The translations under genes and the position numbers were made by a program. Below the pieces are notes generated by a model. That model ran no database searches and had not been told where the DNA came from. It was given only the letters and a program-made list of their open reading frames with translations. This document shows, piece after piece, positions 1 through 64,000 of a DNA stretch of 64,000 nt (position 1 is the stretch's first letter; each line of letters starts with the position of its first letter). Source of the stretch: Pelagicoccus enzymogenes (GTDB lineage: Bacteria; Verrucomicrobiota; Verrucomicrobiia; Opitutales; Opitutaceae); the NCBI RefSeq assembly GCF_014803405.1, contig NZ_JACYFG010000002.1:1-64000 (forward strand), read 5' to 3'.

Positions 1-196
1 CGAAGCGAAAGCCAATCCCTCCTTCTCCGCCATTTTCCAACAGCTGTTGAAACCGTCGTAAAACGCCTCCATACAGTGAAGGAGGGATGAGAACCCCAAG
101 GGGTTCGACGAAAGGAGCGAAGCGACTGGAGATGGGGCATGCGCAGCATAAGTCCGCAGGACCTGAAGCGAAGCGAAAGCCAATCCCTCCTTCTCC
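1..196. repeat. MITE-like element with 11-bp terminal inverted repeats, plus the end of a second copy
   Basis: The stretch 78-193 (116 bp) begins with GAAGGAGGGAT and ends with its exact reverse complement ATCCCTCCTTC. Positions 1-28 repeat 169-196 base for base, so the right end of another copy is cut by the window edge. The interior is rich in short GAAGCGAAGCG and GGAGCGAAGCGACTGGAG words and has no reading frame of note. Two copies in tandem within 200 bp suggest a non-autonomous interspersed repeat. No transposase is nearby. The 273 bp before the first gene hold nothing else I can identify. Confidence 0.6.
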
Positions 197-273
197 TCTT
201 GCCTAAACTCAATCCCGAGCCTCGCATGAGGCCACAACCAGCGAGGCATTAGTCAAGCAACTGGCCTACTTCC

Positions 274-1698
274 CTAAAACACGAGCGGCATGAACCACTC
301 GGAGAGAATCACCAGCAAGACAATGGAAAGGCAATTCAAGGTGATGCCCGCTTTGACCATGTCGGAAATGCGAAGCTCGCCGGTGGCGAAAACGACCGCG
401 TTAGGCGGTGTGGCCACCGGCAACATGAAAGCGCAGCTGGCCGCCAAGGCAGCAGGAACCGCCAGCATGGTTGGACTCCCGCCTAGGGTGACCGCCACCG
501 GCCCCATCAATGGCAACAAGCCCGCCGTGGTCGCGGTGTTGCTGGTAACCTCCGTCAGGAAGACGACAGTCACGACGACCACAGCCACCAGCCAAATCTT
601 GTCCACTCCCTCGAGCCCCGCAAACTTTTGCCCGAGAAACTCGGCGAGACCAGAGCCTTTCATCAAGGCCGCCAACGCAAGTCCGCCACCGAACAAAACT
701 AAGACCCCCCAAGGCAGCTTTTCCGCATGCGTCCACTCCAGCAGTCGACCGCCTCCTGGCTCCAAGGGAAAAATGAATAGCAAGAGCGCTGCAATGATTG
801 CGATCCCAGTATCCGAAAGATCGAGGCCCGTGACCTCCACAAACCAGGGACGGATCATCCACATGACGGCCGCGGTAGAGAACACAGCGAGGACCGTTAG
901 CTCTCCTTGACTCATCCTGCCCATCCCCCGCAGGCGAGCGAGAACCACTTCGCGCACCTGTTCGTTCCCCTCCTCGCTGACGCATTTCCGCGTCAATAGA
1001 AACCAAGTCGCAATCAACAGGGCAATGCTCCACGGCACACCAATGAGCATCCATTGGCCGAATCCGACCACAATCCCGTAGTTCGTTTCCAAGTACGCCG
1101 CAAGCAAAGCGTTCGGAGGCGTCCCTATGAGAGTCGCCATGCCGCCGATACTGGCGCTGTAGGCTACCCCCAACAACATTATCCGCCCGATAGATGCCCC
1201 CGCTCCCTTCGAAGCATTTTCCTTAAGCACACTAGCCGTTGAGGCGGCGATAGGCAGCATCATGACCGCTGTCGCTGTATTCGACATCCACATACTGAGG
1301 AAAGCGGTCACGAACATCACGCCACCGATCTGGGCCTTCAGGTTGGTTCCGGCCATGGAAACGACCTTGCATGCGATTCGTTGATGCAGTCCGGTCCGCT
1401 CCATTCCGATTGACAGCACGAAGCCCCCTAGGAAGAGGAAAATGAGAGGATGGGCGTAGGCGGAGGACACTTCCTTGATCGAGACGATCCCGAGCAATGG
1501 AGCTATCGCCAGCGGCAAGAAGGCGGTCGCCGCCAAGGGTATGCACTCGGTCATCCACCAGATCGCCATCATCGCCCCCAAGCCCAGAGTCTGAAAGCCT
1601 TTTTGCGAGAGATCCGGCGACGGAGAGTCGAAAAACAAAGTGGCTGCGAAAACGAGAATGCCGGCTAGGAAACCGGCGCGCTTGACGGAGATTTTCAT
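274..1698 (-). CDS. SLC13/DASS-family sodium:anion symporter
   Basis: A 474-aa inner-membrane carrier with about eleven hydrophobic segments, the usual size for DASS (divalent anion:sodium symporter) proteins. The two Ser-Asn-Thr motifs that bind sodium and substrate carboxylate in VcINDY-type carriers are visible at residues 139-141 (MSNTATAVMMLP) and 386-388 (TSNTATTAGLLP). Each is followed by a Pro-rich loop, TPPNALL near 193 and TPPNAVV near 430. Substrates of the family are dicarboxylates, citrate or sulfate, and the sequence does not decide between them. It lies 191 bp downstream of a sulfatase gene on the same strand, so sulfate or a carboxylated sugar breakdown product is plausible but inferred. 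Confidence 0.85.
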   Translation of the reverse strand: MKISVKRAGFLAGILVFAATLFFDSPSPDLSQKGFQTLGLGAMMAIWWMTECIPLAATAFLPLAIAPLLGIVSIKEVSSAYAHPLIFLFLGGFVLSIGMERTGLHQRIACKVVSMAGTNLKAQIGGVMFVTAFLSMWMSNTATAVMMLPIAASTASVLKENASKGAGASIGRIMLLGVAYSASIGGMATLIGTPPNALLAAYLETNYGIVVGFGQWMLIGVPWSIALLIATWFLLTRKCVSEEGNEQVREVVLARLRGMGRMSQGELTVLAVFSTAAVMWMIRPWFVEVTGLDLSDTGIAIIAALLLFIFPLEPGGGRLLEWTHAEKLPWGVLVLFGGGLALAALMKGSGLAEFLGQKFAGLEGVDKIWLVAVVVVTVVFLTEVTSNTATTAGLLPLMGPVAVTLGGSPTMLAVPAALAASCAFMLPVATPPNAVVFATGELRISDMVKAGITLNCLSIVLLVILSEWFMPLVF

Positions 1699-1889
1699 CG
1701 GGGATCAGGGCTAGAGAGGGCTTGAAAAAACGATTGGATACGGGAGGCAGCGGCGCAGCTCGGCCGAGCAGCAAATCGCTAGACAGTCAGACCGAAAAGC
1801 AATGAGCCAACTCGAATTCCGAAGCTCGCTGAGCAAAGCCAGAGAGTCGAGCGTTATTGGATTCAGAGCACGACGCCCTTTATGCTTAA

Positions 1890-3527
1890 CTAGTCAAGCG
1901 GAGCAATTTCGTAGTCACTCGGACTCACCCAGCCCGTGTCCTCCGACCCAAACTCTCCTTCCATGAAACGCTCGTAGAAATTCCAGGCCTTCTCCTCCGA
2001 GTAGCCGTATGAATCGAACACCTCGCCTTCGCCAAACATGCGGGGATCGCCCTGCTCCCGCAAGAGCGACTCCATCCTCTCCCTGAGCCCCTGCCGCAAG
2101 GCGTCAAAGCTCGCTTCACCCTGCAAGTTGAGCAGACACTCGGGATCCAAGCGTACATCGTAAAGCTCTTCTTCTACCTTGCGCTTGCCAAACGAAAGCG
2201 TCCAGTAGGAGCGGTCCACCTGCGAACGAAACAGTTCCAAGATAGTCGTTTTCGTCGGCGACCCATCTACGTCAAGGTAGCCCAGCTCAGGATTTCCCGC
2301 CGGCCACCGATCAATCGCATAATTGCGCAAAAACAAGTGGCCGTCGCTCACGATACCGCGAACGGGATACCCTTGGTTCTGCGGCCGCGAATAGTCATGG
2401 CGTTCCTTGCCGATTAAGACGTAGTTACGATCTGGATTCACCTGACCGGAACGTTCGGAAGCGAAGATGTCGGTCAAGCTGCGACCGGGAGACGGACTCA
2501 TTCCGGAATTCTCAAAAGGGATTCCCGCAAGCTCGAGAAAAGTGGGAGCGAAGTCGATAAAGCTCACGTAGTCTTCGATCCTTCGACCCGAACTAGGAAT
2601 ACCTTGCGGCCACATTACGGCGAGCGGCATATGGATGGAGTACTCGTACTTCTGGGCCTTGGCTCGCGGGAAAGGCATACCATTGTCCGAAGTGACAAGT
2701 ACGACCGTATTCTCCAGCAATCCTCGCCGCTCCAAGGCTTCAAGCATAAGCCCCAAGTGCCTATCAGCATGCTCGATCTCGAACGCGTAATCGAGCATGT
2801 CGTTTCTCACCTTGTCGTTATCGGGCCAAAAACGCGGAACCGTCTCTATCGCTTCCAAGGACTTCCCTCCACGATGGCGACCACTACCGTATTCATATTT
2901 TCGATGCGGCTCATGGGCCCCAAACCAAAAGAACCAAGGCGTCCCCTCGCCCAGAGCGTCCAAGAAGGACTCGAAGTTAGCTGCGTAGTCCTTGCCGGAA
3001 ATTCCATGGCTTGGAGCAGCCTCCAAGTTCAGCTTGTTGTAGCTCTCCCCAATCAGCTTGCGGACCTTTCCATCGACTTCACCTGGATTTCCCGGCCCCC
3101 AACCTTTCCCCGTTTTTCCCGTCGCATAGCCTGCGTCTCGCAACGCTTCGGGAAAGGTTTTGAACGTCGCCGGAAAGTTGACCACGTGATTGGCAGCCTC
3201 CTCCAATTGCCAAGAGTTCCGACCGGTCAATATGGACGACCGTGACGGGGCGCACTTGGCATTGGGCGTGTACGCGTTTTGGAAGAGCAAGCCTTCTCGG
3301 GCGACTCGATCAAATGCCGGCGTATCCACCCATGTACATCCGTAGGCGCCAAAATGTGGATACGAAGCATCGTCTAAGATACAGAACAATATGTTCGGCC
3401 TCGCCTCCCACGAATTCTCATTGTCCACCTCAGCTGAAGCATGTGCTAACGAAAGGCCTAGCGACATCAACCAAGCCCCAATTCGCACAGCTCCCCACCC
3501 CAGCCATCGATTCGCAAGCAATTCCAT
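1890..3527 (-). CDS. exported type I sulfatase, heparan N-sulfatase-like
   Basis: A 545-aa sulfatase with a hydrophobic leader (about residues 13-31). The formylglycine signature CAPSR starts at Cys92, so the enzyme needs maturation by a formylglycine-generating enzyme or anSME, which is not in this window. Metal ligands are suggested by LDD (51-53) and a later SDNG motif. The [17 protein letters not shown] stretch and overall order resemble SGSH-type sulfamidases, which remove N-sulfate from glucosamine. Exact substrate class is an inference, and an O-sulfatase of algal glycans remains possible. It is downstream of the M61 peptidase (119-bp gap). NagA/NagB encoded at 12541-14277 would be consistent with glucosamine release. 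Confidence 0.85.
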
Positions 3528-3646
3528 ACCCTCCTCCCTAGCTCGCCCTTCAACTTTTGCAAGAGCCCAAGAAGCGTTGAGCCCTTGCAGCCCGCTGACG
3601 GGAAATTTATCTGCGCAGAGCTAGGGCGGCGTGTTAACGAACAACC

Positions 3647-5488
3647 TCAACGCGAAGGACCAAGCCACTTCTCGACGCGGGCTTTTTGCTTTTCGGTCAA
3701 ATCCTTGCGGAGGCGCAAACGCCACGTCTCGGTCGGTTCCTCCCCGAGCCTGGCCTTCAATGTCTTCAAGAGTCCCCGGCGCGCCACTAGCAATTCCACT
3801 TCGGCGCCCGCCCCCAACAGGGCGCAAATTCGCTTCAGCTGCCTAGCGTCTACACGGTTTCCATTGATTGCGATGATCTCGTCGTCCACGCAAAGCCCCG
3901 CCTCCGACGCCGGGGTATCGCTCGGAACGGAAGTCACCGACAACGCCCCTTCGCTTTCCTTTGTCGACGCGCCTAACCATCCTTTGGGCCGATCCTCAGG
4001 CTCTCCCTCGACTGGAAAGTATCCGGAATTCACTGACGTTTTCGGTTCTTCGAACTCCAGTCCAAACCAGTCGAGGGCTGGCTGGTAGTCGAATGCCCCC
4101 GGTTCGCGAACCAGCTCGTTAAACCACTCACCCAAATCGTCTCCCGCCACCTCGCTGGCAAGTTCGATGAACTCGCTTTCCGTGTAGCCATGTTCGCCGC
4201 TGAAACGTTCATAGGCGAGCCGCAACACGTCGTCGAGCGAGACCCGGCCGTCGCTTCTTCTCTGGATTTCTGCGTCTATCAGAAAGCCCGCCACCGCGCC
4301 CCCAGAATAATAGCTAAAGAGGGTATTGACCGAGTTTTCGTCGCGTCGATAGGCCTTGATCCAAGCATCGTAAGAGGAGTCGCTCAACGACTGTACCAAG
4401 CGGCCAGGAGTGCGCTGCGTCCCGGCAATCGATCCGCTCAGCGCTCCTAAATATTGATCGTGAGTATTGTAACCCGCTCTGGCGAGCAGCACATGCTGGT
4501 AGTAGCTGGTGATGCCTTCCACGATCCAAAGCGACGGAGTGTAGTTCTCATGCTCGTACTCGAAGGGACCGAGCTCGACCGGCCGCAGGCGCTTGCCATT
4601 CCAAACGTGGAAAAACTCGTGGCTTACCAAAGAAAGCCAAGACCGGATCCCTCCTCGGTTTTTGGAGTACCAGCGATCCGCCGTCATCACCATGGATTGG
4701 CGATGTTCCAATCCGCCTCTGGACCCGGTAAGGAAATTAAAAACGTAATAAGGTTTCGAATACGGTAGGCTTCCCCAGAAGTCTCTCTGAACCTCTATTA
4801 CCCTTTGTACGTTGCGTGCAGCCCGAGCGTTTTCCCAAACAGTCCCGCCTCCCAGCGTGACGAGGTAGTGCTCCACTCCATCCACCTCGAAGCCATCCAC
4901 CTGAGGTGAACCAGCGACGACCGGGCTGTCGACCAAAGTGTCGAAATCGGGCGAACGGTACAGGTTGCGCGCTCCTGCCGGAGGAAGCGGCGAACAGCTC
5001 CGCTGCCAGCCATCCGGCAATACAAGCTTCACTTCGTAGGGACGCTGGAAGTCATCCACTACCGAGAGGTAAGTAGGCGCTCCGTTGATCACCGCAAACT
5101 CGGCTTCCACCCAATTCGACCTAACGTTGATCTCTCGACAATAGAGCCGGTAGCGTACCTCGATGCGCTTGCTGTCGCCAGCTGCTATGCTCCAGCGGTT
5201 TTTGTTGAGCTTCTTCGCCTCCAGCTCGCGGCCTTCTCCGTCGCTGGCTTCCAAGGAAATGATATTGCGCGAGTATTCGCGTACCAAATACGAACCAGGC
5301 GTCCAAACTGGCATAAACAACTGCACCTCTCCGGGCTCTTCCAACGGAATCTCAGCCCTTACGTCCATGTAGTGGTTCTTCGCGTCGCCAAATTCCAGCG
5401 TGTAACGAATCGCCTCCCGCTCCGCCAAAACAATCGAGGGCACAGAGATGCCAACCACCCAAAGCAAGATTACGCAAACTCTCATCAT
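3647..5488 (-). CDS. secreted M61 (glycyl aminopeptidase-type) metallopeptidase with PDZ domain
   Basis: A 613-aa protein when started at the ATG at 5488, which places a clean signal peptide (MMRVCVILLWVVG through VLAE) at the N terminus; an in-frame TTG at 5551 would add 21 residues in front of the leader and is unlikely. The zinc motif HEFFH lies near residue 290 and the third ligand Glu in VEGITSYY about 30 residues later, with the family GLEHRQS motif ahead. A PDZ domain occupies roughly the last 110 residues (GWLGASTKES, DTPASEAGL, GNRV). It follows the AraC gene on the same strand (69-bp gap). The role is likely peptide trimming in the periplasm or outside the cell. Confidence 0.88.
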   Translation of the reverse strand: MMRVCVILLWVVGISVPSIVLAEREAIRYTLEFGDAKNHYMDVRAEIPLEEPGEVQLFMPVWTPGSYLVREYSRNIISLEASDGEGRELEAKKLNKNRWSIAAGDSKRIEVRYRLYCREINVRSNWVEAEFAVINGAPTYLSVVDDFQRPYEVKLVLPDGWQRSCSPLPPAGARNLYRSPDFDTLVDSPVVAGSPQVDGFEVDGVEHYLVTLGGGTVWENARAARNVQRVIEVQRDFWGSLPYSKPYYVFNFLTGSRGGLEHRQSMVMTADRWYSKNRGGIRSWLSLVSHEFFHVWNGKRLRPVELGPFEYEHENYTPSLWIVEGITSYYQHVLLARAGYNTHDQYLGALSGSIAGTQRTPGRLVQSLSDSSYDAWIKAYRRDENSVNTLFSYYSGGAVAGFLIDAEIQRRSDGRVSLDDVLRLAYERFSGEHGYTESEFIELASEVAGDDLGEWFNELVREPGAFDYQPALDWFGLEFEEPKTSVNSGYFPVEGEPEDRPKGWLGASTKESEGALSVTSVPSDTPASEAGLCVDDEIIAINGNRVDARQLKRICALLGAGAEVELLVARRGLLKTLKARLGEEPTETWRLRLRKDLTEKQKARVEKWLGPSR

Positions 5489-5557
5489 GCAAAAACCATG
5501 CAGCTTCGCTGTCCTAGGAGCGAGACTTTGCCTGTTTATCGTAAAACGCAACCGCTG

Positions 5558-6424
5558 TCATTCGCCTCGAGCACGGCGATTTCGGAGAAATTGACCGGGT
5601 GTTTCACCTGCCCGTTTCTTGAAAACACGATAGAAATAGGCTGGGTCATTGAAACCAGACTCATAGCAAGCATACAAGATGTGTCCGGTTTCCAGGAGGC
5701 GCTGGCTCGCATACTCGACCCGCTTGCCAAGCAAGTATTGGTTGAACGATTCACCCGATTGACGCTTGAACAAGTCGGTAAAGCGACGAGGCGAAAGCTG
5801 GCATTGAGACGCCATTTCTTCGATTCGCAATGGCAAATACGGGTGCTCATCGACGTACTCGATCGCAGCGGCAACTGCCCTCTCGCTGCGATTTTCTCGA
5901 TTTCGGCTAATCTCGCATTGCCCGCGACCAAACCGTACCAGCAACTCTCCGACCGTTGCCTGCATGGAGCTCAACCAACCGATTCGTTTCTGCCTATTCT
6001 CACGGAGAGCACTACGCATCAGCTCCACCATTAAAGCTTCGTGAAAACTGGAACGGGGACGCAGAGGGGCACCTATATCATTCTCCTGAATTGCCGTATT
6101 CCACAATTCTCCCCAATCCCTGCCTAGAGCTTCGAACCAAGGTTCTTCAAGACAGATGATCACAAGCGTTAAGGGTTCTTTTCGGTCGTCTACAAAGCGG
6201 TGTGACCACCCCGAGGGTAACAAGAGAAAGTCTCCCCTCTCGATTACATGGGATCTGCGTTCCCCAGCCAACAACCCCTTACCCACTGCTACCCAACAAA
6301 TTTTGCGAAAAGGCCATACCCCCATCGCCATCTCAAAATCGACGTCATGGTGACTCTCAATGACCGCTACCCCCTCTCGCCCCAAGCTGACCTCTGCCGG
6401 TTTGAGACGTCGCTCCGAATTCAT
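5558..6424 (-). CDS. AraC-family transcriptional regulator with cupin-like sensor domain
   Basis: 288 aa from the ATG at 6424, chosen because GGAGG sits eight bases upstream of it; a TTG ten codons earlier (6454) is the alternative. The N-terminal half looks like an AraC ligand-binding jelly roll (GDFLLLPSGWSH). The last 100 residues hold two helix-turn-helix motifs, the second closing with the typical GFNDPAYFYRVFKKRAGETPG signature (read here as two blocks, GFNDPAYFYRVFKK and AGETPGQF). The gene is divergent from the demethylase operon starting at 6622, with a 197-bp shared promoter gap, so it is the best local candidate for controlling that operon. It could also control the M61 gene behind it. 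Confidence 0.85.
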   Translation of the reverse strand: MNSERRLKPAEVSLGREGVAVIESHHDVDFEMAMGVWPFRKICWVAVGKGLLAGERRSHVIERGDFLLLPSGWSHRFVDDRKEPLTLVIICLEEPWFEALGRDWGELWNTAIQENDIGAPLRPRSSFHEALMVELMRSALRENRQKRIGWLSSMQATVGELLVRFGRGQCEISRNRENRSERAVAAAIEYVDEHPYLPLRIEEMASQCQLSPRRFTDLFKRQSGESFNQYLLGKRVEYASQRLLETGHILYACYESGFNDPAYFYRVFKKRAGETPGQFLRNRRARGE

Positions 6425-6621
6425 CTTACCACCCTCCATTGCCAGATAATACAATTCGTTTTGGTCGAGAGTTCCAAGAAATAATCTTCGTTTTCCGCTA
6501 AGCTTTTCAACATCCCCCGCAACGTCACCCCATCGCGCCTCCCTATCCTGAGAATGTCAGCCAAACCGCCCGGGATTCCCTACCTAAAATAAAAGAAGAA
6601 AAACCCAAAAAACACCAGTTT
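6425..6621. promoter_or_regulatory. divergent promoter gap between AraC gene and O-demethylase operon
   Basis: This 197-bp gap must hold both the araC promoter and the promoter of the 6622-12503 operon, since no other gap longer than about 60 bp occurs inside that operon. The stretch next to the demethylase start is A-rich (6588-6615). I see no clear palindrome or canonical -35/-10 pair. Confidence 0.4.
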
Positions 6622-7977
6622 ATGAATACAGGAAAGTTCCAAAGCCTAGAGCAAAAACTCCAAAACTACTCCAATCCCGTAGAAATGCTCCGCCACGCAA
6701 AAGTTGGCGGCTACGCATTCCCCTTTCCCGGAGAATACACGAACTGGCGCGACGAGCAGGAAGCCTGGACCAAGAGCGTCGTCATCTTCGACCAGTCCTT
6801 CCACATGACCGACGTCTACTTCGAGGGGCCTGACGTCAAACGGCTCATATCGGACCTCGGAGTCAACACCATGAAAAACTTCGGGGCGAACAAAGCCAAG
6901 CAGCTCGTCACTTGCACTCCGGAAGGCAACGTTATCGGAGACGCCATCTTGTTTGGCCATACCGACGAGAAAATCAGCGTAGTTGGACGGCCTTCCGTTC
7001 CCAACTGGGTCGACTTCAATGCCCGGACCGGAAACTACGACGTCGAAATCACCCGTGACGAGCGCACCGTCAGCAACGCGGCGGACCGATTGATCTATCG
7101 CTACCAGATTCAGGGTCCAAACGCCTTGGACCTCATCGCCAAAGCCAGCGGCAGCCCGCTTCCTGACATCAAGTTCTTCAACTTGGGTGACATCAAGATC
7201 GCCGGCAAAAACGTTCGCGCCTTGAACCACAGCATGTCTCGCTCGAAAGGGCTCGAATTGCACGGCCCGATCGAGGATCGCGAAGCTGTGCTGGAGGCCA
7301 TCCTTGCGGTAGGCGAAGAGTTCGGACTGCGCCGTGGTGGCAGCCGGTCCTACTCCACCGTCTCGCCAGAAAGCGGTTGGATTCCCTCCCCCATGCCCGC
7401 GATCTACTCTGGAGATTCCATGAAGCCTTACCGCGAATGGCTCTCCGCCTCCGGCTTCGAGGCAAACGCCTCCCTAGGTGGCAGCTTCTACTCGTCCAAC
7501 ATCGAGGACTACTACCAGACGCCATGGGATCTTGGATACGGACGCCACGTCAAGTTCGATCACGACTTCATAGGTCGCGAAGCGCTGGAGAAAAAAGCGG
7601 AGATGCCGCACCGCCAAAAGGTTTGGCTGCAGTGGAACGACGAAGACGTCATGCGCGTTTTCGCCAGCCAGCTTGGCGACGGCGACCGCTTCAAATACAT
7701 GGAAACGCCGAACGCCTACTATTCCATCCTCCCATTCGACAAAATTCTGCTCGGCGACCAAATGGTCGGGCTCTCTACCTACACTGTATTCACAGCAAAC
7801 GTACGCCATTGGTTCTCCCTTGCCATGGTTGACGAGGCGGTCGTGGAGGATGGCAAGGAGGTTCGCGTCGTTTGGGGAGAAGAAGATGGCGGCTCGAACA
7901 AACCTATCGTCGAACCGCACGTGCAAACTGAAATCCGCGCCACGATAAGCACCAAACGCCTCAATGAGCGATCCTGA
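6622..7977 (+). CDS. LigM-like tetrahydrofolate-dependent aromatic O-demethylase (GcvT fold)
   Basis: A 451-aa aminomethyltransferase-fold enzyme that aligns by eye from end to end with LigM, the Sphingobium SYK-6 vanillate/3-O-methylgallate demethylase that moves a methoxyl methyl group to tetrahydrofolate. Shared blocks include NWRDEQEAW, FDQSFHM, NKAKQ, ESGWIPSP, SNIEDYY and VKFDHDFIGREALE. As I recall them, LigM substrate-site residues are Tyr31, His60, Arg122 and Tyr247; here Tyr31, His61, Arg123 and Tyr244 stand in those places. Length matches LigM (about 470) rather than DMSP demethylase DmdA (about 370). It overlaps purU by 14 bp, tying it to one-carbon genes. The methyl donor (vanillate, syringate or another methoxylated compound) is inferred, and no ring-cleavage genes are present. 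Confidence 0.85.
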   Translation: MNTGKFQSLEQKLQNYSNPVEMLRHAKVGGYAFPFPGEYTNWRDEQEAWTKSVVIFDQSFHMTDVYFEGPDVKRLISDLGVNTMKNFGANKAKQLVTCTPEGNVIGDAILFGHTDEKISVVGRPSVPNWVDFNARTGNYDVEITRDERTVSNAADRLIYRYQIQGPNALDLIAKASGSPLPDIKFFNLGDIKIAGKNVRALNHSMSRSKGLELHGPIEDREAVLEAILAVGEEFGLRRGGSRSYSTVSPESGWIPSPMPAIYSGDSMKPYREWLSASGFEANASLGGSFYSSNIEDYYQTPWDLGYGRHVKFDHDFIGREALEKKAEMPHRQKVWLQWNDEDVMRVFASQLGDGDRFKYMETPNAYYSILPFDKILLGDQMVGLSTYTVFTANVRHWFSLAMVDEAVVEDGKEVRVVWGEEDGGSNKPIVEPHVQTEIRATISTKRLNERS

Positions 7978-8830
7978 GAAAGTAAGCTTTCGCCTCGTTG
8001 CGAGCTGCCCCGATCAAGCTGGAATCGTGGCGAAGGTTTCGGTCTTCATCGCGTCTCGCAACGCCTCCATCGTGGAGGCGGGCCAGTACGAAGACCCACG
8101 CACGCGCACCTTCTTCATGCGCTACGTCGTCAGCGCGCTGGACCACGACTTCTCGCTTGCCGCGTTTTCCTCAGAATTCGAACCAGTCGCTAAGTCGCTG
8201 CAGATGCAATGGCGGATCGCCAACGCGTCTGAAAAGCAACGAGCGGTCATTCTCGTCAGCAAGTTCGACCATTGCCTCGCCTACCTGCTACATCGCTGGA
8301 GGGTCGGCGACCTCCCCTTCGAACTGCCCTGCGTGATTTCCAACCACGATTCCCTGCGCAATCTGGTCGAGTGGTACGACGTGCCCTTCCACCACATCCC
8401 GATCGACAAGGCGAACAAACAAGCTGGTTTCCAGGCCACTGCCGACAAGATCGAGGAAGCTGGCCCTGACGTCATCGTACTCGCTCGCTACATGCAGATC
8501 TTCCCCCCTTGGCTCTGCTCAAAGTATCGCCATCGAGTCATAAACATTCACCACAGCTTCCTTCCCTCGTTTGTTGGGGCGAGGCCCTACCACCAAGCCG
8601 AGAAGCGAGGCGTCAAGCTAATCGGCGCCACCTGCCATTACGTAACCGAGGAGTTAGATGCCGGCCCTATCATCGAACAGGATATCGTTCGCATCAAACA
8701 CAACGACACCATTGCGGACATGATGCGGCAGGGCAAGGACGTGGAAAACCGCGTATTGTCAATAGGACTACGCTACCACTTGGAAGACCGAATTCTCGTC
8801 CAAGGAAACAAAACAATCGTATTCGACTAA
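7964..8830 (+). CDS. purU: formyltetrahydrofolate deformylase
   Basis: 288 aa with an N-terminal ACT domain (about residues 7-85) and a C-terminal formyltransferase fold. The catalytic triad of the family is visible as Asn194 and His196 in the NIHHSFLPSF block and Asp232 in the ELDAGPI block. It hydrolyses 10-formyl-tetrahydrofolate to formate and free tetrahydrofolate. The start overlaps the end of the demethylase gene (ATGAGC inside its last codons), implying coupled translation. In this operon it would regenerate tetrahydrofolate as acceptor for further demethylation and vent surplus one-carbon units as formate. Free-standing purU elsewhere usually balances purine and glycine metabolism, so its place here is informative. 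Confidence 0.92.
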   Translation: MSDPEKVSFRLVASCPDQAGIVAKVSVFIASRNASIVEAGQYEDPRTRTFFMRYVVSALDHDFSLAAFSSEFEPVAKSLQMQWRIANASEKQRAVILVSKFDHCLAYLLHRWRVGDLPFELPCVISNHDSLRNLVEWYDVPFHHIPIDKANKQAGFQATADKIEEAGPDVIVLARYMQIFPPWLCSKYRHRVINIHHSFLPSFVGARPYHQAEKRGVKLIGATCHYVTEELDAGPIIEQDIVRIKHNDTIADMMRQGKDVENRVLSIGLRYHLEDRILVQGNKTIVFD

Positions 8831-8850
8831 GCAACACAGCCTTTCAGCCA

Positions 8851-9660
8851 ATGCAGCATCATAACAACTTCTCGCAGCCGGAGTGGACACTGGAGATCGT
8901 TCCCTCTCACGCGGATCGAGTAACGATCTTCAAGGATATTGTACGCGAAATATTCGTGACCATGATACCGGGAAGCTCAACTCTCGACAGTATCGAGGCT
9001 CTGGAAATCGTGAAAGATGCGGGTTTCACACCCGTACCACACATAGCGGCACGAAATTTCGAAAGCGAGGCGGAGCTAAAGTGCTTTCTCGCCAAAACCA
9101 AGGAACTGGGCATTCGCAAGGTACTTCTTCTCGCGGGAGGACAAGCCAGAGCGGAGGGTCCTTTCTCGGAAGCCTTGGACATCATCAAGCATCCTAGCTT
9201 TGCCACGAGCGGCATCCAAACCGCCTGCATCGCCGGACATCCGGAGGGAAACCCGGAAGATCCAAACTGCTGGAAAAACCTAGAAAAGAAGGTTCAACGA
9301 CTTCGCGTGATGGGAATCGACACCGAAATCGTCACCCAATGGAGTTTCTCTCCAGAAAGTGTTTCCAACTTCCTTGCAGCGCTCAAGGCGAGGGGTATAG
9401 AGGCTCCTGTCCGGGTCGGAGTCGCCGGTCCAGCATCGCTCAAAACGCTGATCAAGTACGCAAAGGTTTGCGGGGTAAACGCAGCGACAACGGTGATGAA
9501 GAAACAAGGTTTCAATATGGCCCGTCTTCTCGTATCCAACAACCCAAACAAGTTCGTTTCCAAGGTGCACGGGTCTCACCTCTTTCACCTCTATCCATTC
9601 GGTGGATTGCAAAAATGCGCGACTTGGTTAGAAAATGAGGTAGCGGGCGTCAATGCCTAG
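8851..9660 (+). CDS. metF: 5,10-methylenetetrahydrofolate reductase (short MetF type)
   Basis: 269 aa from the ATG at 8851, 20 bp after purU; the frame stays open further upstream but that part overlaps purU and is not homologous. The TIM-barrel MetF pattern is seen as TMIPGSS, a FTPVPHIAAR block, LLLAGG near residue 95 and TACIAGHPEG near 130. In the usual direction MetF makes 5-methyl-THF, but in methyl-catabolising operons such as SYK-6 ligM-metF it oxidises the 5-methyl-THF formed by demethylation. A catabolic role is inferred from the neighbours. It is smaller than E. coli MetF (296 aa). Confidence 0.85.
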   Translation: MQHHNNFSQPEWTLEIVPSHADRVTIFKDIVREIFVTMIPGSSTLDSIEALEIVKDAGFTPVPHIAARNFESEAELKCFLAKTKELGIRKVLLLAGGQARAEGPFSEALDIIKHPSFATSGIQTACIAGHPEGNPEDPNCWKNLEKKVQRLRVMGIDTEIVTQWSFSPESVSNFLAALKARGIEAPVRVGVAGPASLKTLIKYAKVCGVNAATTVMKKQGFNMARLLVSNNPNKFVSKVHGSHLFHLYPFGGLQKCATWLENEVAGVNA

Positions 9661-9711
9661 CCCCGAACAGGACGACCCAGTTCAACTGAAAAAAAACGAC
9701 CTCAAGACAAA

Positions 9712-10740
9712 ATGCCAAGCGAACTCCAAAAAATCCCTAGCCAACCAGAGATCCTCACCACCACCGTCGGATCTTATAGCCCGATTGACTGGCTTGCCGC
9801 CCTCCCCAGCGAGCAGGCGGTGCTGGACGCTACCGCGGTCGTCATCCATACCCAACAGTCATGCGGCATCGACCTGCCGACCGACGGCGAACTCTATCGA
9901 TTCGACGTCAACCACCCCGATACCAACGGGATGATCGAGTACTTCATTTCACGTATCGGCGGTATCGATACACAAGTAGGCATCTCCGATTCGAAAGCCT
10001 TTCGGAAAAAGAAGGAAATGGGATTCCGGCGCAAACCAGCAGGAGTCGTACGTGGCCCGCTCAACGAAGGTTCGCTGGACTTGGAGGAAGCCTGCGCCCG
10101 GTCCGCCTCCGTAGCCAACGGCCCGCTCAAGTTTACCTTGACCAGCCCCTATATGCTCGCCCGCACCTTGCTGGACACGCACTACGGAAGTCTCGAAGAC
10201 CTCACCCTTGCCATCGCCGACACCTTGGCGGAGCAGGTGTCCGAACTGCCTTGCGCCTGCGTGCAAGTCGACGAAGCCAACATTCCGGGCAGTCCGGAAA
10301 ACGCGCCGCTGGCCCAGGAAGCGATCAACCGGATCCTTCGCAAAGTGAATGCGGAGCGAGCCGTCCATTTCTGCTTTGGAAACTATGGCGGCCAATCGAT
10401 ACAAGCAGGCGGCTGGAAAGCGCTGACTGACTTCTTGAACGGGCTCGAAACCGACCACCTCGTCCTCGAGCTAGCCCATCGACCCAAGAGTGACTTGTTG
10501 GCGCTCAAGGAAATCGACCCTAAAATAAAACTAGGACTCGGTGTCATCGACATTAAGGTAAACCATGTCGAAACCGCTGACCAAGTGGCTGCCCGCATCG
10601 AGGAAGCTGCCAAGGTCGTCGGCGCTGACCGTATCGGCTGGGTTCACCCGGACTGCGGATTTTGGATGCTCAAGCGCTCGATTGCCGACCGCAAGCTAGA
10701 GGCACTCGTGCAAGGTCGCGACAAGTTCCTCGGACGCTAG
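9712..10740 (+). CDS. stand-alone MetE catalytic-domain (core methionine synthase-like) methyltransferase
   Basis: 342 aa covering only the C-terminal zinc-methyltransferase barrel of cobalamin-independent methionine synthase; the N-terminal half of MetE (about 400 residues) is absent. The zinc ligands are intact: His219 and Cys221 (HFC), Glu253 (LEL) and Cys315 (HPDCGF), and the homocysteine-binding VDE motif is at 186-188. Core MetE proteins often do not use methyl-folate polyglutamate as full MetE does, and some need other partners. Its position after metF, 51 bp downstream, suggests it takes part of the methyl groups to methionine or acts on another methyl carrier. Which one is open. Confidence 0.8.
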   Translation: MPSELQKIPSQPEILTTTVGSYSPIDWLAALPSEQAVLDATAVVIHTQQSCGIDLPTDGELYRFDVNHPDTNGMIEYFISRIGGIDTQVGISDSKAFRKKKEMGFRRKPAGVVRGPLNEGSLDLEEACARSASVANGPLKFTLTSPYMLARTLLDTHYGSLEDLTLAIADTLAEQVSELPCACVQVDEANIPGSPENAPLAQEAINRILRKVNAERAVHFCFGNYGGQSIQAGGWKALTDFLNGLETDHLVLELAHRPKSDLLALKEIDPKIKLGLGVIDIKVNHVETADQVAARIEEAAKVVGADRIGWVHPDCGFWMLKRSIADRKLEALVQGRDKFLGR

Positions 10741-10796
10741 AGCTAGGACCGCGACAGCTGCGAGAAAGGCTCGTCACCGCAAACAGTCATAGCCCT

Positions 10797-12503
10797 ATGC
10801 TTGGTATCGGTTTCCTCAACCTTGTCGTTCTCATCGCGTACCTGCTGGGCGTAACGCTTCTTGGAACGCTCTCCATGAGGAAAATCAAGGGCATGAGCGA
10901 CTTCATCATGCCGCGGCGCTTCGGCAAGTGGATGATGACCATGCATGCCTTCGGCTCGGGAACTCACTCGGACCAAGCCGTAAGCGTCGCCTCCAAGACC
11001 TACACCAACGGGCTCTCGGGAATCTGGTACCAGTGGCTCTACCTTTTCGGCACGCCCTTCTACTGGCTGATCGCCCCCATGATGCGGCGCTTTCGGGCCC
11101 TCACCACCGCAGACATCTTCGAACTCCGCTACAATCGTAGCGTGGCCATGCTCTATTCCGTAATCAGTATTGGAATGATGGTGACAACGATCGGCTTGAT
11201 GCTCAAAGGCTCCGGAGCCGTCATCTCAGGAGCGAGCGGAGGCGTTATTTCCCCGAATATTGCCATCATCCTGATGACGGTGCTCTTTGTTGGATACGGT
11301 ACCGCTGGAGGCTTGGGGGGAGCGATCGTGACCGATTTCGTGCAAGGAATCATGACGATCATCTTCTCCTTCCTGCTGCTCCCCTTCGTGCTCAGCGCTA
11401 CTGGCGGCATGCAGGGCGTTCGCCAAACCGTAGCCGACCCGCAGGTATTCTCGCTCGTCGCCCCCAGCGAAATCGGATTCTTTTACATCGTTGCCATCGC
11501 CATAAACGGTCTGATCGGTATCGTTACCCAGCCCCACATACTCTCCAGCTGCGCCGCCGGAAAAACCGAACGCGAGGGTCAGTTCGGTTTCGTGGTCGGC
11601 AGCTTCACCAAACGCTTCTGCACCGTAGCTTGGTGCCTGACCGGTCTGGCAGGCATCGCCTACTACGCAGGACAGGACATCGACCCCGACCACCTCTATG
11701 GCATGCTCTCCCGCGAGTTTTTTCCTGAAATCATGCCCGGACTTCTGGGCTTGTTCATCGCCACCCTCCTAGCCTCCGTCATGAGCTCCTGCGATTCCTT
11801 CATGATCTCCGCCTCGGCCCTATTCACTGAAAACATCTACAAGCCGCTGCGTTCCAAGAAGAGCGACCGTCACTACCTATGGGCAGCCCGCGCCATGTCG
11901 GTGGTGGTCGTGCTGCTTGGCGTGCTCTACGCGTATTCACTATCCGGAGTCATAGAAGGACTCGAGTTCCTCTGGAAAATCGGGCCGATGATGGGAATCG
12001 CCTTTTGGCTCGGCCTCTTCTGGCGACGGACTACCTCGGCCGCAGCCTGGGCCTCCACCCTTACCGCCCTCATGGTGTGGTGGCTGAGTTCCCAGCCATT
12101 CTTTGCCTCGTGGCTCGCCCACTTCGACTTCGCTCGCAGTTGGCGCATCGTAGTCGAAACGCAGGGAACAACTGAAATCTACCTGCCCTGGCAGATGACC
12201 GCCTATCTCAGCCTTGGATTCCTAGTCGGCATCGCAACCAGTTTCTGCACACAGAGAACTGCTGCCGAGAAGCTGGACCGCTACTACGCCCTGCAGCGCA
12301 CTCCGGTACTCGAGCAAGAGGACAATAGCGCCTTACCCTGCACCCTCCCAGAGGGAACCCAACCGCTCCCCCGCAAAACGCTTTTTCCAAACACGGAACT
12401 GGAACTCTCCCTCCCCAGCAAACGCTCTCTCGTAGGATTTGCCGCAGGCTGGCTCTGTGTTGCCGCCATCATCCTCAGCCTCTACTGGATCGCAGCCGCC
12501 TGA
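10797..12503 (+). CDS. sodium:solute symporter (SSS family), last gene of the demethylase operon
   Basis: 568 aa from the ATG at 10797 (56 bp after the MetE-like gene), with about 13-14 hydrophobic segments and the SSS-like start FLNLVVLIAYLLGV. The block SGTHSDQAVSVASKTYTNG near residue 60 corresponds to one in the second symporter of this window (59721-61826), so both belong to one subfamily. Placement as final gene of the operon makes it the likely importer of the methylated substrate or exporter of a product; substrate is unknown. A short GCCCC-TT-GGGGC hairpin follows the stop at 12513-12524, in the 37-bp gap shared with the convergent nagB gene. Confidence 0.85.
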   Translation: MLGIGFLNLVVLIAYLLGVTLLGTLSMRKIKGMSDFIMPRRFGKWMMTMHAFGSGTHSDQAVSVASKTYTNGLSGIWYQWLYLFGTPFYWLIAPMMRRFRALTTADIFELRYNRSVAMLYSVISIGMMVTTIGLMLKGSGAVISGASGGVISPNIAIILMTVLFVGYGTAGGLGGAIVTDFVQGIMTIIFSFLLLPFVLSATGGMQGVRQTVADPQVFSLVAPSEIGFFYIVAIAINGLIGIVTQPHILSSCAAGKTEREGQFGFVVGSFTKRFCTVAWCLTGLAGIAYYAGQDIDPDHLYGMLSREFFPEIMPGLLGLFIATLLASVMSSCDSFMISASALFTENIYKPLRSKKSDRHYLWAARAMSVVVVLLGVLYAYSLSGVIEGLEFLWKIGPMMGIAFWLGLFWRRTTSAAAWASTLTALMVWWLSSQPFFASWLAHFDFARSWRIVVETQGTTEIYLPWQMTAYLSLGFLVGIATSFCTQRTAAEKLDRYYALQRTPVLEQEDNSALPCTLPEGTQPLPRKTLFPNTELELSLPSKRSLVGFAAGWLCVAAIILSLYWIAAA

Positions 12504-12540
12504 ACAATCTTTGCCCCTTGGGGCACAAGCTTTAATTCCC

Positions 12541-13329
12541 CTACAGCTTCAGCAACGATGCTGAATCCAAGTCCAAGAAGAGCCGAGCGTTGGGGTGTTG
12601 GCGACAGAGCGTGGCCGGACAGTGTCCTCCGATTGGCCCCTCCACCGCTGCTTTTACTGCCGCGGCTTTCGTCTTGGCTGGTATCACCCCACTCAATACA
12701 CCTGCTGTCGAAAAAACCTTCAGAGTTAAGGTGATCGCATGCGTTGGCACCTCATCGATGCTCGCAAAACAACCATCGTTGACCTGTTGCTGGCGACAGG
12801 TTTGGTCAAGCTGGACCACTTTGGCCCACTGTTGCTCCGAAAAATCGGCTGGGGGATCGTTGAAGGCGAGGTGCCCGTTTTCGCCAAACCCAAGGCAAAC
12901 AAGGTCGATTGGAGCTTCACCCAGCAAGCCGTTCAATCGTTCGCACTCCGCCTTAGCATCCGGAGTTTCACCTCGAATCTCGTGAAATGCCTTCACGGAT
13001 ACATGCTTCAGAAAATGCTCGTACTGGTAGTTGCGAAAGCTCTGATCGTGGCTCGCCGACAATCCGATATACTCGTCCATGTGAAATACAACGACTCGTC
13101 CCCAGTCCACTTTGTCGCGGTTGGCAGCGCTCGTCAGGGCCGCAAAGAACTCGTCCTGCGAGGGAGCGCTGCCCACCACGATTCGCACCTCTTCCTTCGT
13201 CTTTAGCAAGCTCTCCAACGTGTCCGTCACGTAGGCAGCTGCGGCTCCGCCCATTCCGGGCCGTGATGGGTAGACCCCCACCTTTAAGCTGCCGCTTTTC
13301 ACTTCCTTGATCGGTTTCTCAACTGTCAT
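12541..13329 (-). CDS. nagB: glucosamine-6-phosphate deaminase
   Basis: 262 aa, normal length for NagB. The catalytic loop HMDEYIG places Asp85 and Glu86 where expected, and the ring-opening motif FGENGHLAFNDPP gives Glu150 and His153. It converts glucosamine-6-phosphate to fructose-6-phosphate and ammonia. It begins 6 bp after nagA, so the two form an operon. The N-terminal extension of about 15 residues over the minimal fold is Lys-rich and of no evident function. The presence of nagBA in this neighbourhood points to amino-sugar release from the glycans attacked by the nearby lyases and sulfatase. Confidence 0.92.
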   Translation of the reverse strand: MTVEKPIKEVKSGSLKVGVYPSRPGMGGAAAAYVTDTLESLLKTKEEVRIVVGSAPSQDEFFAALTSAANRDKVDWGRVVVFHMDEYIGLSASHDQSFRNYQYEHFLKHVSVKAFHEIRGETPDAKAECERLNGLLGEAPIDLVCLGFGENGHLAFNDPPADFSEQQWAKVVQLDQTCRQQQVNDGCFASIDEVPTHAITLTLKVFSTAGVLSGVIPAKTKAAAVKAAVEGPIGGHCPATLCRQHPNARLFLDLDSASLLKL

Positions 13330-13335
13330 CGTTTT

Positions 13336-14277
13336 TCAGTTCCCTGTTTCTTCCAAAGTGATTCCGAAGTGAGCGGCGGGAGCCGTCGCGCATTGGGCAA
13401 GAGCCTCGCTTTCTTCGAGTTCGAGCCAATTCAACACGTTACGGAAAGCCCTGTCCATCGTCAGCGAGGAACCAGCAAAGCGACCGTCTCCCGGCAAGTG
13501 CACCACCCCATCTTCGCCTACTTCCAAATCGTAACCAGCGAGAGGATACACGCCGGGAGGCGATCCCGCTGCTGACATGCAATCAGTAGTGAAAAAGACC
13601 TTCCCTAGAGGTTTCGCCCGGTAAAAATTCTGAAGAACGAAGCGAGGCAAATGGATTCCGTCCGGAATCAAGCAGGCTATCAATTCGTCGCGAGCGAGCA
13701 GTCGCTGAACCACGTTGTCATGACGATGCATCTCCAGCGGAACCGCGTTTCCCAAATGGGTGGCCAGAGTCGCTCCTGCCTGAATCGCACGATCGATATC
13801 GGATTCCGAAGCGTTGGTATGTCCCAGTCCAATACGAACGCCCCTAGCCGCAGCTAAGGCAACGACCTCTTCGGATCCTCTCCGTTCCGGAGCTAAAGTC
13901 ACCAGTTTCAACTTGCCTCCTGACGCATCGTAGAGACGCAGAAAGTCTGCAGCCTTGGGATCGCATGCTAGCTCCCTCGAATGAGCTCCGTGATAGCCAG
14001 TCTCGCAGGAAATCCAAGGTCCTTCGAGATGATACCCCTTCACAACCGCGGCGATACTTGGATCGCGGTTTCGCAAGCGTTCGAAATTCTCCAGCTTCCA
14101 ACAAAGGCTGTCGATGCTGTCGGTGATCAAGGTTGCCAGAATTCCTACCGTATCATGCCTCTGCAAAGCCTCCACGACATGCAAAAGCTGCGGCAACTCT
14201 AAATCCGGGGATTGAAAATCAACTCCCGCGAATCCATTTACCTGCAGATCAAAAAGCTTCTGTTTCGTTCGTGACAT
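13336..14277 (-). CDS. nagA: N-acetylglucosamine-6-phosphate deacetylase, short form
   Basis: 313 aa with the amidohydrolase TIM-barrel motifs of NagA: DLQVNGF at 10-16, metal ligand Glu85 in HLEGPW, His153 in LGHTNA, His174 in THLGN, and catalytic Asp232 in TTDCMSAAG. Typical NagA is about 380 aa; the N-terminal small beta-domain is missing, so the protein starts directly at the barrel. Short NagA-like forms are common outside enterobacteria. It removes acetate from GlcNAc-6-phosphate, feeding NagB next door. It sits 104 bp downstream of the propeller gene at 14382 and could be read from the same long transcript. Confidence 0.88.
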   Translation of the reverse strand: MSRTKQKLFDLQVNGFAGVDFQSPDLELPQLLHVVEALQRHDTVGILATLITDSIDSLCWKLENFERLRNRDPSIAAVVKGYHLEGPWISCETGYHGAHSRELACDPKAADFLRLYDASGGKLKLVTLAPERRGSEEVVALAAARGVRIGLGHTNASESDIDRAIQAGATLATHLGNAVPLEMHRHDNVVQRLLARDELIACLIPDGIHLPRFVLQNFYRAKPLGKVFFTTDCMSAAGSPPGVYPLAGYDLEVGEDGVVHLPGDGRFAGSSLTMDRAFRNVLNWLELEESEALAQCATAPAAHFGITLEETGN

Positions 14278-14308
14278 ACAACACCTTCACGTTCTCCAAA
14301 TCCGCAAA

Positions 14309-14336
14309 CCTGCAGCGGCAACTAAACCGCTGCAGG
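14309..14336 (-). terminator. hairpin between propeller gene and nagA
   Basis: Perfect 10-bp arms CCTGCAGCGG and CCGCTGCAGG enclose an 8-nt loop. Read on the minus strand it is followed only by TTTGCGG, so it may be an attenuator or processing hairpin rather than a full terminator. It sits in the 104-bp gap upstream of nagA. Confidence 0.4.
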
Positions 14337-14381
14337 AAAACGACTCCATTGATCTGTGAACAAAAAGAAAGAGCCTCCGAA

Positions 14382-15392
14382 CTACTCGACCCCAATCACG
14401 CCGAGATCGTAAACGTAAGCTCCCATCAGACCTCCCTCATTCCAGTTGCGACCGAGATTATCGGAATGCACCGTGCCCTCCTCGAAGGTAGACACCCATA
14501 GGCGGCCCTTTTGCTGCGGGTCGAAAACCATGGAGGTGACATTTTGAGAGGGCAGCCCCTCTCCTCTCGCCCTCCACGTTTCGCCCCCGTCGTTGGAAAC
14601 CCAAACACCGGTTCCCCAACCACCAGCCGCCATCCTCGAAGCGTCAAAGGGATCCACTGCGACCGCGTATATATTGTTATTCGCTAGAGCGGGAGCTGTC
14701 TGGCTCCACGTTTTTCCGTCATTGCGAGACAAATACACGCCTTCGCCTTCCGTACCAACAATCCAAAGATCCAGGTTCGCCTCGCTGCGAGCCATACGCA
14801 GGATGACGGAACGAGGCGTGCTACGAACGCGCTTCCATGTATGAGCTCTATCGATACTTTGATAGACACCATCGGCTGTTCCCAACAAAACCCGTTTCGG
14901 ATTCCGCTCGTCTACGACAACGGTGCGGGAAAACTTCTCCGCCAGACCTCGGTTGGCTGGCTTCCAGCTTTCGCCACCATCGTAGCTCACGCTCACGCCC
15001 CAGATCGAGGAGGCATAGATGTTGCGGCCGTCCTGCGGGTCGATCGCGATCTTGGTGAAGTCGCTTTCCCTCCAGCCCGAGGTCATCTTCCAGGTTTCTC
15101 CGCCGTCGAGGGAGCGGACAATTCCGTTTCCGCAGGCGAGAAAAATGCGCTCCGGATCCGCAGGGTCCGTCGTGATGCTGCTGATCATTTGGATCACCGG
15201 TCCGGTGCGTATCCAGTCGTCCGCCTCCCGATCATAGAGGAAGACTCCCGAGTCGGTTGGGATCGGGCTGGATTCCTGGGCCTTCGTCATGGCCAGGGCC
15301 GCAAAGATCTTGGTTTCCTCTGCCGACTGCCCCTGAACCGCAATGGCTACCGCAGCCAAACCGGTCGCTAGTTTGAGAATTGAGTGCTTCAT
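14382..15392 (-). CDS. secreted beta-propeller protein with BNR/sortilin-like repeats
   Basis: 336 aa with a signal peptide (ILKLATGLAAVAIAVQG) and at least five Asp-box-like repeats, for example SLDGGETWK, SYDGGESWK, SIDRAHTWK, SRNDGKTWS and SNDGGETWR, spaced about 45-60 residues. This is the look of VPS10/YCF48-type seven-bladed propellers rather than a catalytic sialidase, as no Arg triad or Tyr/Glu pair stands out. The ATG overlaps the stop of the 641-aa upstream gene by 4 bp (ATGA), so they are translationally coupled and probably work together on the same glycan. A binding or processing role is inferred. Confidence 0.75.
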   Translation of the reverse strand: MKHSILKLATGLAAVAIAVQGQSAEETKIFAALAMTKAQESSPIPTDSGVFLYDREADDWIRTGPVIQMISSITTDPADPERIFLACGNGIVRSLDGGETWKMTSGWRESDFTKIAIDPQDGRNIYASSIWGVSVSYDGGESWKPANRGLAEKFSRTVVVDERNPKRVLLGTADGVYQSIDRAHTWKRVRSTPRSVILRMARSEANLDLWIVGTEGEGVYLSRNDGKTWSQTAPALANNNIYAVAVDPFDASRMAAGGWGTGVWVSNDGGETWRARGEGLPSQNVTSMVFDPQQKGRLWVSTFEEGTVHSDNLGRNWNEGGLMGAYVYDLGVIGVE

Positions 15393-17314
15393 TCTGCTGT
15401 TGAAATAGACGTTTCCGTAGTGAGGTTTTCGAAATCAAGCGTGTAGCGCTCCTGGCCAAAACGGATTTCCAAGCGCTCGCTCTCACGCTCCGCATACGAA
15501 AATGGCCCGTCGAACAGCTTCCACTCGCTGTGATCAACCGCCTTTCCGTTCACGGAAAGATGACCGCCATAGGTCGCAGAGAGCTTTTTTCCTGCCAGGT
15601 TGGTGAAAGTAACCTTTGGGGTTGGCTCCAAGGAATACACCATGGGAAGGGAACGAATCGCATTCTTGAACGCTTCATAAGATGAAAACTCCGATACCGG
15701 AGCCACCTCCAAAATGTAACCATTTTTCAACGACTCGCTTACCAAGCATTGGCTACCGCGAGCCAGTTCCTCGAAGTTCGTGCTGAACCATGCTCCGGCC
15801 CCGCTCTTGAGCAAACCGGTCCAGTCTACTTCTCGCCATTCTCCGGGAGCGAAAGGACGATAGGCCACGTACACAGCCCCGCCTTGTCCGAAGATCCACC
15901 CTGACTCGTCCTCAACCCGCTGCTTCAGGTCGCGGGAGAAAAGCGTGTGGATCAACGGGAAACGCGTTCCTTCCGGGATATCGTAAAGGGCGATCAAGGT
16001 CGATTCGTCCTGGAAGACATGCTCGTAAGGCGATCCTCCTTCCAATTTGTCTGGCGAGTCGTAATCGACTTTCGAACGGGCTATCAGGTCGGTCACCGTA
16101 TCCCAGTACTCACCAAAATACATGGTTCCCTCAAGAGGCGAGGAGTACGGCTGCACGCCAAACATCGTATTCGTTTTTCCTGACGCATCCTCTTCTCGCC
16201 AGATCAAACTCCATGTCTGCTGCTGGATGGGCTGGAGCAAGCCTCCTTGGGAGGAACCGAGAATAAAGTCGGGGTGCACGTAACTGTATTTGTAGACGGG
16301 TGCGGTGCTTTTGCCGTCGATTTCGAAGGCATCTTCGCCCGCATGGCGTACCCGCCAGCGCGTGCGCTTGAGCTCCCGCTGCACATAGGCCTCGTCAGCC
16401 CGACCATGGGCAATGCGATACAAGATCGGAGGCGGCGTGTATCCGCTCAGGGCAATCAAGGTATTGCCTGCGTTGGGTCGATACTCGCCTTGATTGAAGA
16501 AAAGCCACCCGTGGGCCGCCCCCGCCGTCAAGGAAGGCTGGAGCAAGTAGCGGGGGTAGAGTCGGCTGTGGGCTCCTCCGTAAGCGCCCTCCAGGTTTTC
16601 CACCACATAGTCCAGCAGGATGTAGTCCATCATCATCTTGCCCTGCTGGCGAACCACCGGATCCTGAGCCCAGCCAGCAAGCAAGGCCATGGGCCGCGTG
16701 TACTCTTCGATGTAGTTGGGCGAATCGTATTCACCTTGCCCATACGAGGTCGTGATACGGATCCAATCGGTAATGTAGTCCTTGGCTTCCGCCATGTTTT
16801 CCTCCGAAGACTTTCCATTGTACCAAAACTCTGGTCCGGCATCGGGGAACATTTCGCAAGCGAGGTAGATACTCGCATAATACATGATCCAATGGTTCTC
16901 GGTATCGCCACGATACGGGAAGTAAGTTCGCCACAGCTCCCGGATGAATGCCCAATCGTCGTCGTTCAGGACGCCGCGGCCCGTCTCCATCATCAACACC
17001 ATCGGGTGCATCCAAAACATAGCCCCTGTCGGGTTTTGGTTGGCTTCCCGGATGTGAGCCCGCGCCCATTCAATATTCGCGCCGCGGTGCAAATTGGCCG
17101 CTACTCGAAACATGCCTCCGCGCTTCGTGTTGCTGGTGTCGGTGCTTTCGACCTGCTGGTCGATCACGTATTCGCAACGCTCACGAAACTGGATAGCCAG
17201 CTCAGCGTCGCTGTAAAACGGCTCGGGCCCTTGCCCGTTCACTAAAGCCGGCAAAGCGACCACAGCCATCGCCACGGCTAACTTTCGTCTGATATTCATT
17301 ATCCTGATACTCAT
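15389..17314 (-). CDS. secreted protein of unassigned family, possible polysaccharide lyase of toroid plus beta-sheet type
   Basis: 641 aa with a signal peptide (RKLAVAMAVVALPALVNG). The first half is rich in helices and aromatic His/Tyr/Asn motifs (ENHWIMYYASIYLACEMF, SPNYIEEYTR, GGAHSR), as in alpha/alpha toroid lyases. The second half is beta-rich and closes with a small sheet domain (VTFTNLAGKKLSATYGG). I cannot place it in a numbered PL family. The Asn/His/Tyr/Arg set typical of alginate and heparin lyases may be present but I cannot assign it. A second ATG five codons in (17299) has an AGGA just upstream and may be the true start. The operon context with a heparinase-like gene favours lyase function. 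Confidence 0.6.
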   Translation of the reverse strand: MSIRIMNIRRKLAVAMAVVALPALVNGQGPEPFYSDAELAIQFRERCEYVIDQQVESTDTSNTKRGGMFRVAANLHRGANIEWARAHIREANQNPTGAMFWMHPMVLMMETGRGVLNDDDWAFIRELWRTYFPYRGDTENHWIMYYASIYLACEMFPDAGPEFWYNGKSSEENMAEAKDYITDWIRITTSYGQGEYDSPNYIEEYTRPMALLAGWAQDPVVRQQGKMMMDYILLDYVVENLEGAYGGAHSRLYPRYLLQPSLTAGAAHGWLFFNQGEYRPNAGNTLIALSGYTPPPILYRIAHGRADEAYVQRELKRTRWRVRHAGEDAFEIDGKSTAPVYKYSYVHPDFILGSSQGGLLQPIQQQTWSLIWREEDASGKTNTMFGVQPYSSPLEGTMYFGEYWDTVTDLIARSKVDYDSPDKLEGGSPYEHVFQDESTLIALYDIPEGTRFPLIHTLFSRDLKQRVEDESGWIFGQGGAVYVAYRPFAPGEWREVDWTGLLKSGAGAWFSTNFEELARGSQCLVSESLKNGYILEVAPVSEFSSYEAFKNAIRSLPMVYSLEPTPKVTFTNLAGKKLSATYGGHLSVNGKAVDHSEWKLFDGPFSYAERESERLEIRFGQERYTLDFENLTTETSISTAE

Positions 17315-17350
17315 GGGTTAAGTTGGCTCCAACATCTCTCGTTGGCTCTT

Positions 17351-18316
17351 CTATGGGGTAAAACAAATTTTGATCGCTTCCTGTTTTTGCAGCAACTCAA
17401 TGCCTTTACGGTAATCGCTGAGTGGCATTGTGGCGCTAATCAAGGGGGCTAGCTTGAGGGAGCCTGACTTGATATGCTGCAATGCCCGCTCCGCCGCAAA
17501 CCGATTCTGGTTGCCGTAGCCCACTAGGTGCAAGGCTCCACACCAGTGGAAAAAGCCAAATCGCACCTCCTCCCGCAATACGCCGAACAAGGCCACCACT
17601 TCGCGCGTTCGCTGCATCAGAAACTCTACCGAAACCGGCAAGCCCGTGCAATCGACCGCGAGCTCTAGTCGCTCCGGCTTAAATCGGTTATACGGAAAGC
17701 ATTCGGGATCCCGAGGGTCCAAAACTCGGTCTGCACCTAGGCTCAGGGCTAGGTCTCGCCTGGCCTCCACCGGGTCGAAAGCCACAACCTCGCTGGCTCC
17801 ATAGGCTTTGGCCAACTGCACCGCCAGCAGCCCGGCCGGCCCCAACCCGCTGACTCCGAATCGCTTTCCTTCGATCGGTGCGATGTTCAGGATCTGGTCA
17901 AAGGAAACTTGAATACACATGGCGAGCTCCAACGAAGCGATCTCCTCGATGCTCAAGTTTTTGGGTACCGCTATGAGATTCGCTGTATCCGCTATAACAT
18001 ACTCTGCATAACATCCGTCGCGGCCTGCCCCCTGGTCCTGCCAAAGGGCGACCCGGTCTCCCACTGCGAAGCCCTCGGCTCCCCCGCCGAGGCGTTCCAC
18101 GATGCCCACCGCTTCGTGTCCTGGATGGCCGATCGCGGTCGGGTAATCGATAACCCCTCCCGGAACCATAGACTCGCCCCGCATGAGATGCATATCCCAT
18201 TGCGGGCAAGTGGCCACCCCTTCAACTTTCAACAGAACTTGGCCCGGGCCGGGATCCGGAATGGGCGCCTCCACCCATTCGGGCTGTCCCGCCGCTTCGT
18301 AACGAATCGCTTTCAT
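17351..18316 (-). CDS. MDR-family zinc-type dehydrogenase
   Basis: 321 aa from the ATG at 18316, which leaves 2 bp after the previous stop. Medium-chain dehydrogenase pattern: GroES-like N-terminal domain with GHPGHEAVGIV (residues about 63-73) and a Rossmann fold with SGLGPAGLLAVQLAKAYGA. The catalytic-zinc Cys region reads VATCPQWD. The four-Cys structural zinc lobe is absent, as in sorbitol or L-idonate dehydrogenase-like members. The product of the lyase or glycosidase steps (a sugar, uronate or polyol) is the likely substrate, but this is inference from an operon shared with another MDR enzyme. Confidence 0.75.
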   Translation of the reverse strand: MKAIRYEAAGQPEWVEAPIPDPGPGQVLLKVEGVATCPQWDMHLMRGESMVPGGVIDYPTAIGHPGHEAVGIVERLGGGAEGFAVGDRVALWQDQGAGRDGCYAEYVIADTANLIAVPKNLSIEEIASLELAMCIQVSFDQILNIAPIEGKRFGVSGLGPAGLLAVQLAKAYGASEVVAFDPVEARRDLALSLGADRVLDPRDPECFPYNRFKPERLELAVDCTGLPVSVEFLMQRTREVVALFGVLREEVRFGFFHWCGALHLVGYGNQNRFAAERALQHIKSGSLKLAPLISATMPLSDYRKGIELLQKQEAIKICFTP

Positions 18317-18318
18317 CC

Positions 18319-19314
18319 TTATTCGACTCCCCAATCTAAAATCACGCCCATCACCGGTTCGCTCTTGGTCTCGATCAACTTCCATGCTTCGGCTGCCTTA
18401 TCGACTGGAAAACGGTGCGTGATGAGCGACAGCGTATCCAAAGTTCCATTCGCGACGAGCTCCATCGTTTCCGCCAAGCGTTCCGGCGTTGCTCCAGAGA
18501 CGAGATCGATACAGAGTTCCTTGTAGCGTGGCGGCTGCAACTGCAGCTGGTCGTCTGGTCCGTAAAAGCCTGCCGAAACGAGATGAGCGAAGCGTCGCAA
18601 AAGGCCCTGCAACCTATCCATCAGCTCGATACTTCCTACCGTGTCGACCGCTACCTGAGCGCCCTCCGGGAAAAGCCTGGCCACTTCCTCGACCCACTTC
18701 CCTCCCGCTTCCAGCAGCGTGACGCCTTGCTTGAAGTAAGCGAGCCGATCCGCGTGCCGGCCGACCAAAACCACTTTCGCCCCGCGGGATGCAAGCATTT
18801 GGGCAGTCCACTGTCCCACCAGTCCATCGCCGACCACGATGGCTCCATCGCCGGGTTTCAAGCGCGGCCGAATGCCAGCGTTGTAGCCCACTTGCGTAAG
18901 CACCAGTCCGGAAAAGGCTAAGGGATCCACTCCTTCCGGAAGCTTCAGGACCGCCGCTCGCGGGCAAACGGAAGGCGAAACATGCCCGCCTCGCGGCTCG
19001 AACATCCCGTCGATTTTTCCGATGGAAGCAAAAACGCGGTCGCCTACCTTCAGGTCGTCCACCTGCGCGCCGACCCATTCCACGATGCCGACCTTCTGGT
19101 AACCGGCTACGATGGGAAAGGGATGCGGGTCGCCGGGCCGCCAGGGCGTATCGCCATCGACCCTTTCTCCCCGCAGGTAAGAGCCTTCCGTCCCGTTGCT
19201 GATCCAACTGTGCGTCACCCGCACCAGCACCTGATCCGCCGCCGGATCGGGACAGTCTACCTCTTGAAAAGAAACCGTGTTCCGGTCTGTGAATACAACA
19301 GCTTTAGCCTTCAT
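18319..19314 (-). CDS. second MDR-family dehydrogenase
   Basis: 331 aa. N-terminal GroES-like fold (SWISNGTEGSYLRGERV) and Rossmann fold around GDGAIVVGDGLVGQWTAQ near residue 155. The SNGTE sequence where Cys normally binds catalytic zinc indicates a zinc-independent or altered member, comparable with the BchC-like or threonine-dehydrogenase-like subgroup. Its first 11 bp overlap the end of the heparinase-like gene, and its stop is 2 bp ahead of the next dehydrogenase, so the three are co-translated. Two tandem, clearly different MDR enzymes suggest successive or reciprocal oxidation and reduction of the same sugar, for example epimerisation through a keto intermediate (inference). Confidence 0.75.
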   Translation of the reverse strand: MKAKAVVFTDRNTVSFQEVDCPDPAADQVLVRVTHSWISNGTEGSYLRGERVDGDTPWRPGDPHPFPIVAGYQKVGIVEWVGAQVDDLKVGDRVFASIGKIDGMFEPRGGHVSPSVCPRAAVLKLPEGVDPLAFSGLVLTQVGYNAGIRPRLKPGDGAIVVGDGLVGQWTAQMLASRGAKVVLVGRHADRLAYFKQGVTLLEAGGKWVEEVARLFPEGAQVAVDTVGSIELMDRLQGLLRRFAHLVSAGFYGPDDQLQLQPPRYKELCIDLVSGATPERLAETMELVANGTLDTLSLITHRFPVDKAAEAWKLIETKSEPVMGVILDWGVE

Positions 19315-21352
19315 TTCTTATTTCCACGGAAGGAACGTCGCCTCTCGTATCCAAAATCCCTGTCATTCCATTCGCCTCGAACCGCCAAAGCGAACCGGAC
19401 TTCCGGGCCTTGAGTTCGGGGCGGTTTCCACTTCCGGACTGTTCCGCAACCAAGACCGTCAGGAGCTCGTGACGTCGAGCTGGCGCACTCTTGGCCGACA
19501 CAAAAGGATAGTCTCCCAATTCATTCGGCTCTTCCAAGCTCACCCCTTCCACCAAATCTTCCCTGAAATCGAGCGTCCTCCCCGTTACCGACAAAGGAGT
19601 ATTCGCAGCGAAGGCGCCGTACAAGATCGCTCCCGGCCGCTTCAGTTCGAAATTACCGCCCTTTCGCGACACTTCCGCTAGACCATCACGATTGTCGGGG
19701 AAGTAACGGGCCTCAATCGACTCCGCCGACTCGGCCAACTGTACTTGGTCTAGTACCACAACGACCGTCGGTTTGAGAAAAACCATAGTCCGCAAGACCT
19801 TGCGTACATTGTCATTGGCAAGTTGATACGCATGCGTCGCGTCGCTCGTCCACCAAACGTGGTCACCCTTGTCGGTGAAGGACAGGATCTTGGCTTCCGC
19901 CTTTCCGGCGTTTACCCCTTCCTCGCCTTCGTGGTACTGGTGTCCGCGACCGCCGATCAAAATCGCGTTGTGGGCCTTGGTCATGCGCAGCGTCCACTTC
20001 GGGTCGCGGCGGTCGTAGGCCGCGCCGAAGGGATCGTTGAGTAGACGTTCTCCGAAGGCCTTGAAAAGAAAGCTGTTGCGGTCCGCGTGTTCGTGATTCG
20101 CCGGATTTCCGCTGCGAAAGGCCAAGACTGCGTCCTCCGCGCCCCAGCCGCTCCGGCAAATGACCCAGTCCAAATCCGTACGGTAATTCTTCAGCTCGTC
20201 ACGGGGCGGCTCGCTGCTGCGTCCGGGCCTGTACCAAAGAAAATCGAGGAAATAACCCGGAGCGGCGAAGTTTTCGGTCGCGTGCTGAGCGGCCTCGTTC
20301 CCTGCGCGTTCGCGTATCCAAGATCCGACACAGGGATGGATCGAAGCCGACGCGTCGCTGAAGTTAACGACGTCCGGCGTACCATCCGATTTCTTGCCAG
20401 CTTGCATTACGGCCACGTCGTCGATGATCCCCGACCAATTAGCAGCCTTGGCCCAATCGATATCGCCCATCAGGCGGTAGTGGGCCTCGCAGAATTGCAG
20501 CACCAGCCGCAAGGCGTAGGCCCCGTAACTCAGACCTTCCAAATAGCTACCATTGGGAGAAAACTCGCTTAGCACTTGGTAGGTGCTGTCCACCGCTGTA
20601 TCCATCCATTGGTCACAACGAGAGTCACGCCCCCGCAGTGCGAGCGCTGCCAATCCCAATCCCATCGTCGAGGTGCCGCGCAAATTGGTGCGACCAAGAA
20701 AATACGGCCAGTTTTCCAAGCTGTATTCGTTGATAAAAGGGTGCTCGGGATCGTAGCGCCAGCCCGCGACTGATTCAGGCTGGTTCATGCCTAGGATCGT
20801 ACGCTCGCATGGAATCGCTCCCTTTTCCGCCAACACCGACAAGAAGCCTTCGTTCAACTCGTCGCCAAAGGCGTCGCCCAAGGCTTCCCGGGCAAACAGC
20901 AGGCGCGAAACCGCCATCGCCGCCCGCATCAAACCAATATCCTCCTCGCCATCCATCAAGTAGTCCCACTTCGGCAAAGCGACCACCCGCTCGAAGCCGA
21001 ACAAAAGCGCATCGCGTCCTTCTTCCGTCGGTTCCACGATGTAGACCACCGAGCAACGCTCGAAAGCGGCCCAAAAGTCGCGCAAGTCGTAGACGATATT
21101 GCCGGAGGCCTCGAACTTCTTCCAAGCATCTACCACGGATTGCGGTCCCTTAGAGGCCCACTCTTCGTACTTCGAGCCAAGGAGCGCCGTACGCGCGTTC
21201 CGACGAATCCGCGGGATGTCCTCTTTCTCGAAGAAAATGCGACCGGACTCCTTCCCTCGATTCAGGCCGCCCCAAACGGGAAACGGCGGCAAGCTCGCTC
21301 CAGCGAGTGCGATTCCGCCTACCTTGAGGGCGTCTCGTCTGTTCATCATCAT
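19304..21352 (-). CDS. exported heparinase II/III-family polysaccharide lyase
   Basis: 682 aa. The leader MNRRDALKVGGIALAGAS has the twin-arginine look. An alpha/alpha toroid with SYLEGLSYGAY near 269-279 is followed by the family C-terminal sheet motif NHEHADRNSF at 419-428 and AHNAILIGG at 460-468. His420, His422 and Asp424 form the expected metal-linked cluster, and Tyr276 is a candidate catalytic Tyr. The family cleaves heparin, heparan, alginate or other uronate glycans by beta-elimination. It heads the minus-strand operon that continues through two dehydrogenases, the 641-aa protein and a propeller. Which glycan it cuts is not shown by sequence alone. Confidence 0.85.
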   Translation of the reverse strand: MMMNRRDALKVGGIALAGASLPPFPVWGGLNRGKESGRIFFEKEDIPRIRRNARTALLGSKYEEWASKGPQSVVDAWKKFEASGNIVYDLRDFWAAFERCSVVYIVEPTEEGRDALLFGFERVVALPKWDYLMDGEEDIGLMRAAMAVSRLLFAREALGDAFGDELNEGFLSVLAEKGAIPCERTILGMNQPESVAGWRYDPEHPFINEYSLENWPYFLGRTNLRGTSTMGLGLAALALRGRDSRCDQWMDTAVDSTYQVLSEFSPNGSYLEGLSYGAYALRLVLQFCEAHYRLMGDIDWAKAANWSGIIDDVAVMQAGKKSDGTPDVVNFSDASASIHPCVGSWIRERAGNEAAQHATENFAAPGYFLDFLWYRPGRSSEPPRDELKNYRTDLDWVICRSGWGAEDAVLAFRSGNPANHEHADRNSFLFKAFGERLLNDPFGAAYDRRDPKWTLRMTKAHNAILIGGRGHQYHEGEEGVNAGKAEAKILSFTDKGDHVWWTSDATHAYQLANDNVRKVLRTMVFLKPTVVVVLDQVQLAESAESIEARYFPDNRDGLAEVSRKGGNFELKRPGAILYGAFAANTPLSVTGRTLDFREDLVEGVSLEEPNELGDYPFVSAKSAPARRHELLTVLVAEQSGSGNRPELKARKSGSLWRFEANGMTGILDTRGDVPSVEIRNEG

Positions 21353-21479
21353 CTTTGGGTGGTTCGGGGGGAAAGTTCAAAAGCTACCAGCTACCCCAGA
21401 CCTCGGAACCCTGTTCCGCGCTATATTGTAAACCAAGGCATTCGTTGGCCTCCTCCGCCTTTGCCCTTGGAATTGCCCT
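21353..21479. promoter_or_regulatory. divergent promoter gap between heparinase-like and sialidase-like genes
   Basis: 127 bp serving both directions. TATATTGTAAA at 21423-21433 keeps one half (GTAAA) of the TTTAC-N-GTAAA palindrome found in other gaps of this window, with two mismatches in the other half. This is too weak to call as a site by itself. Confidence 0.3.
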
Positions 21480-22667
21480 ATGTTCAAAGCCTCCCCTTTC
21501 GCCCCCGCCTGCCTCGCCCTTTGCCTTGGCCTTTCGCACGTGGCGGGCAGCGAGAACGCCCGCGTGCTCGAGCACCTCAGCATCTACGAGAAACGGGACG
21601 CCTACTGCGCTTGGCCCGCCATCGCCCGGGCCGAAAACGGCGACCTCGTAGTGCTCTTCACCCGCACCGAGGAACACATGGCCCCCAACGGGGAAATCCT
21701 CCTCTCCCGCTCGACCGACAACGGCCAAACATGGCTGCCGCCCGCCATCGTCTACGACACTCCCATCGACGACCGCGAATCAGGCCTCACCCGCCTCGAC
21801 GACGGGCGGCTGCTCACCCACCTGCGTTCGGTCCGCTTCGAGACTTCCACCTACCAAAATTTGCCCGACACCGCCTACCCGCCCGAGCTCATTGCCCGCT
21901 GGAGCGACTACGTGCAAAAGCCGGAATACCAAAACTCCACCGCTCTCAGCCGGGCCTGGCAAACCGTATCCACCGACCATGGCGTCACTTGGAGCGAGCC
22001 GACTCCGGGCGTGGACTCCATTCATGGCGGCATCCAGCTGCAAAACGGCAGCTTGCTCGTGGCGTCCTACCGCGACGACGGCGGAAACATCGGCGTGCAC
22101 GCCACCCCGAACCCGGAAACGCCCTGGCAAAAGGTCGCCACCGTCAACTGCCCGCAACCGGAAACCATCCGCTTCGGGGAACCCCATATCCTGCAGCTCG
22201 CCAGCGGACGCGTCATCATGATGATCCGCGCCACCGCCAAGCCTTACGACGACGCTTCGCCCCGCTGCCACCTTTGGGCCAGCTACTCGGACGATAACGG
22301 CCAGAGCTGGACCCCCGCCTACCAAACGCCCCTCTGGGGCTACCCGCCGCACCTTTTGCAGCTTTCCGACGGACGCATCCTCTGTAGCTACGGCTACCGA
22401 CGCCCACCCTTCGGACAACGGGCCTGCGTCAGCGACGACGGCATCACCTGGAAACTCGAAAACGAGTTCGTCCTCCGCGACGACGCCGCCAACAAGGATC
22501 TCGGCTATCCCGTATCCATAGAGCTCGACCCGGGCCGTATCCTCACCGTCTACTATCAACCGAACATTCCCGCCGGATCCAATCCGGCCACCCATCCCCC
22601 GCACCCCAACCGCAAAAAGCCCGGCATTCTCGGCACCGTGTGGGAACTCCCTTTGCGCACTAGATAA
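21480..22667 (+). CDS. secreted sialidase-like six-bladed propeller (exo-alpha-sialidase superfamily)
   Basis: 395 aa with a signal peptide (FAPACLALCLGLSHVAG). Four Asp-box repeats are visible: STDNGQTW, STDHGVTW, YSDDNGQSW and VSDDGITW, the hallmark of GH33-like propellers. The early Arg (RAENGDLVVLF region) and a late Tyr in TVYYQ could be active-site residues, but the complete three-Arg carboxylate-binding set cannot be confirmed by eye. The name sialidase should therefore be read as fold, not substrate. Five bp separate it from the M28 peptidase, so both form a plus-strand pair opposite the heparinase operon. Confidence 0.78.
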   Translation: MFKASPFAPACLALCLGLSHVAGSENARVLEHLSIYEKRDAYCAWPAIARAENGDLVVLFTRTEEHMAPNGEILLSRSTDNGQTWLPPAIVYDTPIDDRESGLTRLDDGRLLTHLRSVRFETSTYQNLPDTAYPPELIARWSDYVQKPEYQNSTALSRAWQTVSTDHGVTWSEPTPGVDSIHGGIQLQNGSLLVASYRDDGGNIGVHATPNPETPWQKVATVNCPQPETIRFGEPHILQLASGRVIMMIRATAKPYDDASPRCHLWASYSDDNGQSWTPAYQTPLWGYPPHLLQLSDGRILCSYGYRRPPFGQRACVSDDGITWKLENEFVLRDDAANKDLGYPVSIELDPGRILTVYYQPNIPAGSNPATHPPHPNRKKPGILGTVWELPLRTR

Positions 22668-22672
22668 ACCCG

Positions 22673-24067
22673 ATGAAAACGCTTTCCCTTACGCTCTTCC
22701 TAACACTCGCCGGCACCGCCGCCTTCGCCGGAAACGGCGACCAAGCCGTTCGCGAACGCCTCATGGGCGCCGCCTTCCTCGACAACCAGTCCTATGCCCT
22801 GCTCGAGGAGATGACCAATCTCTACGGCGGCCGCCTCGCCGGTACCGAATCCAACGAGAAGTCCCTGCAACTCCTCGAAGACGCCCTCGCTGCAAACGGC
22901 ATCGCCCACCACCGCGAATCCTTCACCTTTCCCGGTTGGGAGAGACGCGAAGACCACGCCGCCCTCGTCCACCCACTCCAGCGCACGCTCCGCTCCATCG
23001 CCATGGGCTACGTCGACCAGCACGCGCCCTTCACCGCTGAACTCGTCTACCTCGGACGCGGATCCGACGAAGAAATTCCCGCCAACGCGCACGGCAAAAT
23101 CGGCCTGCTCGCCGCCAACGTGAAACTGACCCAAGACAGTATCCAAGCCTTCGCTACAGAAAACGGGATCAAGGGCCTTCTGCTCACCAACCGCAAAAAC
23201 GGCGGCCAACTGCTTGCCCGCACCGCCAACTACAGCGGCGACGCCTCTCCTATTCCCATCTACTCGGTAACCGAAGAGGAAGGCCACTGGCTCAAACGTC
23301 TCATCGAAAGCGAGCAAAAACCGGAAGTCCGGCTTTCCACCCAATCCATCGTTAAAGAGATTACCTGCGACAACCTCGTCGCCACCTTGCCTGGAAAAAC
23401 CTCGAAGAAGATCGTGATCGGGGCCCACTTCGACTCCTGGGACCTCGGCCAAGGCGCCTTGGACAACGGCCTCGGCATCGCCCAAGCCTACGACATCACG
23501 CGCCTCATCCACAAAATAAATCCAGAAAACCACTACACTATCGAGACCGTTTGGTTCAACGCAGAGGAATTCGGACTCTTCGGTTCCTACGCCTACATGG
23601 AGCGCCATCAAGACGCTGAGATCGTAGCCATGCTCAACATGGACATGGTGGGAAATCCTCTCGGCGCCAACGCCATGGGATTCGCTTCCCTCATCCCGCC
23701 GCTCAAGGAGTTCTCCCAAGGCATGGGCGGCCTCTCCCTGCCCAAGCCCGTAGTCAACGCGCCTTGGCTCGGCAGCGACCACATGCCCTTCATCAACCAA
23801 GGCATCCCCTCCATCACCTTGAACGCGCCTATCGACCCCGAGGCCGTCGCCTTCTACCACGACTTCGGCGACACCTTCGAAAAGGTAGACAAGGAAGTGC
23901 TTTCCAAATCCATCGGCATCCTCTCCCTTCTCACCTACCAGCTCGCGAACGATCCCGAACTCGACCGCCCTCGCCTGAGCCAAGAGGAAACCATCGAGCT
24001 GCTGAAAAACGCCCGCCTCGACCTCCGCATGAAACGAGCCGGCATCTGGCCCTTCCCCGAAGAGTAA
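22673..24067 (+). CDS. exported M28-family zinc aminopeptidase with PA insert
   Basis: 464 aa with a signal peptide (LTLFLTLAGTAAFA). Co-catalytic zinc ligands are visible: His252 and Asp264 (GAHFDSWD, GALDNG), Glu298-Glu299 (NAEEFG), Asp324 (NMDMVG) and a His near 405 (FYHDFGDTFEK). A protease-associated insert occupies about residues 120-220. The layout is that of plasma glutamate carboxypeptidase-type M28 members. It follows the sialidase-like gene by 5 bp and may act on peptide parts of glycoconjugates, which is an inference from pairing. A perfect REP-like hairpin begins 13 bp after the stop. Confidence 0.88.
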   Translation: MKTLSLTLFLTLAGTAAFAGNGDQAVRERLMGAAFLDNQSYALLEEMTNLYGGRLAGTESNEKSLQLLEDALAANGIAHHRESFTFPGWERREDHAALVHPLQRTLRSIAMGYVDQHAPFTAELVYLGRGSDEEIPANAHGKIGLLAANVKLTQDSIQAFATENGIKGLLLTNRKNGGQLLARTANYSGDASPIPIYSVTEEEGHWLKRLIESEQKPEVRLSTQSIVKEITCDNLVATLPGKTSKKIVIGAHFDSWDLGQGALDNGLGIAQAYDITRLIHKINPENHYTIETVWFNAEEFGLFGSYAYMERHQDAEIVAMLNMDMVGNPLGANAMGFASLIPPLKEFSQGMGGLSLPKPVVNAPWLGSDHMPFINQGIPSITLNAPIDPEAVAFYHDFGDTFEKVDKEVLSKSIGILSLLTYQLANDPELDRPRLSQEETIELLKNARLDLRMKRAGIWPFPEE

Positions 24068-24080
24068 CTCAGACCCGTTT

Positions 24081-24143
24081 GTGGGAAGCGGCCTTGTGCC
24101 GCGATAAACCGCTCTCCGATCGCGACGCAAGGTCGCTTCCCAC
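24081..24143. repeat. REP-like palindromic element (copy 1)
   Basis: Arms 24081-24105 and 24119-24143 are 25 bp each and nearly perfectly complementary (GTGGGAAGCG...GCGAT type), with a 13-nt loop. It lies between the convergent M28 and BNR_4 genes and could serve as a bidirectional terminator. The same arm sequence recurs at 34285-34341 and 59611-59671 and, diverged, at 30907-30980 and 38073-38093. Confidence 0.75.
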
Positions 24144-24160
24144 TAGAACATCACCCAACA

Positions 24161-25458
24161 TCACTCGCCCGGCACCCACCAGACTTCGTTGCTCAACTGG
24201 TCGCTCAAGCTTTCGCCGCGAACGCCCTTGGTGTAAACGTAACTTGGATACGCCAGCATTTCGTTGAACCCGGTCGGCCGTTCCATGTTCGGCATCCAAC
24301 TGGGCAAGTCAGCGTCAATCTCGCCAACCAGCATCCCTTCAAAACGCGCCCCTCCATCTCGCGCAAGAAAGCAGACCAGCTCCGAGGTCGGGTCGCCCCA
24401 ATCCGGGGCCAAGGGCTGCACCCGCATGGCAACTGCCGTCACCACCGCTTGCCCGGACTTCCCGAACGACACCCCGCCGTGCATGAAAAGGGCCCAATCC
24501 CGCAGCTCCTCAGGCAGGTACTTGTTGAGCTGTCGGTGACGCCATTTCCCGTCACCGTAGGGGCTCGCCAAATACGATTCGCTGCTGTCTTCGGTACGCA
24601 CGCCATAAGGAACCCAAGGCCTGCCATCCGGCCCGACTGCGATTGAGCCTGCATTGAGGATGCGCCCTTCGATGCCTCGCCCGCTGGCGATCACATCCAT
24701 GGTGTCAGCGGTTGCCGGCAAAGGCACTTCGCCGCCGTCCGAGCGCGTCCAAGTCACGCCCCCGTCCTCGCTCTTCATGTAGCCAACCGTCGTCAACGGT
24801 TGCTCAATCTCATCCTCCGGCATCTCGTAAATCCGAGTGGCAAGGTGTATCGTTTCATGATCGCTGCCCCAGGCCAAGGAAGCGGCGAACTGGGAATAGA
24901 TCCCATGTCGCGAACTCACCAAGGCCCGCTCCCGCTGCCACGTCTCGCCGGGATTTTTCCGCCACATCTCCAACTCCCAAGGACGCTCGTCATAGCTCCG
25001 CCGCGCCGTCAGGATCAGCGACCCGTCCTTGGCGCACAAGAGCGACGGATAGGTCAAGTTATGCCCGAACGGCTCGTATTCGCTCCACTGCGACGCGTCG
25101 TTGGGCCGCAAGGATTTCCGGTAGCGGACGGGGTGATGGTGCGCGTAGTAGATGACGTGCAAGTACCCCTCGCCATCAATCGTCAAGGCTGGCCCGCCGT
25201 GATTGTCCTGAGCCTCTCCAATCGTATATTTCTCCGACCAAGTCTCCGACGCATGATCCAAAGTACGGATACAAACCCGAAAGCCTTCCTCCGGAGAGTC
25301 CAACCACGCCACATGCGTCTTGCCCTGAAAGCTTACGATCTTGGGAGATTCCAGGTAGGCCGTCGCCCTTCCCGAACCTTGCTGGGAGAGCAGGACCGCG
25401 TTCCTCGCCGACATAGCTACCCCTAGGCAAACGAACAACCAAGCAAATAAAAACGCCC

Positions 25459-25462
<4 letters not shown>
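24161..25462 (-). CDS. secreted BNR_4-type seven-bladed propeller, candidate ulvan-lyase-like (PL24/PL25-like)
   Basis: 433 aa with a signal peptide ([17 protein letters not shown]). The [17 protein letters not shown] stretch, followed by [11 protein letters not shown], matches the pattern of PF15892 propellers, the group that, as I recall, contains ulvan lyases of PL24 and PL25, in which a His and a Tyr in the funnel do catalysis. Candidate residues are the His of DNHGG and the His/Tyr of YYAHHH. Lyase activity is an inference from this resemblance, and non-catalytic relatives exist. Its ATG overlaps the stop of kbl by 4 bp, an odd pairing of a cytoplasmic amino-acid enzyme with a secreted one. 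Confidence 0.65.
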
Positions 25463-26643
<1,181 letters not shown>

Positions 26644-26667
26644 TGCTTTTTGGATACGCTCTTTCGC

Positions 26668-27693
26668 TTACTCCCAATCGAGAATGACCTTGCCCGATTG
26701 CCCCGACTCCATGGCCGCAAACGCTTGCTCGAACTCCGTGTAGTGGAAGCGATGCGTGATCACCGGCTTCAAGTCCAAGCCGCTCTGCAACATCACCGAC
26801 ATCTTGTACCAAGTCTCGAATATCTCGCGACCGTAGATGCCCTTGATCGTCAACATATTGAATACCACGTGATTCCAGTCGATGCCCATCGCTCCGCTGG
26901 GAATCCCCAACATGGCCACCTTACCGCCGTGGCACATGTTGTTGATCATGTCCTGAAAGGCCTTCGGGTTGCCCGACATCTCCAGCCCCACGTCGAAGCC
27001 CTCGTGCATCCCGAGCTCCTCCTGAGTGGAAGCGACGTCGCGTTCCTTCACGTTGATCGCCAGGGTCGCGCCCATCTTACGAGCGAGCTCCAGCCTGTAT
27101 TCATTCAAGTCCGACACCACGATGTAGCGAGCCCCCGCGTGCCGCGCCACCGCAGTGGCCATAATGCCGATCGGTCCCGCCCCCGTGATCAAAACATCCT
27201 CCCCTAAAAGGGGAAACGACAGGGCCGTATGCACCGCGTTTCCAAAGGGATCGAAAATCGAGGCGATATCCAGATCGACGCCTTCGTGGTGCAGCCAGAC
27301 GTTGCTCATCGGCAGTACGATGTACTCGGCAAACGCTCCCGGTCGGTTGACGCCGATCCCTTTCACGTGGGCGCAAAGGTGACGCCGACCCGCCATGCAA
27401 TTGCGGCATAGTCCGCACACCACGTGCCCTTCCCCGCTAACGAGGTCGCCTTTCTTAAAATCTAGGACGTTTCCTCCCACCTCTACGACCTCGCCCACGA
27501 ACTCGTGGCCGACCACCATGGGTACCGGTATCGTCTGCTGCGCCCATTCGTCCCAAACGTAGATATGCAGGTCCGTGCCGCACACGCCCGTGCGTATCAC
27601 GCGGATCAATACGTCGTTGATGCCAAACTCAGGCTTGGCAACGTCCTCCAGCCACAACCCACGGCGCGCGTAGCGTTTGACCAGCCCTTTCAT
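26668..27693 (-). CDS. tdh: L-threonine 3-dehydrogenase
   Basis: 341 aa MDR enzyme. Catalytic zinc ligands Cys38, His63 and Glu64, and structural zinc Cys93, Cys96, Cys99 and Cys107, are all present, as are the NAD-binding [10 protein letters not shown] block and the Tdh hallmark [17 protein letters not shown]. It oxidises L-threonine to 2-amino-3-ketobutyrate with NAD. It lies 17 bp after the Gfo/Idh gene and 24 bp before kbl. Together with kbl it makes glycine and acetyl-CoA. Glycine from threonine would also feed the one-carbon pool, if a glycine cleavage system exists elsewhere. Confidence 0.95.
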
Positions 27694-27710
27694 TTGATTC
27701 GATTGCCTGA

Positions 27711-29009
27711 CTACTTTGCGATCCGCTGGACGGCTTCACCCTCAGTCGGATCCTCGCAATAGGTGGCGAGAAACGCGTCATAATTCGCGACATCCGCCGC
27801 GCTGGGCTGCACCGCCCAAGGAGCGCCTACTTCCTTGAACGTTTTCCGCTCCCTAAAGGAACGGATAGCAAAGTACTCCAAGTCTGCCACCGTATCAAAT
27901 ACGTCCCCGCTTTCGTCGCGAATCGCCCTCCGGTAGGCTCGCGGAATGTCCTGGATCTCCGTCGTGTCATGCACCGTATTCACCCACTTGACAGTGCCCC
28001 TTCCAAGGTCGCTGGTGCAGATGCGAGCGGGTTTGCCCTCCATGCGATCCAAGATGTTGTCGAACATGTGATCCCGGACCGCGATCTGGCCGAGCTTCGG
28101 GTGACGCGTGCGTTCCCCGGCGATTTCCACCTCGTAGTCGCCAATGAAGCGCCAAACAATTTCGCCCCGATCGCCCACGATGCGGATCTCCGGGTCAAAG
28201 CGCTGATGGGCGCTGTGGCTGAGCACCACCGCAGCCTCGATCCCTGAGTCCATGGTGGCGACGCTACGCACCGTGTCGTAGCTTTCGATGGGCTTGGCCC
28301 GATAGGTCTCCGCCTGCATTTTCACGATGTTCGCCTCCTTGCCGAGCTCGTCGCCCGACCAGAAGAGAATCAAGTTGATCAAGTGGCAGAGGGCGTTGTG
28401 CAAGGGGGAGTCCAAGATCCAGCTCTCGCCGTCGTGCAGGCGCCCGCTCCACTTGTTGCGCGAGTAGTAAGCGCCGCCCCGCCCCCAAAGAGCGAGGCAA
28501 TCGATGCGCCGCACCGTGCCGATCTCGCCGGCCAAAAGGCGTTTCTTGATATCCCACGTTTCCTTTTGATAGGCGTACTGGAAACCGACGCTGATGCTGA
28601 TCCCTGAACGTCGCTCCGCTTCCTGGATCTCCGCTACATCTTGCAAGGTGGGGGCCAAAGGCTTCTCTACCGTTACCTGGTAACCTCGAGCAAGACTCTC
28701 GACAACCATCCGAGTATGCCAGCCAATGCCAGTCGGGATGCAAACCCAGTCAATCAGCCCCTTGCCCTCCTCGAGCATTTCGAGATAATCCCCGAAAACC
28801 GGGACCGAACGTTCCTCGAAAAACTTGATTTGTTCGGCCGTCTCTTCGGGATTGATAATAGTGACCGCCCCCCAAGCGACGCGTCCAAGATCGACCAGTC
28901 GGGTCAGGGCTTCAAAATAGGCTGAACCGTAGCCGGTTACACCGACGAGGCCCACGCGGACGGGTCCGCGCGGCGGTTCTGAAAAGGGAGAGGTGCTAGT
29001 GTTGATCAT
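27711..29009 (-). CDS. Gfo/Idh/MocA-family oxidoreductase
   Basis: 432 aa from the ATG at 29009; the longer frame starting at 29093 adds 28 residues ahead of the fold and is unlikely. Rossmann motif [10 protein letters not shown] near residue 22, and the VEKPLA motif with the catalytic-site Lys near 115. The C-terminal domain carries [10 protein letters not shown], the His of which fits the dimerisation or catalytic region. Such enzymes oxidise, reduce or epimerise sugars, inositols or amino-sugar derivatives with NAD(P). It is the first gene of a Gfo-tdh-kbl-BNR_4 minus-strand operon. A near match to the TTTAC-N-GTAAA palindrome lies upstream (29133-29143). Confidence 0.8.
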
Positions 29010-29176
29010 CCGCAGGAAAAAAGAGTCGAATCGACTCCGATAGTACGAGAAGCGCAGTCCTGCGAAAGACGCAGAACTGCCGATAATCAACAAGCTAGCC
29101 CATCACGTTCCGCCGGTCATGGAAAAGTTGTTTTTCCAGTAAAGCGGATTTCCGCGGACCACCGCCTTTTTGCAGC

Positions 29177-30139
29177 CTAAGCCGGGCAAAAGTCCTGCGT
29201 GTGCAAGGCCTCGCCACGCTCTAGAACGGCGGACGAATAAGGCTCCAGCTGGCTGGCTCGCACCGAATCCTCCAGCTCCGCCAAGGACTTCGCCCCCGAC
29301 AAGGCTAGAGAGACGCCGGGCTGGTCCAATACCCAGCGATAGGTCGCCTCCGGCAAGGTCTTGACCGCTCCGCCCAACAAAAGCCCCTTCAAGGACTCAG
29401 CATAGTCCACTCGCTCCCCAATCTCCTCGCGGGAGTAGCGGGCGTTGAGGCTCCCTTGCGGAAACACGGTGTCGCGACGGATCGCCCCGCTCAGAAATCC
29501 GTTCGCCATGCACTCGCGGGCTACCACGCCACAATCGAGGTGACGGGCAATGTCGATCAAGGGACGCGTCTCCCGATTGAAGGGGCTCAGCACGACCTGG
29601 ATCGCGTCAATCTTGCGATCTCGCATCCAATCCGCCGACATGTCCCGCGTGTCTTCGTACATGGAAACCGAATGCCCAAGCGAACGCACTTTGCCCTCCG
29701 CTTGCAGCTTGTCCAACTCCGCCCAAACGTCGTCTTCGATTTCCTCGGGACCGAAAGGCGAATGGAAAAAAAGCAGATCGATGTAGCTGCGGCCCAAGCG
29801 ACGCAGGCTCGCCTCGCACGACTGGCGAGCCTCCTTCGCCGTAAAACGCCCAGGCATCACATCCGTCGCGGTTCGTCCAAACTTGGTTGAGATGATAACC
29901 TCGTCCTTGCGAGCTCCCAGGCCCGCACCCAAAACCGTTTCCGCGATCCCGTCCTCCGTTTTCGAACCGTACAGCGGAGCCGTATCGAAAAAATTAATAC
30001 CCTTGTCGATCGAACCTTGAATGAGGGTCTCCGAAGCGGAGCGCTCCACGTCACCGTAGACCGAGCTCCCGAGCGCCCATGTTCCCAAACCGATCTCACT
30101 CACCTGCAGGCCTGTACGCCCAAGCTTACGCGTCTTCAT
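29177..30139 (-). CDS. aldo/keto reductase
   Basis: 320 aa from the ATG at 30139, which begins a standard AKR N terminus (KTRKLGRTGLQVSEIGLGTW). Catalytic tetrad candidates are Asp and Tyr in NFFDTAPLYG, Lys in ISTKFG and His in FFHSPFG, all in the expected order. It reduces aldehydes or ketones, often of sugars, with NADPH. It starts 7 bp after the creatininase-like gene. The pair may handle an amide-linked or lactone-like sugar derivative, but no substrate is evident. The following 167-bp gap to the Gfo/Idh gene contains small hairpins (GGAAAA...TTTTCC at 29121-29136). Confidence 0.85.
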   Translation of the reverse strand: MKTRKLGRTGLQVSEIGLGTWALGSSVYGDVERSASETLIQGSIDKGINFFDTAPLYGSKTEDGIAETVLGAGLGARKDEVIISTKFGRTATDVMPGRFTAKEARQSCEASLRRLGRSYIDLLFFHSPFGPEEIEDDVWAELDKLQAEGKVRSLGHSVSMYEDTRDMSADWMRDRKIDAIQVVLSPFNRETRPLIDIARHLDCGVVARECMANGFLSGAIRRDTVFPQGSLNARYSREEIGERVDYAESLKGLLLGGAVKTLPEATYRWVLDQPGVSLALSGAKSLAELEDSVRASQLEPYSSAVLERGEALHTQDFCPA

Positions 30140-30146
30140 TTTTCTG

Positions 30147-30869
30147 CTATCCTTGCTTGGCCCAAGCCCGAATCTGCGGCAGGGCATTTTTCAATAAAAC
30201 TTCGAGCTGCTTCGCTCCTTGCGCCTCGCTGGCTTTGCGCGGGTCCACTCCCGTGATCCCGTCTTCGTCAAGCGAAAGCTCGCGATCCGGCAAGCGCGAC
30301 ACATCCACGCTGCCCTTCTGGAAATGCATTTGGTAGGAGGTCTCGTAGGCCCCCGCATGGTCAGCCGTGAAATCTCCGCCCTCCAGAAAATGGTTGTCCG
30401 CGCAAACCTGGAACACCGTGCCCTCGCACTTCGCCTGGGCCCGCGTGGCCCCCGCCTGCAAGGCATCGATCTGCTCCGGCGGATAGTGCCCGGTAAAAAG
30501 GATCACCAGGCGAAAGCCTTCGTCGGCGAGCTGACTGCAAACCTCCTCGGCCAAGCTCGTGATCAGGCCTTGGGATATATCGATCGAGTGGGGAAAGCCT
30601 TTGTATGGCTTAATCGTGTTGGCAGCGAGCGGTATCGCCGGAAGCACTACACCGCCCGTTCTTTGCGCGAGAGCGACACAAATGCCCTCCGCCTTGGTAG
30701 AGTCGAGGCCGATCGGGGCATGGGCGCTGTGCCACTCCAAAGCTCCCCACGGCACGTAAGCGATCGGGCTCGCTGCCAGAACGCCTTCTATTTCCCGTGG
30801 CTTCATGTCGCTGTAGCGACCCCACGCGACAGCTGTCGAAGATAAGATTTCGTTGGACGAGATACTCAT
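30147..30869 (-). CDS. creatininase-family amidohydrolase
   Basis: 240 aa, matching the creatininase fold length. The metal-binding motifs are seen as WGALEWHSAHAPIGLD near 42-57 (Glu, His, Asp), LFTGHYPPEQ near 118-127 and GGDFTADHAGAYETS near 163-177. Family members hydrolyse cyclic amides (creatinine) or take part in cofactor (MftE, FAPy deformylase) and sugar-related steps. Here its neighbours are an aldo/keto reductase and a Gfo/Idh enzyme, so a sugar-amide or lactone substrate is imaginable, but unproven. It begins the minus-strand block, with a REP-like element upstream. Confidence 0.82.
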   Translation of the reverse strand: MSISSNEILSSTAVAWGRYSDMKPREIEGVLAASPIAYVPWGALEWHSAHAPIGLDSTKAEGICVALAQRTGGVVLPAIPLAANTIKPYKGFPHSIDISQGLITSLAEEVCSQLADEGFRLVILFTGHYPPEQIDALQAGATRAQAKCEGTVFQVCADNHFLEGGDFTADHAGAYETSYQMHFQKGSVDVSRLPDRELSLDEDGITGVDPRKASEAQGAKQLEVLLKNALPQIRAWAKQG

Positions 30870-30906
30870 AAAAAATCGAATTCTTCAGCGTCACACATTC
30901 CTCGTT

Positions 30907-30980
30907 GTGGGAGTGCGCTTGTCACGCGATAAACAACAACCTCAAGGCAAAGTCGCCCTCGCGCGACAAGCACGCCCCAC
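30907..30980. repeat. REP-like palindromic element (diverged copy)
   Basis: Left arm 30907-30930 and right arm 30959-30980 pair imperfectly (GTGGG...GCGAT against TCGCG...CCCAC) with a 28-nt loop. It occupies the 154-bp gap between two minus-strand genes and may end transcription of the ferritin-like gene. Confidence 0.6.
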
Positions 30981-31023
30981 CCTGTTCGAAATCTGACAGT
31001 TTTGTTCTCTAATTGCTGACGAC

Positions 31024-32346
31024 TTAAGACTCCGCTTTGGCCAAAGCCAACAGATCACTCCCCGTTATTCTCTCTTGCGGACTTAAGCTGTGCGGCGTCT
31101 TGCCACCGAACGCTGCGGCTAGCTTTTCGAAGCGTATCCGCGTGGCCTCTACAAATTCCGGCACCGGTCGCGTTTCCCCAAAGAGTTTCATAATCTCTGG
31201 CAGCCAGCGATGCCCATAGCGAACGTGCCCCTGCTCGTCATTACGGTCGAACGCCAACAAGGTGTCCGCTTCGAAGTCGTTCAGCTCCCGCACCCGATCC
31301 ATGATCTTCGCCTTCGTCGGGAAGCTACCCGCCTCGAATTCCATGGTCATCATCGCGTAGCGCTCGGCTGGCGACATCTGCACGAGGATGTTGTACAAGT
31401 CCAGAGAGTGCTCCAGCTTGGAGAGGTCCACCCCGAGCTTCGGCAGCTGGCGAAAGCCGAACTGGCTGTGCCGCGATTCGTCCCATAGATGCCTAGCCAA
31501 GTCGAAATGCAAGTCGAAGGGGGCATCCCGCGTGTCGTAGAATACCGTGGCCAAATAGTCCACCGCATCGAGCTCCATCATAAGCCAAACGTAGATCATG
31601 AGGCGGACCACCCGGGCATCCGTCTTGGGATCTTCCAACCAGTCACGCACGATCGGATCCTGTTCGGGATCATGGCCAAAGACGCTGGAGCACACTGGAT
31701 ACTTGCCGCGATTGCAGGTTGCCGGGTGCTGGTACGGCTTTTTGGATACGCTCCAGACAAAACCTTCCGGCAACGGCTCTCGCGTCCCGCTAAGCAACCA
31801 ACCGCCGATCGCTCGCAGGCAGGCCGCCAGCCGCTCTTCCCACTCCCCGCAGTCTACCCCTTCCAAAAAGGGCTCGATCTCTTGCCCATGCCGCTTCTCG
31901 TCGGCGATGAACTCCTCTACCAGCTTGCTGGACGGCCAGTCGGCCAAGTGGTTCGTTTCCTCCAAATACCGCTCGTAAGCGGCCAAGAGCGCTGGCTTGA
32001 GCACCTTGTAGAAACCAGCTAAGGCCTGCATCGCGTCGCTTGGACTGATCGCTTCCTCGAAAATCTGGCGTATTTCCGCCCGCACCGCTTCGCCTTTTCC
32101 GAAGCCGCTTAGTTCCCGGCCTCGTTCGCGTATGAAGCGGGCATGCCCTGCTGCCTCCCAGACGTGCTGGCAAAGCAAATACTTCAATTCGATATCGCCG
32201 ACCCGATACACCAAAGTCGTCGCCGTGGACACAAACTCGCGCTCCACCTCGAAAAGGGCCCGCAAGTAGCCAGCCATGTCCTTAACTGCAGCCATGCGGC
32301 CGCCCAACGGGCGAGAGCCCGATACCTTTGCGTTGGAAGAAACCAT
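31024..32346 (-). CDS. double ferritin-like di-iron protein, candidate oxygenase
   Basis: 440 aa from the ATG at 32346; the frame stays open upstream but that part overlaps the dioxygenase gene. Two ferritin-like four-helix units seem to be fused. The second shows a full di-iron carboxylate set: Glu258, Glu290-x2-His293, Glu336 or Glu338, and Glu371-x2-His374. The first shows Glu64-x3-His68 and Glu150-x2-His153, so its metal site may be degenerate. I do not recognise a named family; MiaE-like or PaaA-like di-iron monooxygenases share such spacing. It is 23 bp downstream of a second non-haem iron enzyme gene, with which it should be co-transcribed. Function unknown; oxygen activation is inferred. 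Confidence 0.65.
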   Translation of the reverse strand: MVSSNAKVSGSRPLGGRMAAVKDMAGYLRALFEVEREFVSTATTLVYRVGDIELKYLLCQHVWEAAGHARFIRERGRELSGFGKGEAVRAEIRQIFEEAISPSDAMQALAGFYKVLKPALLAAYERYLEETNHLADWPSSKLVEEFIADEKRHGQEIEPFLEGVDCGEWEERLAACLRAIGGWLLSGTREPLPEGFVWSVSKKPYQHPATCNRGKYPVCSSVFGHDPEQDPIVRDWLEDPKTDARVVRLMIYVWLMMELDAVDYLATVFYDTRDAPFDLHFDLARHLWDESRHSQFGFRQLPKLGVDLSKLEHSLDLYNILVQMSPAERYAMMTMEFEAGSFPTKAKIMDRVRELNDFEADTLLAFDRNDEQGHVRYGHRWLPEIMKLFGETRPVPEFVEATRIRFEKLAAAFGGKTPHSLSPQERITGSDLLALAKAES

Positions 32347-32369
32347 ATCAATTTTGGGGGTGTAGTTAT

Positions 32370-33293
32370 CTAGCAAATACGGCCGCGTTTCCCTGCCTTC
32401 GAGTGGCCTGGGGGACTTACGCCCACCCAACGTTCGTCGATCGGCTCGCTCGCCCGCTGGTAGCGACTGTCGCTGGAGATACGCAGGGTATTTTCGGTCA
32501 TGTTGTCCACCGAGGCGTGTACCAAGAACATGCCAAAGGTCAGAAAGTCGCCAGCCTCGAACTCCGTGGTCAGCCACCGGCCGCCAAAGGAATTGCGCAC
32601 CGCTGGCGGATTGTGCGAAAGCGTTCCCGTGAAGGTCCAGCCTCCGTTCTCCGCCCGCTTCTTCTGCTCGGGCTTGTTCTCGCAGTAGCTGTCCACATCC
32701 CGGTAAACGTAGCGCTCCAGCAAGTCCATTCGCTTGTGCGAACCTTCCAAGATCATCAAGCCGCCCAACTCGTATGAAATATCTCCATACGGCAGCCAAC
32801 AGGTCAAATGCTGGTGCGTGCCGCGACCCATGTACGGCAAGTCGCAATGCGGATTCGTCCCCTTGCCCGGACGCATGGCTCGCAGCCACGTAAAGTCGTA
32901 GTGCTTGATCTCCTCCCCGTACAGCTGGCGGTAGAAATCCGTCAGCTTTCCTGAATACAAGAGTTCTTGCACGCTGGCGCTGTCGCGGGCCGCGTCTGGC
33001 ATGAAACATAGCCCCTCTCCCTTCTTGCAGCGGGCTTCGAATTCGGGATAGGCCGGATCAAGGATATCGTCCGCCGCCAGCTGCGCCGTTATGGTAGAGC
33101 GGGCCGCTAGTACCTTGTCGCGATCGAGGTAGCCGCGCATGTAGAGGTAACCGTCCTCCTCGAGGCGACGTCGAAGCTCTAAAAAGTCCTCGGCGGCATC
33201 CGAAGAATCTCTCAACAAGCCAACCTTGTCCTCGTCCATCTCAAGTTTATGGCCGTAAGAAGTCAGCTGGGGAATGGGGTAAGTGGTTTTCAT
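32370..33293 (-). CDS. phytanoyl-CoA dioxygenase-like Fe(II)/2-oxoglutarate oxygenase
   Basis: 307 aa from the ATG at 33293. The iron triad is complete: His149-x-Asp151 (NPHCDLPYMGRG) and His259 (FLVHASVDN), with Arg271 as 2-oxoglutarate ligand (TLRISSDSRYQR). PhyH-family enzymes hydroxylate or demethylate lipids, amino acids, phosphonates and osmolytes. Length is usual. The gene is divergent from an AraC regulator (100-bp gap) and is followed by the di-iron protein gene. The two are likely consecutive steps on one substrate, or two halves of an oxidative scavenging path. The substrate cannot be read from sequence. Confidence 0.85.
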   Translation of the reverse strand: MKTTYPIPQLTSYGHKLEMDEDKVGLLRDSSDAAEDFLELRRRLEEDGYLYMRGYLDRDKVLAARSTITAQLAADDILDPAYPEFEARCKKGEGLCFMPDAARDSASVQELLYSGKLTDFYRQLYGEEIKHYDFTWLRAMRPGKGTNPHCDLPYMGRGTHQHLTCWLPYGDISYELGGLMILEGSHKRMDLLERYVYRDVDSYCENKPEQKKRAENGGWTFTGTLSHNPPAVRNSFGGRWLTTEFEAGDFLTFGMFLVHASVDNMTENTLRISSDSRYQRASEPIDERWVGVSPPGHSKAGKRGRIC

Positions 33294-33393
33294 AGGCACT
33301 AGTAAGCTCGTTAATAGCAAACCCCTAGCATACGCGAAAAACCTGCCTGAGAAAATGGTTGTAATGGGATTTAACATGTAGATTTTGGGAAGC

Positions 33394-34242
33394 ATGCCCC
33401 AATCCACAAGCGTCCGCTACGGATCCTGGCTAAAAGCCCCTGTACGCAGCCAACTGGGGACCATCTCCCTGGTAGGGAGCATCAAGGACACCCGTGGTAT
33501 CAATCCGCAATCCATGCGTATTTTGGGTAGCTACGCCCTCATTCTCATCCGCTCCGGGAAAGGACGCTATCAAGACGCGAATGGCCGGGATCTGAGCTTC
33601 AAGGCAGGCGACGCGATTCTGGTTTTTCCGGATCTTCCCCATGCCTACGGCCCCAACGCCTCCCGCAAGTGGGAACAAATCTATACCGTTTTCAACGGTC
33701 CGCAATTCGAGCTGCTGCAGGGCGCTGGCATCCTCAACCCGGCAAACCCGATCTGGAGTCTCGGGGCCGTCGATCACTGGCAGCACCGCCTGGAGGAAAT
33801 CTTCCAAGTCAGTCCGCCCCAAGGAGAACTCAGCTCTGCCCGCACTCTCGGCCGCTTCAGCGCCTTACTCAGCGACATGGCAGCCACGCAGGCGGAAACG
33901 AAGCTATCGCCCGGCGACGCCTGGCTAGGCGAGAGCATGCATCTCCTTGCCGAGCCGAGCAGCCAAGGCTGGCTCACCCCCCAAGAAGCTGCCCAGCGCG
34001 TCGGCCTCAGCTACGAGAACTTTCGCAAGCTCTTCGCCAAGCGCGTGGGCGAGTCCCCGGGAGCCTTCCAGAAACGGCGCCGCATCGAGCACGCCTGCGC
34101 CATGATCTACCAAAGCTCCCGCTCGCTCAAGGACCTCGCCGACGAGCACGGCTTCTGCGACGTCTTCCACTTCTCCAAGGTCTTCTCCCAAGTCATGGGC
34201 GAATCCCCCTCCGCATACCGCAAACGCGTAAACGGCAGCTAG
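33394..34242 (+). CDS. AraC-family regulator, divergent from the dioxygenase pair
   Basis: 282 aa from the ATG at 33394; a TTG three codons earlier (33385) is possible. N-terminal cupin-like sensor (SYALILIRSGKGRY, GDAILVFPDLPHAYGP) and two C-terminal HTH motifs (TPQEAAQRVGLSYENFRKLF and LADEHGFCDVFHFSKVF, then GESPSAYRKR). Divergent placement with a 100-bp gap is the usual arrangement of an AraC activator with its target operon, here the PhyH-like and ferritin-like genes. The effector is unknown, possibly the substrate of those oxygenases. Confidence 0.87.
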   Translation: MPQSTSVRYGSWLKAPVRSQLGTISLVGSIKDTRGINPQSMRILGSYALILIRSGKGRYQDANGRDLSFKAGDAILVFPDLPHAYGPNASRKWEQIYTVFNGPQFELLQGAGILNPANPIWSLGAVDHWQHRLEEIFQVSPPQGELSSARTLGRFSALLSDMAATQAETKLSPGDAWLGESMHLLAEPSSQGWLTPQEAAQRVGLSYENFRKLFAKRVGESPGAFQKRRRIEHACAMIYQSSRSLKDLADEHGFCDVFHFSKVFSQVMGESPSAYRKRVNGS

Positions 34243-34253
34243 TGCTGCTGTAA

Positions 34254-34642
34254 GCTAAGTTCCTTACCTTTATTTAATTTTGTAGGAAGCGACCTTGCGT
34301 CGCGATTGGAGGCCGCTCGATCGCGACGCAAGGTCGCTTCCCCCAGAAGAATCCAGATTGGAAATATGAAAGGACTGTTTTGACCTGTTCCCGTGAAGCT
34401 CCGCTTCCAGCTCCATTCCTTAGTAGGCGTACTTCAACTAGCTAGCCGGATTTCCGGTGAAGGTGTCGTACTGATAAGTCCAAACAGTCGTCAGTCAACT
34501 TACCGTCCAAGCCATAGGCCCCGCTGCCGTCCTTCAACAGCGCGTCTGATTTACCGAAAAGCGGCCTGCCCGCTGGCTCCTTTTTCGCCTTCTCCCTTAC
34601 TTTAGAGAAGTAGCATTCAGACCCTTTTCCCGCTTAAAACAT
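34254..34642. other. 389-bp non-coding gap
   Basis: Apart from the REP-like hairpin at 34285-34341 I find no gene here. A frame at 34393-34605 (70 codons) has no start signal and no recognisable product. The 34380-34560 part has shifting composition and might be the relic of a former gene, but I cannot show it. Confidence 0.4.
34285..34341. repeat. REP-like palindromic element (perfect copy)
   Basis: Arms 34285-34306 and 34320-34341 are perfect 22-bp inverted repeats (GGAAGCGACC...GTCGCGAT) with a 13-nt loop. This is the cleanest copy of the element and sits 42 bp after the AraC stop. Confidence 0.8.
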
Positions 34643-35458
34643 ATGGAATTTTCAATCCTTTCCGACGAGATTTCGCTCGATATCGAAGAAGCCCTCGAAC
34701 ACGGAGCCGCCCTGGGCTTTCGCAAGTACGAAATTCGCTGCATCGACGACTACGAACACCGCCTTCCTTACTTCAAAGAGGGCCGCGAGAAATACCTGCA
34801 AGCCCAAGTGGACTCCGGCGCCATCGAGGTCTCGGCCGTCACTCCGGGGGTCTTCAAAATCGATCTCAGCGACCCGGAACGCGTGCGTAAAGAGCTGGAC
34901 GAAACCTTGCCACTTAGCTGCGAAATGGCGGTCCGGCTAAAAGCCCCCACCGTAATCGTCTTCGGCTTCATGCGGGGACCGGGCTCCGAACGATCCGAGG
35001 TAATCTCTCTGCTGAAGGAAGCCGGAAAAATCGCCCGGCGACACAAGCTCAAGCTGGCAGTGGAAAACGAGCCGGGATCCTTCTGCGACACCGGGGCCGC
35101 CACCGCCGCCATCGTAAAGGAGATCGGCATGGACCACGTCGGCATCAACTGGGACCCGGGCAATGCCCTCACCGCCGGCGAAGTGCCTTTCCCCATCGGC
35201 TACGAGCACGTGCGCCCCTATTTGCAAAACATGCACATCAAAGACACCATCCCCATCCCTCCGGACAAGTGGGAAAACCGTCTCGTAGGCGACGGCGGCG
35301 TCAATTGGATCGGTCAACTGCAAGCTGTCATCAAGGACCGGGCCCTCTCCTTTCTCACCGTGGAAACCCACGTCTTTCCCGTGCTGGAATCCACCCGCGA
35401 AGAAATGCGCCGCCTGAAAATCTACCTCGAAACCATCAAGCAACTGGAACAAGCTTAG
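34643..35458 (+). CDS. sugar phosphate isomerase/epimerase-like TIM-barrel protein
   Basis: 271 aa of the AP-endonuclease-2 (xylose isomerase-like) TIM-barrel family. Metal-binding candidates are Glu in LAVENEPGSF near 146, Asp in NWDPGNAL near 170, His in NMHIKDT near 197 and Glu in LTVETHVFP near 247. That order (E, D/H, H, E) fits the family of hydroxypyruvate, tagatose or inosose isomerases. It has no close operon partner upstream; the CRTAC1-like gene follows after 124 bp. In a glycan-degrading setting it would isomerise a released sugar or inositol derivative. The precise substrate is unknown. Confidence 0.8.
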   Translation: MEFSILSDEISLDIEEALEHGAALGFRKYEIRCIDDYEHRLPYFKEGREKYLQAQVDSGAIEVSAVTPGVFKIDLSDPERVRKELDETLPLSCEMAVRLKAPTVIVFGFMRGPGSERSEVISLLKEAGKIARRHKLKLAVENEPGSFCDTGAATAAIVKEIGMDHVGINWDPGNALTAGEVPFPIGYEHVRPYLQNMHIKDTIPIPPDKWENRLVGDGGVNWIGQLQAVIKDRALSFLTVETHVFPVLESTREEMRRLKIYLETIKQLEQA

Positions 35459-35473
35459 GGCCTTTTCTTTAGA

Positions 35474-35531
35474 TGAACGCAAACGTTCAGCAGTTGACTC
35501 ACTTTGGTAGGGCGGACTGGCCCAGTCCGCC
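35474..35531. repeat. two small inverted repeats upstream of the CRTAC1-like gene
   Basis: TGAACG-CAAA-CGTTCA at 35474-35489 is a perfect 6-bp-arm palindrome that could be an operator or hairpin. GGCGGACTG-GCC-CAGTCCGCC at 35511-35531 is a perfect 9-bp-arm hairpin preceded by GTAG, in the style of intergenic repeats seen in relatives. It may end transcription of the upstream isomerase gene. Confidence 0.5.
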
Positions 35532-35582
35532 GCTCCGCTGGATAGATCAACCGAACACTCGCTAAGCCCCGATTTCGCTGAA

Positions 35583-37541
35583 ATGCCCCAGCCACTCCCT
35601 AACCCCGCGGGCGCCGTCCTCTGCCTGCTCGCCCTCGCAACCTTTAGCCACGCGAAGCCCAGCAACACTTGGATCCGCGCCACCGCGGAAGCGGGCCTTG
35701 ACGGCATTCAATCTTCGCGACTCAAGTTCGTCGACCTCAACGACGATCGTCGCCCCGATGCCGTCATCTTGCCAAGCAGCCCAACCGCCACCCCTCGCGT
35801 CTTCATAAACGCACCCAAGGATCCCTCCCTCGGTTTCAAGTATATCGAAAAATCGGATACATTCCTTCCTTCCCTCAACAAAGCCGATATCCTTGCCTTC
35901 GCCGACCTCAACAACGACGGCAAGCAGGACGCAATAATCGGCCGCAACCTCGATATCTACCAGGAAAACTTCGTCCCCCCCGCCACAGGGCCTGCCTACA
36001 GCTCCTGGCTCCCGGGAAAGGGCGACGGATCCTTCGGCCCAGCCCAGCGGATTAGCAACGCCACCATCGCCACAACCTGCGCCATAGCGGTCGGCGACGT
36101 CAACGAGGACGGCTTGCCGGACCTCTTCATCGGCAACTGGTACGAGCGCTACTTCTCCGGCTACGAAGCCTACGCCAACGACCTACTGCTGCAGTATCCA
36201 TCCACCCAAGACAAGCTCGCCTTCGCGCGCTGGCCTTTGCCCAACGAAACCGTCCCCACCGATTTCACCACCGATCTCGGAGGACGCCCCACCTACGGCA
36301 CCGCCTTCGTGCGGCTCGACAATGGCCTGCCCTCGCTCGTGGAGCTGAACTACGGTCGGCGTTGGAACCGTCTATACAAAATGGATACACGCAGCCCGCT
36401 CCGATTACTCAAGAACTACCCGGCAACCCCCTTCGTCAACAAGGACCCCGCCGCCACCGCCGCGCACCTCGTTCGCCACTTGAAAGGCCGAGACATCGCC
36501 GCGGAAGCCGGAGTGGACGGTGACGCCATCCGGCACGGCCGCCACCAGAAATGGCCCGAGGAGCTCGCCCGCGACAAGCCTCGCTCCCTCCGCCCCGACG
36601 AGCCTCCTTTCCGAGCCAACGGAAACACCTTCGACATCGCCGTGGGCGATATCGACAACGACGGCGACTTCGACCTCTTCTTCAGCACCATCTATCACGC
36701 CTGGGCCGGAACCTCTTCCGACCTTTCCCGCTTTCTCGTCAACCAGCTGCAAGAGACCGGCAAACTTCGCTTCCAGGAATCGAAACACCTCTCCGTCGAT
36801 CGCCTGCCTCGCCCGCCGGCTGCTGGCGAAAAGTGGCAATACCATCACGTTCGCCAAAACCAGGGCGACATCTTCGCCGAGCTCGCCGACCTCAACCAAG
36901 ACGGGCGCCTCGACCTCATTCTCTGCTCCTCCGACTACGCCGACGAACCTCCTTACGAAGAGCGCCTGCGCCTCTTCATCCAACAAGACGACGGCAGCTT
37001 CGCCGACCAAACCGCAAGCTACGGCATCGACCACATCGGGGCCGGCATGCCCTCGCTCGCCGACGTCGACCTCGACGGCGACCTCGACCTCCTCGTCGGC
37101 CAAAGCTTCAACCGGCTGCCCACTGGCAAGCGTCAAGCCGCTTCCGTCGCAAGCGGAGCCTTGCCCGCAAACCACACCCCCGACGCGTCACCAGAACTGC
37201 GTGCCAGCCTTTTCCTCAACCCCGCGAGCGAAAGCAGCCAGTCCATCCTTGTCAGCCTCGAAGGCGACCCCGGGCAAAGCATTGCCCGCGACGCCTTCGG
37301 CGCCATCGTGCGCCTGACCGCTGATCTCGACAACGACCCAAGCACACCGGAAGTAACCCAAATCCGCCAGCTCATGGGTCCTGCCGGACACGCGGGCAAG
37401 CAACATCAGTTCATCCTCCACTTCGGTCTCGGCCAAGCAAGCCACGCCAGCTCTATCGAAATCGTCTGGCCCAATCCGGAGCGGAAAATCACCACCGCCG
37501 AAAATCTCCCCGCTGGCTACCACCACTTCTCAGCCTTATGA
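35583..37541 (+). CDS. secreted CRTAC1-like protein with FG-GAP/VCBS repeats and ASPIC/UnbV end
   Basis: 652 aa with a signal peptide (AVLCLLALATFSHA). At least six calcium-binding FG-GAP repeats are visible: VDLNDDRRPDAV, ADLNNDGKQDAI, GDVNEDGLPDLF, GDIDNDGDFDLF, ADLNQDGRLDLI and ADVDLDGDLDLL. The last 90 residues have the ASPIC/UnbV character (SSIEIVWPNPERKIT). Such propellers mediate adhesion or substrate binding outside the cell and often lie in polysaccharide loci of this phylum. The 4-bp overlap of its stop with the RidA-like gene implies the two act together, which is unusual. Confidence 0.85.
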   Translation: MPQPLPNPAGAVLCLLALATFSHAKPSNTWIRATAEAGLDGIQSSRLKFVDLNDDRRPDAVILPSSPTATPRVFINAPKDPSLGFKYIEKSDTFLPSLNKADILAFADLNNDGKQDAIIGRNLDIYQENFVPPATGPAYSSWLPGKGDGSFGPAQRISNATIATTCAIAVGDVNEDGLPDLFIGNWYERYFSGYEAYANDLLLQYPSTQDKLAFARWPLPNETVPTDFTTDLGGRPTYGTAFVRLDNGLPSLVELNYGRRWNRLYKMDTRSPLRLLKNYPATPFVNKDPAATAAHLVRHLKGRDIAAEAGVDGDAIRHGRHQKWPEELARDKPRSLRPDEPPFRANGNTFDIAVGDIDNDGDFDLFFSTIYHAWAGTSSDLSRFLVNQLQETGKLRFQESKHLSVDRLPRPPAAGEKWQYHHVRQNQGDIFAELADLNQDGRLDLILCSSDYADEPPYEERLRLFIQQDDGSFADQTASYGIDHIGAGMPSLADVDLDGDLDLLVGQSFNRLPTGKRQAASVASGALPANHTPDASPELRASLFLNPASESSQSILVSLEGDPGQSIARDAFGAIVRLTADLDNDPSTPEVTQIRQLMGPAGHAGKQHQFILHFGLGQASHASSIEIVWPNPERKITTAENLPAGYHHFSAL

Positions 37542-38062
37542 AAAAACGTATCCTCGCCACCGCCTGCCTTACCCTTACCTGCATCAGCTTCGCATCCTGC
37601 GCCGACACCCCTGAAAAACGGCTCCAGGAGCTCGACATCACCCTCGCCCAGTCGAACGCGCCCGTGGCCAACTACGTCAGCGCCGTGCGCTCGGGTAACT
37701 TGATTTTCCTCGCAGGACACTTGCCCAAGCGAAGCGACGGCTCGCTGGTCACCGGCAAACTCGGCCGGGACCTCGCCACCCAAGAGGGTTACGAGGCAGC
37801 CCGACTCACCGCCATCGCCCTCGTCAGCACCCTCAAGTCCGAACTCGGCGATCTCAGCAAAGTCAAACGCATCGTCAAAGTATCTGGCATGGTCAACGCC
37901 ACCCCCGACTACACCGAACACTCCAAGGTCATCAACGGCTGCTCCGATCTGCTCGTCGACGTATTCGGAGAACAAGGACGGCACGCCCGCGTCGCCTGCG
38001 GCTACGTCTCCCTCCCCCTCGACGCAGCCGTCGAAATCGACCTCATCATAGAAGTCGAGTAG
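37538..38062 (+). CDS. exported RidA/YjgF-family protein, probable lipoprotein
   Basis: 174 aa. The N terminus KKRILATACLTLTCISFASC has the form of a lipoprotein signal with a lipobox-like FASC, so the mature protein would start at Cys20. The rest is a RidA domain (AVRSGNLIFLAGHLP, GYEAARLTAIALVSTLKSEL, and a C-terminal ARVACGYVSLPLDAAVEID); the Arg that binds carboxylate in imine deaminases is probably that of HARVACG. Cytosolic RidA detoxifies enamine intermediates; an envelope-anchored one is out of the ordinary and its role is unknown. It is translationally coupled to the CRTAC1-like gene. Confidence 0.8.
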   Translation: MKKRILATACLTLTCISFASCADTPEKRLQELDITLAQSNAPVANYVSAVRSGNLIFLAGHLPKRSDGSLVTGKLGRDLATQEGYEAARLTAIALVSTLKSELGDLSKVKRIVKVSGMVNATPDYTEHSKVINGCSDLLVDVFGEQGRHARVACGYVSLPLDAAVEIDLIIEVE

Positions 38063-38072
38063 CGTATTTGTA

Positions 38073-38093
38073 GGAGCGACCTCGCGTCGCGAT
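38073..38093. repeat. half REP-like element
   Basis: The left arm GGAGCGACC...GTCGCGAT of the element is present, while the matching right arm (after 38105) has decayed. It lies in the short gap between convergent genes. Confidence 0.5.
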
Positions 38094-38140
38094 CCATGCG
38101 GTCCGATCGCCACACCCGCCCGCATCCCGCCCAACCATCA

Positions 38141-39421
38141 CTAAAAGCTGGCAACTGTCGCCCGCACCGCCTCGACGTAACGTCGCGCGTCCTCCTCCTG
38201 ATGATACACATGCCAGGAGGCGCGCACACCGTTGAGATCCTGCTCGGTCACTACGCGAGTGCGAAACTGATGCTCCTTGGAGAGGCGAGCGCTTAGGTCC
38301 ATGCAGCTGACGCCTGGAACGCGAAACGTTAGGATGGAACTTCGCATGGCGGGATCGAGCGGACTCAGGATCTCCAAGCCGTCAATCTCCTGCAGCCCTT
38401 GCAAAACGAGTTGCGAAAGTCCCGCTCCGTGCCGCGCGATACGCTCCTTGCCGATCTGGGTTTGCAGCTCCAAGGCAGTCTGCAAGCCGAGGATGCTCGC
38501 GGCATTGCGGGTGCCGTATTCGTGGCGGCGAGCCGCATCGACATACTCGAGCGACGTCGGCAATTCATATCCGTCGTCTGAATACGCTCCCAGGTGACTG
38601 CAATCGACTTCGTCGTTCCGCTCGGCAGCGATGTAGACGATCCCCGTTTCGATCGGCCCATTGAGCCATTTGTGTCCGCTGGTCGCGTAAGAGTCGCAAG
38701 AGAGTTCCCTGAGATTGAAAGGGAACATGCCTGCGCTTTGCGCTCCATCGACGTGCAGCCAGATCCCGCGGCGCTTCGCTTCAGCTGCAATTGCCGGGAT
38801 ATCGAAAATCAGGCCGGTCGTCGCGGTCACATGGCTCACCTGAATGACTCGCGTCCGCTTCGTCACTTGAGCGAACAGCCGGTCCAAGTTCTCTTCTGGG
38901 CTCACAGAGCTAGGCTCGAAAACCTTCACCTTTACCCCATCGAGCTTCTGGCGGTTCATCCAAGCGAAAGAGCCGCCCGGGTGGGCGTGAGACTCGAACA
39001 CCACCTCGTCCCCCTTGCGCAAGGACAGGCCGCTCGAGAGGATGGAATTCCCTTCCGACGCGTTGCGCACGAAGGCGATTTCGCTGGGCTGAACCCCGAA
39101 AAACGCCGCTGCCGTCTCTCTCGCTTCGCCGAAATACTTGTGGAAATGCTCGCCGATGCGGGCCTGCATTTGGTTCTGCTGAGCCATCGCGTCCAAAACC
39201 GGCTGCGAAGCGGGTCCAAGGCCACCGGTGTTCAGGTAGCATACCTCCTTCCGCAAGGGAAAGAGCGAGCGCACCTCGTTCCAGTTGGATGCCTTCCAAG
39301 CGCCTTCCTGCGCCCCGGAGGCGGCGGCTTGCGTCTTCCCAAGTAGCTTGCCGCCAAGCATCGCGCCCGCACCGCTGGCCGCAATCGTTCTAAGAAAGCC
39401 TTTCCGATCCATAAATCCCAT
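38141..39421 (-). CDS. class V PLP aminotransferase-fold enzyme with Tat-type leader (isopenicillin-N epimerase-like)
   Basis: 426 aa. The leader DRKGFLRTIAASGAGAMLGG resembles a Tat signal with Arg-Lys in place of Arg-Arg; ATG at 39421 or 39412. PLP Lys251 is in TSGHKWLNGP and Asp225 in HVDGAQS. The closest recognisable subgroup is CefD/isopenicillin-N epimerase-like and cysteine-desulfurase-like enzymes of the class V fold. Export of a folded PLP enzyme is the normal reason for a Tat leader. It is divergent from the S51 peptidase/enolase pair, so an amino-acid or peptide stereochemistry role is suggested, but not proved. Confidence 0.8.
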   Translation of the reverse strand: MGFMDRKGFLRTIAASGAGAMLGGKLLGKTQAAASGAQEGAWKASNWNEVRSLFPLRKEVCYLNTGGLGPASQPVLDAMAQQNQMQARIGEHFHKYFGEARETAAAFFGVQPSEIAFVRNASEGNSILSSGLSLRKGDEVVFESHAHPGGSFAWMNRQKLDGVKVKVFEPSSVSPEENLDRLFAQVTKRTRVIQVSHVTATTGLIFDIPAIAAEAKRRGIWLHVDGAQSAGMFPFNLRELSCDSYATSGHKWLNGPIETGIVYIAAERNDEVDCSHLGAYSDDGYELPTSLEYVDAARRHEYGTRNAASILGLQTALELQTQIGKERIARHGAGLSQLVLQGLQEIDGLEILSPLDPAMRSSILTFRVPGVSCMDLSARLSKEHQFRTRVVTEQDLNGVRASWHVYHQEEDARRYVEAVRATVASF

Positions 39422-39468
39422 GCCGGCAAGTTGAGAGAAGCCTAGAGGGAATTGAAAGAAACTTCCGG

Positions 39469-39479
39469 TTTACGGTAAC
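39469..39479. promoter_or_regulatory. TTTAC-N-GTAAA-type palindrome (10 of 11)
   Basis: TTTACGGTAAC lies between the divergent aminotransferase (starts 39421) and S51 peptidase (starts 39558) genes. The inner TTAC-N-GTAA is perfect. Candidate operator for the LacI-family protein at 58316. Confidence 0.4.
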
Positions 39480-39557
39480 GGAAACTTCGATTGGCAAAAC
39501 CTCGCCCTCCGCCGTTCGCCTTCTCAAACTATTCACCCGACGCACTCCCGTTCCCAA

Positions 39558-40274
39558 ATGCCACAAAAACAGATCATCGCCATGGGTGGCGGCGGCTTCT
39601 CCATGGAACCGGACAATCCCCTGCTCGACGCCTACATCGTCGCCAGCTCCCCCAAGCCTCTCCCGACAGTTGGACTGCTGCCCACCGCCAGCGGCGATTC
39701 GGACTGGCTCATCTCCCGCTTCTACCGAGCCTTCAACCAGCTGCCCTGTCGCCCCAAGCACTTGCCCTTGTTCCGCCAACCGGTCGACCTTCAGGCCGAG
39801 GTCGCCGCCTGCGACATCCTATACGTCACCGGAGGCAATACCCGCAACCTGCTCGCCATATGGAAAGCGAGCGGTATGGACAAGCTCGTGCGAGACGCCT
39901 GGGAACGCGGCGTCGTCCTGGCTGGACTCAGCGCTGGAGCCATCTGCTGGTTCGAAGAAGGACACACCGACTCCACTGGGGCCCTCACCGCTATCGACTG
40001 CCTCGGCTTCCTGCACGGGAGCTGCTCGCCTCACTACGACGGCGAAGCGGAAAGGCAAGGCTCCTACCATCAACTTCTTAAATCGGGATCGATCCACGAT
40101 GGGCTGGCTCTCGACGACGGAGCCGCCGCCCACTTCCTCGGGAGCAAGCTCGACCGAGTCGTCACCTCCCGCCCTCAAGCCAGAGCCTTCCACGTCAGCC
40201 TGATCGGCCAAGACATCCAAGAAAAGCCCCTCGCCACCCACTACCTCGGCGACGCATCCCACAGTCTCTCATGA
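39558..40274 (+). CDS. S51-family peptidase (dipeptidase E/cyanophycinase-like)
   Basis: 238 aa, close to the size of PepE. The nucleophile elbow is GLSAGA with Ser125; the downstream HYDGEAER region gives a candidate His near 159. PepE hydrolyses Asp-X dipeptides, while cyanophycinase cleaves beta-Asp-Arg polymer; the sequence alone does not separate these for this branch. It overlaps the enolase-superfamily gene by 4 bp (ATGA), suggesting a peptide or iso-peptide catabolic pair. No cleavable leader, so cytoplasmic. Confidence 0.85.
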   Translation: MPQKQIIAMGGGGFSMEPDNPLLDAYIVASSPKPLPTVGLLPTASGDSDWLISRFYRAFNQLPCRPKHLPLFRQPVDLQAEVAACDILYVTGGNTRNLLAIWKASGMDKLVRDAWERGVVLAGLSAGAICWFEEGHTDSTGALTAIDCLGFLHGSCSPHYDGEAERQGSYHQLLKSGSIHDGLALDDGAAAHFLGSKLDRVVTSRPQARAFHVSLIGQDIQEKPLATHYLGDASHSLS

Positions 40275-41707
40275 TCCGCCTTCTCGAACAGCGTATCCAC
40301 TTTTCAACGATATCGACGCGTATGCCCTTCCGCTACGGGATCGCGACGATGTCGCGACTCCCGATCGCCTTCGTTTTTCTCAAGTTTCAATTCGGCGAAC
40401 CCCGCTCCGAAAGCGCTTGGGGAATGGCGTCCGATCTCTTGCCGCCACGCTGGTTCAAGAAGGACCCCAAGCAAGCGCCCGAGGCCGAGATTGCTGAACT
40501 CAAAGCCGTACTGAACAAAGCGATCGAAACCGCCAAGGGTCTGCGCACCGAAACACCGTTCGCTTTCTGGGACCAGCTCTACCGCGCCCAGTTGGAGTGG
40601 GCCGAGGCGAAGGAAATCCCTCCTCTCCTCGCCAACTTCGGAACCAGCTTCGTCGAAAGGGCCTTGCTCGACGCCTTTTCCCGACACCAGCAAACGCCGC
40701 TTTGCGATCTGATCTATCGCCGCAAGCTGGGAATCGAGCTCGGCCCCCTCCACCCCGAGCTCTACGGGCTGTCGCCAGTGGACCTTTTACCGAAAACCCC
40801 GCTTTCCAGTATCCAGGTTCGCCATACGGTCGGTTTCGGCGATCCCCTGCGCGATTCCGACATCACCCCCGAAAACCAGGTTGCCGACGCCCTTCCGCAA
40901 TCTCTCGAGGCGGCGATCCTTCACTACGGGATTTCCCAGTTTAAGGTAAAGATCAACGGACGCTTGGACGAGGACCTCGCTCGCCTGCGTTCCCTCGCCC
41001 AAATTTTCGCAGAGCGCTGTCCGCAAGGCTACGCCCTTTCTTTGGACGGAAACGAGCAGTTCGAAAACTGGCCCCAATTCCGCGCCTTCTGGGAACAGGC
41101 TCGGGCCGAGCCGGCTCTCCAAGCGCTCCTAAACAGGGTACTCTTCATTGAGCAACCGCTTTCGCGCCACAACGCCCTTTGCGACAAGGGTATCGGAAAG
41201 CTTTCTGACGGCAGCGAAACGCCCCCGGTGATCATCGATGAATCCGACGCAGGTTCCGAGAGCTTTCGCGATGCCCTCGACTGCGGCTACCGCGGGATCA
41301 GCCACAAGAACTGCAAAGGCGTCTTCAAGGGAATCGCCAATCGATGCTTGATCGAATATCGTAACCAAAAAGAGAATACGGGGCTATTCATGAGCGGCGA
41401 AGACCTTTGCAACCTAGGCCCAGTCGCCCTTCTGCAAGATCTCGCCGCCCAATCCCTGTTGGGCAACGCCAGCGTGGAGCGCAACGGCCACCACTATTTC
41501 TACGGCCTCTCCCAATTTCCCGCTGCCGTGCAGGAGCTCGTCTGCAAACACCATCCCGAGCTCTTCGAAAATCGTTCCGACCAGACTGCAACCCTCACCA
41601 TCCGAGGCGGATCGCTTCCCACCGCCGGCCTGCATGAAGCCCCCTTCGGCACTCGCTTCCAGCCCGAGGAACTGGCAGCCGCCCTCGGCCTCTCCCCCTT
41701 GAGCTAG
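40271..41707 (+). CDS. enolase-superfamily racemase/epimerase, unusually long
   Basis: 478 aa. Muconate-lactonising subgroup residues are in order: Lys225-x-Lys227 (FKVKING), metal ligands Asp259 (in LDGNEQ; Asn261 follows), Glu294 (FIEQPL) and Asp323 (IIDESDAG), and the second base Lys346 (SHKNCKG). The KxK motif is that of dipeptide epimerases and o-succinylbenzoate synthase-like members. Typical members have 320-400 aa; the extra length lies mostly in the N-terminal capping region (about residues 50-130) and at the C terminus. Coupling to an S51 peptidase would suit a dipeptide epimerase whose product is then cleaved. This is inferred from neighbours. Confidence 0.78.
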   Translation: MIRLLEQRIHFSTISTRMPFRYGIATMSRLPIAFVFLKFQFGEPRSESAWGMASDLLPPRWFKKDPKQAPEAEIAELKAVLNKAIETAKGLRTETPFAFWDQLYRAQLEWAEAKEIPPLLANFGTSFVERALLDAFSRHQQTPLCDLIYRRKLGIELGPLHPELYGLSPVDLLPKTPLSSIQVRHTVGFGDPLRDSDITPENQVADALPQSLEAAILHYGISQFKVKINGRLDEDLARLRSLAQIFAERCPQGYALSLDGNEQFENWPQFRAFWEQARAEPALQALLNRVLFIEQPLSRHNALCDKGIGKLSDGSETPPVIIDESDAGSESFRDALDCGYRGISHKNCKGVFKGIANRCLIEYRNQKENTGLFMSGEDLCNLGPVALLQDLAAQSLLGNASVERNGHHYFYGLSQFPAAVQELVCKHHPELFENRSDQTATLTIRGGSLPTAGLHEAPFGTRFQPEELAAALGLSPLS

Positions 41708-41745
41708 GGCTGCGAGCCCTTCCCTTGCCGCGCTTCCTCAAGGAC

Positions 41746-41756
41746 TTTATCGTAAA
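41746..41756. promoter_or_regulatory. TTTAC-N-GTAAA-type palindrome (10 of 11)
   Basis: TTTATCGTAAA lies 105 bp upstream of the 770-aa glycosidase-like gene at 41862. One base of the left half differs from the consensus. Confidence 0.35.
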
Positions 41757-41861
41757 CTCAAAACCCTCTCGATTCTCCCCCTCCACTGCAGTCGGATAGA
41801 GCTCCTCGCAAGGCTTCGGGCGCTCTCCCGACATCGAAAACTCCAACGAGGACCCTACGAA

Positions 41862-44174
41862 ATGAAACTTTTAGAACGCTTTCAAAGCACCCGCGAAATC
41901 ATCACGCTCCACGAGTCCATCCCCGTGGAAAAAACCGCTGCGGAACTCCTGCAAAGCCACCTGCCCGAAGCAAAGATCGCGAACGGCGGCACCAGCCAAG
42001 GCAGCAACCTTACCGTAGCCGTTCTCACGCCCGAGGAAGCCGAGGCACGCTCCGTCAACACCGAAGGTAAAGAGGAGTGGATGTACCTCCGCGCCACGGA
42101 AGAATCGGGCATCGAGCTCTACGCCTCCCACACCTGGTTCCTCTACCGCCTTGCCTACCAGCTGATCCACGACTTCGGCAACCGCTCCGTTGCTGAGCTA
42201 TCAGAGGGAGAGCTGCGACAAGCCACCTTCAAGAACCTGCGCACCGCCTACGATTCCCTCCTCAACAACCACGCCCGTACCGCCAAGGACTTCGACGCGG
42301 AGGACCACATCCGCGAGATGGCTCAGATGGGCTTCACCCATGTCGAGGTCAACGGACTGGCTACCACCTTCCCAGCTGAAGAAAACGCTCCCGGCGAACT
42401 GCTGTATTTGTTCTACACCTACTGCGCGGCGCTCGACCAATTCGTTTACAGCAGGCTCAACAAGGGAATCTATCCTTACCACTACCTGCAGGCCAACCTC
42501 AACAAGCTGGTCCGTTCCGCCCAGCTAGCGGAAAAGTACGGCCTCCGCGCCGGACTCGTTTGCTTCGAGCCACGCTCCGTTTCGGAGAAGCTACTCGAGC
42601 GCTATCCCATGCTACGCGGGGCTCGCGTCGACCACCCGCTGCGCAGCTTCCGTCCCCGCTACAACCTTTGCACCTCCCATCCCGTCGTGCTCGAGCACTA
42701 CCAGGAAATGCTGGAGAAGATCATGCGGGCCGCTCCCAATATCGACTTCATGTCCATCTGGTCGAACGACAGCGGAGCCGGTTTCGAATACACCGCCTCC
42801 CTCTACGTGGGACGCAACGGCGGCGGCTACGAAATCCGCGAGTGGAAGGGCGAAAACGAGATCGTGGAGGCGGCGGCCAACAACATCCTGCGCTTCATGA
42901 AAACCTTGCGGGCCGCCGGCCGAAAGGTGAATCCCGACTTCCGCTGCATCCTCAAGAACGAAGTCTTTTACGCGGAACAGGACCATTTGCGGGCCAACCT
43001 CGAGCCCGGCCTGGAGTTCGAAACCAGCACCCTCGACACTAAGGGATTCGAAGGCGGGTATCAGCATCCTAAATACGATTGGGCGGACGACTTCATGTTC
43101 ACCGGCCTTTTCAACCAGTTCCACGAAAAGGAGCGCCGCCACATGGACGCCATCGAGGCAAAAGGCTCGAACGTGCACGTCTACATCAACTCCGGCGCCT
43201 TCTGGAATCTGGAGCCGATCAAAGCGGTTCCCTACCCGAAACTCATGTGGGAAAAGCTGCGCGACCTGCGCGAGCAACGCGTCGACTACGTGGCCAACAT
43301 GACTGGAACCATTCCCGATTCGCTGGCCTCCTACAATATCAACCAAGAAGTCCTGCGAGCCTTCCAGGCCGATCCGGAGCTTCCGTTGGAAACCGTGCTT
43401 AAACGGGCCGCTGTCCGTTGGATCGGCGAAGAAGACGCCGACCTGCTGGTCAAGGCTTGGCTCCTCGTGGACGAGGCCTACCGCAGCTATCCGCCTCCCG
43501 TCAGCGTGCTTTCCTTTTGGAGCACTTGGTACCGCATCCTCGTTCGCCCCTTCGTTCCCAACTTCGAAGCGCTCAGCGAGGAAGACCGGGCCTTCTACGA
43601 AGACTTCCACCTCGGCCACGCCAACAACCGCGTGCGCACCGACTTTCGCCGCGAGGTCAACTTCGACTTCTGTACGCCCGAATACGGAAACAAGTGCCGC
43701 CACGCCATCACCGACAACGTCTTCCCCCCGATCGAGCAAGCTATCGAGCTCGCTCGCCAAGCCCGCGACGCGGCTCCGGACGGCTCCCGACGCCAAGAGG
43801 TTTGGACCACCCTGCTGGAACGTTTCATCCCCATGAAAAACTGGTTCCGCACCCAACGCAACGTCGCCGCCTGGATCGAAGGCGTACACGGTTACCTGGA
43901 AGCCACCGACGAGAAAGCCAAGGCAGCAGCCCGCGAGCTGACCAAGCTCACCGTGCTCGACGAAAAGGCCAACGCCACCGCCTTGCTCGAACACGTGCGC
44001 TCCGCGACGACCGAATGGATGATCGCGTCCGCCGTCGGCGAAACGACCTTTATCTACGGATCCAACCTCGCGGAACTGCTCGAGAAGAAGATCGCCCTCA
44101 TGGAAGGTCGCGAGGACGACGAGCCCTTCGTCGATCCCGACTACATGTGGCGCGTTCCCGGAATCAACTGCTAG
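41862..44174 (+). CDS. unassigned 770-aa TIM-barrel glycosidase-like protein, cytoplasmic
   Basis: No signal peptide. A small N-terminal alpha/beta domain (about 1-115) precedes a large barrel, the order found in GH20, GH67 and GH84-like enzymes. Striking motifs are MAQMGFTHVEVNG near 150, FYTYCAALDQF near 185, FMSIWSNDSGAGF near 300, EVFYAEQDH near 368 and SGAFWNLEPI near 450. The Asn-Asp pair of WSNDSG is a candidate catalytic or substrate-assisting site as in GH20/GH84, but I cannot place the protein in a numbered family. A helical C-terminal region of about 250 residues follows. It may be a hexosaminidase or glucuronidase acting on imported oligosaccharides. The next gene is also an unplaced glycosidase. 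Confidence 0.6.
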   Translation: MKLLERFQSTREIITLHESIPVEKTAAELLQSHLPEAKIANGGTSQGSNLTVAVLTPEEAEARSVNTEGKEEWMYLRATEESGIELYASHTWFLYRLAYQLIHDFGNRSVAELSEGELRQATFKNLRTAYDSLLNNHARTAKDFDAEDHIREMAQMGFTHVEVNGLATTFPAEENAPGELLYLFYTYCAALDQFVYSRLNKGIYPYHYLQANLNKLVRSAQLAEKYGLRAGLVCFEPRSVSEKLLERYPMLRGARVDHPLRSFRPRYNLCTSHPVVLEHYQEMLEKIMRAAPNIDFMSIWSNDSGAGFEYTASLYVGRNGGGYEIREWKGENEIVEAAANNILRFMKTLRAAGRKVNPDFRCILKNEVFYAEQDHLRANLEPGLEFETSTLDTKGFEGGYQHPKYDWADDFMFTGLFNQFHEKERRHMDAIEAKGSNVHVYINSGAFWNLEPIKAVPYPKLMWEKLRDLREQRVDYVANMTGTIPDSLASYNINQEVLRAFQADPELPLETVLKRAAVRWIGEEDADLLVKAWLLVDEAYRSYPPPVSVLSFWSTWYRILVRPFVPNFEALSEEDRAFYEDFHLGHANNRVRTDFRREVNFDFCTPEYGNKCRHAITDNVFPPIEQAIELARQARDAAPDGSRRQEVWTTLLERFIPMKNWFRTQRNVAAWIEGVHGYLEATDEKAKAAARELTKLTVLDEKANATALLEHVRSATTEWMIASAVGETTFIYGSNLAELLEKKIALMEGREDDEPFVDPDYMWRVPGINC

Positions 44175-44195
44175 CGCTATTCTAACTGAAACACG

Positions 44196-44240
44196 CCGCC
44201 CCTTTTTGATTCGTTCGAAGGGGCGGTCTCCTTTTCCGCC
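44196..44240 (+). terminator. hairpin after the 770-aa gene
   Basis: Arms CCGCCCCTT (44196-44204) and AAGGGGCGG (44218-44226) are perfect and are followed by TCTCCTTTTCC. The structure sits just ahead of the next gene (44247), so it may attenuate rather than fully separate the two. Confidence 0.55.
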
Positions 44241-44246
44241 CTCGCC

Positions 44247-46667
44247 ATGCTACAATCGACCAACCTGCTCGACACTCCGGACCTCGATCCTCCAATGGGG
44301 GACCTCTTTTCCTTCCGCACCCTTTCACAGTGCCGTTCCGTCTGGACTGAGCCCACCGATGGCGAAAGCGGAGCTCCCCAACGCCGCATCATCCACAGCC
44401 GCGTCTTTACTCCCACCGGCAAGGCAACCGTCAACCGCATCGGATTCCACAACGCCCCCGGCTACCACAAGTGCGGCAGCCATCAGGAAGACGACTGGAT
44501 CGTCGATCTCCGTATCCTCACTCTGGACACGCCAAACTCGAATTGGCGAGAGCTCGAGTACCTTCGCGACCTTCCTCCCCAAGAAGCGGATAAGATCCAC
44601 TGGATCGAACTGGGCGAACAAGAAACCTACGGGCTCATTCTGGAGATCCGCCGCTGCGGCATCGACGATTGGTGGACTCCTTGGAACCTCGCGGCCAACG
44701 CCTTTGTAGTGAAAGGCAAACTACACGAACCTATCGCGCCACGAAACGAGTCCCTCATCCAAGTTTCCCAAATTGACCTTTCCACCTTACCTGCCGGCTT
44801 GCAAGCAAGCCAGCGAGACGGAAAAGTCACCTTTAAGTCGAATTTCCTAGAAGTAGGATTCCTGCTGAGCCGCACCGGGTTCTCCCACCTCGGCATCGAC
44901 CAACAAGGTCAAGGAAAGACCCAAACCAACCTCTTGCAGGTCGGCCCCGGATCCTTCCACCAAGGCACCATGCTCAGCCCTGTAGGCGACATCCCAGTCG
45001 CCGACCCTGCAGTGCGTTTTCGTTTCACCGGGACCGTATCGGTGAACGGAAACAAGATCGTCTACCAGCTGCAAAACCAACGCTGCGAGCAAAGCTACCG
45101 CTTGGAATGGACTGTCTTTCCGGAACGGATACACTTCAGAGTAAATCGCAACTCGAAGCAAACGCTCAGGGCCTGGCACAGCGCCGCCTGGCGCATGAGC
45201 TTTCATGCTCCCACCGCAGCCAGCCAGATCATCGCCATGATCGATCCCCAAGGACAGAGCGGCAGCTTCACCTCCCCCGCCATTCTGCATGCCCCCGCTC
45301 ACGGGAGCTTCGCCCTGGAAGCGAAAGGCCAAGCTCAAGCTCGCCTGGAAGTCTTCCGTCCTCGCGACCGTATCGAACTTGAACTCAAAGTGGGAGAGTC
45401 TCCCCGCCCGGAAGGCGATTGGCAGCTGGAAGCGGGAGTGAACGAAGCCAGCTGGACATTCGCGGTAACCCGCCCCCACTTTCCGCTTGCTGAAAACACA
45501 CCTGACGTTGTTCGCGCCGCCATCCAGCAAGCAGGCTTCACCGGATTGAACTTCCGACCGGACACCGCGACGCTCAGCAACAACGGGGCTTCCATGCACT
45601 GTCCCATTTCCATGGATACATGGTCCTGCCAATGCCTTCGCATGGGCGAACTTGTTCCCTCTCTACGCAGCGAAGAGCTTCTGCGCCTTTCTCTCGAGCG
45701 GTGGCTCGACGGCGGCCCCGGCTACGCAGGAGGAAACCTGAAACAAGACGGCGCCCTTCACTCCGGAGAGGACGAGTACCTCATGACCGGCACCGCCGCC
45801 TTGCTCGGGCTTGCTGAATACCTAAGCAAAGCCGCCTCCTCCGAATGGATTGAACGCTTCTCCCTCCAAATCGAGAGAAAGCTCCGCGAGATGAAAGAGC
45901 GCGACCTTGACGGAGACGGATTGATCGAGAGTCCCTACCGCACCGGCACCTCCGGATCCCAGCAATGGAGCACCTGCTGGTACGACGTGATCTCCTACGG
46001 CTGGAAAGACGCCTTCGCGAACGCCCTACTCTACGAGGCCCTGCAACACCTGTCCGACGCCCTGCCCAAAACCTCGCTCGCCCATTGGTCCGCCCCCCTC
46101 GCGCAATGGAAGACGCGGCTGCGCGATTCCTACTTCAACACCTTCTACAATCCGGAAACCGGTTGGCTCGCCGGCTGGGTTTGCCGCGAAGGCAAACGTC
46201 ACGACCACGCCTTCCTCGCCGTCAATGGAGCAGCCGTCGCCGTCGGCCTCGTCCCGAAGGACTCCGCAAAAGAGCTCCTCCAAGGTTTGCTCGAAGAGGC
46301 GAAAGCCGTTGGCATGCCATCCGCCCAATTAGGACTTCCGGGCAACCTGCGCCCCATCCCCGACGAGGACCTGTCCGATATCATCCAAGGCTACCCGTTC
46401 GGCTACTACCAGAACGGTGGCAGGACCCACGCTCAAGCTCGCCATTTCCTGCGGGGGCTCTACGCAGTCGGACTTCACGAAGCGGCCGACGCTATGCTGC
46501 AAGAGCTCTGCGAAGGATTCGCCGACGCATCCGTCTTCGGCGGCTGCAAGAGCGGGCTGGACTGGCGCTACTGGGACGACCGCCCCTGCGGCTACGAAGG
46601 CTTGTTGACCGACCAGTTCGGCATCATCGGTCTCATCCTCGAACGCTACGGCGTCGATCCGACTTAG
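44247..46667 (+). CDS. six-hairpin (alpha/alpha barrel) glycosidase-like protein with N-terminal beta domains
   Basis: 806 aa without leader. An N-terminal discoidin/sandwich-like part (to about residue 410) shows HEDDWI-type and WRELEYL motifs. From about 430 on there is an alpha/alpha barrel of the kind in amylo-1,6-glucosidase, GH63 and GH78 enzymes: LDGDGLIESPYR near 558, QQWSTCWYD near 573, CREGKRHDHAFLAVNG near 650, GYPFGYYQNGG near 715 and DWRYWDDRPCGYEG near 772. Candidate acids are in DGDGLIE and the WDD of the last motif. No family number can be given. It follows the 770-aa gene by 72 bp and probably processes the same oligosaccharide. Confidence 0.6.
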   Translation: MLQSTNLLDTPDLDPPMGDLFSFRTLSQCRSVWTEPTDGESGAPQRRIIHSRVFTPTGKATVNRIGFHNAPGYHKCGSHQEDDWIVDLRILTLDTPNSNWRELEYLRDLPPQEADKIHWIELGEQETYGLILEIRRCGIDDWWTPWNLAANAFVVKGKLHEPIAPRNESLIQVSQIDLSTLPAGLQASQRDGKVTFKSNFLEVGFLLSRTGFSHLGIDQQGQGKTQTNLLQVGPGSFHQGTMLSPVGDIPVADPAVRFRFTGTVSVNGNKIVYQLQNQRCEQSYRLEWTVFPERIHFRVNRNSKQTLRAWHSAAWRMSFHAPTAASQIIAMIDPQGQSGSFTSPAILHAPAHGSFALEAKGQAQARLEVFRPRDRIELELKVGESPRPEGDWQLEAGVNEASWTFAVTRPHFPLAENTPDVVRAAIQQAGFTGLNFRPDTATLSNNGASMHCPISMDTWSCQCLRMGELVPSLRSEELLRLSLERWLDGGPGYAGGNLKQDGALHSGEDEYLMTGTAALLGLAEYLSKAASSEWIERFSLQIERKLREMKERDLDGDGLIESPYRTGTSGSQQWSTCWYDVISYGWKDAFANALLYEALQHLSDALPKTSLAHWSAPLAQWKTRLRDSYFNTFYNPETGWLAGWVCREGKRHDHAFLAVNGAAVAVGLVPKDSAKELLQGLLEEAKAVGMPSAQLGLPGNLRPIPDEDLSDIIQGYPFGYYQNGGRTHAQARHFLRGLYAVGLHEAADAMLQELCEGFADASVFGGCKSGLDWRYWDDRPCGYEGLLTDQFGIIGLILERYGVDPT

Positions 46668-47036
46668 CTCTTTCGATCCCATGCGCGTTCAAAAGGGCAC
46701 CAATCCTGTTCCGTCCTCCGATTTTAAGTTTATCGGGGGCCTGTTGGAGAAACGAAATGCGCCGTCTCATACTGGGACGGAAGCAAAGCCGTAGAAACAA
46801 GGAGAATCCCGATGGAACGATTTCTAGTCGTTTATTCAGATTTCGGATACACCATCCGTGAACTCCGGAACAAAGAAAATCCGCGGCCGATACCTCATCG
46901 CACCATAACCTGGACCACACAGCCTACCGCGCCGATCCCTGCGCACCCTTGAGCTTCGCGAATACGTTTAACCGACTTGGCGAGAGCCTCGCTTTACTCT
47001 TCGATTTATCGAGTCGAGAAATCCCCCATACATCCC
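46668..47036. other. 369-bp gap with hairpin and a candidate small gene
   Basis: The gap holds a CCGTCTC...GGGACGG hairpin (46762-46780) followed by AAGCAAAGCCG, a Shine-Dalgarno AAGGAG at 46799-46804 and a 46-codon frame, listed separately. The remainder, 46953-47036, has no feature apart from the likely promoter of the nucleoside-hydrolase-like gene. Confidence 0.4.
46812..46952 (+). CDS. candidate small protein of 46 aa
   Basis: ATG at 46812 is preceded by AAGGAG with a 7-nt spacer, one of the best ribosome sites in the window, and the frame runs to TGA at 46950-46952. The product begins MERFLVVYSDFGYT and ends in a Pro/Thr-rich tail; I recognise no family. The hairpin and GCAAAGCC sequence just upstream could be a regulatory leader. 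It may be a real small gene, a leader peptide, or the remains of a longer gene. Good ribosome site but no homology: low confidence. Confidence 0.25.
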   Translation: MERFLVVYSDFGYTIRELRNKENPRPIPHRTITWTTQPTAPIPAHP

Positions 47037-48200
47037 ATGTCATCACTTAACCGAAGACGCTTTCTTGCAAGGGCGACACTTCTAGGAGCAGCTGCCATTC
47101 TCCACAGAAATGTATCCGCGAATACACACCCCTCACCATCACTGAATCTGAAAATGTCACGCATTCCCCTCATTCATGTCACCGATCTCTACCACTCTCC
47201 GCAGGATCCGGACGACCAGCTAGACTTGCTCACCGTTGCTGCCTTGCCGGAGTTCGACCTCAAAGCAGTCATCCTCGACTGCACGCAACCCTTTCTCGAA
47301 CCAGCCCCCGCTGGCTGGGATGTACGACGCGACCCGGGCTACGTACTGGTCGCACAGTTGGGTCATATCCTCGGCCGTACCTTCCCTTGCGCCCTCGGTC
47401 CTCTCGAACCGCTATCGTCGCCAAGCGACGATGCACGCTCCCGACCGCGCAGCGAACAGGCCGGGATCGACCTGCTTCTACAAAGCTTGGAAGCGAGCCC
47501 AGAACCGGTCCTCATCTCTTCCGTCGGTTCCGCCCGCATCATCACCGCCGCCTTCAACCGAGCGCCTGACTTGGTCCGAAACAAAACGCGGGCCGTGCTG
47601 CTCAACGCTGGCGCCACCGCTGGAGAGAAAAGAGAATGGAACGTAGGCCTCGACCCACATGCCTACACCGGACTTTGGCGCTCGGGCATTCGCATCCATT
47701 GGTACCCTTGCGCCACGGAACACAGCGCTTTCAACCGCAGGGACCCTCGCGGCACCTATTGGAAAGCCAGCCACGAAACCCTATTCCACGACATTCCAGA
47801 AGCAATCCGAGCATGGATCGCCTACGGCTTTTCTGGTTCCGCCCGTGGAGATATCATCAGTTCCTTGACCGATCTCGGCAAAGGCGCCGTCTGGGAACAC
47901 GTGCTTGCTGGCGAGCGCAATATGTGGACGACTGCCTCCCTTGTCATGGCCGCAGGTCGCAGCCTCGCTAAAACGCCGCACGGTTGGCGTTTTTTGCAGG
48001 CCCAAGCCGCATCCGGCCTGGAAACTTGGCCTTGGCGACTGGACTCCATAAACGCCGCGGTCGATAACGAGACGCTCGTCAAATGGAGCGTAAGCGAATC
48101 GGAAACGCCGCACAAACTCTTCGGCCGAAAAGAAGGGGTCGGCTACGGAGAGGCAATGGCCCAAGCCTTGAACGCCCTCTTCCAATCGATTCCCGTATGA
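47037..48200 (+). CDS. nucleoside-hydrolase-like protein with Tat-type leader
   Basis: 387 aa from the ATG at 47037, which gives the leader LNRRRFLARATLLGAAA, a good twin-arginine signal. The mature part starts with IPLIHVTDLYHSPQDPDDQLDLL; the DPDDQLD cluster recalls the DxDxxxDD calcium site of IU-nucleoside hydrolases, displaced in position. Later motifs are SSVGSARI near 162 and HSAFNRRDPRG near 230. Similar proteins without nucleoside activity are found in glycan loci, some named DUF1593-like or nucleoside-hydrolase-like; ribosidic specificity is therefore unsure. The 4-bp ATGA overlap links it to the GH43 gene that follows. Confidence 0.65.
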   Translation: MSSLNRRRFLARATLLGAAAILHRNVSANTHPSPSLNLKMSRIPLIHVTDLYHSPQDPDDQLDLLTVAALPEFDLKAVILDCTQPFLEPAPAGWDVRRDPGYVLVAQLGHILGRTFPCALGPLEPLSSPSDDARSRPRSEQAGIDLLLQSLEASPEPVLISSVGSARIITAAFNRAPDLVRNKTRAVLLNAGATAGEKREWNVGLDPHAYTGLWRSGIRIHWYPCATEHSAFNRRDPRGTYWKASHETLFHDIPEAIRAWIAYGFSGSARGDIISSLTDLGKGAVWEHVLAGERNMWTTASLVMAAGRSLAKTPHGWRFLQAQAASGLETWPWRLDSINAAVDNETLVKWSVSESETPHKLFGRKEGVGYGEAMAQALNALFQSIPV

Positions 48201-49138
48201 ACAATTCTTATACAAATCCCGTTGGAGACGACCTCCTCATGGGAGATCCCTTCGTCCTCAAAGCGGAGGGCAGCTACTACCTTTTCGGCACTACCGATCC
48301 CGACCGCGGCTTCCGTTGCTACCAGTCCGAAAACCTCCGCGACTGGCGAGAGCTGGGCTTCGCCCTTGAGAACGGACCCAAGGATTGGGGCAACGCGCCG
48401 TTTTGGGCGCCCGAGGTGATAACGTATCAAAATCGCTACTACATGACCTACAGCGCCCAGCACGGCGACACTGGACGCCTGCTCAGCGCAATCGCAGTGA
48501 GCGACCGCCCTCAAGGCCCCTATAGGAACTGGCACGCGCCTTGGTTCGACCTCGGCTATTCCGCCATCGATTCCCATATCGTCTGCGACACTGAAAACAA
48601 ACCGTTCCTACTCTTCAGCCGAAACGGGGAACAGGACGGCTATTCCTACGGCAAGGTCTACGGAGCCCCCCTCAAAGCCGACCTATCCGGCCTTGAAAGC
48701 GAACCCGTTCTCCTACTCGAAGCGGACCAAGCCTGGGAAAGGATCGCCTGGAACTCCAACCGCTGCAACGAAGGGCCATTCGTCATCAACGAGGATGGAA
48801 CATATTACATGACCTATTCGGCCAACCATACTTTCCGTCCCGGCTACGGCATAGGATACGCCACCGCCGCTCACCCCTTGGGCCCTTGGACCAAGGCCGA
48901 GGAAAACCCCATAGCGGGAACCGATCTCGCGAACGGCTACTCCGGAGCGGGTCACAATTCAATCGTCTCTTCGCCCGACGGAAGCGAGCGCTTCATCGTC
49001 TATCATACCCACCAAGACCCTGCGGATCCCAACAACGAAAAACGCAGCGTCAACATCGACCGCATATTCGTGGAAAGCGGGCACTTGCGAATAGAGGGTC
49101 CAACCCGTTCTCCGCAAGCCCTACCTTCCGGCAGCTGA
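48197..49138 (+). CDS. GH43-family glycosidase
   Basis: 313 aa from the ATG at 48197, inside the stop of the preceding gene (ATGA). The five-bladed propeller has the three GH43 acids: Asp17 (MGDPFVL) as base, Asp125 (AIDSHI) as pKa modulator and Glu192 (NEGPFV) as acid. Typical substrates are alpha-L-arabinosides and beta-xylosides, with galactan or fucose-related variants. There is no signal peptide, so it likely acts on imported oligosaccharides. It faces the minus-strand propeller gene 27 bp after its own stop. Confidence 0.88.
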   Translation: MNNSYTNPVGDDLLMGDPFVLKAEGSYYLFGTTDPDRGFRCYQSENLRDWRELGFALENGPKDWGNAPFWAPEVITYQNRYYMTYSAQHGDTGRLLSAIAVSDRPQGPYRNWHAPWFDLGYSAIDSHIVCDTENKPFLLFSRNGEQDGYSYGKVYGAPLKADLSGLESEPVLLLEADQAWERIAWNSNRCNEGPFVINEDGTYYMTYSANHTFRPGYGIGYATAAHPLGPWTKAEENPIAGTDLANGYSGAGHNSIVSSPDGSERFIVYHTHQDPADPNNEKRSVNIDRIFVESGHLRIEGPTRSPQALPSGS

Positions 49139-49165
49139 TAAACTGATCCTGTATCTATCGAATTT

Positions 49166-50209
49166 TTACAGCGGTTTGCTGGTGAGCAGACCGATACCGC
49201 GCCCCTTTTCCCCAACTGCGTTGTAGTACATATAAAACGTTTCGTTACTCGGGTTCCATACGATGGAAATTTTGTGGGCGTATTGAGAATCCAAACCGGC
49301 TGGATGACCGCCACTTTTATAAAGCGGCTCCGGATCGATTGTCCAGTGCTCCAAATCGCGCGAGTAGGCCATCATGATGTGAGCTCCCCCTCGCCCCACT
49401 CCAAAAAAGAACATAGACCAATGGTCCTCGTCCCAGAACACCTTGGCATCTGAACAGAAAACCTCGTGGAACGATCCGTCTTCTCCGTTGCTCAGAATAG
49501 GATTTCCGGTGTAGCGGTTCCACTGATACAAATCTTGAGAGGTAGCCAAGCCCATCTGTTCGAACTTCCCTTTCGCAGCATTGTAGAAATTGTAGAAACG
49601 ACCATCATGCTCCACAAGCCAAGGAAGGAAGATGCAGTCCTTTTCCCAATTTCCGCACTTCTCATCAAAAACGGAGAGAATAGGATCTTCCTTCACTCGC
49701 TCCCAAGCAATCCCGTCAGAGCTCGCGGCAATCCCTTGGCTGCCGGGAGGAAGTTCATACCCGCCCTGCCTTGGAAAGGCTAAATAGAGAGAGTAGTAGA
49801 GCCCGTCCCGCTTCTTGAGGATGCGAGGAGCCTTCAAGTCGTAGTCTTCATACTGATACGCTCCGATGACACGACCGCCGAAGTCAAATTCCCCTTCCGG
49901 ACCGTAGCTCATGGCCAGTCTGATGTTTCGCCAATTAACCAAGTCCTCGCTGTCAGCGATGAACGACTGGTAGCCACGGCCATCGTAACCGAGAAAACTC
50001 ATGTAATAAAGTGGATCATCCGGTAATTGGAAAACGGTCGGCACGTCCGTCATGTGCACGTTCTCGACCCCCTCTATCTCTGGGACAGCTGGTATCACAT
50101 GCTCAGGATAATAGTGCCAGTTGCGAAACTTCTCAGACCATTCCTCGGCTTGTTCAACGGAAATGCGAGAGGCGACATTCTTAACGGAATCGTTCGAGTT
50201 GTTATTCAT
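49166..50209 (-). CDS. five-bladed propeller glycosidase-like protein (GH32/43/117/130 fold)
   Basis: 347 aa, cytoplasmic by lack of a leader. Motifs DPLYYMSFLGYDGRGY near 63, FDFGGRVIG near 106, KAPRILKKRDG near 127, WEKDCIFLPWLV near 190, HEVFCSDAKVFWDE near 246 and GGAHIMMAYSRDLEHW near 270 show the repeated DxxxW-type blades of the GH-J/F propellers. The acids of HEVFCSDAKV and WEKDC are candidates for catalysis. I cannot choose a family number; GH117-like anhydro-galactosidase and GH43-like are both possible. It is divergent from the GH42-like gene, with a perfect TTTAC-A-GTAAA site in the gap. Confidence 0.65.
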   Translation of the reverse strand: MNNNSNDSVKNVASRISVEQAEEWSEKFRNWHYYPEHVIPAVPEIEGVENVHMTDVPTVFQLPDDPLYYMSFLGYDGRGYQSFIADSEDLVNWRNIRLAMSYGPEGEFDFGGRVIGAYQYEDYDLKAPRILKKRDGLYYSLYLAFPRQGGYELPPGSQGIAASSDGIAWERVKEDPILSVFDEKCGNWEKDCIFLPWLVEHDGRFYNFYNAAKGKFEQMGLATSQDLYQWNRYTGNPILSNGEDGSFHEVFCSDAKVFWDEDHWSMFFFGVGRGGAHIMMAYSRDLEHWTIDPEPLYKSGGHPAGLDSQYAHKISIVWNPSNETFYMYYNAVGEKGRGIGLLTSKPL

Positions 50210-50321
50210 GATTCAGGGTAAAGTTGCAGGCCACCCGAGGACACAGGTCCAGCGGCACCCAAGGCTTGATTCTGTGATCCAAGCAATCCGAAGCCACAGA
50301 CGAATTCACCGCGATTCCCGG

Positions 50322-50332
50322 TTTACAGTAAA
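50322..50332. promoter_or_regulatory. perfect TTTAC-A-GTAAA palindrome
   Basis: Lies in the 203-bp gap between the divergent propeller gene (starts 50209) and GH42-like gene (starts 50413), about 80-110 bp from each start. Candidate shared operator. Confidence 0.5.
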
Positions 50333-50412
50333 TGCGCAAGACCTGAAAACAGGCCTGCCAAAGCCCCGTTTTTCCGCACCATCGTGAGCGCAATCCAAAC
50401 TGATTTTCGCAA

Positions 50413-52659
50413 ATGCATACCCCCCAAAAAAAACTACAATACCCGGCAACTGCGCGGACCGCCTCCGTCGCCAATCTCAACGGACGACCCAGCATCCATA
50501 TAGACGGAACTCCCGTCTCGCCGCTGATCTACGCCCTCACCGATGTACCTTCCGGGAGGTGGTCATGGGAAGAGCTTCCCCAGCACAACATCGCGCGTTT
50601 CTGCGAGAGAGGGATCAAGCTCGTGCAACTGGACCTGTCCCTCCAACATATCTGGAAGGAGGACGGAAGCTTCGACCTCAGCGTCGCTCAGCGCCAGATC
50701 CAAGGGGTGCTCGAAGCCTGTCCCTCCGCTAGCGTGATCTTCCGTTTCCACGTGAGAGCTCCCTTATGGTGGCTTAAATCCCATCCGCAGGAATGGGTCG
50801 CGTATGCGGATACCGACTACGTTGACGAGCAAAGCTGGGGACTGCTTCGAATCATAGAACACGACAACAATCCAGTCCGCCGGGTAAGCATGGCCTCACG
50901 TCTCTGGCGAGAGGAAATTACCATCCAGTTCAAACGCTTTCTCACGGAATTCTCCGCAACCCCAGAAAGCCGCGCCCTCGTGGGAATCCAAGTAGCCAAT
51001 GGCGTCTACGGAGAGTGGCACAATTGGGGCTTCTTCGACAACGAACCGGATGTCAGCGAGCCGATGACCCAGGCCTTCAGAGACTGGCTCAAAAACAAGT
51101 ATGGAAACGTGGATACATTGAGACAGGCCTGGGGACAACCCGATGCCGATTTCGCAACCGCTCAAACGCCTGGCGTAGAGCAGCGCCGGACCGACGGCAT
51201 TTTCCGCGACCCCAAGAGACAAGCAGCAGTGGTAGACTTCTACGACTGCATGCACCAGGTCACAGCCGACGCTATCATTCACTTCGCCCAGACGGTGAAG
51301 GAAGACTGGCCCCGCCCCATCATCGTGGGCACCTTCTACGGCTATTTCTTCTCCTGCTTCGGGCGCCATGCGGCCGGCGGGCACCTTCACCTGCAGCGCA
51401 TCCTCGACTGCGATGCGATCGACTACCTCAGCGGCCCCCAAGCCTACGAGCCGGAAGCCATCGAGCTGGGCGACCCCTACCGCTCCCGCAGCCTCATCGA
51501 CTCGGTTCGCATGCACGGCAAGCTCTGGCTCGACGAAATGGATTGCGAGCCCAAGACCCCGATCCTGAAGGACTCCGACTACTCGGAGCGCGTGCAGCAA
51601 AGCGTCGCCGACCTGAGACGCAATACCGCCTTTTCGCTGACAAAGGGAATGGGGCTCTGGTACTACGACTTCAACGTCTCCGGAGTAGATCTCGATGGCT
51701 ATACGCACCCCTTGTGCGGCTCCCAGGGCAATTGGGATCATCCCGTGCTGCTACGCGAGATTGAGCGTTTGCGCGAATTACAGGCCGCCTACGCGAAACA
51801 GCCACACAGCAGCATGGCAGACGTGCTCATGGTCTACGACACAAAGAGTTTTTACTACACTGCTAGCTTGAAGCACAGCGACCCCATCAGTCCGGCCTTG
51901 CTGGACCACCTCACGCTCGCCGCTTTCCGCAGCGGCGTCGTATTCGATACCATCCACTTGGACGACCTGCCGCAGATGGACCTCTCGCCCTACCGGGTCA
52001 TCGTATTCGGAAACACCTTTGCGCTGAATGCTGACATGCGTCAGTGGATACAGAGCAAGGTCGCCTGCAACGGGCGCCACCTGATTTGGAACTACGCTCC
52101 CGGATACATTTCTCCGCAAGACCGATCAGCGTCGCTGCAAAACGTGGAAGAGCTATGCGGCATCAAACTGAAGGAGATTTCGATCGACGCTCCCCCGACT
52201 GTGGAGTTAGGCGATTGTTTCGCAGAGGCCACCTCTTACACCGTGGGCGACTCGCCAATTTCTCCGCTCTTCGCAGCGGAGGACGTCAAGGCAGAAACCT
52301 TGGCCCGTTTCGCAGGTAGCGATAGTGCCGCGATTGCCCGCAAAACCTTTCCCAACCATACGAGCTGGTTCGTCAGCCTTCCCAGCAAAGCGACCGAGCC
52401 CTTCCGCACCCTCCTCGAGCGCTGCGGCGCCCATTGCTACGGCGAGCCTGACGCATTCTTCTACGGTGGTAGTGGAATTCTCGCGACGCACAGTTTGAGC
52501 GGAGGGCAGAGAGAGATTCGACTGCCCAACGGCAAAACGATCTCCCTCCCACTGCCTCCAGGACCCGCCACGGTCATCCTCGATGGCTCAACAGGCGAGA
52601 TTCTTCTCAACGAGTACGGCGTCGATCGCGGGGAGCTCGTCGAGGCTTACCCTGAGTAA
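50413..52659 (+). CDS. GH42-like beta-galactosidase-type glycosidase
   Basis: 748 aa without leader. The clan GH-A barrel is followed by a trimerisation-like domain (about 455-640) and a C-terminal sheet, the order of GH42 enzymes. Acid/base Glu201 is in ANGVYGEWHNWG and the nucleophile Glu375 in LWLDEMD. The GIQVANGVYGEW segment differs from classical GH42 (NEYG), so it may belong to a sister group with another specificity. It probably removes terminal galactose- or related residues from imported oligosaccharides, in company with the GH43 and propeller genes. Confidence 0.8.
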   Translation: MHTPQKKLQYPATARTASVANLNGRPSIHIDGTPVSPLIYALTDVPSGRWSWEELPQHNIARFCERGIKLVQLDLSLQHIWKEDGSFDLSVAQRQIQGVLEACPSASVIFRFHVRAPLWWLKSHPQEWVAYADTDYVDEQSWGLLRIIEHDNNPVRRVSMASRLWREEITIQFKRFLTEFSATPESRALVGIQVANGVYGEWHNWGFFDNEPDVSEPMTQAFRDWLKNKYGNVDTLRQAWGQPDADFATAQTPGVEQRRTDGIFRDPKRQAAVVDFYDCMHQVTADAIIHFAQTVKEDWPRPIIVGTFYGYFFSCFGRHAAGGHLHLQRILDCDAIDYLSGPQAYEPEAIELGDPYRSRSLIDSVRMHGKLWLDEMDCEPKTPILKDSDYSERVQQSVADLRRNTAFSLTKGMGLWYYDFNVSGVDLDGYTHPLCGSQGNWDHPVLLREIERLRELQAAYAKQPHSSMADVLMVYDTKSFYYTASLKHSDPISPALLDHLTLAAFRSGVVFDTIHLDDLPQMDLSPYRVIVFGNTFALNADMRQWIQSKVACNGRHLIWNYAPGYISPQDRSASLQNVEELCGIKLKEISIDAPPTVELGDCFAEATSYTVGDSPISPLFAAEDVKAETLARFAGSDSAAIARKTFPNHTSWFVSLPSKATEPFRTLLERCGAHCYGEPDAFFYGGSGILATHSLSGGQREIRLPNGKTISLPLPPGPATVILDGSTGEILLNEYGVDRGELVEAYPE

Positions 52660-53110
52660 GAGGGCGTTCTCCCCAGTGTGAAAGGGCTTGGGCACTTGCT
52701 CAAGGCCCCTATTCCCCCAAGCGAATCCTTCTTCCACCGATTCGTGTCGCTGGATTTTGGATACCTCACAGAGCCATCCCCTAAAGCAGTATACTTGCGA
52801 ACGGCACGCCTGTTCCTTGCGGCAAGCTGCAGCGAGCCAAAATTTTGGTCGCTCTCCTGCAAAGCGGCATGCCGCAAGCGGCAGCCCTACGATATCAATT
52901 TGGGGCACAGCCTGAGACGTCTCGCTCTTGAGAGTGCAGGTAACCGTCCTTGTTCGCTAGAAACGAAAAGAGTTTATCACCATTTTGCCGGGAGACGCTT
53001 TCGAGCGTAGGGCTGGCGCTCGCGCCAAGCCGACAATTGAGTAGCGAGCTGCGGCACGTCGCAAGCGACGGTTCTACAGGTAAACAGCAATTCCACTGCT
53101 TTTGGCGATG
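52660..53110. repeat. palindrome-rich non-coding gap
   Basis: The 521 bp between the convergent GH42-like and TonB receptor genes has no gene. Three palindromes cluster: GCGGCATGCCGC (52864-52875, perfect), GGCTGGCGC with GCGCCAAGCC (53011-53031, one bulge) and CGTCGC-AA-GCGACG (53057-53070, perfect). CAGCCCTAC at 52882-52890 is mirrored by GTAGGGCTG at 53008-53016. The pattern resembles a worn REP cluster. Confidence 0.5.
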
Positions 53111-53148
53111 AACCAAAAAAAGCCGGCTCCCCAAAGGGAGCCGGCTTT
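53111..53148 (-). terminator. intrinsic terminator of the TonB receptor gene
   Basis: Perfect 13-bp arms (AAAGCCGGCTCCC and GGGAGCCGGCTTT) at 53119-53131 and 53136-53148 with a 4-nt loop. On the minus strand the hairpin runs into TTTTTTGGTT. It is 33 bp beyond the receptor stop and one of the two clearest terminators in the window. Confidence 0.88.
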
Positions 53149-53180
53149 GAAACAAGAGGCTGAGCTCGAGCGATAGGAGC

Positions 53181-56100
53181 TTAGAAATTAAGCGTAGCCG
53201 AAGCTGAGATCAAACGGCCTTCCTCGATACGGTAGAGAAGACTGCCGTCGGGATTTGCGACGAAGGGAATCAGACCATCATGGTTGGTGAGATCCTTGAT
53301 GTTGATCTGGAGATCGAGGGAACGATCATCCTTCAACTGGTAGGACGTGCGAGCGAACACATCGAGGTATGTCTTCGAGGGCGCGTAGAATGGCTTGTCG
53401 ATGTCCAGGGCGTAATCGCCCAGTTCGTTCGTGCTCACTTCGAAGCCAATACCCGTCTTGTCCTGCCAACGGAGGCCACCGCCAACGGTCAGGTCCCCCA
53501 GCCAACCAGGAATGACTCCGCTGTCGGAACCGAATTGGTAGTTGGTATTGAGAGCGAAGCGCCATTCAGCCTGTTCCTTGGCAGGGTTACCGTCTTGCAG
53601 GGCCGCACGTTGGACGGCCTCTACGATGGATGTCTGCGCCCGCTCAGCGAGAGTCTGAGTGGCACCCTCATCGATGTAATAGTTCTGGGCGAAGGTGCTG
53701 TTCACCCAATTATCGAGGACGAACTCCTCAACGTATCGCCGCATCTCGGGGTAGGTGTTATCGGCAATCGTTTCCTGCTGACCCGCGGTGAAGAACAGAG
53801 TCCACTTGCGGGTTGGATTGTAACCGATTTCGACTTCCATCCCCTCTGCCTTGAAGTCCTGCGTTCCGGTGTCGGAAGAGTTACGAAGAGTGGTCGCAGC
53901 GTCGGGGTTACTCCAGTCAACTTGGAAGCCATTCACAGCGATCACGCCGGCGGGAGGCAGTACCGCTTGGACATCCGCGACAGTGAAGCCGGCATTGGCA
54001 GGATTGTTCAGCTCATGAGCCAGACCACGCAGGATTCCTTCCGAAGCGTAAAGGGCACCTTCTTCGAAACGATTATTGACCACGGCGGATTCAAACCAGT
54101 TGAAACGAGCGGAGAACTTGCGGTCGAGTCCATCGATGATGAATCCCATTTCTTCGGTGGTACCAGCAGTCGCGCCGACGGTATCGTTGAAGATGGTTAC
54201 ATTGCTGCCTGTTGGACGGAAGTTGTCTGCTTCGCTCTTGTAGACGGAGAGTTCGAAGGGAAGACGATCCCGCAGGAACGGAGGCGTGTGGATCATGACC
54301 GAATAGGAAGTCGTATCGTCGTCAGCGGTGACCTCGTAAGGCCCCTGAGGTCCGGCTAAGTAGACGGGATCAAGGGTGTCTCTGATGTCCTGACGGGCAT
54401 TCGCGACCGAACGGCCAGGTCCTGTGGCTGTAGTGGCTTTGTCGTTACGCCACGTTCCAGTGAGGACCACTGTATTGTCCCAGAGGGAATGCTGGCCAAT
54501 GATCACCTCTGAATCAACCGTGTTGATATCCTTGTTCGCGTGGGACGCGGCAGGCCAGCTGTTGGGTTGATAGAGCGTGTTGATCACGGAATCGAAGTTG
54601 ACGAATTCTCCGTCCGTCGGATTCCATCCGGTGAAGTTAGCGGAGATGGGCACAATGCTCATGTTGCTCCGTTGGCGACCAAAGGAAACACCCTGAATCC
54701 CCACTCCAGCGAGATCGTTGATGGAAGTGATGTTGAGGAAGTTCGTGTCGTTCGTAACGGGGAGCGCGAACTCCTGACCGCTCCGCTGAGTCACCGCGTG
54801 GTGGCCTGGGAGGTAGGTGTCGAGGTCATACGAATCGATAGGATCGGCTCGGGCCGAATAGAGCGTCTGATTGTAGTGGGTGCTCTCGTCGATCAAGCCG
54901 GTCAGGGTGAACTTGCCCAAGAGGCGGGTCATCCAGCTGTCCTCGTCCATAAAGTCGTTGAAGCGAACTTCGACATAACCTTGGAGACGAGTGGAGTCGC
55001 GATCGTTGTAGATACGATTGCCGCCTGAACCGCCACCCATTATCGGACGGCCGAAGGTCGGGTTTGGAACCAAAGTTCCTTGGGCCGAACCATCCGTGGT
55101 GGCCAGCATGTACTCGTTGATATCGATGTAGATAGTGCGCTGCTGGACACCTTGCAGGGAGTTGTTACCCGCGCTTTCGAAGGTCTGCTCGTTGTGGGAG
55201 AATTCCAAGCCTAAGCGATTGTCGAACCAGTTGCCTTCGAGGCTAGCGGTATAGTTTTCCCACTCGCCGTATTGTTGAGCCGTGCCTCCGCTGAACAGAT
55301 TCTTCCGGTAGTCGAAGATGCTGCGATCCGTGATCTGGTGAGAAACGAAACCGTTGCTGAAGAAGGGGGCCGTGCCGGGAGCAACGGGCGTTCCGTCAGA
55401 ATAGTAACCCGAGCGGCGAATGATGTTAATTTCGTCCCAAGCCTTGATTCGCATCCACTGACCAGCAGGGGCGCCGGGCTCGGTGAGGCGTTGGTTCTCC
55501 GGAGGGAGCGCCGAATCGGCGGGAGTCTGGACGAGGTAATTGTGGCCGCCAAAGGTCGGATTAGGATCGTTCGGATCCTGATAGAAGCGGTAAAGACCAA
55601 CGGATGCTCCATTCCCAGAGGAGAGATGCATTACGTTGGAGTTGGCCACGCCGGGGAAGAAAGTACCCGTGCCGCGAAAGATGGCCGCGCCTTCAGCCGG
55701 AGAACTGGAGATGGGCTTACCCAAGTTAATCCACGGCGTGATGCCATCGTTGGGCAGAACGTAGTCTGGGTTGGAGGAATGGCGCTCGGCAACTTCCGCG
55801 CTTCCGCGAGCGGTGAGGTTAAACGGTAGCTTGCCAGTTACGGCCACGAAGAGGCGGTCGTCTTCCAGAAACGCCTGCTTCTGTTCGTAACCTTTGTCCT
55901 CGGATAGCGCCGCGATACGGATGGCAACTTTGTCCGTTACCTCCTTATTGTAGCGCAAGGAGTAGCGAGCAGTGCCGTGTTCGTCGGTTTCGAAGCGAAT
56001 GCGGCCACGGTCGCCATTGAAATCGGCGCGAATGGTAGAAGCATTGATGATACCACCCGGGCTGCCAAGACCGTAGAGGGCCGAGTTGGCGCCACGCTGG

Positions 56101-56570
56101 ACTTCTACACGATCGGTGTTGAAGGTATCAAACGGGATGTTGGTGAGAAAATAGTCACGAGTGAGGTCGGCGCTAGCCAAACCACGCACGCGGGTCAAAC
56201 CGCCGCTAGGGTCGTCACGCTGTTGCTCAGGAATCGGGTTGGCGCCTTGAGAACCGGAGTGATTACCGCCCAGGCCACCGATCTCGGTGTTGGGGGTAAA
56301 GATGAGAACATCTTCGAGGTTGGTGGAACCGGTATCCTGAAGAAACTCCTTGTTCACGACAGATATGGAAGAACCAATGTCGCGCATTTCCGTTCTCAGT
56401 CGCGTTCCGGCAAGGGTGGATGTGGCGCGGTAGCCAACGTCGTCGTCGCCAATGACCTCGAAGGGCGACAGCTCAAAGACCTCATCTTCATCAGAGGCAG
56501 CGTCTTGGGCATACAGTCCCGAGAGCGCGAAAACACTGCATAATGGCAGTGACATTCTTAGTAGTTTCAT
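53181..56570 (-). CDS. TonB-dependent outer-membrane receptor
   Basis: 1129 aa from the ATG at 56570, giving the leader MKLLRMSLPLCSVFALSGLY. The mature N terminus has the acidic stretch and FELSPFEV motif, used here as TonB box region by many Opitutae receptors. The plug domain spans about 50-190 (TRLRTEMRDIGSSISVV, GLGSPGGIIN) and the rest is a 22-strand barrel ending in the aromatic residue Phe (SATLNF). No SusD gene is adjacent. The gap upstream has a 10-of-11 match to the TTTAC-N-GTAAA palindrome at 56806. It probably imports the oligosaccharides handled by the surrounding genes. Confidence 0.93.
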   Translation of the reverse strand: MKLLRMSLPLCSVFALSGLYAQDAASDEDEVFELSPFEVIGDDDVGYRATSTLAGTRLRTEMRDIGSSISVVNKEFLQDTGSTNLEDVLIFTPNTEIGGLGGNHSGSQGANPIPEQQRDDPSGGLTRVRGLASADLTRDYFLTNIPFDTFNTDRVEVQRGANSALYGLGSPGGIINASTIRADFNGDRGRIRFETDEHGTARYSLRYNKEVTDKVAIRIAALSEDKGYEQKQAFLEDDRLFVAVTGKLPFNLTARGSAEVAERHSSNPDYVLPNDGITPWINLGKPISSSPAEGAAIFRGTGTFFPGVANSNVMHLSSGNGASVGLYRFYQDPNDPNPTFGGHNYLVQTPADSALPPENQRLTEPGAPAGQWMRIKAWDEINIIRRSGYYSDGTPVAPGTAPFFSNGFVSHQITDRSIFDYRKNLFSGGTAQQYGEWENYTASLEGNWFDNRLGLEFSHNEQTFESAGNNSLQGVQQRTIYIDINEYMLATTDGSAQGTLVPNPTFGRPIMGGGSGGNRIYNDRDSTRLQGYVEVRFNDFMDEDSWMTRLLGKFTLTGLIDESTHYNQTLYSARADPIDSYDLDTYLPGHHAVTQRSGQEFALPVTNDTNFLNITSINDLAGVGIQGVSFGRQRSNMSIVPISANFTGWNPTDGEFVNFDSVINTLYQPNSWPAASHANKDINTVDSEVIIGQHSLWDNTVVLTGTWRNDKATTATGPGRSVANARQDIRDTLDPVYLAGPQGPYEVTADDDTTSYSVMIHTPPFLRDRLPFELSVYKSEADNFRPTGSNVTIFNDTVGATAGTTEEMGFIIDGLDRKFSARFNWFESAVVNNRFEEGALYASEGILRGLAHELNNPANAGFTVADVQAVLPPAGVIAVNGFQVDWSNPDAATTLRNSSDTGTQDFKAEGMEVEIGYNPTRKWTLFFTAGQQETIADNTYPEMRRYVEEFVLDNWVNSTFAQNYYIDEGATQTLAERAQTSIVEAVQRAALQDGNPAKEQAEWRFALNTNYQFGSDSGVIPGWLGDLTVGGGLRWQDKTGIGFEVSTNELGDYALDIDKPFYAPSKTYLDVFARTSYQLKDDRSLDLQINIKDLTNHDGLIPFVANPDGSLLYRIEEGRLISASATLNF

Positions 56571-56805
56571 AAGGCGTATTTTTAGAGGTGTTCTAATAGG
56601 GGTAATTTGACGGCCACTAAGCAAATCCAAGAAACGAGTCTGCGTACCAAATAAGCGATTCCAATAAGGGGAGCTTGCCTACTTTCTTCGATACATGAAA
56701 TCAGGTCTGTGGTGGATTGATGCTTCGTTTCTCGCGAAACAGAGAGTGGCTGACCTTACAAAAAACCTATCCGATTTACCTCAATTTCATCTACCCATTT
56801 GCTGT

Positions 56806-56816
56806 TTTACAGTAAT
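56806..56816. promoter_or_regulatory. TTTAC-N-GTAAA-type palindrome (10 of 11)
   Basis: TTTACAGTAAT, followed at once by CCGTAAA, which repeats the right half-site (56817-56823). Located upstream of the TonB receptor gene. Confidence 0.4.
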
Positions 56817-57021
56817 CCGTAAACCGCCCCTTCACGAGCTTCCTTGGGCCTATAATATAGCTGCAAATAAGCGGTCGCGGCGAGAAAGCTACCAGACCGG
56901 GGATATCTTCAAGCGAACGGAAAACCCTAACTCCAAAGCGGTTCAGCCGCAAGCGAGCACACGGTTTTGCGCCCCGTAGCTCGATCTGAGCAGAACACGC
57001 TAGCCTTCCCGGCAACCCCGC

Positions 57022-57036
57022 GCTTTACTGTAAAGC
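57022..57036. promoter_or_regulatory. perfect 15-bp palindrome GCTTTAC-T-GTAAAGC
   Basis: The longest and cleanest copy of the shared palindrome. It is 87 bp ahead of the Gfo/Idh gene that precedes the LacI-type regulator gene, as expected of autoregulated LacI loci. Confidence 0.6.
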
Positions 57037-57122
57037 ACCCTGAGCTTTCTCAAAACGGCTCAACTTCGGACACATTCGTTCATACCCTACCCCCCTCACC
57101 TTCAAACTTGCCAAATCACCTT

Positions 57123-58154
57123 GTGAGCGAAGCGTTTACACCGATCAAAACGGCGATCGTCGGCTACGGGCAAAGCGGAGAGCTTTCCCACGCCTACGGC
57201 ATTCAAGCCAATCCAGAGTTCGAAATCGTGGCCATCTGCGACCTGTCGCCCCAGCGACGCCAATTCGCCCAAGAAAGCATCGGCTGCCCGGCCTACGCCG
57301 ACCACCGCGAACTCCTGGATTCGAAGGCAGAAATCGAACTCGCTTCCATCGTCACTCGATCCGACACCCATTGCCAAGTAGCCTGCGACTTGCTAGACGC
57401 CGGCGTCAACGTGCTGATCACCAAGCCGTGGGCGGTCAACACCAAGGAAGCAGATCTCCTGATCCGAGCTCAGCTCGGCAGCGGCAAACTGATTTTCCCT
57501 TGGATACCGATGTATTGGTCTCCCGAATACTGCAAAATCAAGCAACTCGTAGAGGAGAACGCCATCGGACGCGTCTTCACGATTCGCCGCTACATCGCCC
57601 AGTTCAGCAAACGCGAAGACTGGCAAACAGAGCTCAAGTTCGGTGGCGGCTACCTCAACAATTGGGGAGCCCACATCGTGCAACCGCTCCTCGAGCTGGC
57701 AGGCAGTCCGGTAACGCGAGTCGGCGGACACCTTCAGCAGGTCATCAACGGCGGAGACGGCGACGACAATTTCCTCGCTCTCCTGGAATTCGAAAGCGGC
57801 ATTCTCGGCATCGCCGAGTACGCTCAAGCCACCGAGGGGCTCCCATCCTTTCTTGTACAAGGCACTCAAGGTACCATCGTATCGGACGGAGAAACGATCA
57901 CCCTCGTGCAAAAGGACCCAGCCTCGACCAAGGTCCCCCGACGCAACGAATTCCCCATCGAAGGAAAACGTTTCGGCGACGAGGCCCACATCTACCGCGA
58001 CGTCGCAGCAACGCTGCGCCAAGGCTCGCCCTTCCGAGCATCGCTCGAAGATGCCTATCAAGGCACGCGAGTCCTCGATGCAATCAGGGAAGCTCACCAC
58101 AAAAAGAGCTTCGTATCCGATTTCCTATCACTCAACAGCAAGCTGGAAACGTAG
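57123..58154 (+). CDS. Gfo/Idh/MocA-family oxidoreductase
   Basis: 343 aa from the GTG at 57123, where the family fold begins (KTAIVGYGQSGE); the open frame from 56967 would add 52 low-quality residues. Rossmann GYGQSG near 12-17, and a TKPWAV motif where most members have EKP, the Lys of which lies near residue 102. The C-terminal region GGGYLNNWGAHIVQPLLEL shows the family GG-N-WG-H pattern with the probable catalytic His near 185. Enzymes of this group convert sugars or sugar acids with NAD(P). It stands between the best operator and the LacI gene, so it is probably regulated by it. Confidence 0.82.
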   Translation: MSEAFTPIKTAIVGYGQSGELSHAYGIQANPEFEIVAICDLSPQRRQFAQESIGCPAYADHRELLDSKAEIELASIVTRSDTHCQVACDLLDAGVNVLITKPWAVNTKEADLLIRAQLGSGKLIFPWIPMYWSPEYCKIKQLVEENAIGRVFTIRRYIAQFSKREDWQTELKFGGGYLNNWGAHIVQPLLELAGSPVTRVGGHLQQVINGGDGDDNFLALLEFESGILGIAEYAQATEGLPSFLVQGTQGTIVSDGETITLVQKDPASTKVPRRNEFPIEGKRFGDEAHIYRDVAATLRQGSPFRASLEDAYQGTRVLDAIREAHHKKSFVSDFLSLNSKLET

Positions 58155-58315
58155 GACAAGCATCCCCACGAGCCAACGAGCGTGCGGCCAGACAGCAGCG
58201 CCGAGATCCACCCTAATACGACACCCCACTTTCACCCCAATTTCCATGTAAGCCCTAAACCTAGGAAAAACTGGATACATCGATCAAACACCCCAACAAA
58301 CCAGCCCCCAAGCCG

Positions 58316-59395
58316 ATGAAAAAGATACAACCCTCATGCAAGACCATCGCGAAGGAAGCCGGCGTCAGCCGCATGACTGTCTCAATGGCCCTTCGAGACC
58401 ACCCCAGAGTGGCGCCTGAAACGAGAGAACGCATCAAGGAAATCGCCAAGCGACAAGGCTACACCCCCGACCCCAACCTGACCGAACTCATGCGCTACTT
58501 GCGCAAGCGGGATATCAGCAAGGAGGAGCCCGTCATCGCCATCCTTAACCCCAAGCGAGCCCCGCTGAACAAGCTGTGCAAGGACTCCCTTCTCATCCGG
58601 GAAGGCGTTAAGCGACGGGCGGAGGAACTGGGCTTCAAAACCGAAGACTTCTGGCTGCACGAACCGGGCATGAGGCTCAAGCGCATCGTACAGATCCTCG
58701 AGACCCGCGGCATTCGCGGCATCGTGGTATTGCCAGTGGAAAACCTGCAAGACGTCTTTTCCCTGCCGCAAGAAAACTTCACCGGCGTCGCCACTTGCGG
58801 CGTGGCAGCAAAACTTGGATACAACCAAGTACACCCGCACTTCTACCAGTCCATGCACATGGGCGTATCCAGCTTGATGGAGCAAGGCTTCAACCGTATC
58901 GGTTTCTGCATTACGCACTCGGAAGACGAACGCTCCAACCACCTGTACCAAAGCTACCTCCTCTGGCACCAAAACAATACACCGGCCAAGAACCGCGTGC
59001 CCATTCTCTCGAGCGAAGAGATCACCCGCGAGCAGTTCATCGCCTGGGTCAAGAAAGGAAAGCCCGACGTCGTTCTCAGCCCCAACATCGAGCACTACCA
59101 ATGGCTCAAGGACGCGGGCTTCAAGGTCCCCGAAAACCTCAGCTTCGCCGCACTCAACCCTGCAACCGAGGAAACCGGCGAGATCGCTCAGGTTCGCATC
59201 GGCTTCCGCAAAATTGGAGCCACCGCCGTCGACCTGCTCAAGTCGAAACTGGCCAACGAGCAAGTCGGTCCCATGCACAACCCCGCCGTCACCTTGATTC
59301 GCGGCGAGTGGGTCGAAGGCAAGAGCGTCAAGCCGCCCAAAGGTTCCCCCAAGGCCCAAGAGGAAAAGCCCGTAAACCTGCAAAAGGTGGGATAG
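58316..59395 (+). CDS. LacI-family transcriptional regulator
   Basis: 359 aa. The LacI helix-turn-helix sits at about residues 8-30 (TIAKEAGVSRMTVSMALR), with the hinge up to residue 60 and a periplasmic-binding-protein-like effector domain after it (GIRGIVVLPVE, RIGFCITHSEDER, GKPDVVLSPN). The wording of the HTH is typical of the Opitutae carbohydrate regulators. TTTAC-N-GTAAA palindromes in at least six nearby gaps are its candidate operators; the odd central base is unusual for LacI proteins, which mostly bind even palindromes with central CG, so this needs proof. A strong terminator follows. Confidence 0.9.
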   Translation: MKKIQPSCKTIAKEAGVSRMTVSMALRDHPRVAPETRERIKEIAKRQGYTPDPNLTELMRYLRKRDISKEEPVIAILNPKRAPLNKLCKDSLLIREGVKRRAEELGFKTEDFWLHEPGMRLKRIVQILETRGIRGIVVLPVENLQDVFSLPQENFTGVATCGVAAKLGYNQVHPHFYQSMHMGVSSLMEQGFNRIGFCITHSEDERSNHLYQSYLLWHQNNTPAKNRVPILSSEEITREQFIAWVKKGKPDVVLSPNIEHYQWLKDAGFKVPENLSFAALNPATEETGEIAQVRIGFRKIGATAVDLLKSKLANEQVGPMHNPAVTLIRGEWVEGKSVKPPKGSPKAQEEKPVNLQKVG

Positions 59396-59432
59396 GAACG
59401 AGCAGTTCGAAACACATTTAAGCACACCGCAA

Positions 59433-59469
59433 AGCGGCCTTCCCTACCCGGGGAAGGCCGCTCTTTTTT
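59433..59469 (+). terminator. intrinsic terminator of the LacI gene
   Basis: Perfect 12-bp arms AGCGGCCTTCCC (59433-59444) and GGGAAGGCCGCT (59451-59462) with a 6-nt loop, followed by CTTTTTT. One of the two clearest terminators in the window. Confidence 0.9.
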
Positions 59470-59720
59470 AACGATCCTCAAACGTAATAAAAGAAGGCGG
59501 GAGGGACCGGTTCCACCCGGTCCGCTCTGCCTCCTTGAAAAGACCCCCCAAAAAAACAAGGTTCACGACCAAAGACAGTGGAAATTGCTGGCTATGCATT
59601 CGGTCCCACTGTGGGAAGCGGCCTTGTGCCGCGATTGGACAGAATCGATCGTGCCACAAGGGCACTTCCCAATGAAAATCACTATCCCCGCAAAAGGGTG
59701 AATCCCCCCCAAAAAAAAGC
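59470..59720. repeat. non-coding gap with hairpin and REP-like element
   Basis: Together with the terminator this makes a 325-bp gap between the convergent LacI and symporter genes. A GGACCGG-TTCCAC-CCGGTCC hairpin is at 59504-59523. The REP-like element has arms 59611-59635 and 59647-59671; the left arm equals that of the copy at 24081, base for base over 25 bp. No gene is seen. Confidence 0.65.
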
Positions 59721-61826
59721 TCAGCGAATCGAAACCATCACCCACAGCAGGAAGATCACGCCGCCCACGGCCAGCCAGCTTCCGCCGAAGCCGAGGATGT
59801 CCATCTTGTCCGGCTTGGCGATTTCCCAGTTGCTGTTGGGGAACATCTTCTTGGCCTCGCGCTCCTCGGGGTTCTCCGCCGCGTAAGCGACCGCCCTTTC
59901 GTCTTCCTCCGGCGTCGCTTGTACCGGCGTATAGATTTTGCCGAAGAAGTAGTCGAGGCGACGCTTGCTCACCGGCTGCGTAACGAGCGATACCACAATC
60001 AAAATAAGGAACGGGAAGAAGGCGTTGAAGAAGAAGCGGGCCGCGACCAATTGAGACTTCTTGAACTCGGTGAAATCGATGCCGAACCAGCTCATGACCC
60101 ACAGCTCCGACTCGAAGCGCCCGATGCCGATCAAAGGCGAATTCGGATCTTCCGGATCCTGGCGGACCACCTTCTCGAAGAAGATGCCCTTGGGCTCGAC
60201 GTAGACCTCCTTTTCGATGGTGTCACCCACCTGCTCCGCTCGCCCGAGAGCAACGTCTTCCTTCAGGGCCGGAGCCTTGTAAACGTGGGAGAAGGACTCC
60301 GTTTGCTGCAGGAACGCCGGGTTGGTGCGGGCCCAATCCAAGGACATGAAAACGTTGGGAACGATGGCGAAGATAGCGAAGCAAATCGCGACCTCCACGA
60401 TGACGGCCACTTTCGTCAGCCTCCGCCAAATGAAGCCCAACCAGATGGGTGCCCCGAATATCGCCGGAATCGAGATGAAGTACTTGAAGAGCTCCAGCAG
60501 GTTGTCGACGTAGATCGCCGCTCCGATGCCTCCGAACAAAGTCACGCCGATCACGACCCGGCCAACCTTGATGTAGTGCTTTTCCGACTTCTCCGGACGG
60601 AACGGCTGGTAAAGGTTCTTGATGAAAAGCGCCGAGTTGGAAACCGAGAGCGCGTCCAAGGTAGACATGTTCGCAGCGAGGATTCCCACCAGCATCAGGC
60701 CAATCGCCCCCGGAAGCAGGAGGTCGCGGCTCATGTGCCCCCAAGCCAAATCCGGGTCGTGCAGCTTGCCGGCGTACAGTCCTACCGCGATCAGGCCTGC
60801 CAAAATCCACGACAACATGAGCAGCCGCTTGAAGAACATGCCGCCGATGATGCCGAATCGCGCGGAATTCTCGTTGGTGGCCGATCCCGCGGTGAGCATG
60901 GCTTGAGCCACCGCCACAATCGCCACCAACTGCGAACAGGCCATCGCGAAAATGGTATACCAACCGTACTCGCTTAACGAAATCGATCCGAACAGCTCGA
61001 ACTTAAAGGCGGGCACCGCCGCGTGCAGGCCGGAGAAGCCGCCCAGCTTGGAAAGCCCCAGCGGAATCAGGATCATGGAAAACAGCACGATCAGGAAGCC
61101 CTGTATCACGTCCGTGATGGCAGCCGCCCTGAACCCTCCCATCATGGTATAGATGGCCACAATCAGGCCATAGCCGACGTAGAACACCAAGGGGTTCGTG
61201 TAAGAGTAGAACGAACGCAGCTCGCCTCGCAGGTTCTTTTGCCGCAGCACTTCGTAGCGCTCCTGCTGCACTTCGCTTCGCTCGGAAACCGTCAAGGCAT
61301 CGAGTTCATGGTACTCGTTGAATTCCTCAACCGTCGTACGCTCCTCCACTGTGAGAGCTTCCGCCGGCTTGGGAGTGATTGCCATCATGGTCTTCCCTGC
61401 AACCATGTAGCCGACTCCCCCGCCCACGAAGGCCATCAAGAGGGTGAACACTGCGTAACTGCCGCCGAGAAAGGGACTCTTGAAACGCTCCGTAAAGAAG
61501 TCGCCCAAGGTCGTCAGGCGCACACGACGGAAAAAGAGAGCAGTAAACCAGTAGAAAGGCGTGATGAACAAAACGAGGAATTGTATCCACATTCCCCCTA
61601 CTCCTTGCCGGTAAGTCTCGCGCGTGACTGCCACCGCTTGGTCGGCGTTGGTCGACGCCCCGAAATTCAGGAAGAACTGGTAGAACTTTCCAAGCGATCT
61701 CCCGGCCAAGAAAAACTCCGAGGTATCGTCATTCGATTCGCCCGCCTTTTTGCCGAGCCAAAGGATCACTACCAAGTAGATGAGTAGTACGATTATGTCT
61801 AAAACGTGAAGTCCGAGAAATTGCAT
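59721..61826 (-). CDS. sodium:solute symporter (SSS family) with long soluble insertions
   Basis: 701 aa from the ATG at 61826. SSS features: LDIIVLLIYLVVILW in the first helix, FGASTNADQAVAV near 55-67 and SNSALFIKNLYQPFRP in the middle, similar to the symporter at 10797. Two hydrophilic insertions are uncommon: residues 151-205, with an internal near-repeat (ALTVEERTTV and ALTVSERSEV), and about 500-580, acidic and charged. Typical SSS proteins have 500-570 aa. It is divergent from a six-hairpin glycosidase gene and shares with it the operator-like site at 61952. It probably imports the sugar made by that locus. Confidence 0.85.
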   Translation of the reverse strand: MQFLGLHVLDIIVLLIYLVVILWLGKKAGESNDDTSEFFLAGRSLGKFYQFFLNFGASTNADQAVAVTRETYRQGVGGMWIQFLVLFITPFYWFTALFFRRVRLTTLGDFFTERFKSPFLGGSYAVFTLLMAFVGGGVGYMVAGKTMMAITPKPAEALTVEERTTVEEFNEYHELDALTVSERSEVQQERYEVLRQKNLRGELRSFYSYTNPLVFYVGYGLIVAIYTMMGGFRAAAITDVIQGFLIVLFSMILIPLGLSKLGGFSGLHAAVPAFKFELFGSISLSEYGWYTIFAMACSQLVAIVAVAQAMLTAGSATNENSARFGIIGGMFFKRLLMLSWILAGLIAVGLYAGKLHDPDLAWGHMSRDLLLPGAIGLMLVGILAANMSTLDALSVSNSALFIKNLYQPFRPEKSEKHYIKVGRVVIGVTLFGGIGAAIYVDNLLELFKYFISIPAIFGAPIWLGFIWRRLTKVAVIVEVAICFAIFAIVPNVFMSLDWARTNPAFLQQTESFSHVYKAPALKEDVALGRAEQVGDTIEKEVYVEPKGIFFEKVVRQDPEDPNSPLIGIGRFESELWVMSWFGIDFTEFKKSQLVAARFFFNAFFPFLILIVVSLVTQPVSKRRLDYFFGKIYTPVQATPEEDERAVAYAAENPEEREAKKMFPNSNWEIAKPDKMDILGFGGSWLAVGGVIFLLWVMVSIR

Positions 61827-61951
61827 GAGGGGTGGTAGAAGGTATAACAAACAATGCGACCCGCCCCGCTTGCCTCCGCAAACCGAAACGAATCGCTCAA
61901 TTACAACACAGTGTCACCAATCCAACCTAGGTAAACAACCGATCTGAACGA

Positions 61952-61962
61952 TGTACGGTAAA
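61952..61962. promoter_or_regulatory. TTTAC-N-GTAAA-type palindrome (10 of 11)
   Basis: TGTACGGTAAA in the 198-bp gap between the divergent symporter (starts 61826) and glycosidase (starts 62025) genes. One base of the left half differs. Confidence 0.4.
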
Positions 61963-62024
61963 ACGGGGGCCGCCTTGGGATTGCTCCCGATTAGAGGGAA
62001 AAAGAAACGTATTCACCTGAGCCT

Positions 62025-63608
62025 ATGCAAAATTTGACCTACACTAAAACCGGCAAACCGGAGTTCGATACCCTCGTCCCCAAAATCCGCGCCTTCCTGG
62101 CGAAAGACACCATGGACATGCTTATCGACGGCGAACCGATCCGCGGCTACCGCTCGCCGGACACCCCCGCCGTCTGGATCCGCGACCACAGCGACATCAT
62201 GCGCGGAGCCCGATTCTTCGAGCAAGACCTCACCTCCGCCGTCACCCATTTCGCCAACACCCAAGCCCGCAACGGCCGCATCTTCGACTACTTCACCGTA
62301 CAACCGGAAAAGGTCCCTTGCGAAAAGGAAAACTGGACCAAATACGTGCGCGTCCCGGTGGAGGCCGATGTGGAATACCGCTTCATCAAGGCCGCCTTCC
62401 TCGCCTGGCAGGCAACCGGCGACGACCTTTGGATGAGCTCGCTGATTCCCTCCATGGAAAAGGCCCTCAACTACGCCTTCACCCACCCGTGGCGCTGGGA
62501 TCCGGAGCGCCAGCTCGTCAAGCGGGCCTACACCATCGACTCCTGGGACTTCGCCTACACGGCCGGCAGCCACGACTGGCTGCAGTTCCAAATCGACGAC
62601 AACACCTTTTGGGGCATCATGCACGGGGACAACAGCGGCTTCTACGAAGCGTGCCTCCTGCTCGCCAAAATGCTCAAGCGAGACAAGCAAAGCGAAAAGG
62701 CCGCCCACTGGACCCGCTTCGCCCAAAAGCTCAAGAAGCGAATGAACGAGGTTTGCTGGAACGGCACCTTCTACACCCACTTCGTCAAGCAAAACCCCGT
62801 GAAGATAGAGGGGGTCGACGAAGCCAGCCAATTGAGCTTCAGCAACCCCATGAACGTCAACCGCGGCGTGGCCAGCCACGAACAAGCCGTGTCCTTGCTG
62901 AACGAATACCTGAAACGAAACGCCGACGGGAACGCCTTCGCAGAGTGGTACTCAATCACGCCCGCCTTCCCCGACGGCATCTTCGGCGAGGAGAAAATCG
63001 TGGCCGGCGCCTACTCCAACGGCGGGATCATGCCCTTGGTCGGTGGCGAACTCGCTCGCGCCTACCTCGAGCACGGCTTCGAGTCCCAAGGCGTCGCCAC
63101 CCTCAAGAAATACCACGACCTCATTTCGAAGAACAACGAGACCTACCTCTGGTACTTCCCGGACGGCACCGCCTCCTCCATCGAAACCAGCTCCAGTCCT
63201 GACGCCACCCCTACCGACGGTTGGGGATCGAGCTCCATGCTGCACGGCTTCGTCGAAGGCCTCGTGGGCGTCCAGGATCAGCAAAGCCTTTGGGAAGACA
63301 TCGTTTTGAGCCCTCGCTGGCACGCCGCCGGAGTCGCGGAGGCGGAAGCGAGCGTCGGATACGAGTGCTCCGGAGCTCAATTCCAGTACACGTATCAAGA
63401 AAGCAACGACAGCATTTCCCTTTCCGTCGCCAGCAAGAACAGCCGCTGCAAGTGCCACTTGATGATCCCGGAGAGCGCGAAAGTCGCCTCGGTCCAATCG
63501 CAAGGGCAGTCCATCGAGTTCGAGCAATCGAAGGTGCAACAAAGCAACTATCTCGACTTCAAACTCGCTGTGGCCGACGGAGCCGACATCCAAATAAAAT
63601 TTAAATAG
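62025..63608 (+). CDS. six-hairpin glycosidase-like protein, cytoplasmic
   Basis: 527 aa without a leader. Alpha/alpha-barrel pattern: WIRDHSDIMRGARFF near 48-62, YTIDSWDFAYTAGSHDW near 168-184, GDNSGFYEACLLLAKML near 202-218 and AFAEWYSITPAFPDGIFGEE near 305-324. A short beta domain forms the end (about 430-527). The WIRDHSD motif, with Asp at the start of a helix, is reminiscent of GH families with inverting Asp/Glu pairs such as GH125- or GH63-like, but no assignment is possible by eye. Divergent from the symporter, with a candidate LacI operator between them. Confidence 0.65.
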   Translation: MQNLTYTKTGKPEFDTLVPKIRAFLAKDTMDMLIDGEPIRGYRSPDTPAVWIRDHSDIMRGARFFEQDLTSAVTHFANTQARNGRIFDYFTVQPEKVPCEKENWTKYVRVPVEADVEYRFIKAAFLAWQATGDDLWMSSLIPSMEKALNYAFTHPWRWDPERQLVKRAYTIDSWDFAYTAGSHDWLQFQIDDNTFWGIMHGDNSGFYEACLLLAKMLKRDKQSEKAAHWTRFAQKLKKRMNEVCWNGTFYTHFVKQNPVKIEGVDEASQLSFSNPMNVNRGVASHEQAVSLLNEYLKRNADGNAFAEWYSITPAFPDGIFGEEKIVAGAYSNGGIMPLVGGELARAYLEHGFESQGVATLKKYHDLISKNNETYLWYFPDGTASSIETSSSPDATPTDGWGSSSMLHGFVEGLVGVQDQQSLWEDIVLSPRWHAAGVAEAEASVGYECSGAQFQYTYQESNDSISLSVASKNSRCKCHLMIPESAKVASVQSQGQSIEFEQSKVQQSNYLDFKLAVADGADIQIKFK

Positions 63609-63638
63609 AGCGACTTCACTGCTTAACGCTTGAACGAC

Positions 63639-63674
63639 GAAGGCCGGAGCCCCCGCTCCGGCCTTCCCCATTTT
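63639..63674 (+). terminator. intrinsic terminator of the six-hairpin gene
   Basis: Perfect 12-bp arms (GAAGGCCGGAGC and GCTCCGGCCTTC) at 63639-63650 and 63655-63666, followed by CCCATTTT. The T-run is short, but the stem is strong and sits 30 bp past the stop. Confidence 0.75.
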
Positions 63675-63708
63675 GGACGCATCCTCCCATTCGCGTCCGA
63701 CCCAATAC

Positions 63709-64000
63709 CTAGTACCCTTTGAAATGCACCGGATCGTCCGGCTGGCGAAAGCGCGTTTGGTAAGTCTTGTTGCTCGCAGCAAGCTTCAAAAAGACGTCCA
63801 GCGGCTTCACCTCGACCGGCCCCTCCAAGTTTTCCACGACCTCCACCAAGCTGTTCACGTCGTTCGACTCTCGCACATGCACGAGCAAGAAATAGGGTCG
63901 CTTGCTGTTGAGAACGATCAGCTCGTTCAAATCAGCCGTCACCTCCTCGCGCGGCCGTTTCGGGTCAATATAATAGTCGTATGACAGCATGGGACGCGTA
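63709..64000 (-). CDS. C-terminal part of a GxGYxYP-type putative glycoside hydrolase, cut by the window edge
   Basis: The frame is open to the right edge with no stop, so only about the last 97 residues are seen; the Met at 63990 is internal. The ending RPYFLLVHVRESND, followed by VEVVENL and KPLDVFLKLAA, resembles the C-terminal end of GxGYxYP-motif proteins as I remember them. The family is thought to act on glycans, but is little studied. Start, leader and active site lie outside the window. It is convergent with the six-hairpin gene. Confidence 0.5.
   Translation of the reverse strand, partial: TRPMLSYDYYIDPKRPREEVTADLNELIVLNSKRPYFLLVHVRESNDVNSLVEVVENLEGPVEVKPLDVFLKLAASNKTYQTRFRQPDDPVHFKGY

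Follow-up and report, generated by a model that had tools for sequence, protein, structure and literature searches.

The window examined here is a stretch of 64,000 nucleotides at the start of a Pelagicoccus enzymogenes contig. A preliminary description had placed an araC gene, a demethylase gene and the genes for PurU, MetF, a core MetE and an SSS symporter in it; these reading frames, their order and their coordinates are confirmed. With their flanks the features are:

3647..5551, minus strand: M61 peptidase with a PDZ domain, a resident flank syntenic in congeners G001, G003 and G007
5558..6454, minus strand: divergent AraC-family regulator (HTH_18/AraC_binding)
6455..6621, no strand: araC-demethylase intergenic region of 167 bp, presumed control region from its position only
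6622..7977, plus strand: LigM/DesA-like demethylase, a predicted THF-dependent O-demethylase (NCBIfam DesA and LigM scores, LigM structure 5tl4, residues)
7964..8830, plus strand: PurU, 10-formyl-THF deformylase (TIGR00655, 3o1l, N/H/D residues)
8851..9660, plus strand: short MetF of the methylene-THF reductase family (PF02219, 7xg9)
9712..10740, plus strand: core MetE, catalytic half only (PF01717, zinc and homocysteine-site residues)
10797..12503, plus strand: SSS-family symporter belonging to the resident nag block, now immediately after the cassette (PF00474, orthologs at the same address)
12541..13329, minus strand: NagB-like protein, resident slot flank (TIGR00502 128 bits, below the cut-off of 237; synteny)
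13336..14277, minus strand: NagA-like protein, resident slot flank (TIGR00221 173 bits, below the cut-off of 226; synteny)
14382..18385, minus strand: resident flank with a BNR/sortilin-like protein, a 641-aa protein lacking a Pfam match and a zinc alcohol dehydrogenase-like protein

The demethylase and PurU genes overlap by 14 bp, as had been noted earlier and as the coordinates 6622-7977 and 7964-8830 bear out; gaps of 20, 51 and 56 bp then separate PurU from MetF, MetF from core MetE, and core MetE from SSS. Pfam scores for the last three products are 51.5 bits for MTHFR (cut-off 24), 65 for Meth_synt_2 and 114 for SSF. A scan of 6350-12620 returned three promoters against 2.6 expected, no better than shuffles, and one terminator against 7.0 expected, with none in the gaps before core MetE and SSS; all five genes may be co-transcribed. 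The cassette junctions showed no repeats, tRNA or mobile-element marks, and composition was uninformative as a sign of transfer (GC3 0.54-0.72 in the five cassette genes, 0.55-0.78 in 12 others). A sulfatase gene (1890-3527) and a heparinase II/III-like gene (19304-21352) lie close to the locus.

The demethylase, of 451 aa, belongs to the GCV_T family (PF01571, 111 bits) and is close to a characterized member, LigM: 205 of 435 aligned residues are identical (47%), and structure 5tl4 is matched with an E-value of 1.7e-128. Because it scores below both NCBIfam equivalog cut-offs (DesA, 587.9 bits against 800; LigM, 531.3 against 580), we call it LigM/DesA-like and not LigM or DesA. Y31, H61, R123 and Y244 are common to LigM, the last three aligning with H63, R125 and Y250 of the LigM crystal construct; among 103 homolog rows Y244 is kept in 98, H61 in 99 and R123 in 66 (K in 23). 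We take Tyr247 of LigM to be its catalytic tyrosine, and Arg122 and His60 to be substrate-site residues. The substrate is most likely a methoxylated compound of the aryl methyl ether type. A Verrucomicrobia clade of THF-type demethylases comprises 30 of the 103 rows (SH-aLRT 100 in a quick tree), with five other verrucomicrobial rows outside it; the closest demethylase found, in another MAG (L033), is 87% identical.

PurU exceeds both NCBIfam cut-offs (401 bits against 223, and 347.7 against 285.95 for TIGR00655), matches the solved structure 3o1l (E 1.2e-109) and has N194, H196 and D232, presumably the catalytic three. The closest solved relative of MetF is 7xg9 (E 1e-43, 91 of 251 residues identical, 36%; the next stands at E 1.1e-9), which the structure table names only as 5,10-methylenetetrahydrofolate reductase and which we assume to be S6MTHFR of Sphingobium SYK-6. 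The short MetF is probably run in the oxidizing direction. The demethylase would take a methyl group from a methoxylated compound and hand it to THF, MetF would convert methyl-THF to methylene-THF, FolD would take this to 10-formyl-THF, and PurU would hydrolyze the latter to formate, freeing THF. As the preliminary description had said, the FolD step is absent from the window; FolD is encoded elsewhere in the genome. We infer each reaction, the substrate and the formate product from homology, and since a LigM/DesA-type enzyme stands with MetF and PurU, oxidation of methyl-THF to formate makes a sound pathway on that basis. The preliminary description is supported for these three enzymes; its self-contained operon and methionine exit find no support (see below). 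FTHFS was not found in the 96% complete genome (a control search was positive in 4 of 14), nor was an intradiol dioxygenase, and the single LigB-family match is YgiD-like by eye, with no LigAB-type ring cleavage found; the aromatic ring may therefore not be used.

Of 372 genomes of the order, 23 have close homologs of the demethylase (E up to 1e-100), at 24 loci including the window's. An MTHFR-type gene accompanies 23 of these, PurU 16, and a divergent AraC together with both 13; core MetE and SSS are found at one, that of the window. The demethylase and PurU genes overlap by 4-14 bp at 15 of 16 other loci (14 from the order sample plus L033 and L034) and abut at the sixteenth, L224. This recurrence and the identity to LigM argue that the locus is not a chance arrangement. 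The exact five-gene order, which the preliminary description had proposed to look for, occurs only here among the loci read, and it is the demethylase-PurU-MTHFR core that is conserved. Farther afield, at several loci of Actinobacteria and Proteobacteria, LigM-like genes have metF and purU no more than about 9 kb away.

The cassette might instead feed one-carbon units to biosynthesis, with PurU only preventing overload. LigM and S6MTHFR do feed one-carbon metabolism in SYK-6 (PMC12585457), and the missing FTHFS and ring-cleavage matches fit such a role. The genome nevertheless has GcvT-sized (20% identity, E 7e-5), MetH-sized and full-length-MetE-sized matches, and so no obvious one-carbon or methionine gap; moreover, the frequency of PurU among the 24 loci, overlapping or abutting the demethylase where measured, fits disposal as formate. 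We regard the supply role as rather doubtful.

Are the last two genes part of the same system? Core MetE (342 aa) lacks the folate-binding half and keeps the zinc ligands (H219, C221, E253, C315) and homocysteine-site residues (S21, E60, D187) by motif, S21 lying outside the 3rpd alignment and being assigned by motif. In these residues and in consisting of the MetE catalytic half it resembles the MesA-MesD core methionine synthases. Its best solved relative is 3rpd, a MesD structure according to excerpts of PMC7857596, at only 62 bits; MesD membership would call for roughly 72% identity, or 560 bits, to ACIAD3523 and for a MesX partner; the protein is assigned to none of the four families. Characterized core MetEs accept the methyl group from methylcobalamin or depend on MesX, and methyl-THF does not serve them as donor, as far as the available portions of PMC7005905 and PMC7857596 go, which leaves the proposed side exit to methionine unsupported. 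Its close homologs (67-71% identity) have no demethylase in the seven neighborhoods read, and in G027 homolog and demethylase share a contig about 29 kb apart. Core MetE is, by gene context, an add-on to the demethylation cassette.

The symporter gene has orthologs, 84-88% identical, at the same address in G001, G003 and G007, where an SSS-nagB-nagA block is syntenic in the lack of any demethylase; the three genes are together in G015 and G019 too. In G003, G015 and G019 SSS has neither methyl module alongside, so that its association with demethylation may be a matter of chance. Synteny thus rules out the five genes as one evolutionary unit. It remains arguable that they work as one self-contained operon, as first described, with SSS importing a methoxyaromatic acid and core MetE passing surplus methyl to methionine: the genes are tightly packed, the 51- and 56-bp gaps are free of terminator-like sites, and in L055, a MAG titled Bacteroidetes, SSS-nagB-nagA stand no more than 4 kb from a LigM-like gene, which itself has a MetV-type gene after it. 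Against the resident position of SSS in demethylase-free congeners, the surroundings of the core MetE homologs and the enzymology of core MetEs, we consider this unlikely.

Four genomes share the address (those of the window, G001, G003 and G007). In G001 and G007 a UroD+B12 fusion, a MetV-type MTHFR, a pterin methyltransferase and RACo occupy the place between AraC and SSS. The G001 fusion protein has URO-D and two B12 domains, and Pterin_bind and RACo proteins follow; the domains were tested in G001, and the G007 fusion is 93% identical to it. The G001 operon has the gene set of a corrinoid O-demethylase (MTI, corrinoid protein, MTII and a RACo-type activator), its MTI scoring below all listed NCBIfam cut-offs. 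UroD-superfamily MTIs act on methoxyaromatics or methyl halides, according to a part of PMC13222342. The short MetF of the window differs from the MTHFR of the corrinoid operon.

G003 has no module in the slot and keeps a decayed 3' end of the last gene of the G001 operon. A strict local alignment gave a weak match (score 30; 1 of 300 shuffles as high); a collinear global test, chosen after that alignment was seen, counted 82 identical positions across the final 130 bases, a level that none of 500 shuffles reached. The rest of the corrinoid operon has no match in G003 (88 of 100 shuffles as high), and G007, which lacks that last gene, has no such remnant by the collinear test. Decayed corrinoid-operon DNA was sought in the window too, where nothing rose above shuffles, and a corrinoid query of the window's genome brought up B12-domain matches of MetH and mutase size only. 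In a flank-protein tree G007 falls outside the window, G001 and G003 (97.5/90), the order of these three being weakly supported (46/56); this position of G007 makes the corrinoid state the simpler ancestor. We infer the order of events in the slot from these comparisons, and replacement as opposed to separate loss and gain is likewise an indirect conclusion, since no trace of the corrinoid operon survives in the window. In one lineage, a cassette of AraC, demethylase, PurU and MetF would have replaced a corrinoid methyltransferase operon at a fixed address, between the M61 peptidase gene and the resident SSS-nagB-nagA block. It is likely, on this comparative evidence, that an AraC-controlled folate demethylation cassette, predicted to carry methyl groups via THF to formate, took the place of the corrinoid operon.

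The regulator probably arrived with the THF cassette. In the AraC tree it pairs with the AraC of the L033 THF cassette (98/99; 60% identity), apart from the AraCs in the same slot of G001, G003 and G007 (40% identity). AraCs beside THF and corrinoid modules are related, forming one 14-row group (100/99). The tree does not unite the THF-cassette AraCs in one group (two changes) and does not fix where, next to the corrinoid group, the pair of window and L033 belongs; L219, a THF row, and L182, a corrinoid row, stand off by themselves on long branches. B12-dependent and B12-independent demethylase front ends might be interchangeable in Opitutales, acting on the same substrate, perhaps according to corrinoid supply or oxygen. 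Related AraCs and, at six of the 24 THF loci, the corrinoid operon's kind of MTHFR would be retained while the step that removes the methyl group changes, here at a fixed address next to the same transporter. This we offer as a speculation, made weaker by the window itself, which has the short MetF and not the shared MTHFR.

Alternatively, the address could be an insertion hot spot that received two modules with unrelated substrates by coincidence. The empty slot of G003, the enlarged one of G007 (extra UroD, CobW and DUF1638 genes) and G004, whose corrinoid operon has no SSS within the 18 kb read, are in keeping with this. Both contents are, however, methyl-transfer modules behind related AraCs, and an MTHFR with 72-77% identity to the corrinoid operon's is present at six of the 24 THF loci, which makes coincidence improbable. 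Finally, a methylated sugar or osmolyte from nearby polysaccharide degradation in place of an aryl methyl ether would suit the neighboring sulfatase, heparinase II/III-like and nagA/nagB-like genes, the SSS-nagBA pairing in L055 and the lack of matches for intradiol or LigAB-type ring cleavage, but the LigM-site Tyr, Arg and His are kept and no NagA/NagB match turned up where the surroundings of the order's other THF cassettes were read, so we judge such a substrate decidedly improbable.

Several known systems resemble the cassette or the corrinoid operon. The demethylase is of the same THF-dependent family as that of the SYK-6 operon ligM-metF-ligH, and among solved structures the MetF here is closest to 7xg9, presumably the SYK-6 enzyme. 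SYK-6 has the 10-formyl-THF synthetase LigH (excerpts of PMC6888825), whereas PurU is present here; its regulator is MarR-type DesR, whereas here there is an AraC, with core MetE and SSS downstream. The cmu chloromethane pathway of Methylobacterium/Hyphomicrobium likewise has a MetF dedicated to oxidizing methyl-THF, with FolD and PurU completing the way to formate (PMC4949252, in part), but methyl enters it via the corrinoid proteins CmuA/CmuB and not, as here, via a GcvT-family THF enzyme. The acetogen corrinoid O-demethylases (MtvB, OdmB, VdmB) have the same four functions as the G001/G007 operon; portions of PMC13222342 count O-demethylases among UroD-superfamily MTIs, and the abstract of PMC6739815 gives acetogen systems an activating enzyme. 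G001, G004, G005 and G007 differ in having MTI and corrinoid protein fused, as CmuA combines roles; the G005 match crosses an in-frame TGA.

The set with PurU had been thought undescribed. For dicamba, a dmt cluster that includes metF and purU has reportedly been found; no passage on metF or purU occurs in the dicamba paper PMC9404685 or in PMC5547118, so far as their accessible text goes. Chloromethane catabolism, however, already has a route in which MetF2, FolD and PurU turn methyl-THF into formate (sections of PMC4949252), and metF and purU genes stand near LigM-like genes elsewhere; the set with core MetE was indeed encountered only here. A sarcosine cluster contains purU (PMC3534580, in part), and Yu 2025 (Commun. 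Biol. 8:323) is said in PMC12585457 to report similar gene sets from many bacteria. Among the titles and abstract openings of the listed open papers, a weak survey, there was no THF demethylase cassette from Verrucomicrobia and no exchange of corrinoid for folate genes.

The slot offers a natural pair: genus and address are the same and the regulators related, but one species would use corrinoid chemistry and another folate chemistry. This would make selection for B12-free demethylation directly testable, and the locus points tentatively to a way of life based on demethylation that may leave the ring unused.

Profile searches located the divergent AraC gene and the five genes named in the preliminary description, in the order given there:

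5558-6454, minus strand, araC, divergent from the demethylase-SSS genes
6622-7977, plus strand, LigM/DesA-like demethylase gene
7964-8830, plus strand, purU
8851-9660, plus strand, short metF
9712-10740, plus strand, core metE
10797-12503, plus strand, SSS symporter gene

The demethylase scores 588 bits against the NCBIfam DesA model and 531 bits against that for LigM, below the cut-off in both cases. It shares 205 of 435 aligned residues with LigM, and the alignment shows conservation of the Tyr, Arg and His that serve LigM at its catalytic or substrate site. PurU exceeds its NCBIfam cut-offs. In a structure database search the top match to MetF, by a wide margin, was 7xg9, presumably S6MTHFR of Sphingobium SYK-6. 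S6MTHFR oxidizes methyl-THF (PMC12585457).

The window's mechanism is probably a route in which the demethylase would transfer the methyl group of an O-methyl compound to THF, MetF would convert methyl-THF to methylene-THF, FolD would take this to 10-formyl-THF, and PurU would release formate. FolD, correctly described as absent from the window, is encoded elsewhere in the same genome. The proposal shares its tail with chloromethane use, where MetF2, FolD and PurU are established (PMC4949252). SYK-6 has the FTHFS LigH (PMC6888825); no FTHFS was found in the window's genome, and PurU would seem to stand in for it here. A ring-cleavage search of this genome, covering intradiol dioxygenases and the LigB family, found none of the former and one LigB-family match, YgiD-like by eye. 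Because the genome is 96% complete, these absences are provisional.

A contig scan for demethylase relatives gave 97, of which the best 80 loci were retained. Close homologs (E ≤1e-100) occur in 23 of the 372 genomes sampled from the order Opitutales, at 24 loci including the window's own. Of these 24 neighborhoods, 16 contain PurU and 23 contain an MTHFR-type gene; in the one that does not, from genome G330, the demethylase locus starts 42 bases into the contig. A divergent AraC, PurU and an MTHFR-type gene occur together in 13. At no fewer than five loci (G169, G345, G177, G205, G302) the contig ends ≤3 kb past the last cluster gene, so gene absences there are weak. Fifteen of the 16 additional loci measured show a demethylase/purU overlap of 4-14 bp, and at the remaining one the two genes abut; purU was assumed to begin at whichever start codon lay closest to the aligned position. 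Elsewhere, loci from Thiothrix, Hyphomicrobiales, Novosphingobium, Microbacterium, Streptomyces and Mycolicibacterium carry both metF and purU no farther than about 9 kb from a LigM-like gene; numerous other loci compared have neither nearby. The window's set is therefore of a known module kind. The set with PurU and core MetE had been thought undescribed, which does not apply to its PurU/MetF part. The order demethylase-purU-metF likewise recurs, in 2/24 neighborhoods (window and G128) and at L033, a locus outside this sample; what is peculiar to the window (1/24) is a core metE or SSS gene beside the demethylase.

The suggested side exit from methyl-THF to methionine is unsupported, because characterized core MetEs use methylcobalamin as donor or require MesX, and do not use methyl-THF (PMC7005905, PMC7857596). 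The window protein falls well below NCBIfam cut-offs and matches a MesD structure with just 62 bits. Among the 56 other genomes searched, seven have homologs (67-71%) and one more gave a partial match; no demethylase lies in the seven neighborhoods read. Judged by sequence, the window protein and these relatives may form a further core methionine synthase family.

Three of seven other genus genomes compared (G001, G003, G007) have SSS orthologs (84-88%), and no close demethylase homolog was found in any of the three. All share with the window the run SSS, nagB, nagA, BNR protein, 641-aa protein and dehydrogenase, G007 with roughly 0.9 kb of additional sequence beyond nagA, and all have an AraC gene and an M61 peptidase gene on the opposite flank. 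(The 641-aa protein, at 15389-17314 in the window, has no Pfam match; it is 81-86% identical in G001, G003, G007 and G015, its gene being close to the nag block in each.) Gene content between AraC and SSS varies among the four. The window has the THF cassette (AraC, demethylase, PurU, MetF) plus core metE. G001 has a corrinoid operon encoding a 245-aa protein, a UroD methyltransferase-B12-binding domain fusion, a MetV-type MTHFR, a pterin methyltransferase, RACo and a 320-aa protein without a Pfam match. The G007 slot opens with genes of the same kind as in G001 and continues with additional UroD, corrinoid, CobW and DUF1638 genes; this second set (L155:57-7533) comprises two further UroD-like genes, a corrinoid protein gene, and CobW and DUF1638 genes beside RACo. 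G003 has no corrinoid operon gene between AraC and SSS, but over the final 130 bases upstream of SSS it matches the terminal part of the last G001 operon gene at 82 positions, a value reached in 0/500 shuffles. The UroD-corrinoid fusion (≥79%) occurs in only 4 of the 372 genomes (G001, G004, G005, G007) and was not found in the window's; G004 and G005 have corrinoid genes and lack the window-type SSS within the 18-19 kb examined. In G005 (C39:46387-48255) the match spans one in-frame TGA.

In the AraC tree the window pairs with L033 (98/99), and the demethylases of these two loci are 87% identical; G001, G003 and G007 form a separate group (100/98), and the THF-cassette AraCs do not all group together. 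In a tree built from five flank proteins, with G015, G019 and locus L055 (lacking one, two and two of the proteins, respectively) as the root, G007 branches outside a group of the window, G001 and G003 (97.5/90), within which the order is not resolved. Given the corrinoid genes of G001 and G007 and the remnant left in G003, the simplest history, drawn from four genomes, would be that the slot ancestrally held a corrinoid operon and that a THF cassette, bringing its own regulator, took its place in the lineage of the window.

The symporter gene is resident and may function solely with the nag block; its last place in the cassette and locus L055 would still leave room for a link to demethylation. 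In L055 (3624-11831; from a MAG titled Bacteroidetes), SSS, NagB-like and NagA-like genes with 63-69% identity to those of the window lie ≤4 kb from a LigM-like gene, which has a MetV-type gene after it. The window itself carries another SSS symporter gene at its far end (59721-61850), which matches the first at 32-35% in two stretches.

Across the order, a UroD-type methyltransferase gene and purU are mutually exclusive in clusters with a long MetF: six (L214, L217, L222, L225, L184, L185) have the UroD gene and the long MetF ahead of the demethylase and no purU, and four (L220, L221, L223, L226) have purU and no UroD gene. Among the 25 genomes that gave a UroD-type match (E ≤1e-70), 7 possess the demethylase as well, which counts against a strict either-or. 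At six other loci the MTHFR is 72-77% identical to the one in the G001 corrinoid operon. This and the UroD/purU exclusion hint, rather than prove, that exchanges between folate and corrinoid methyl transfer took place more than once within the order.
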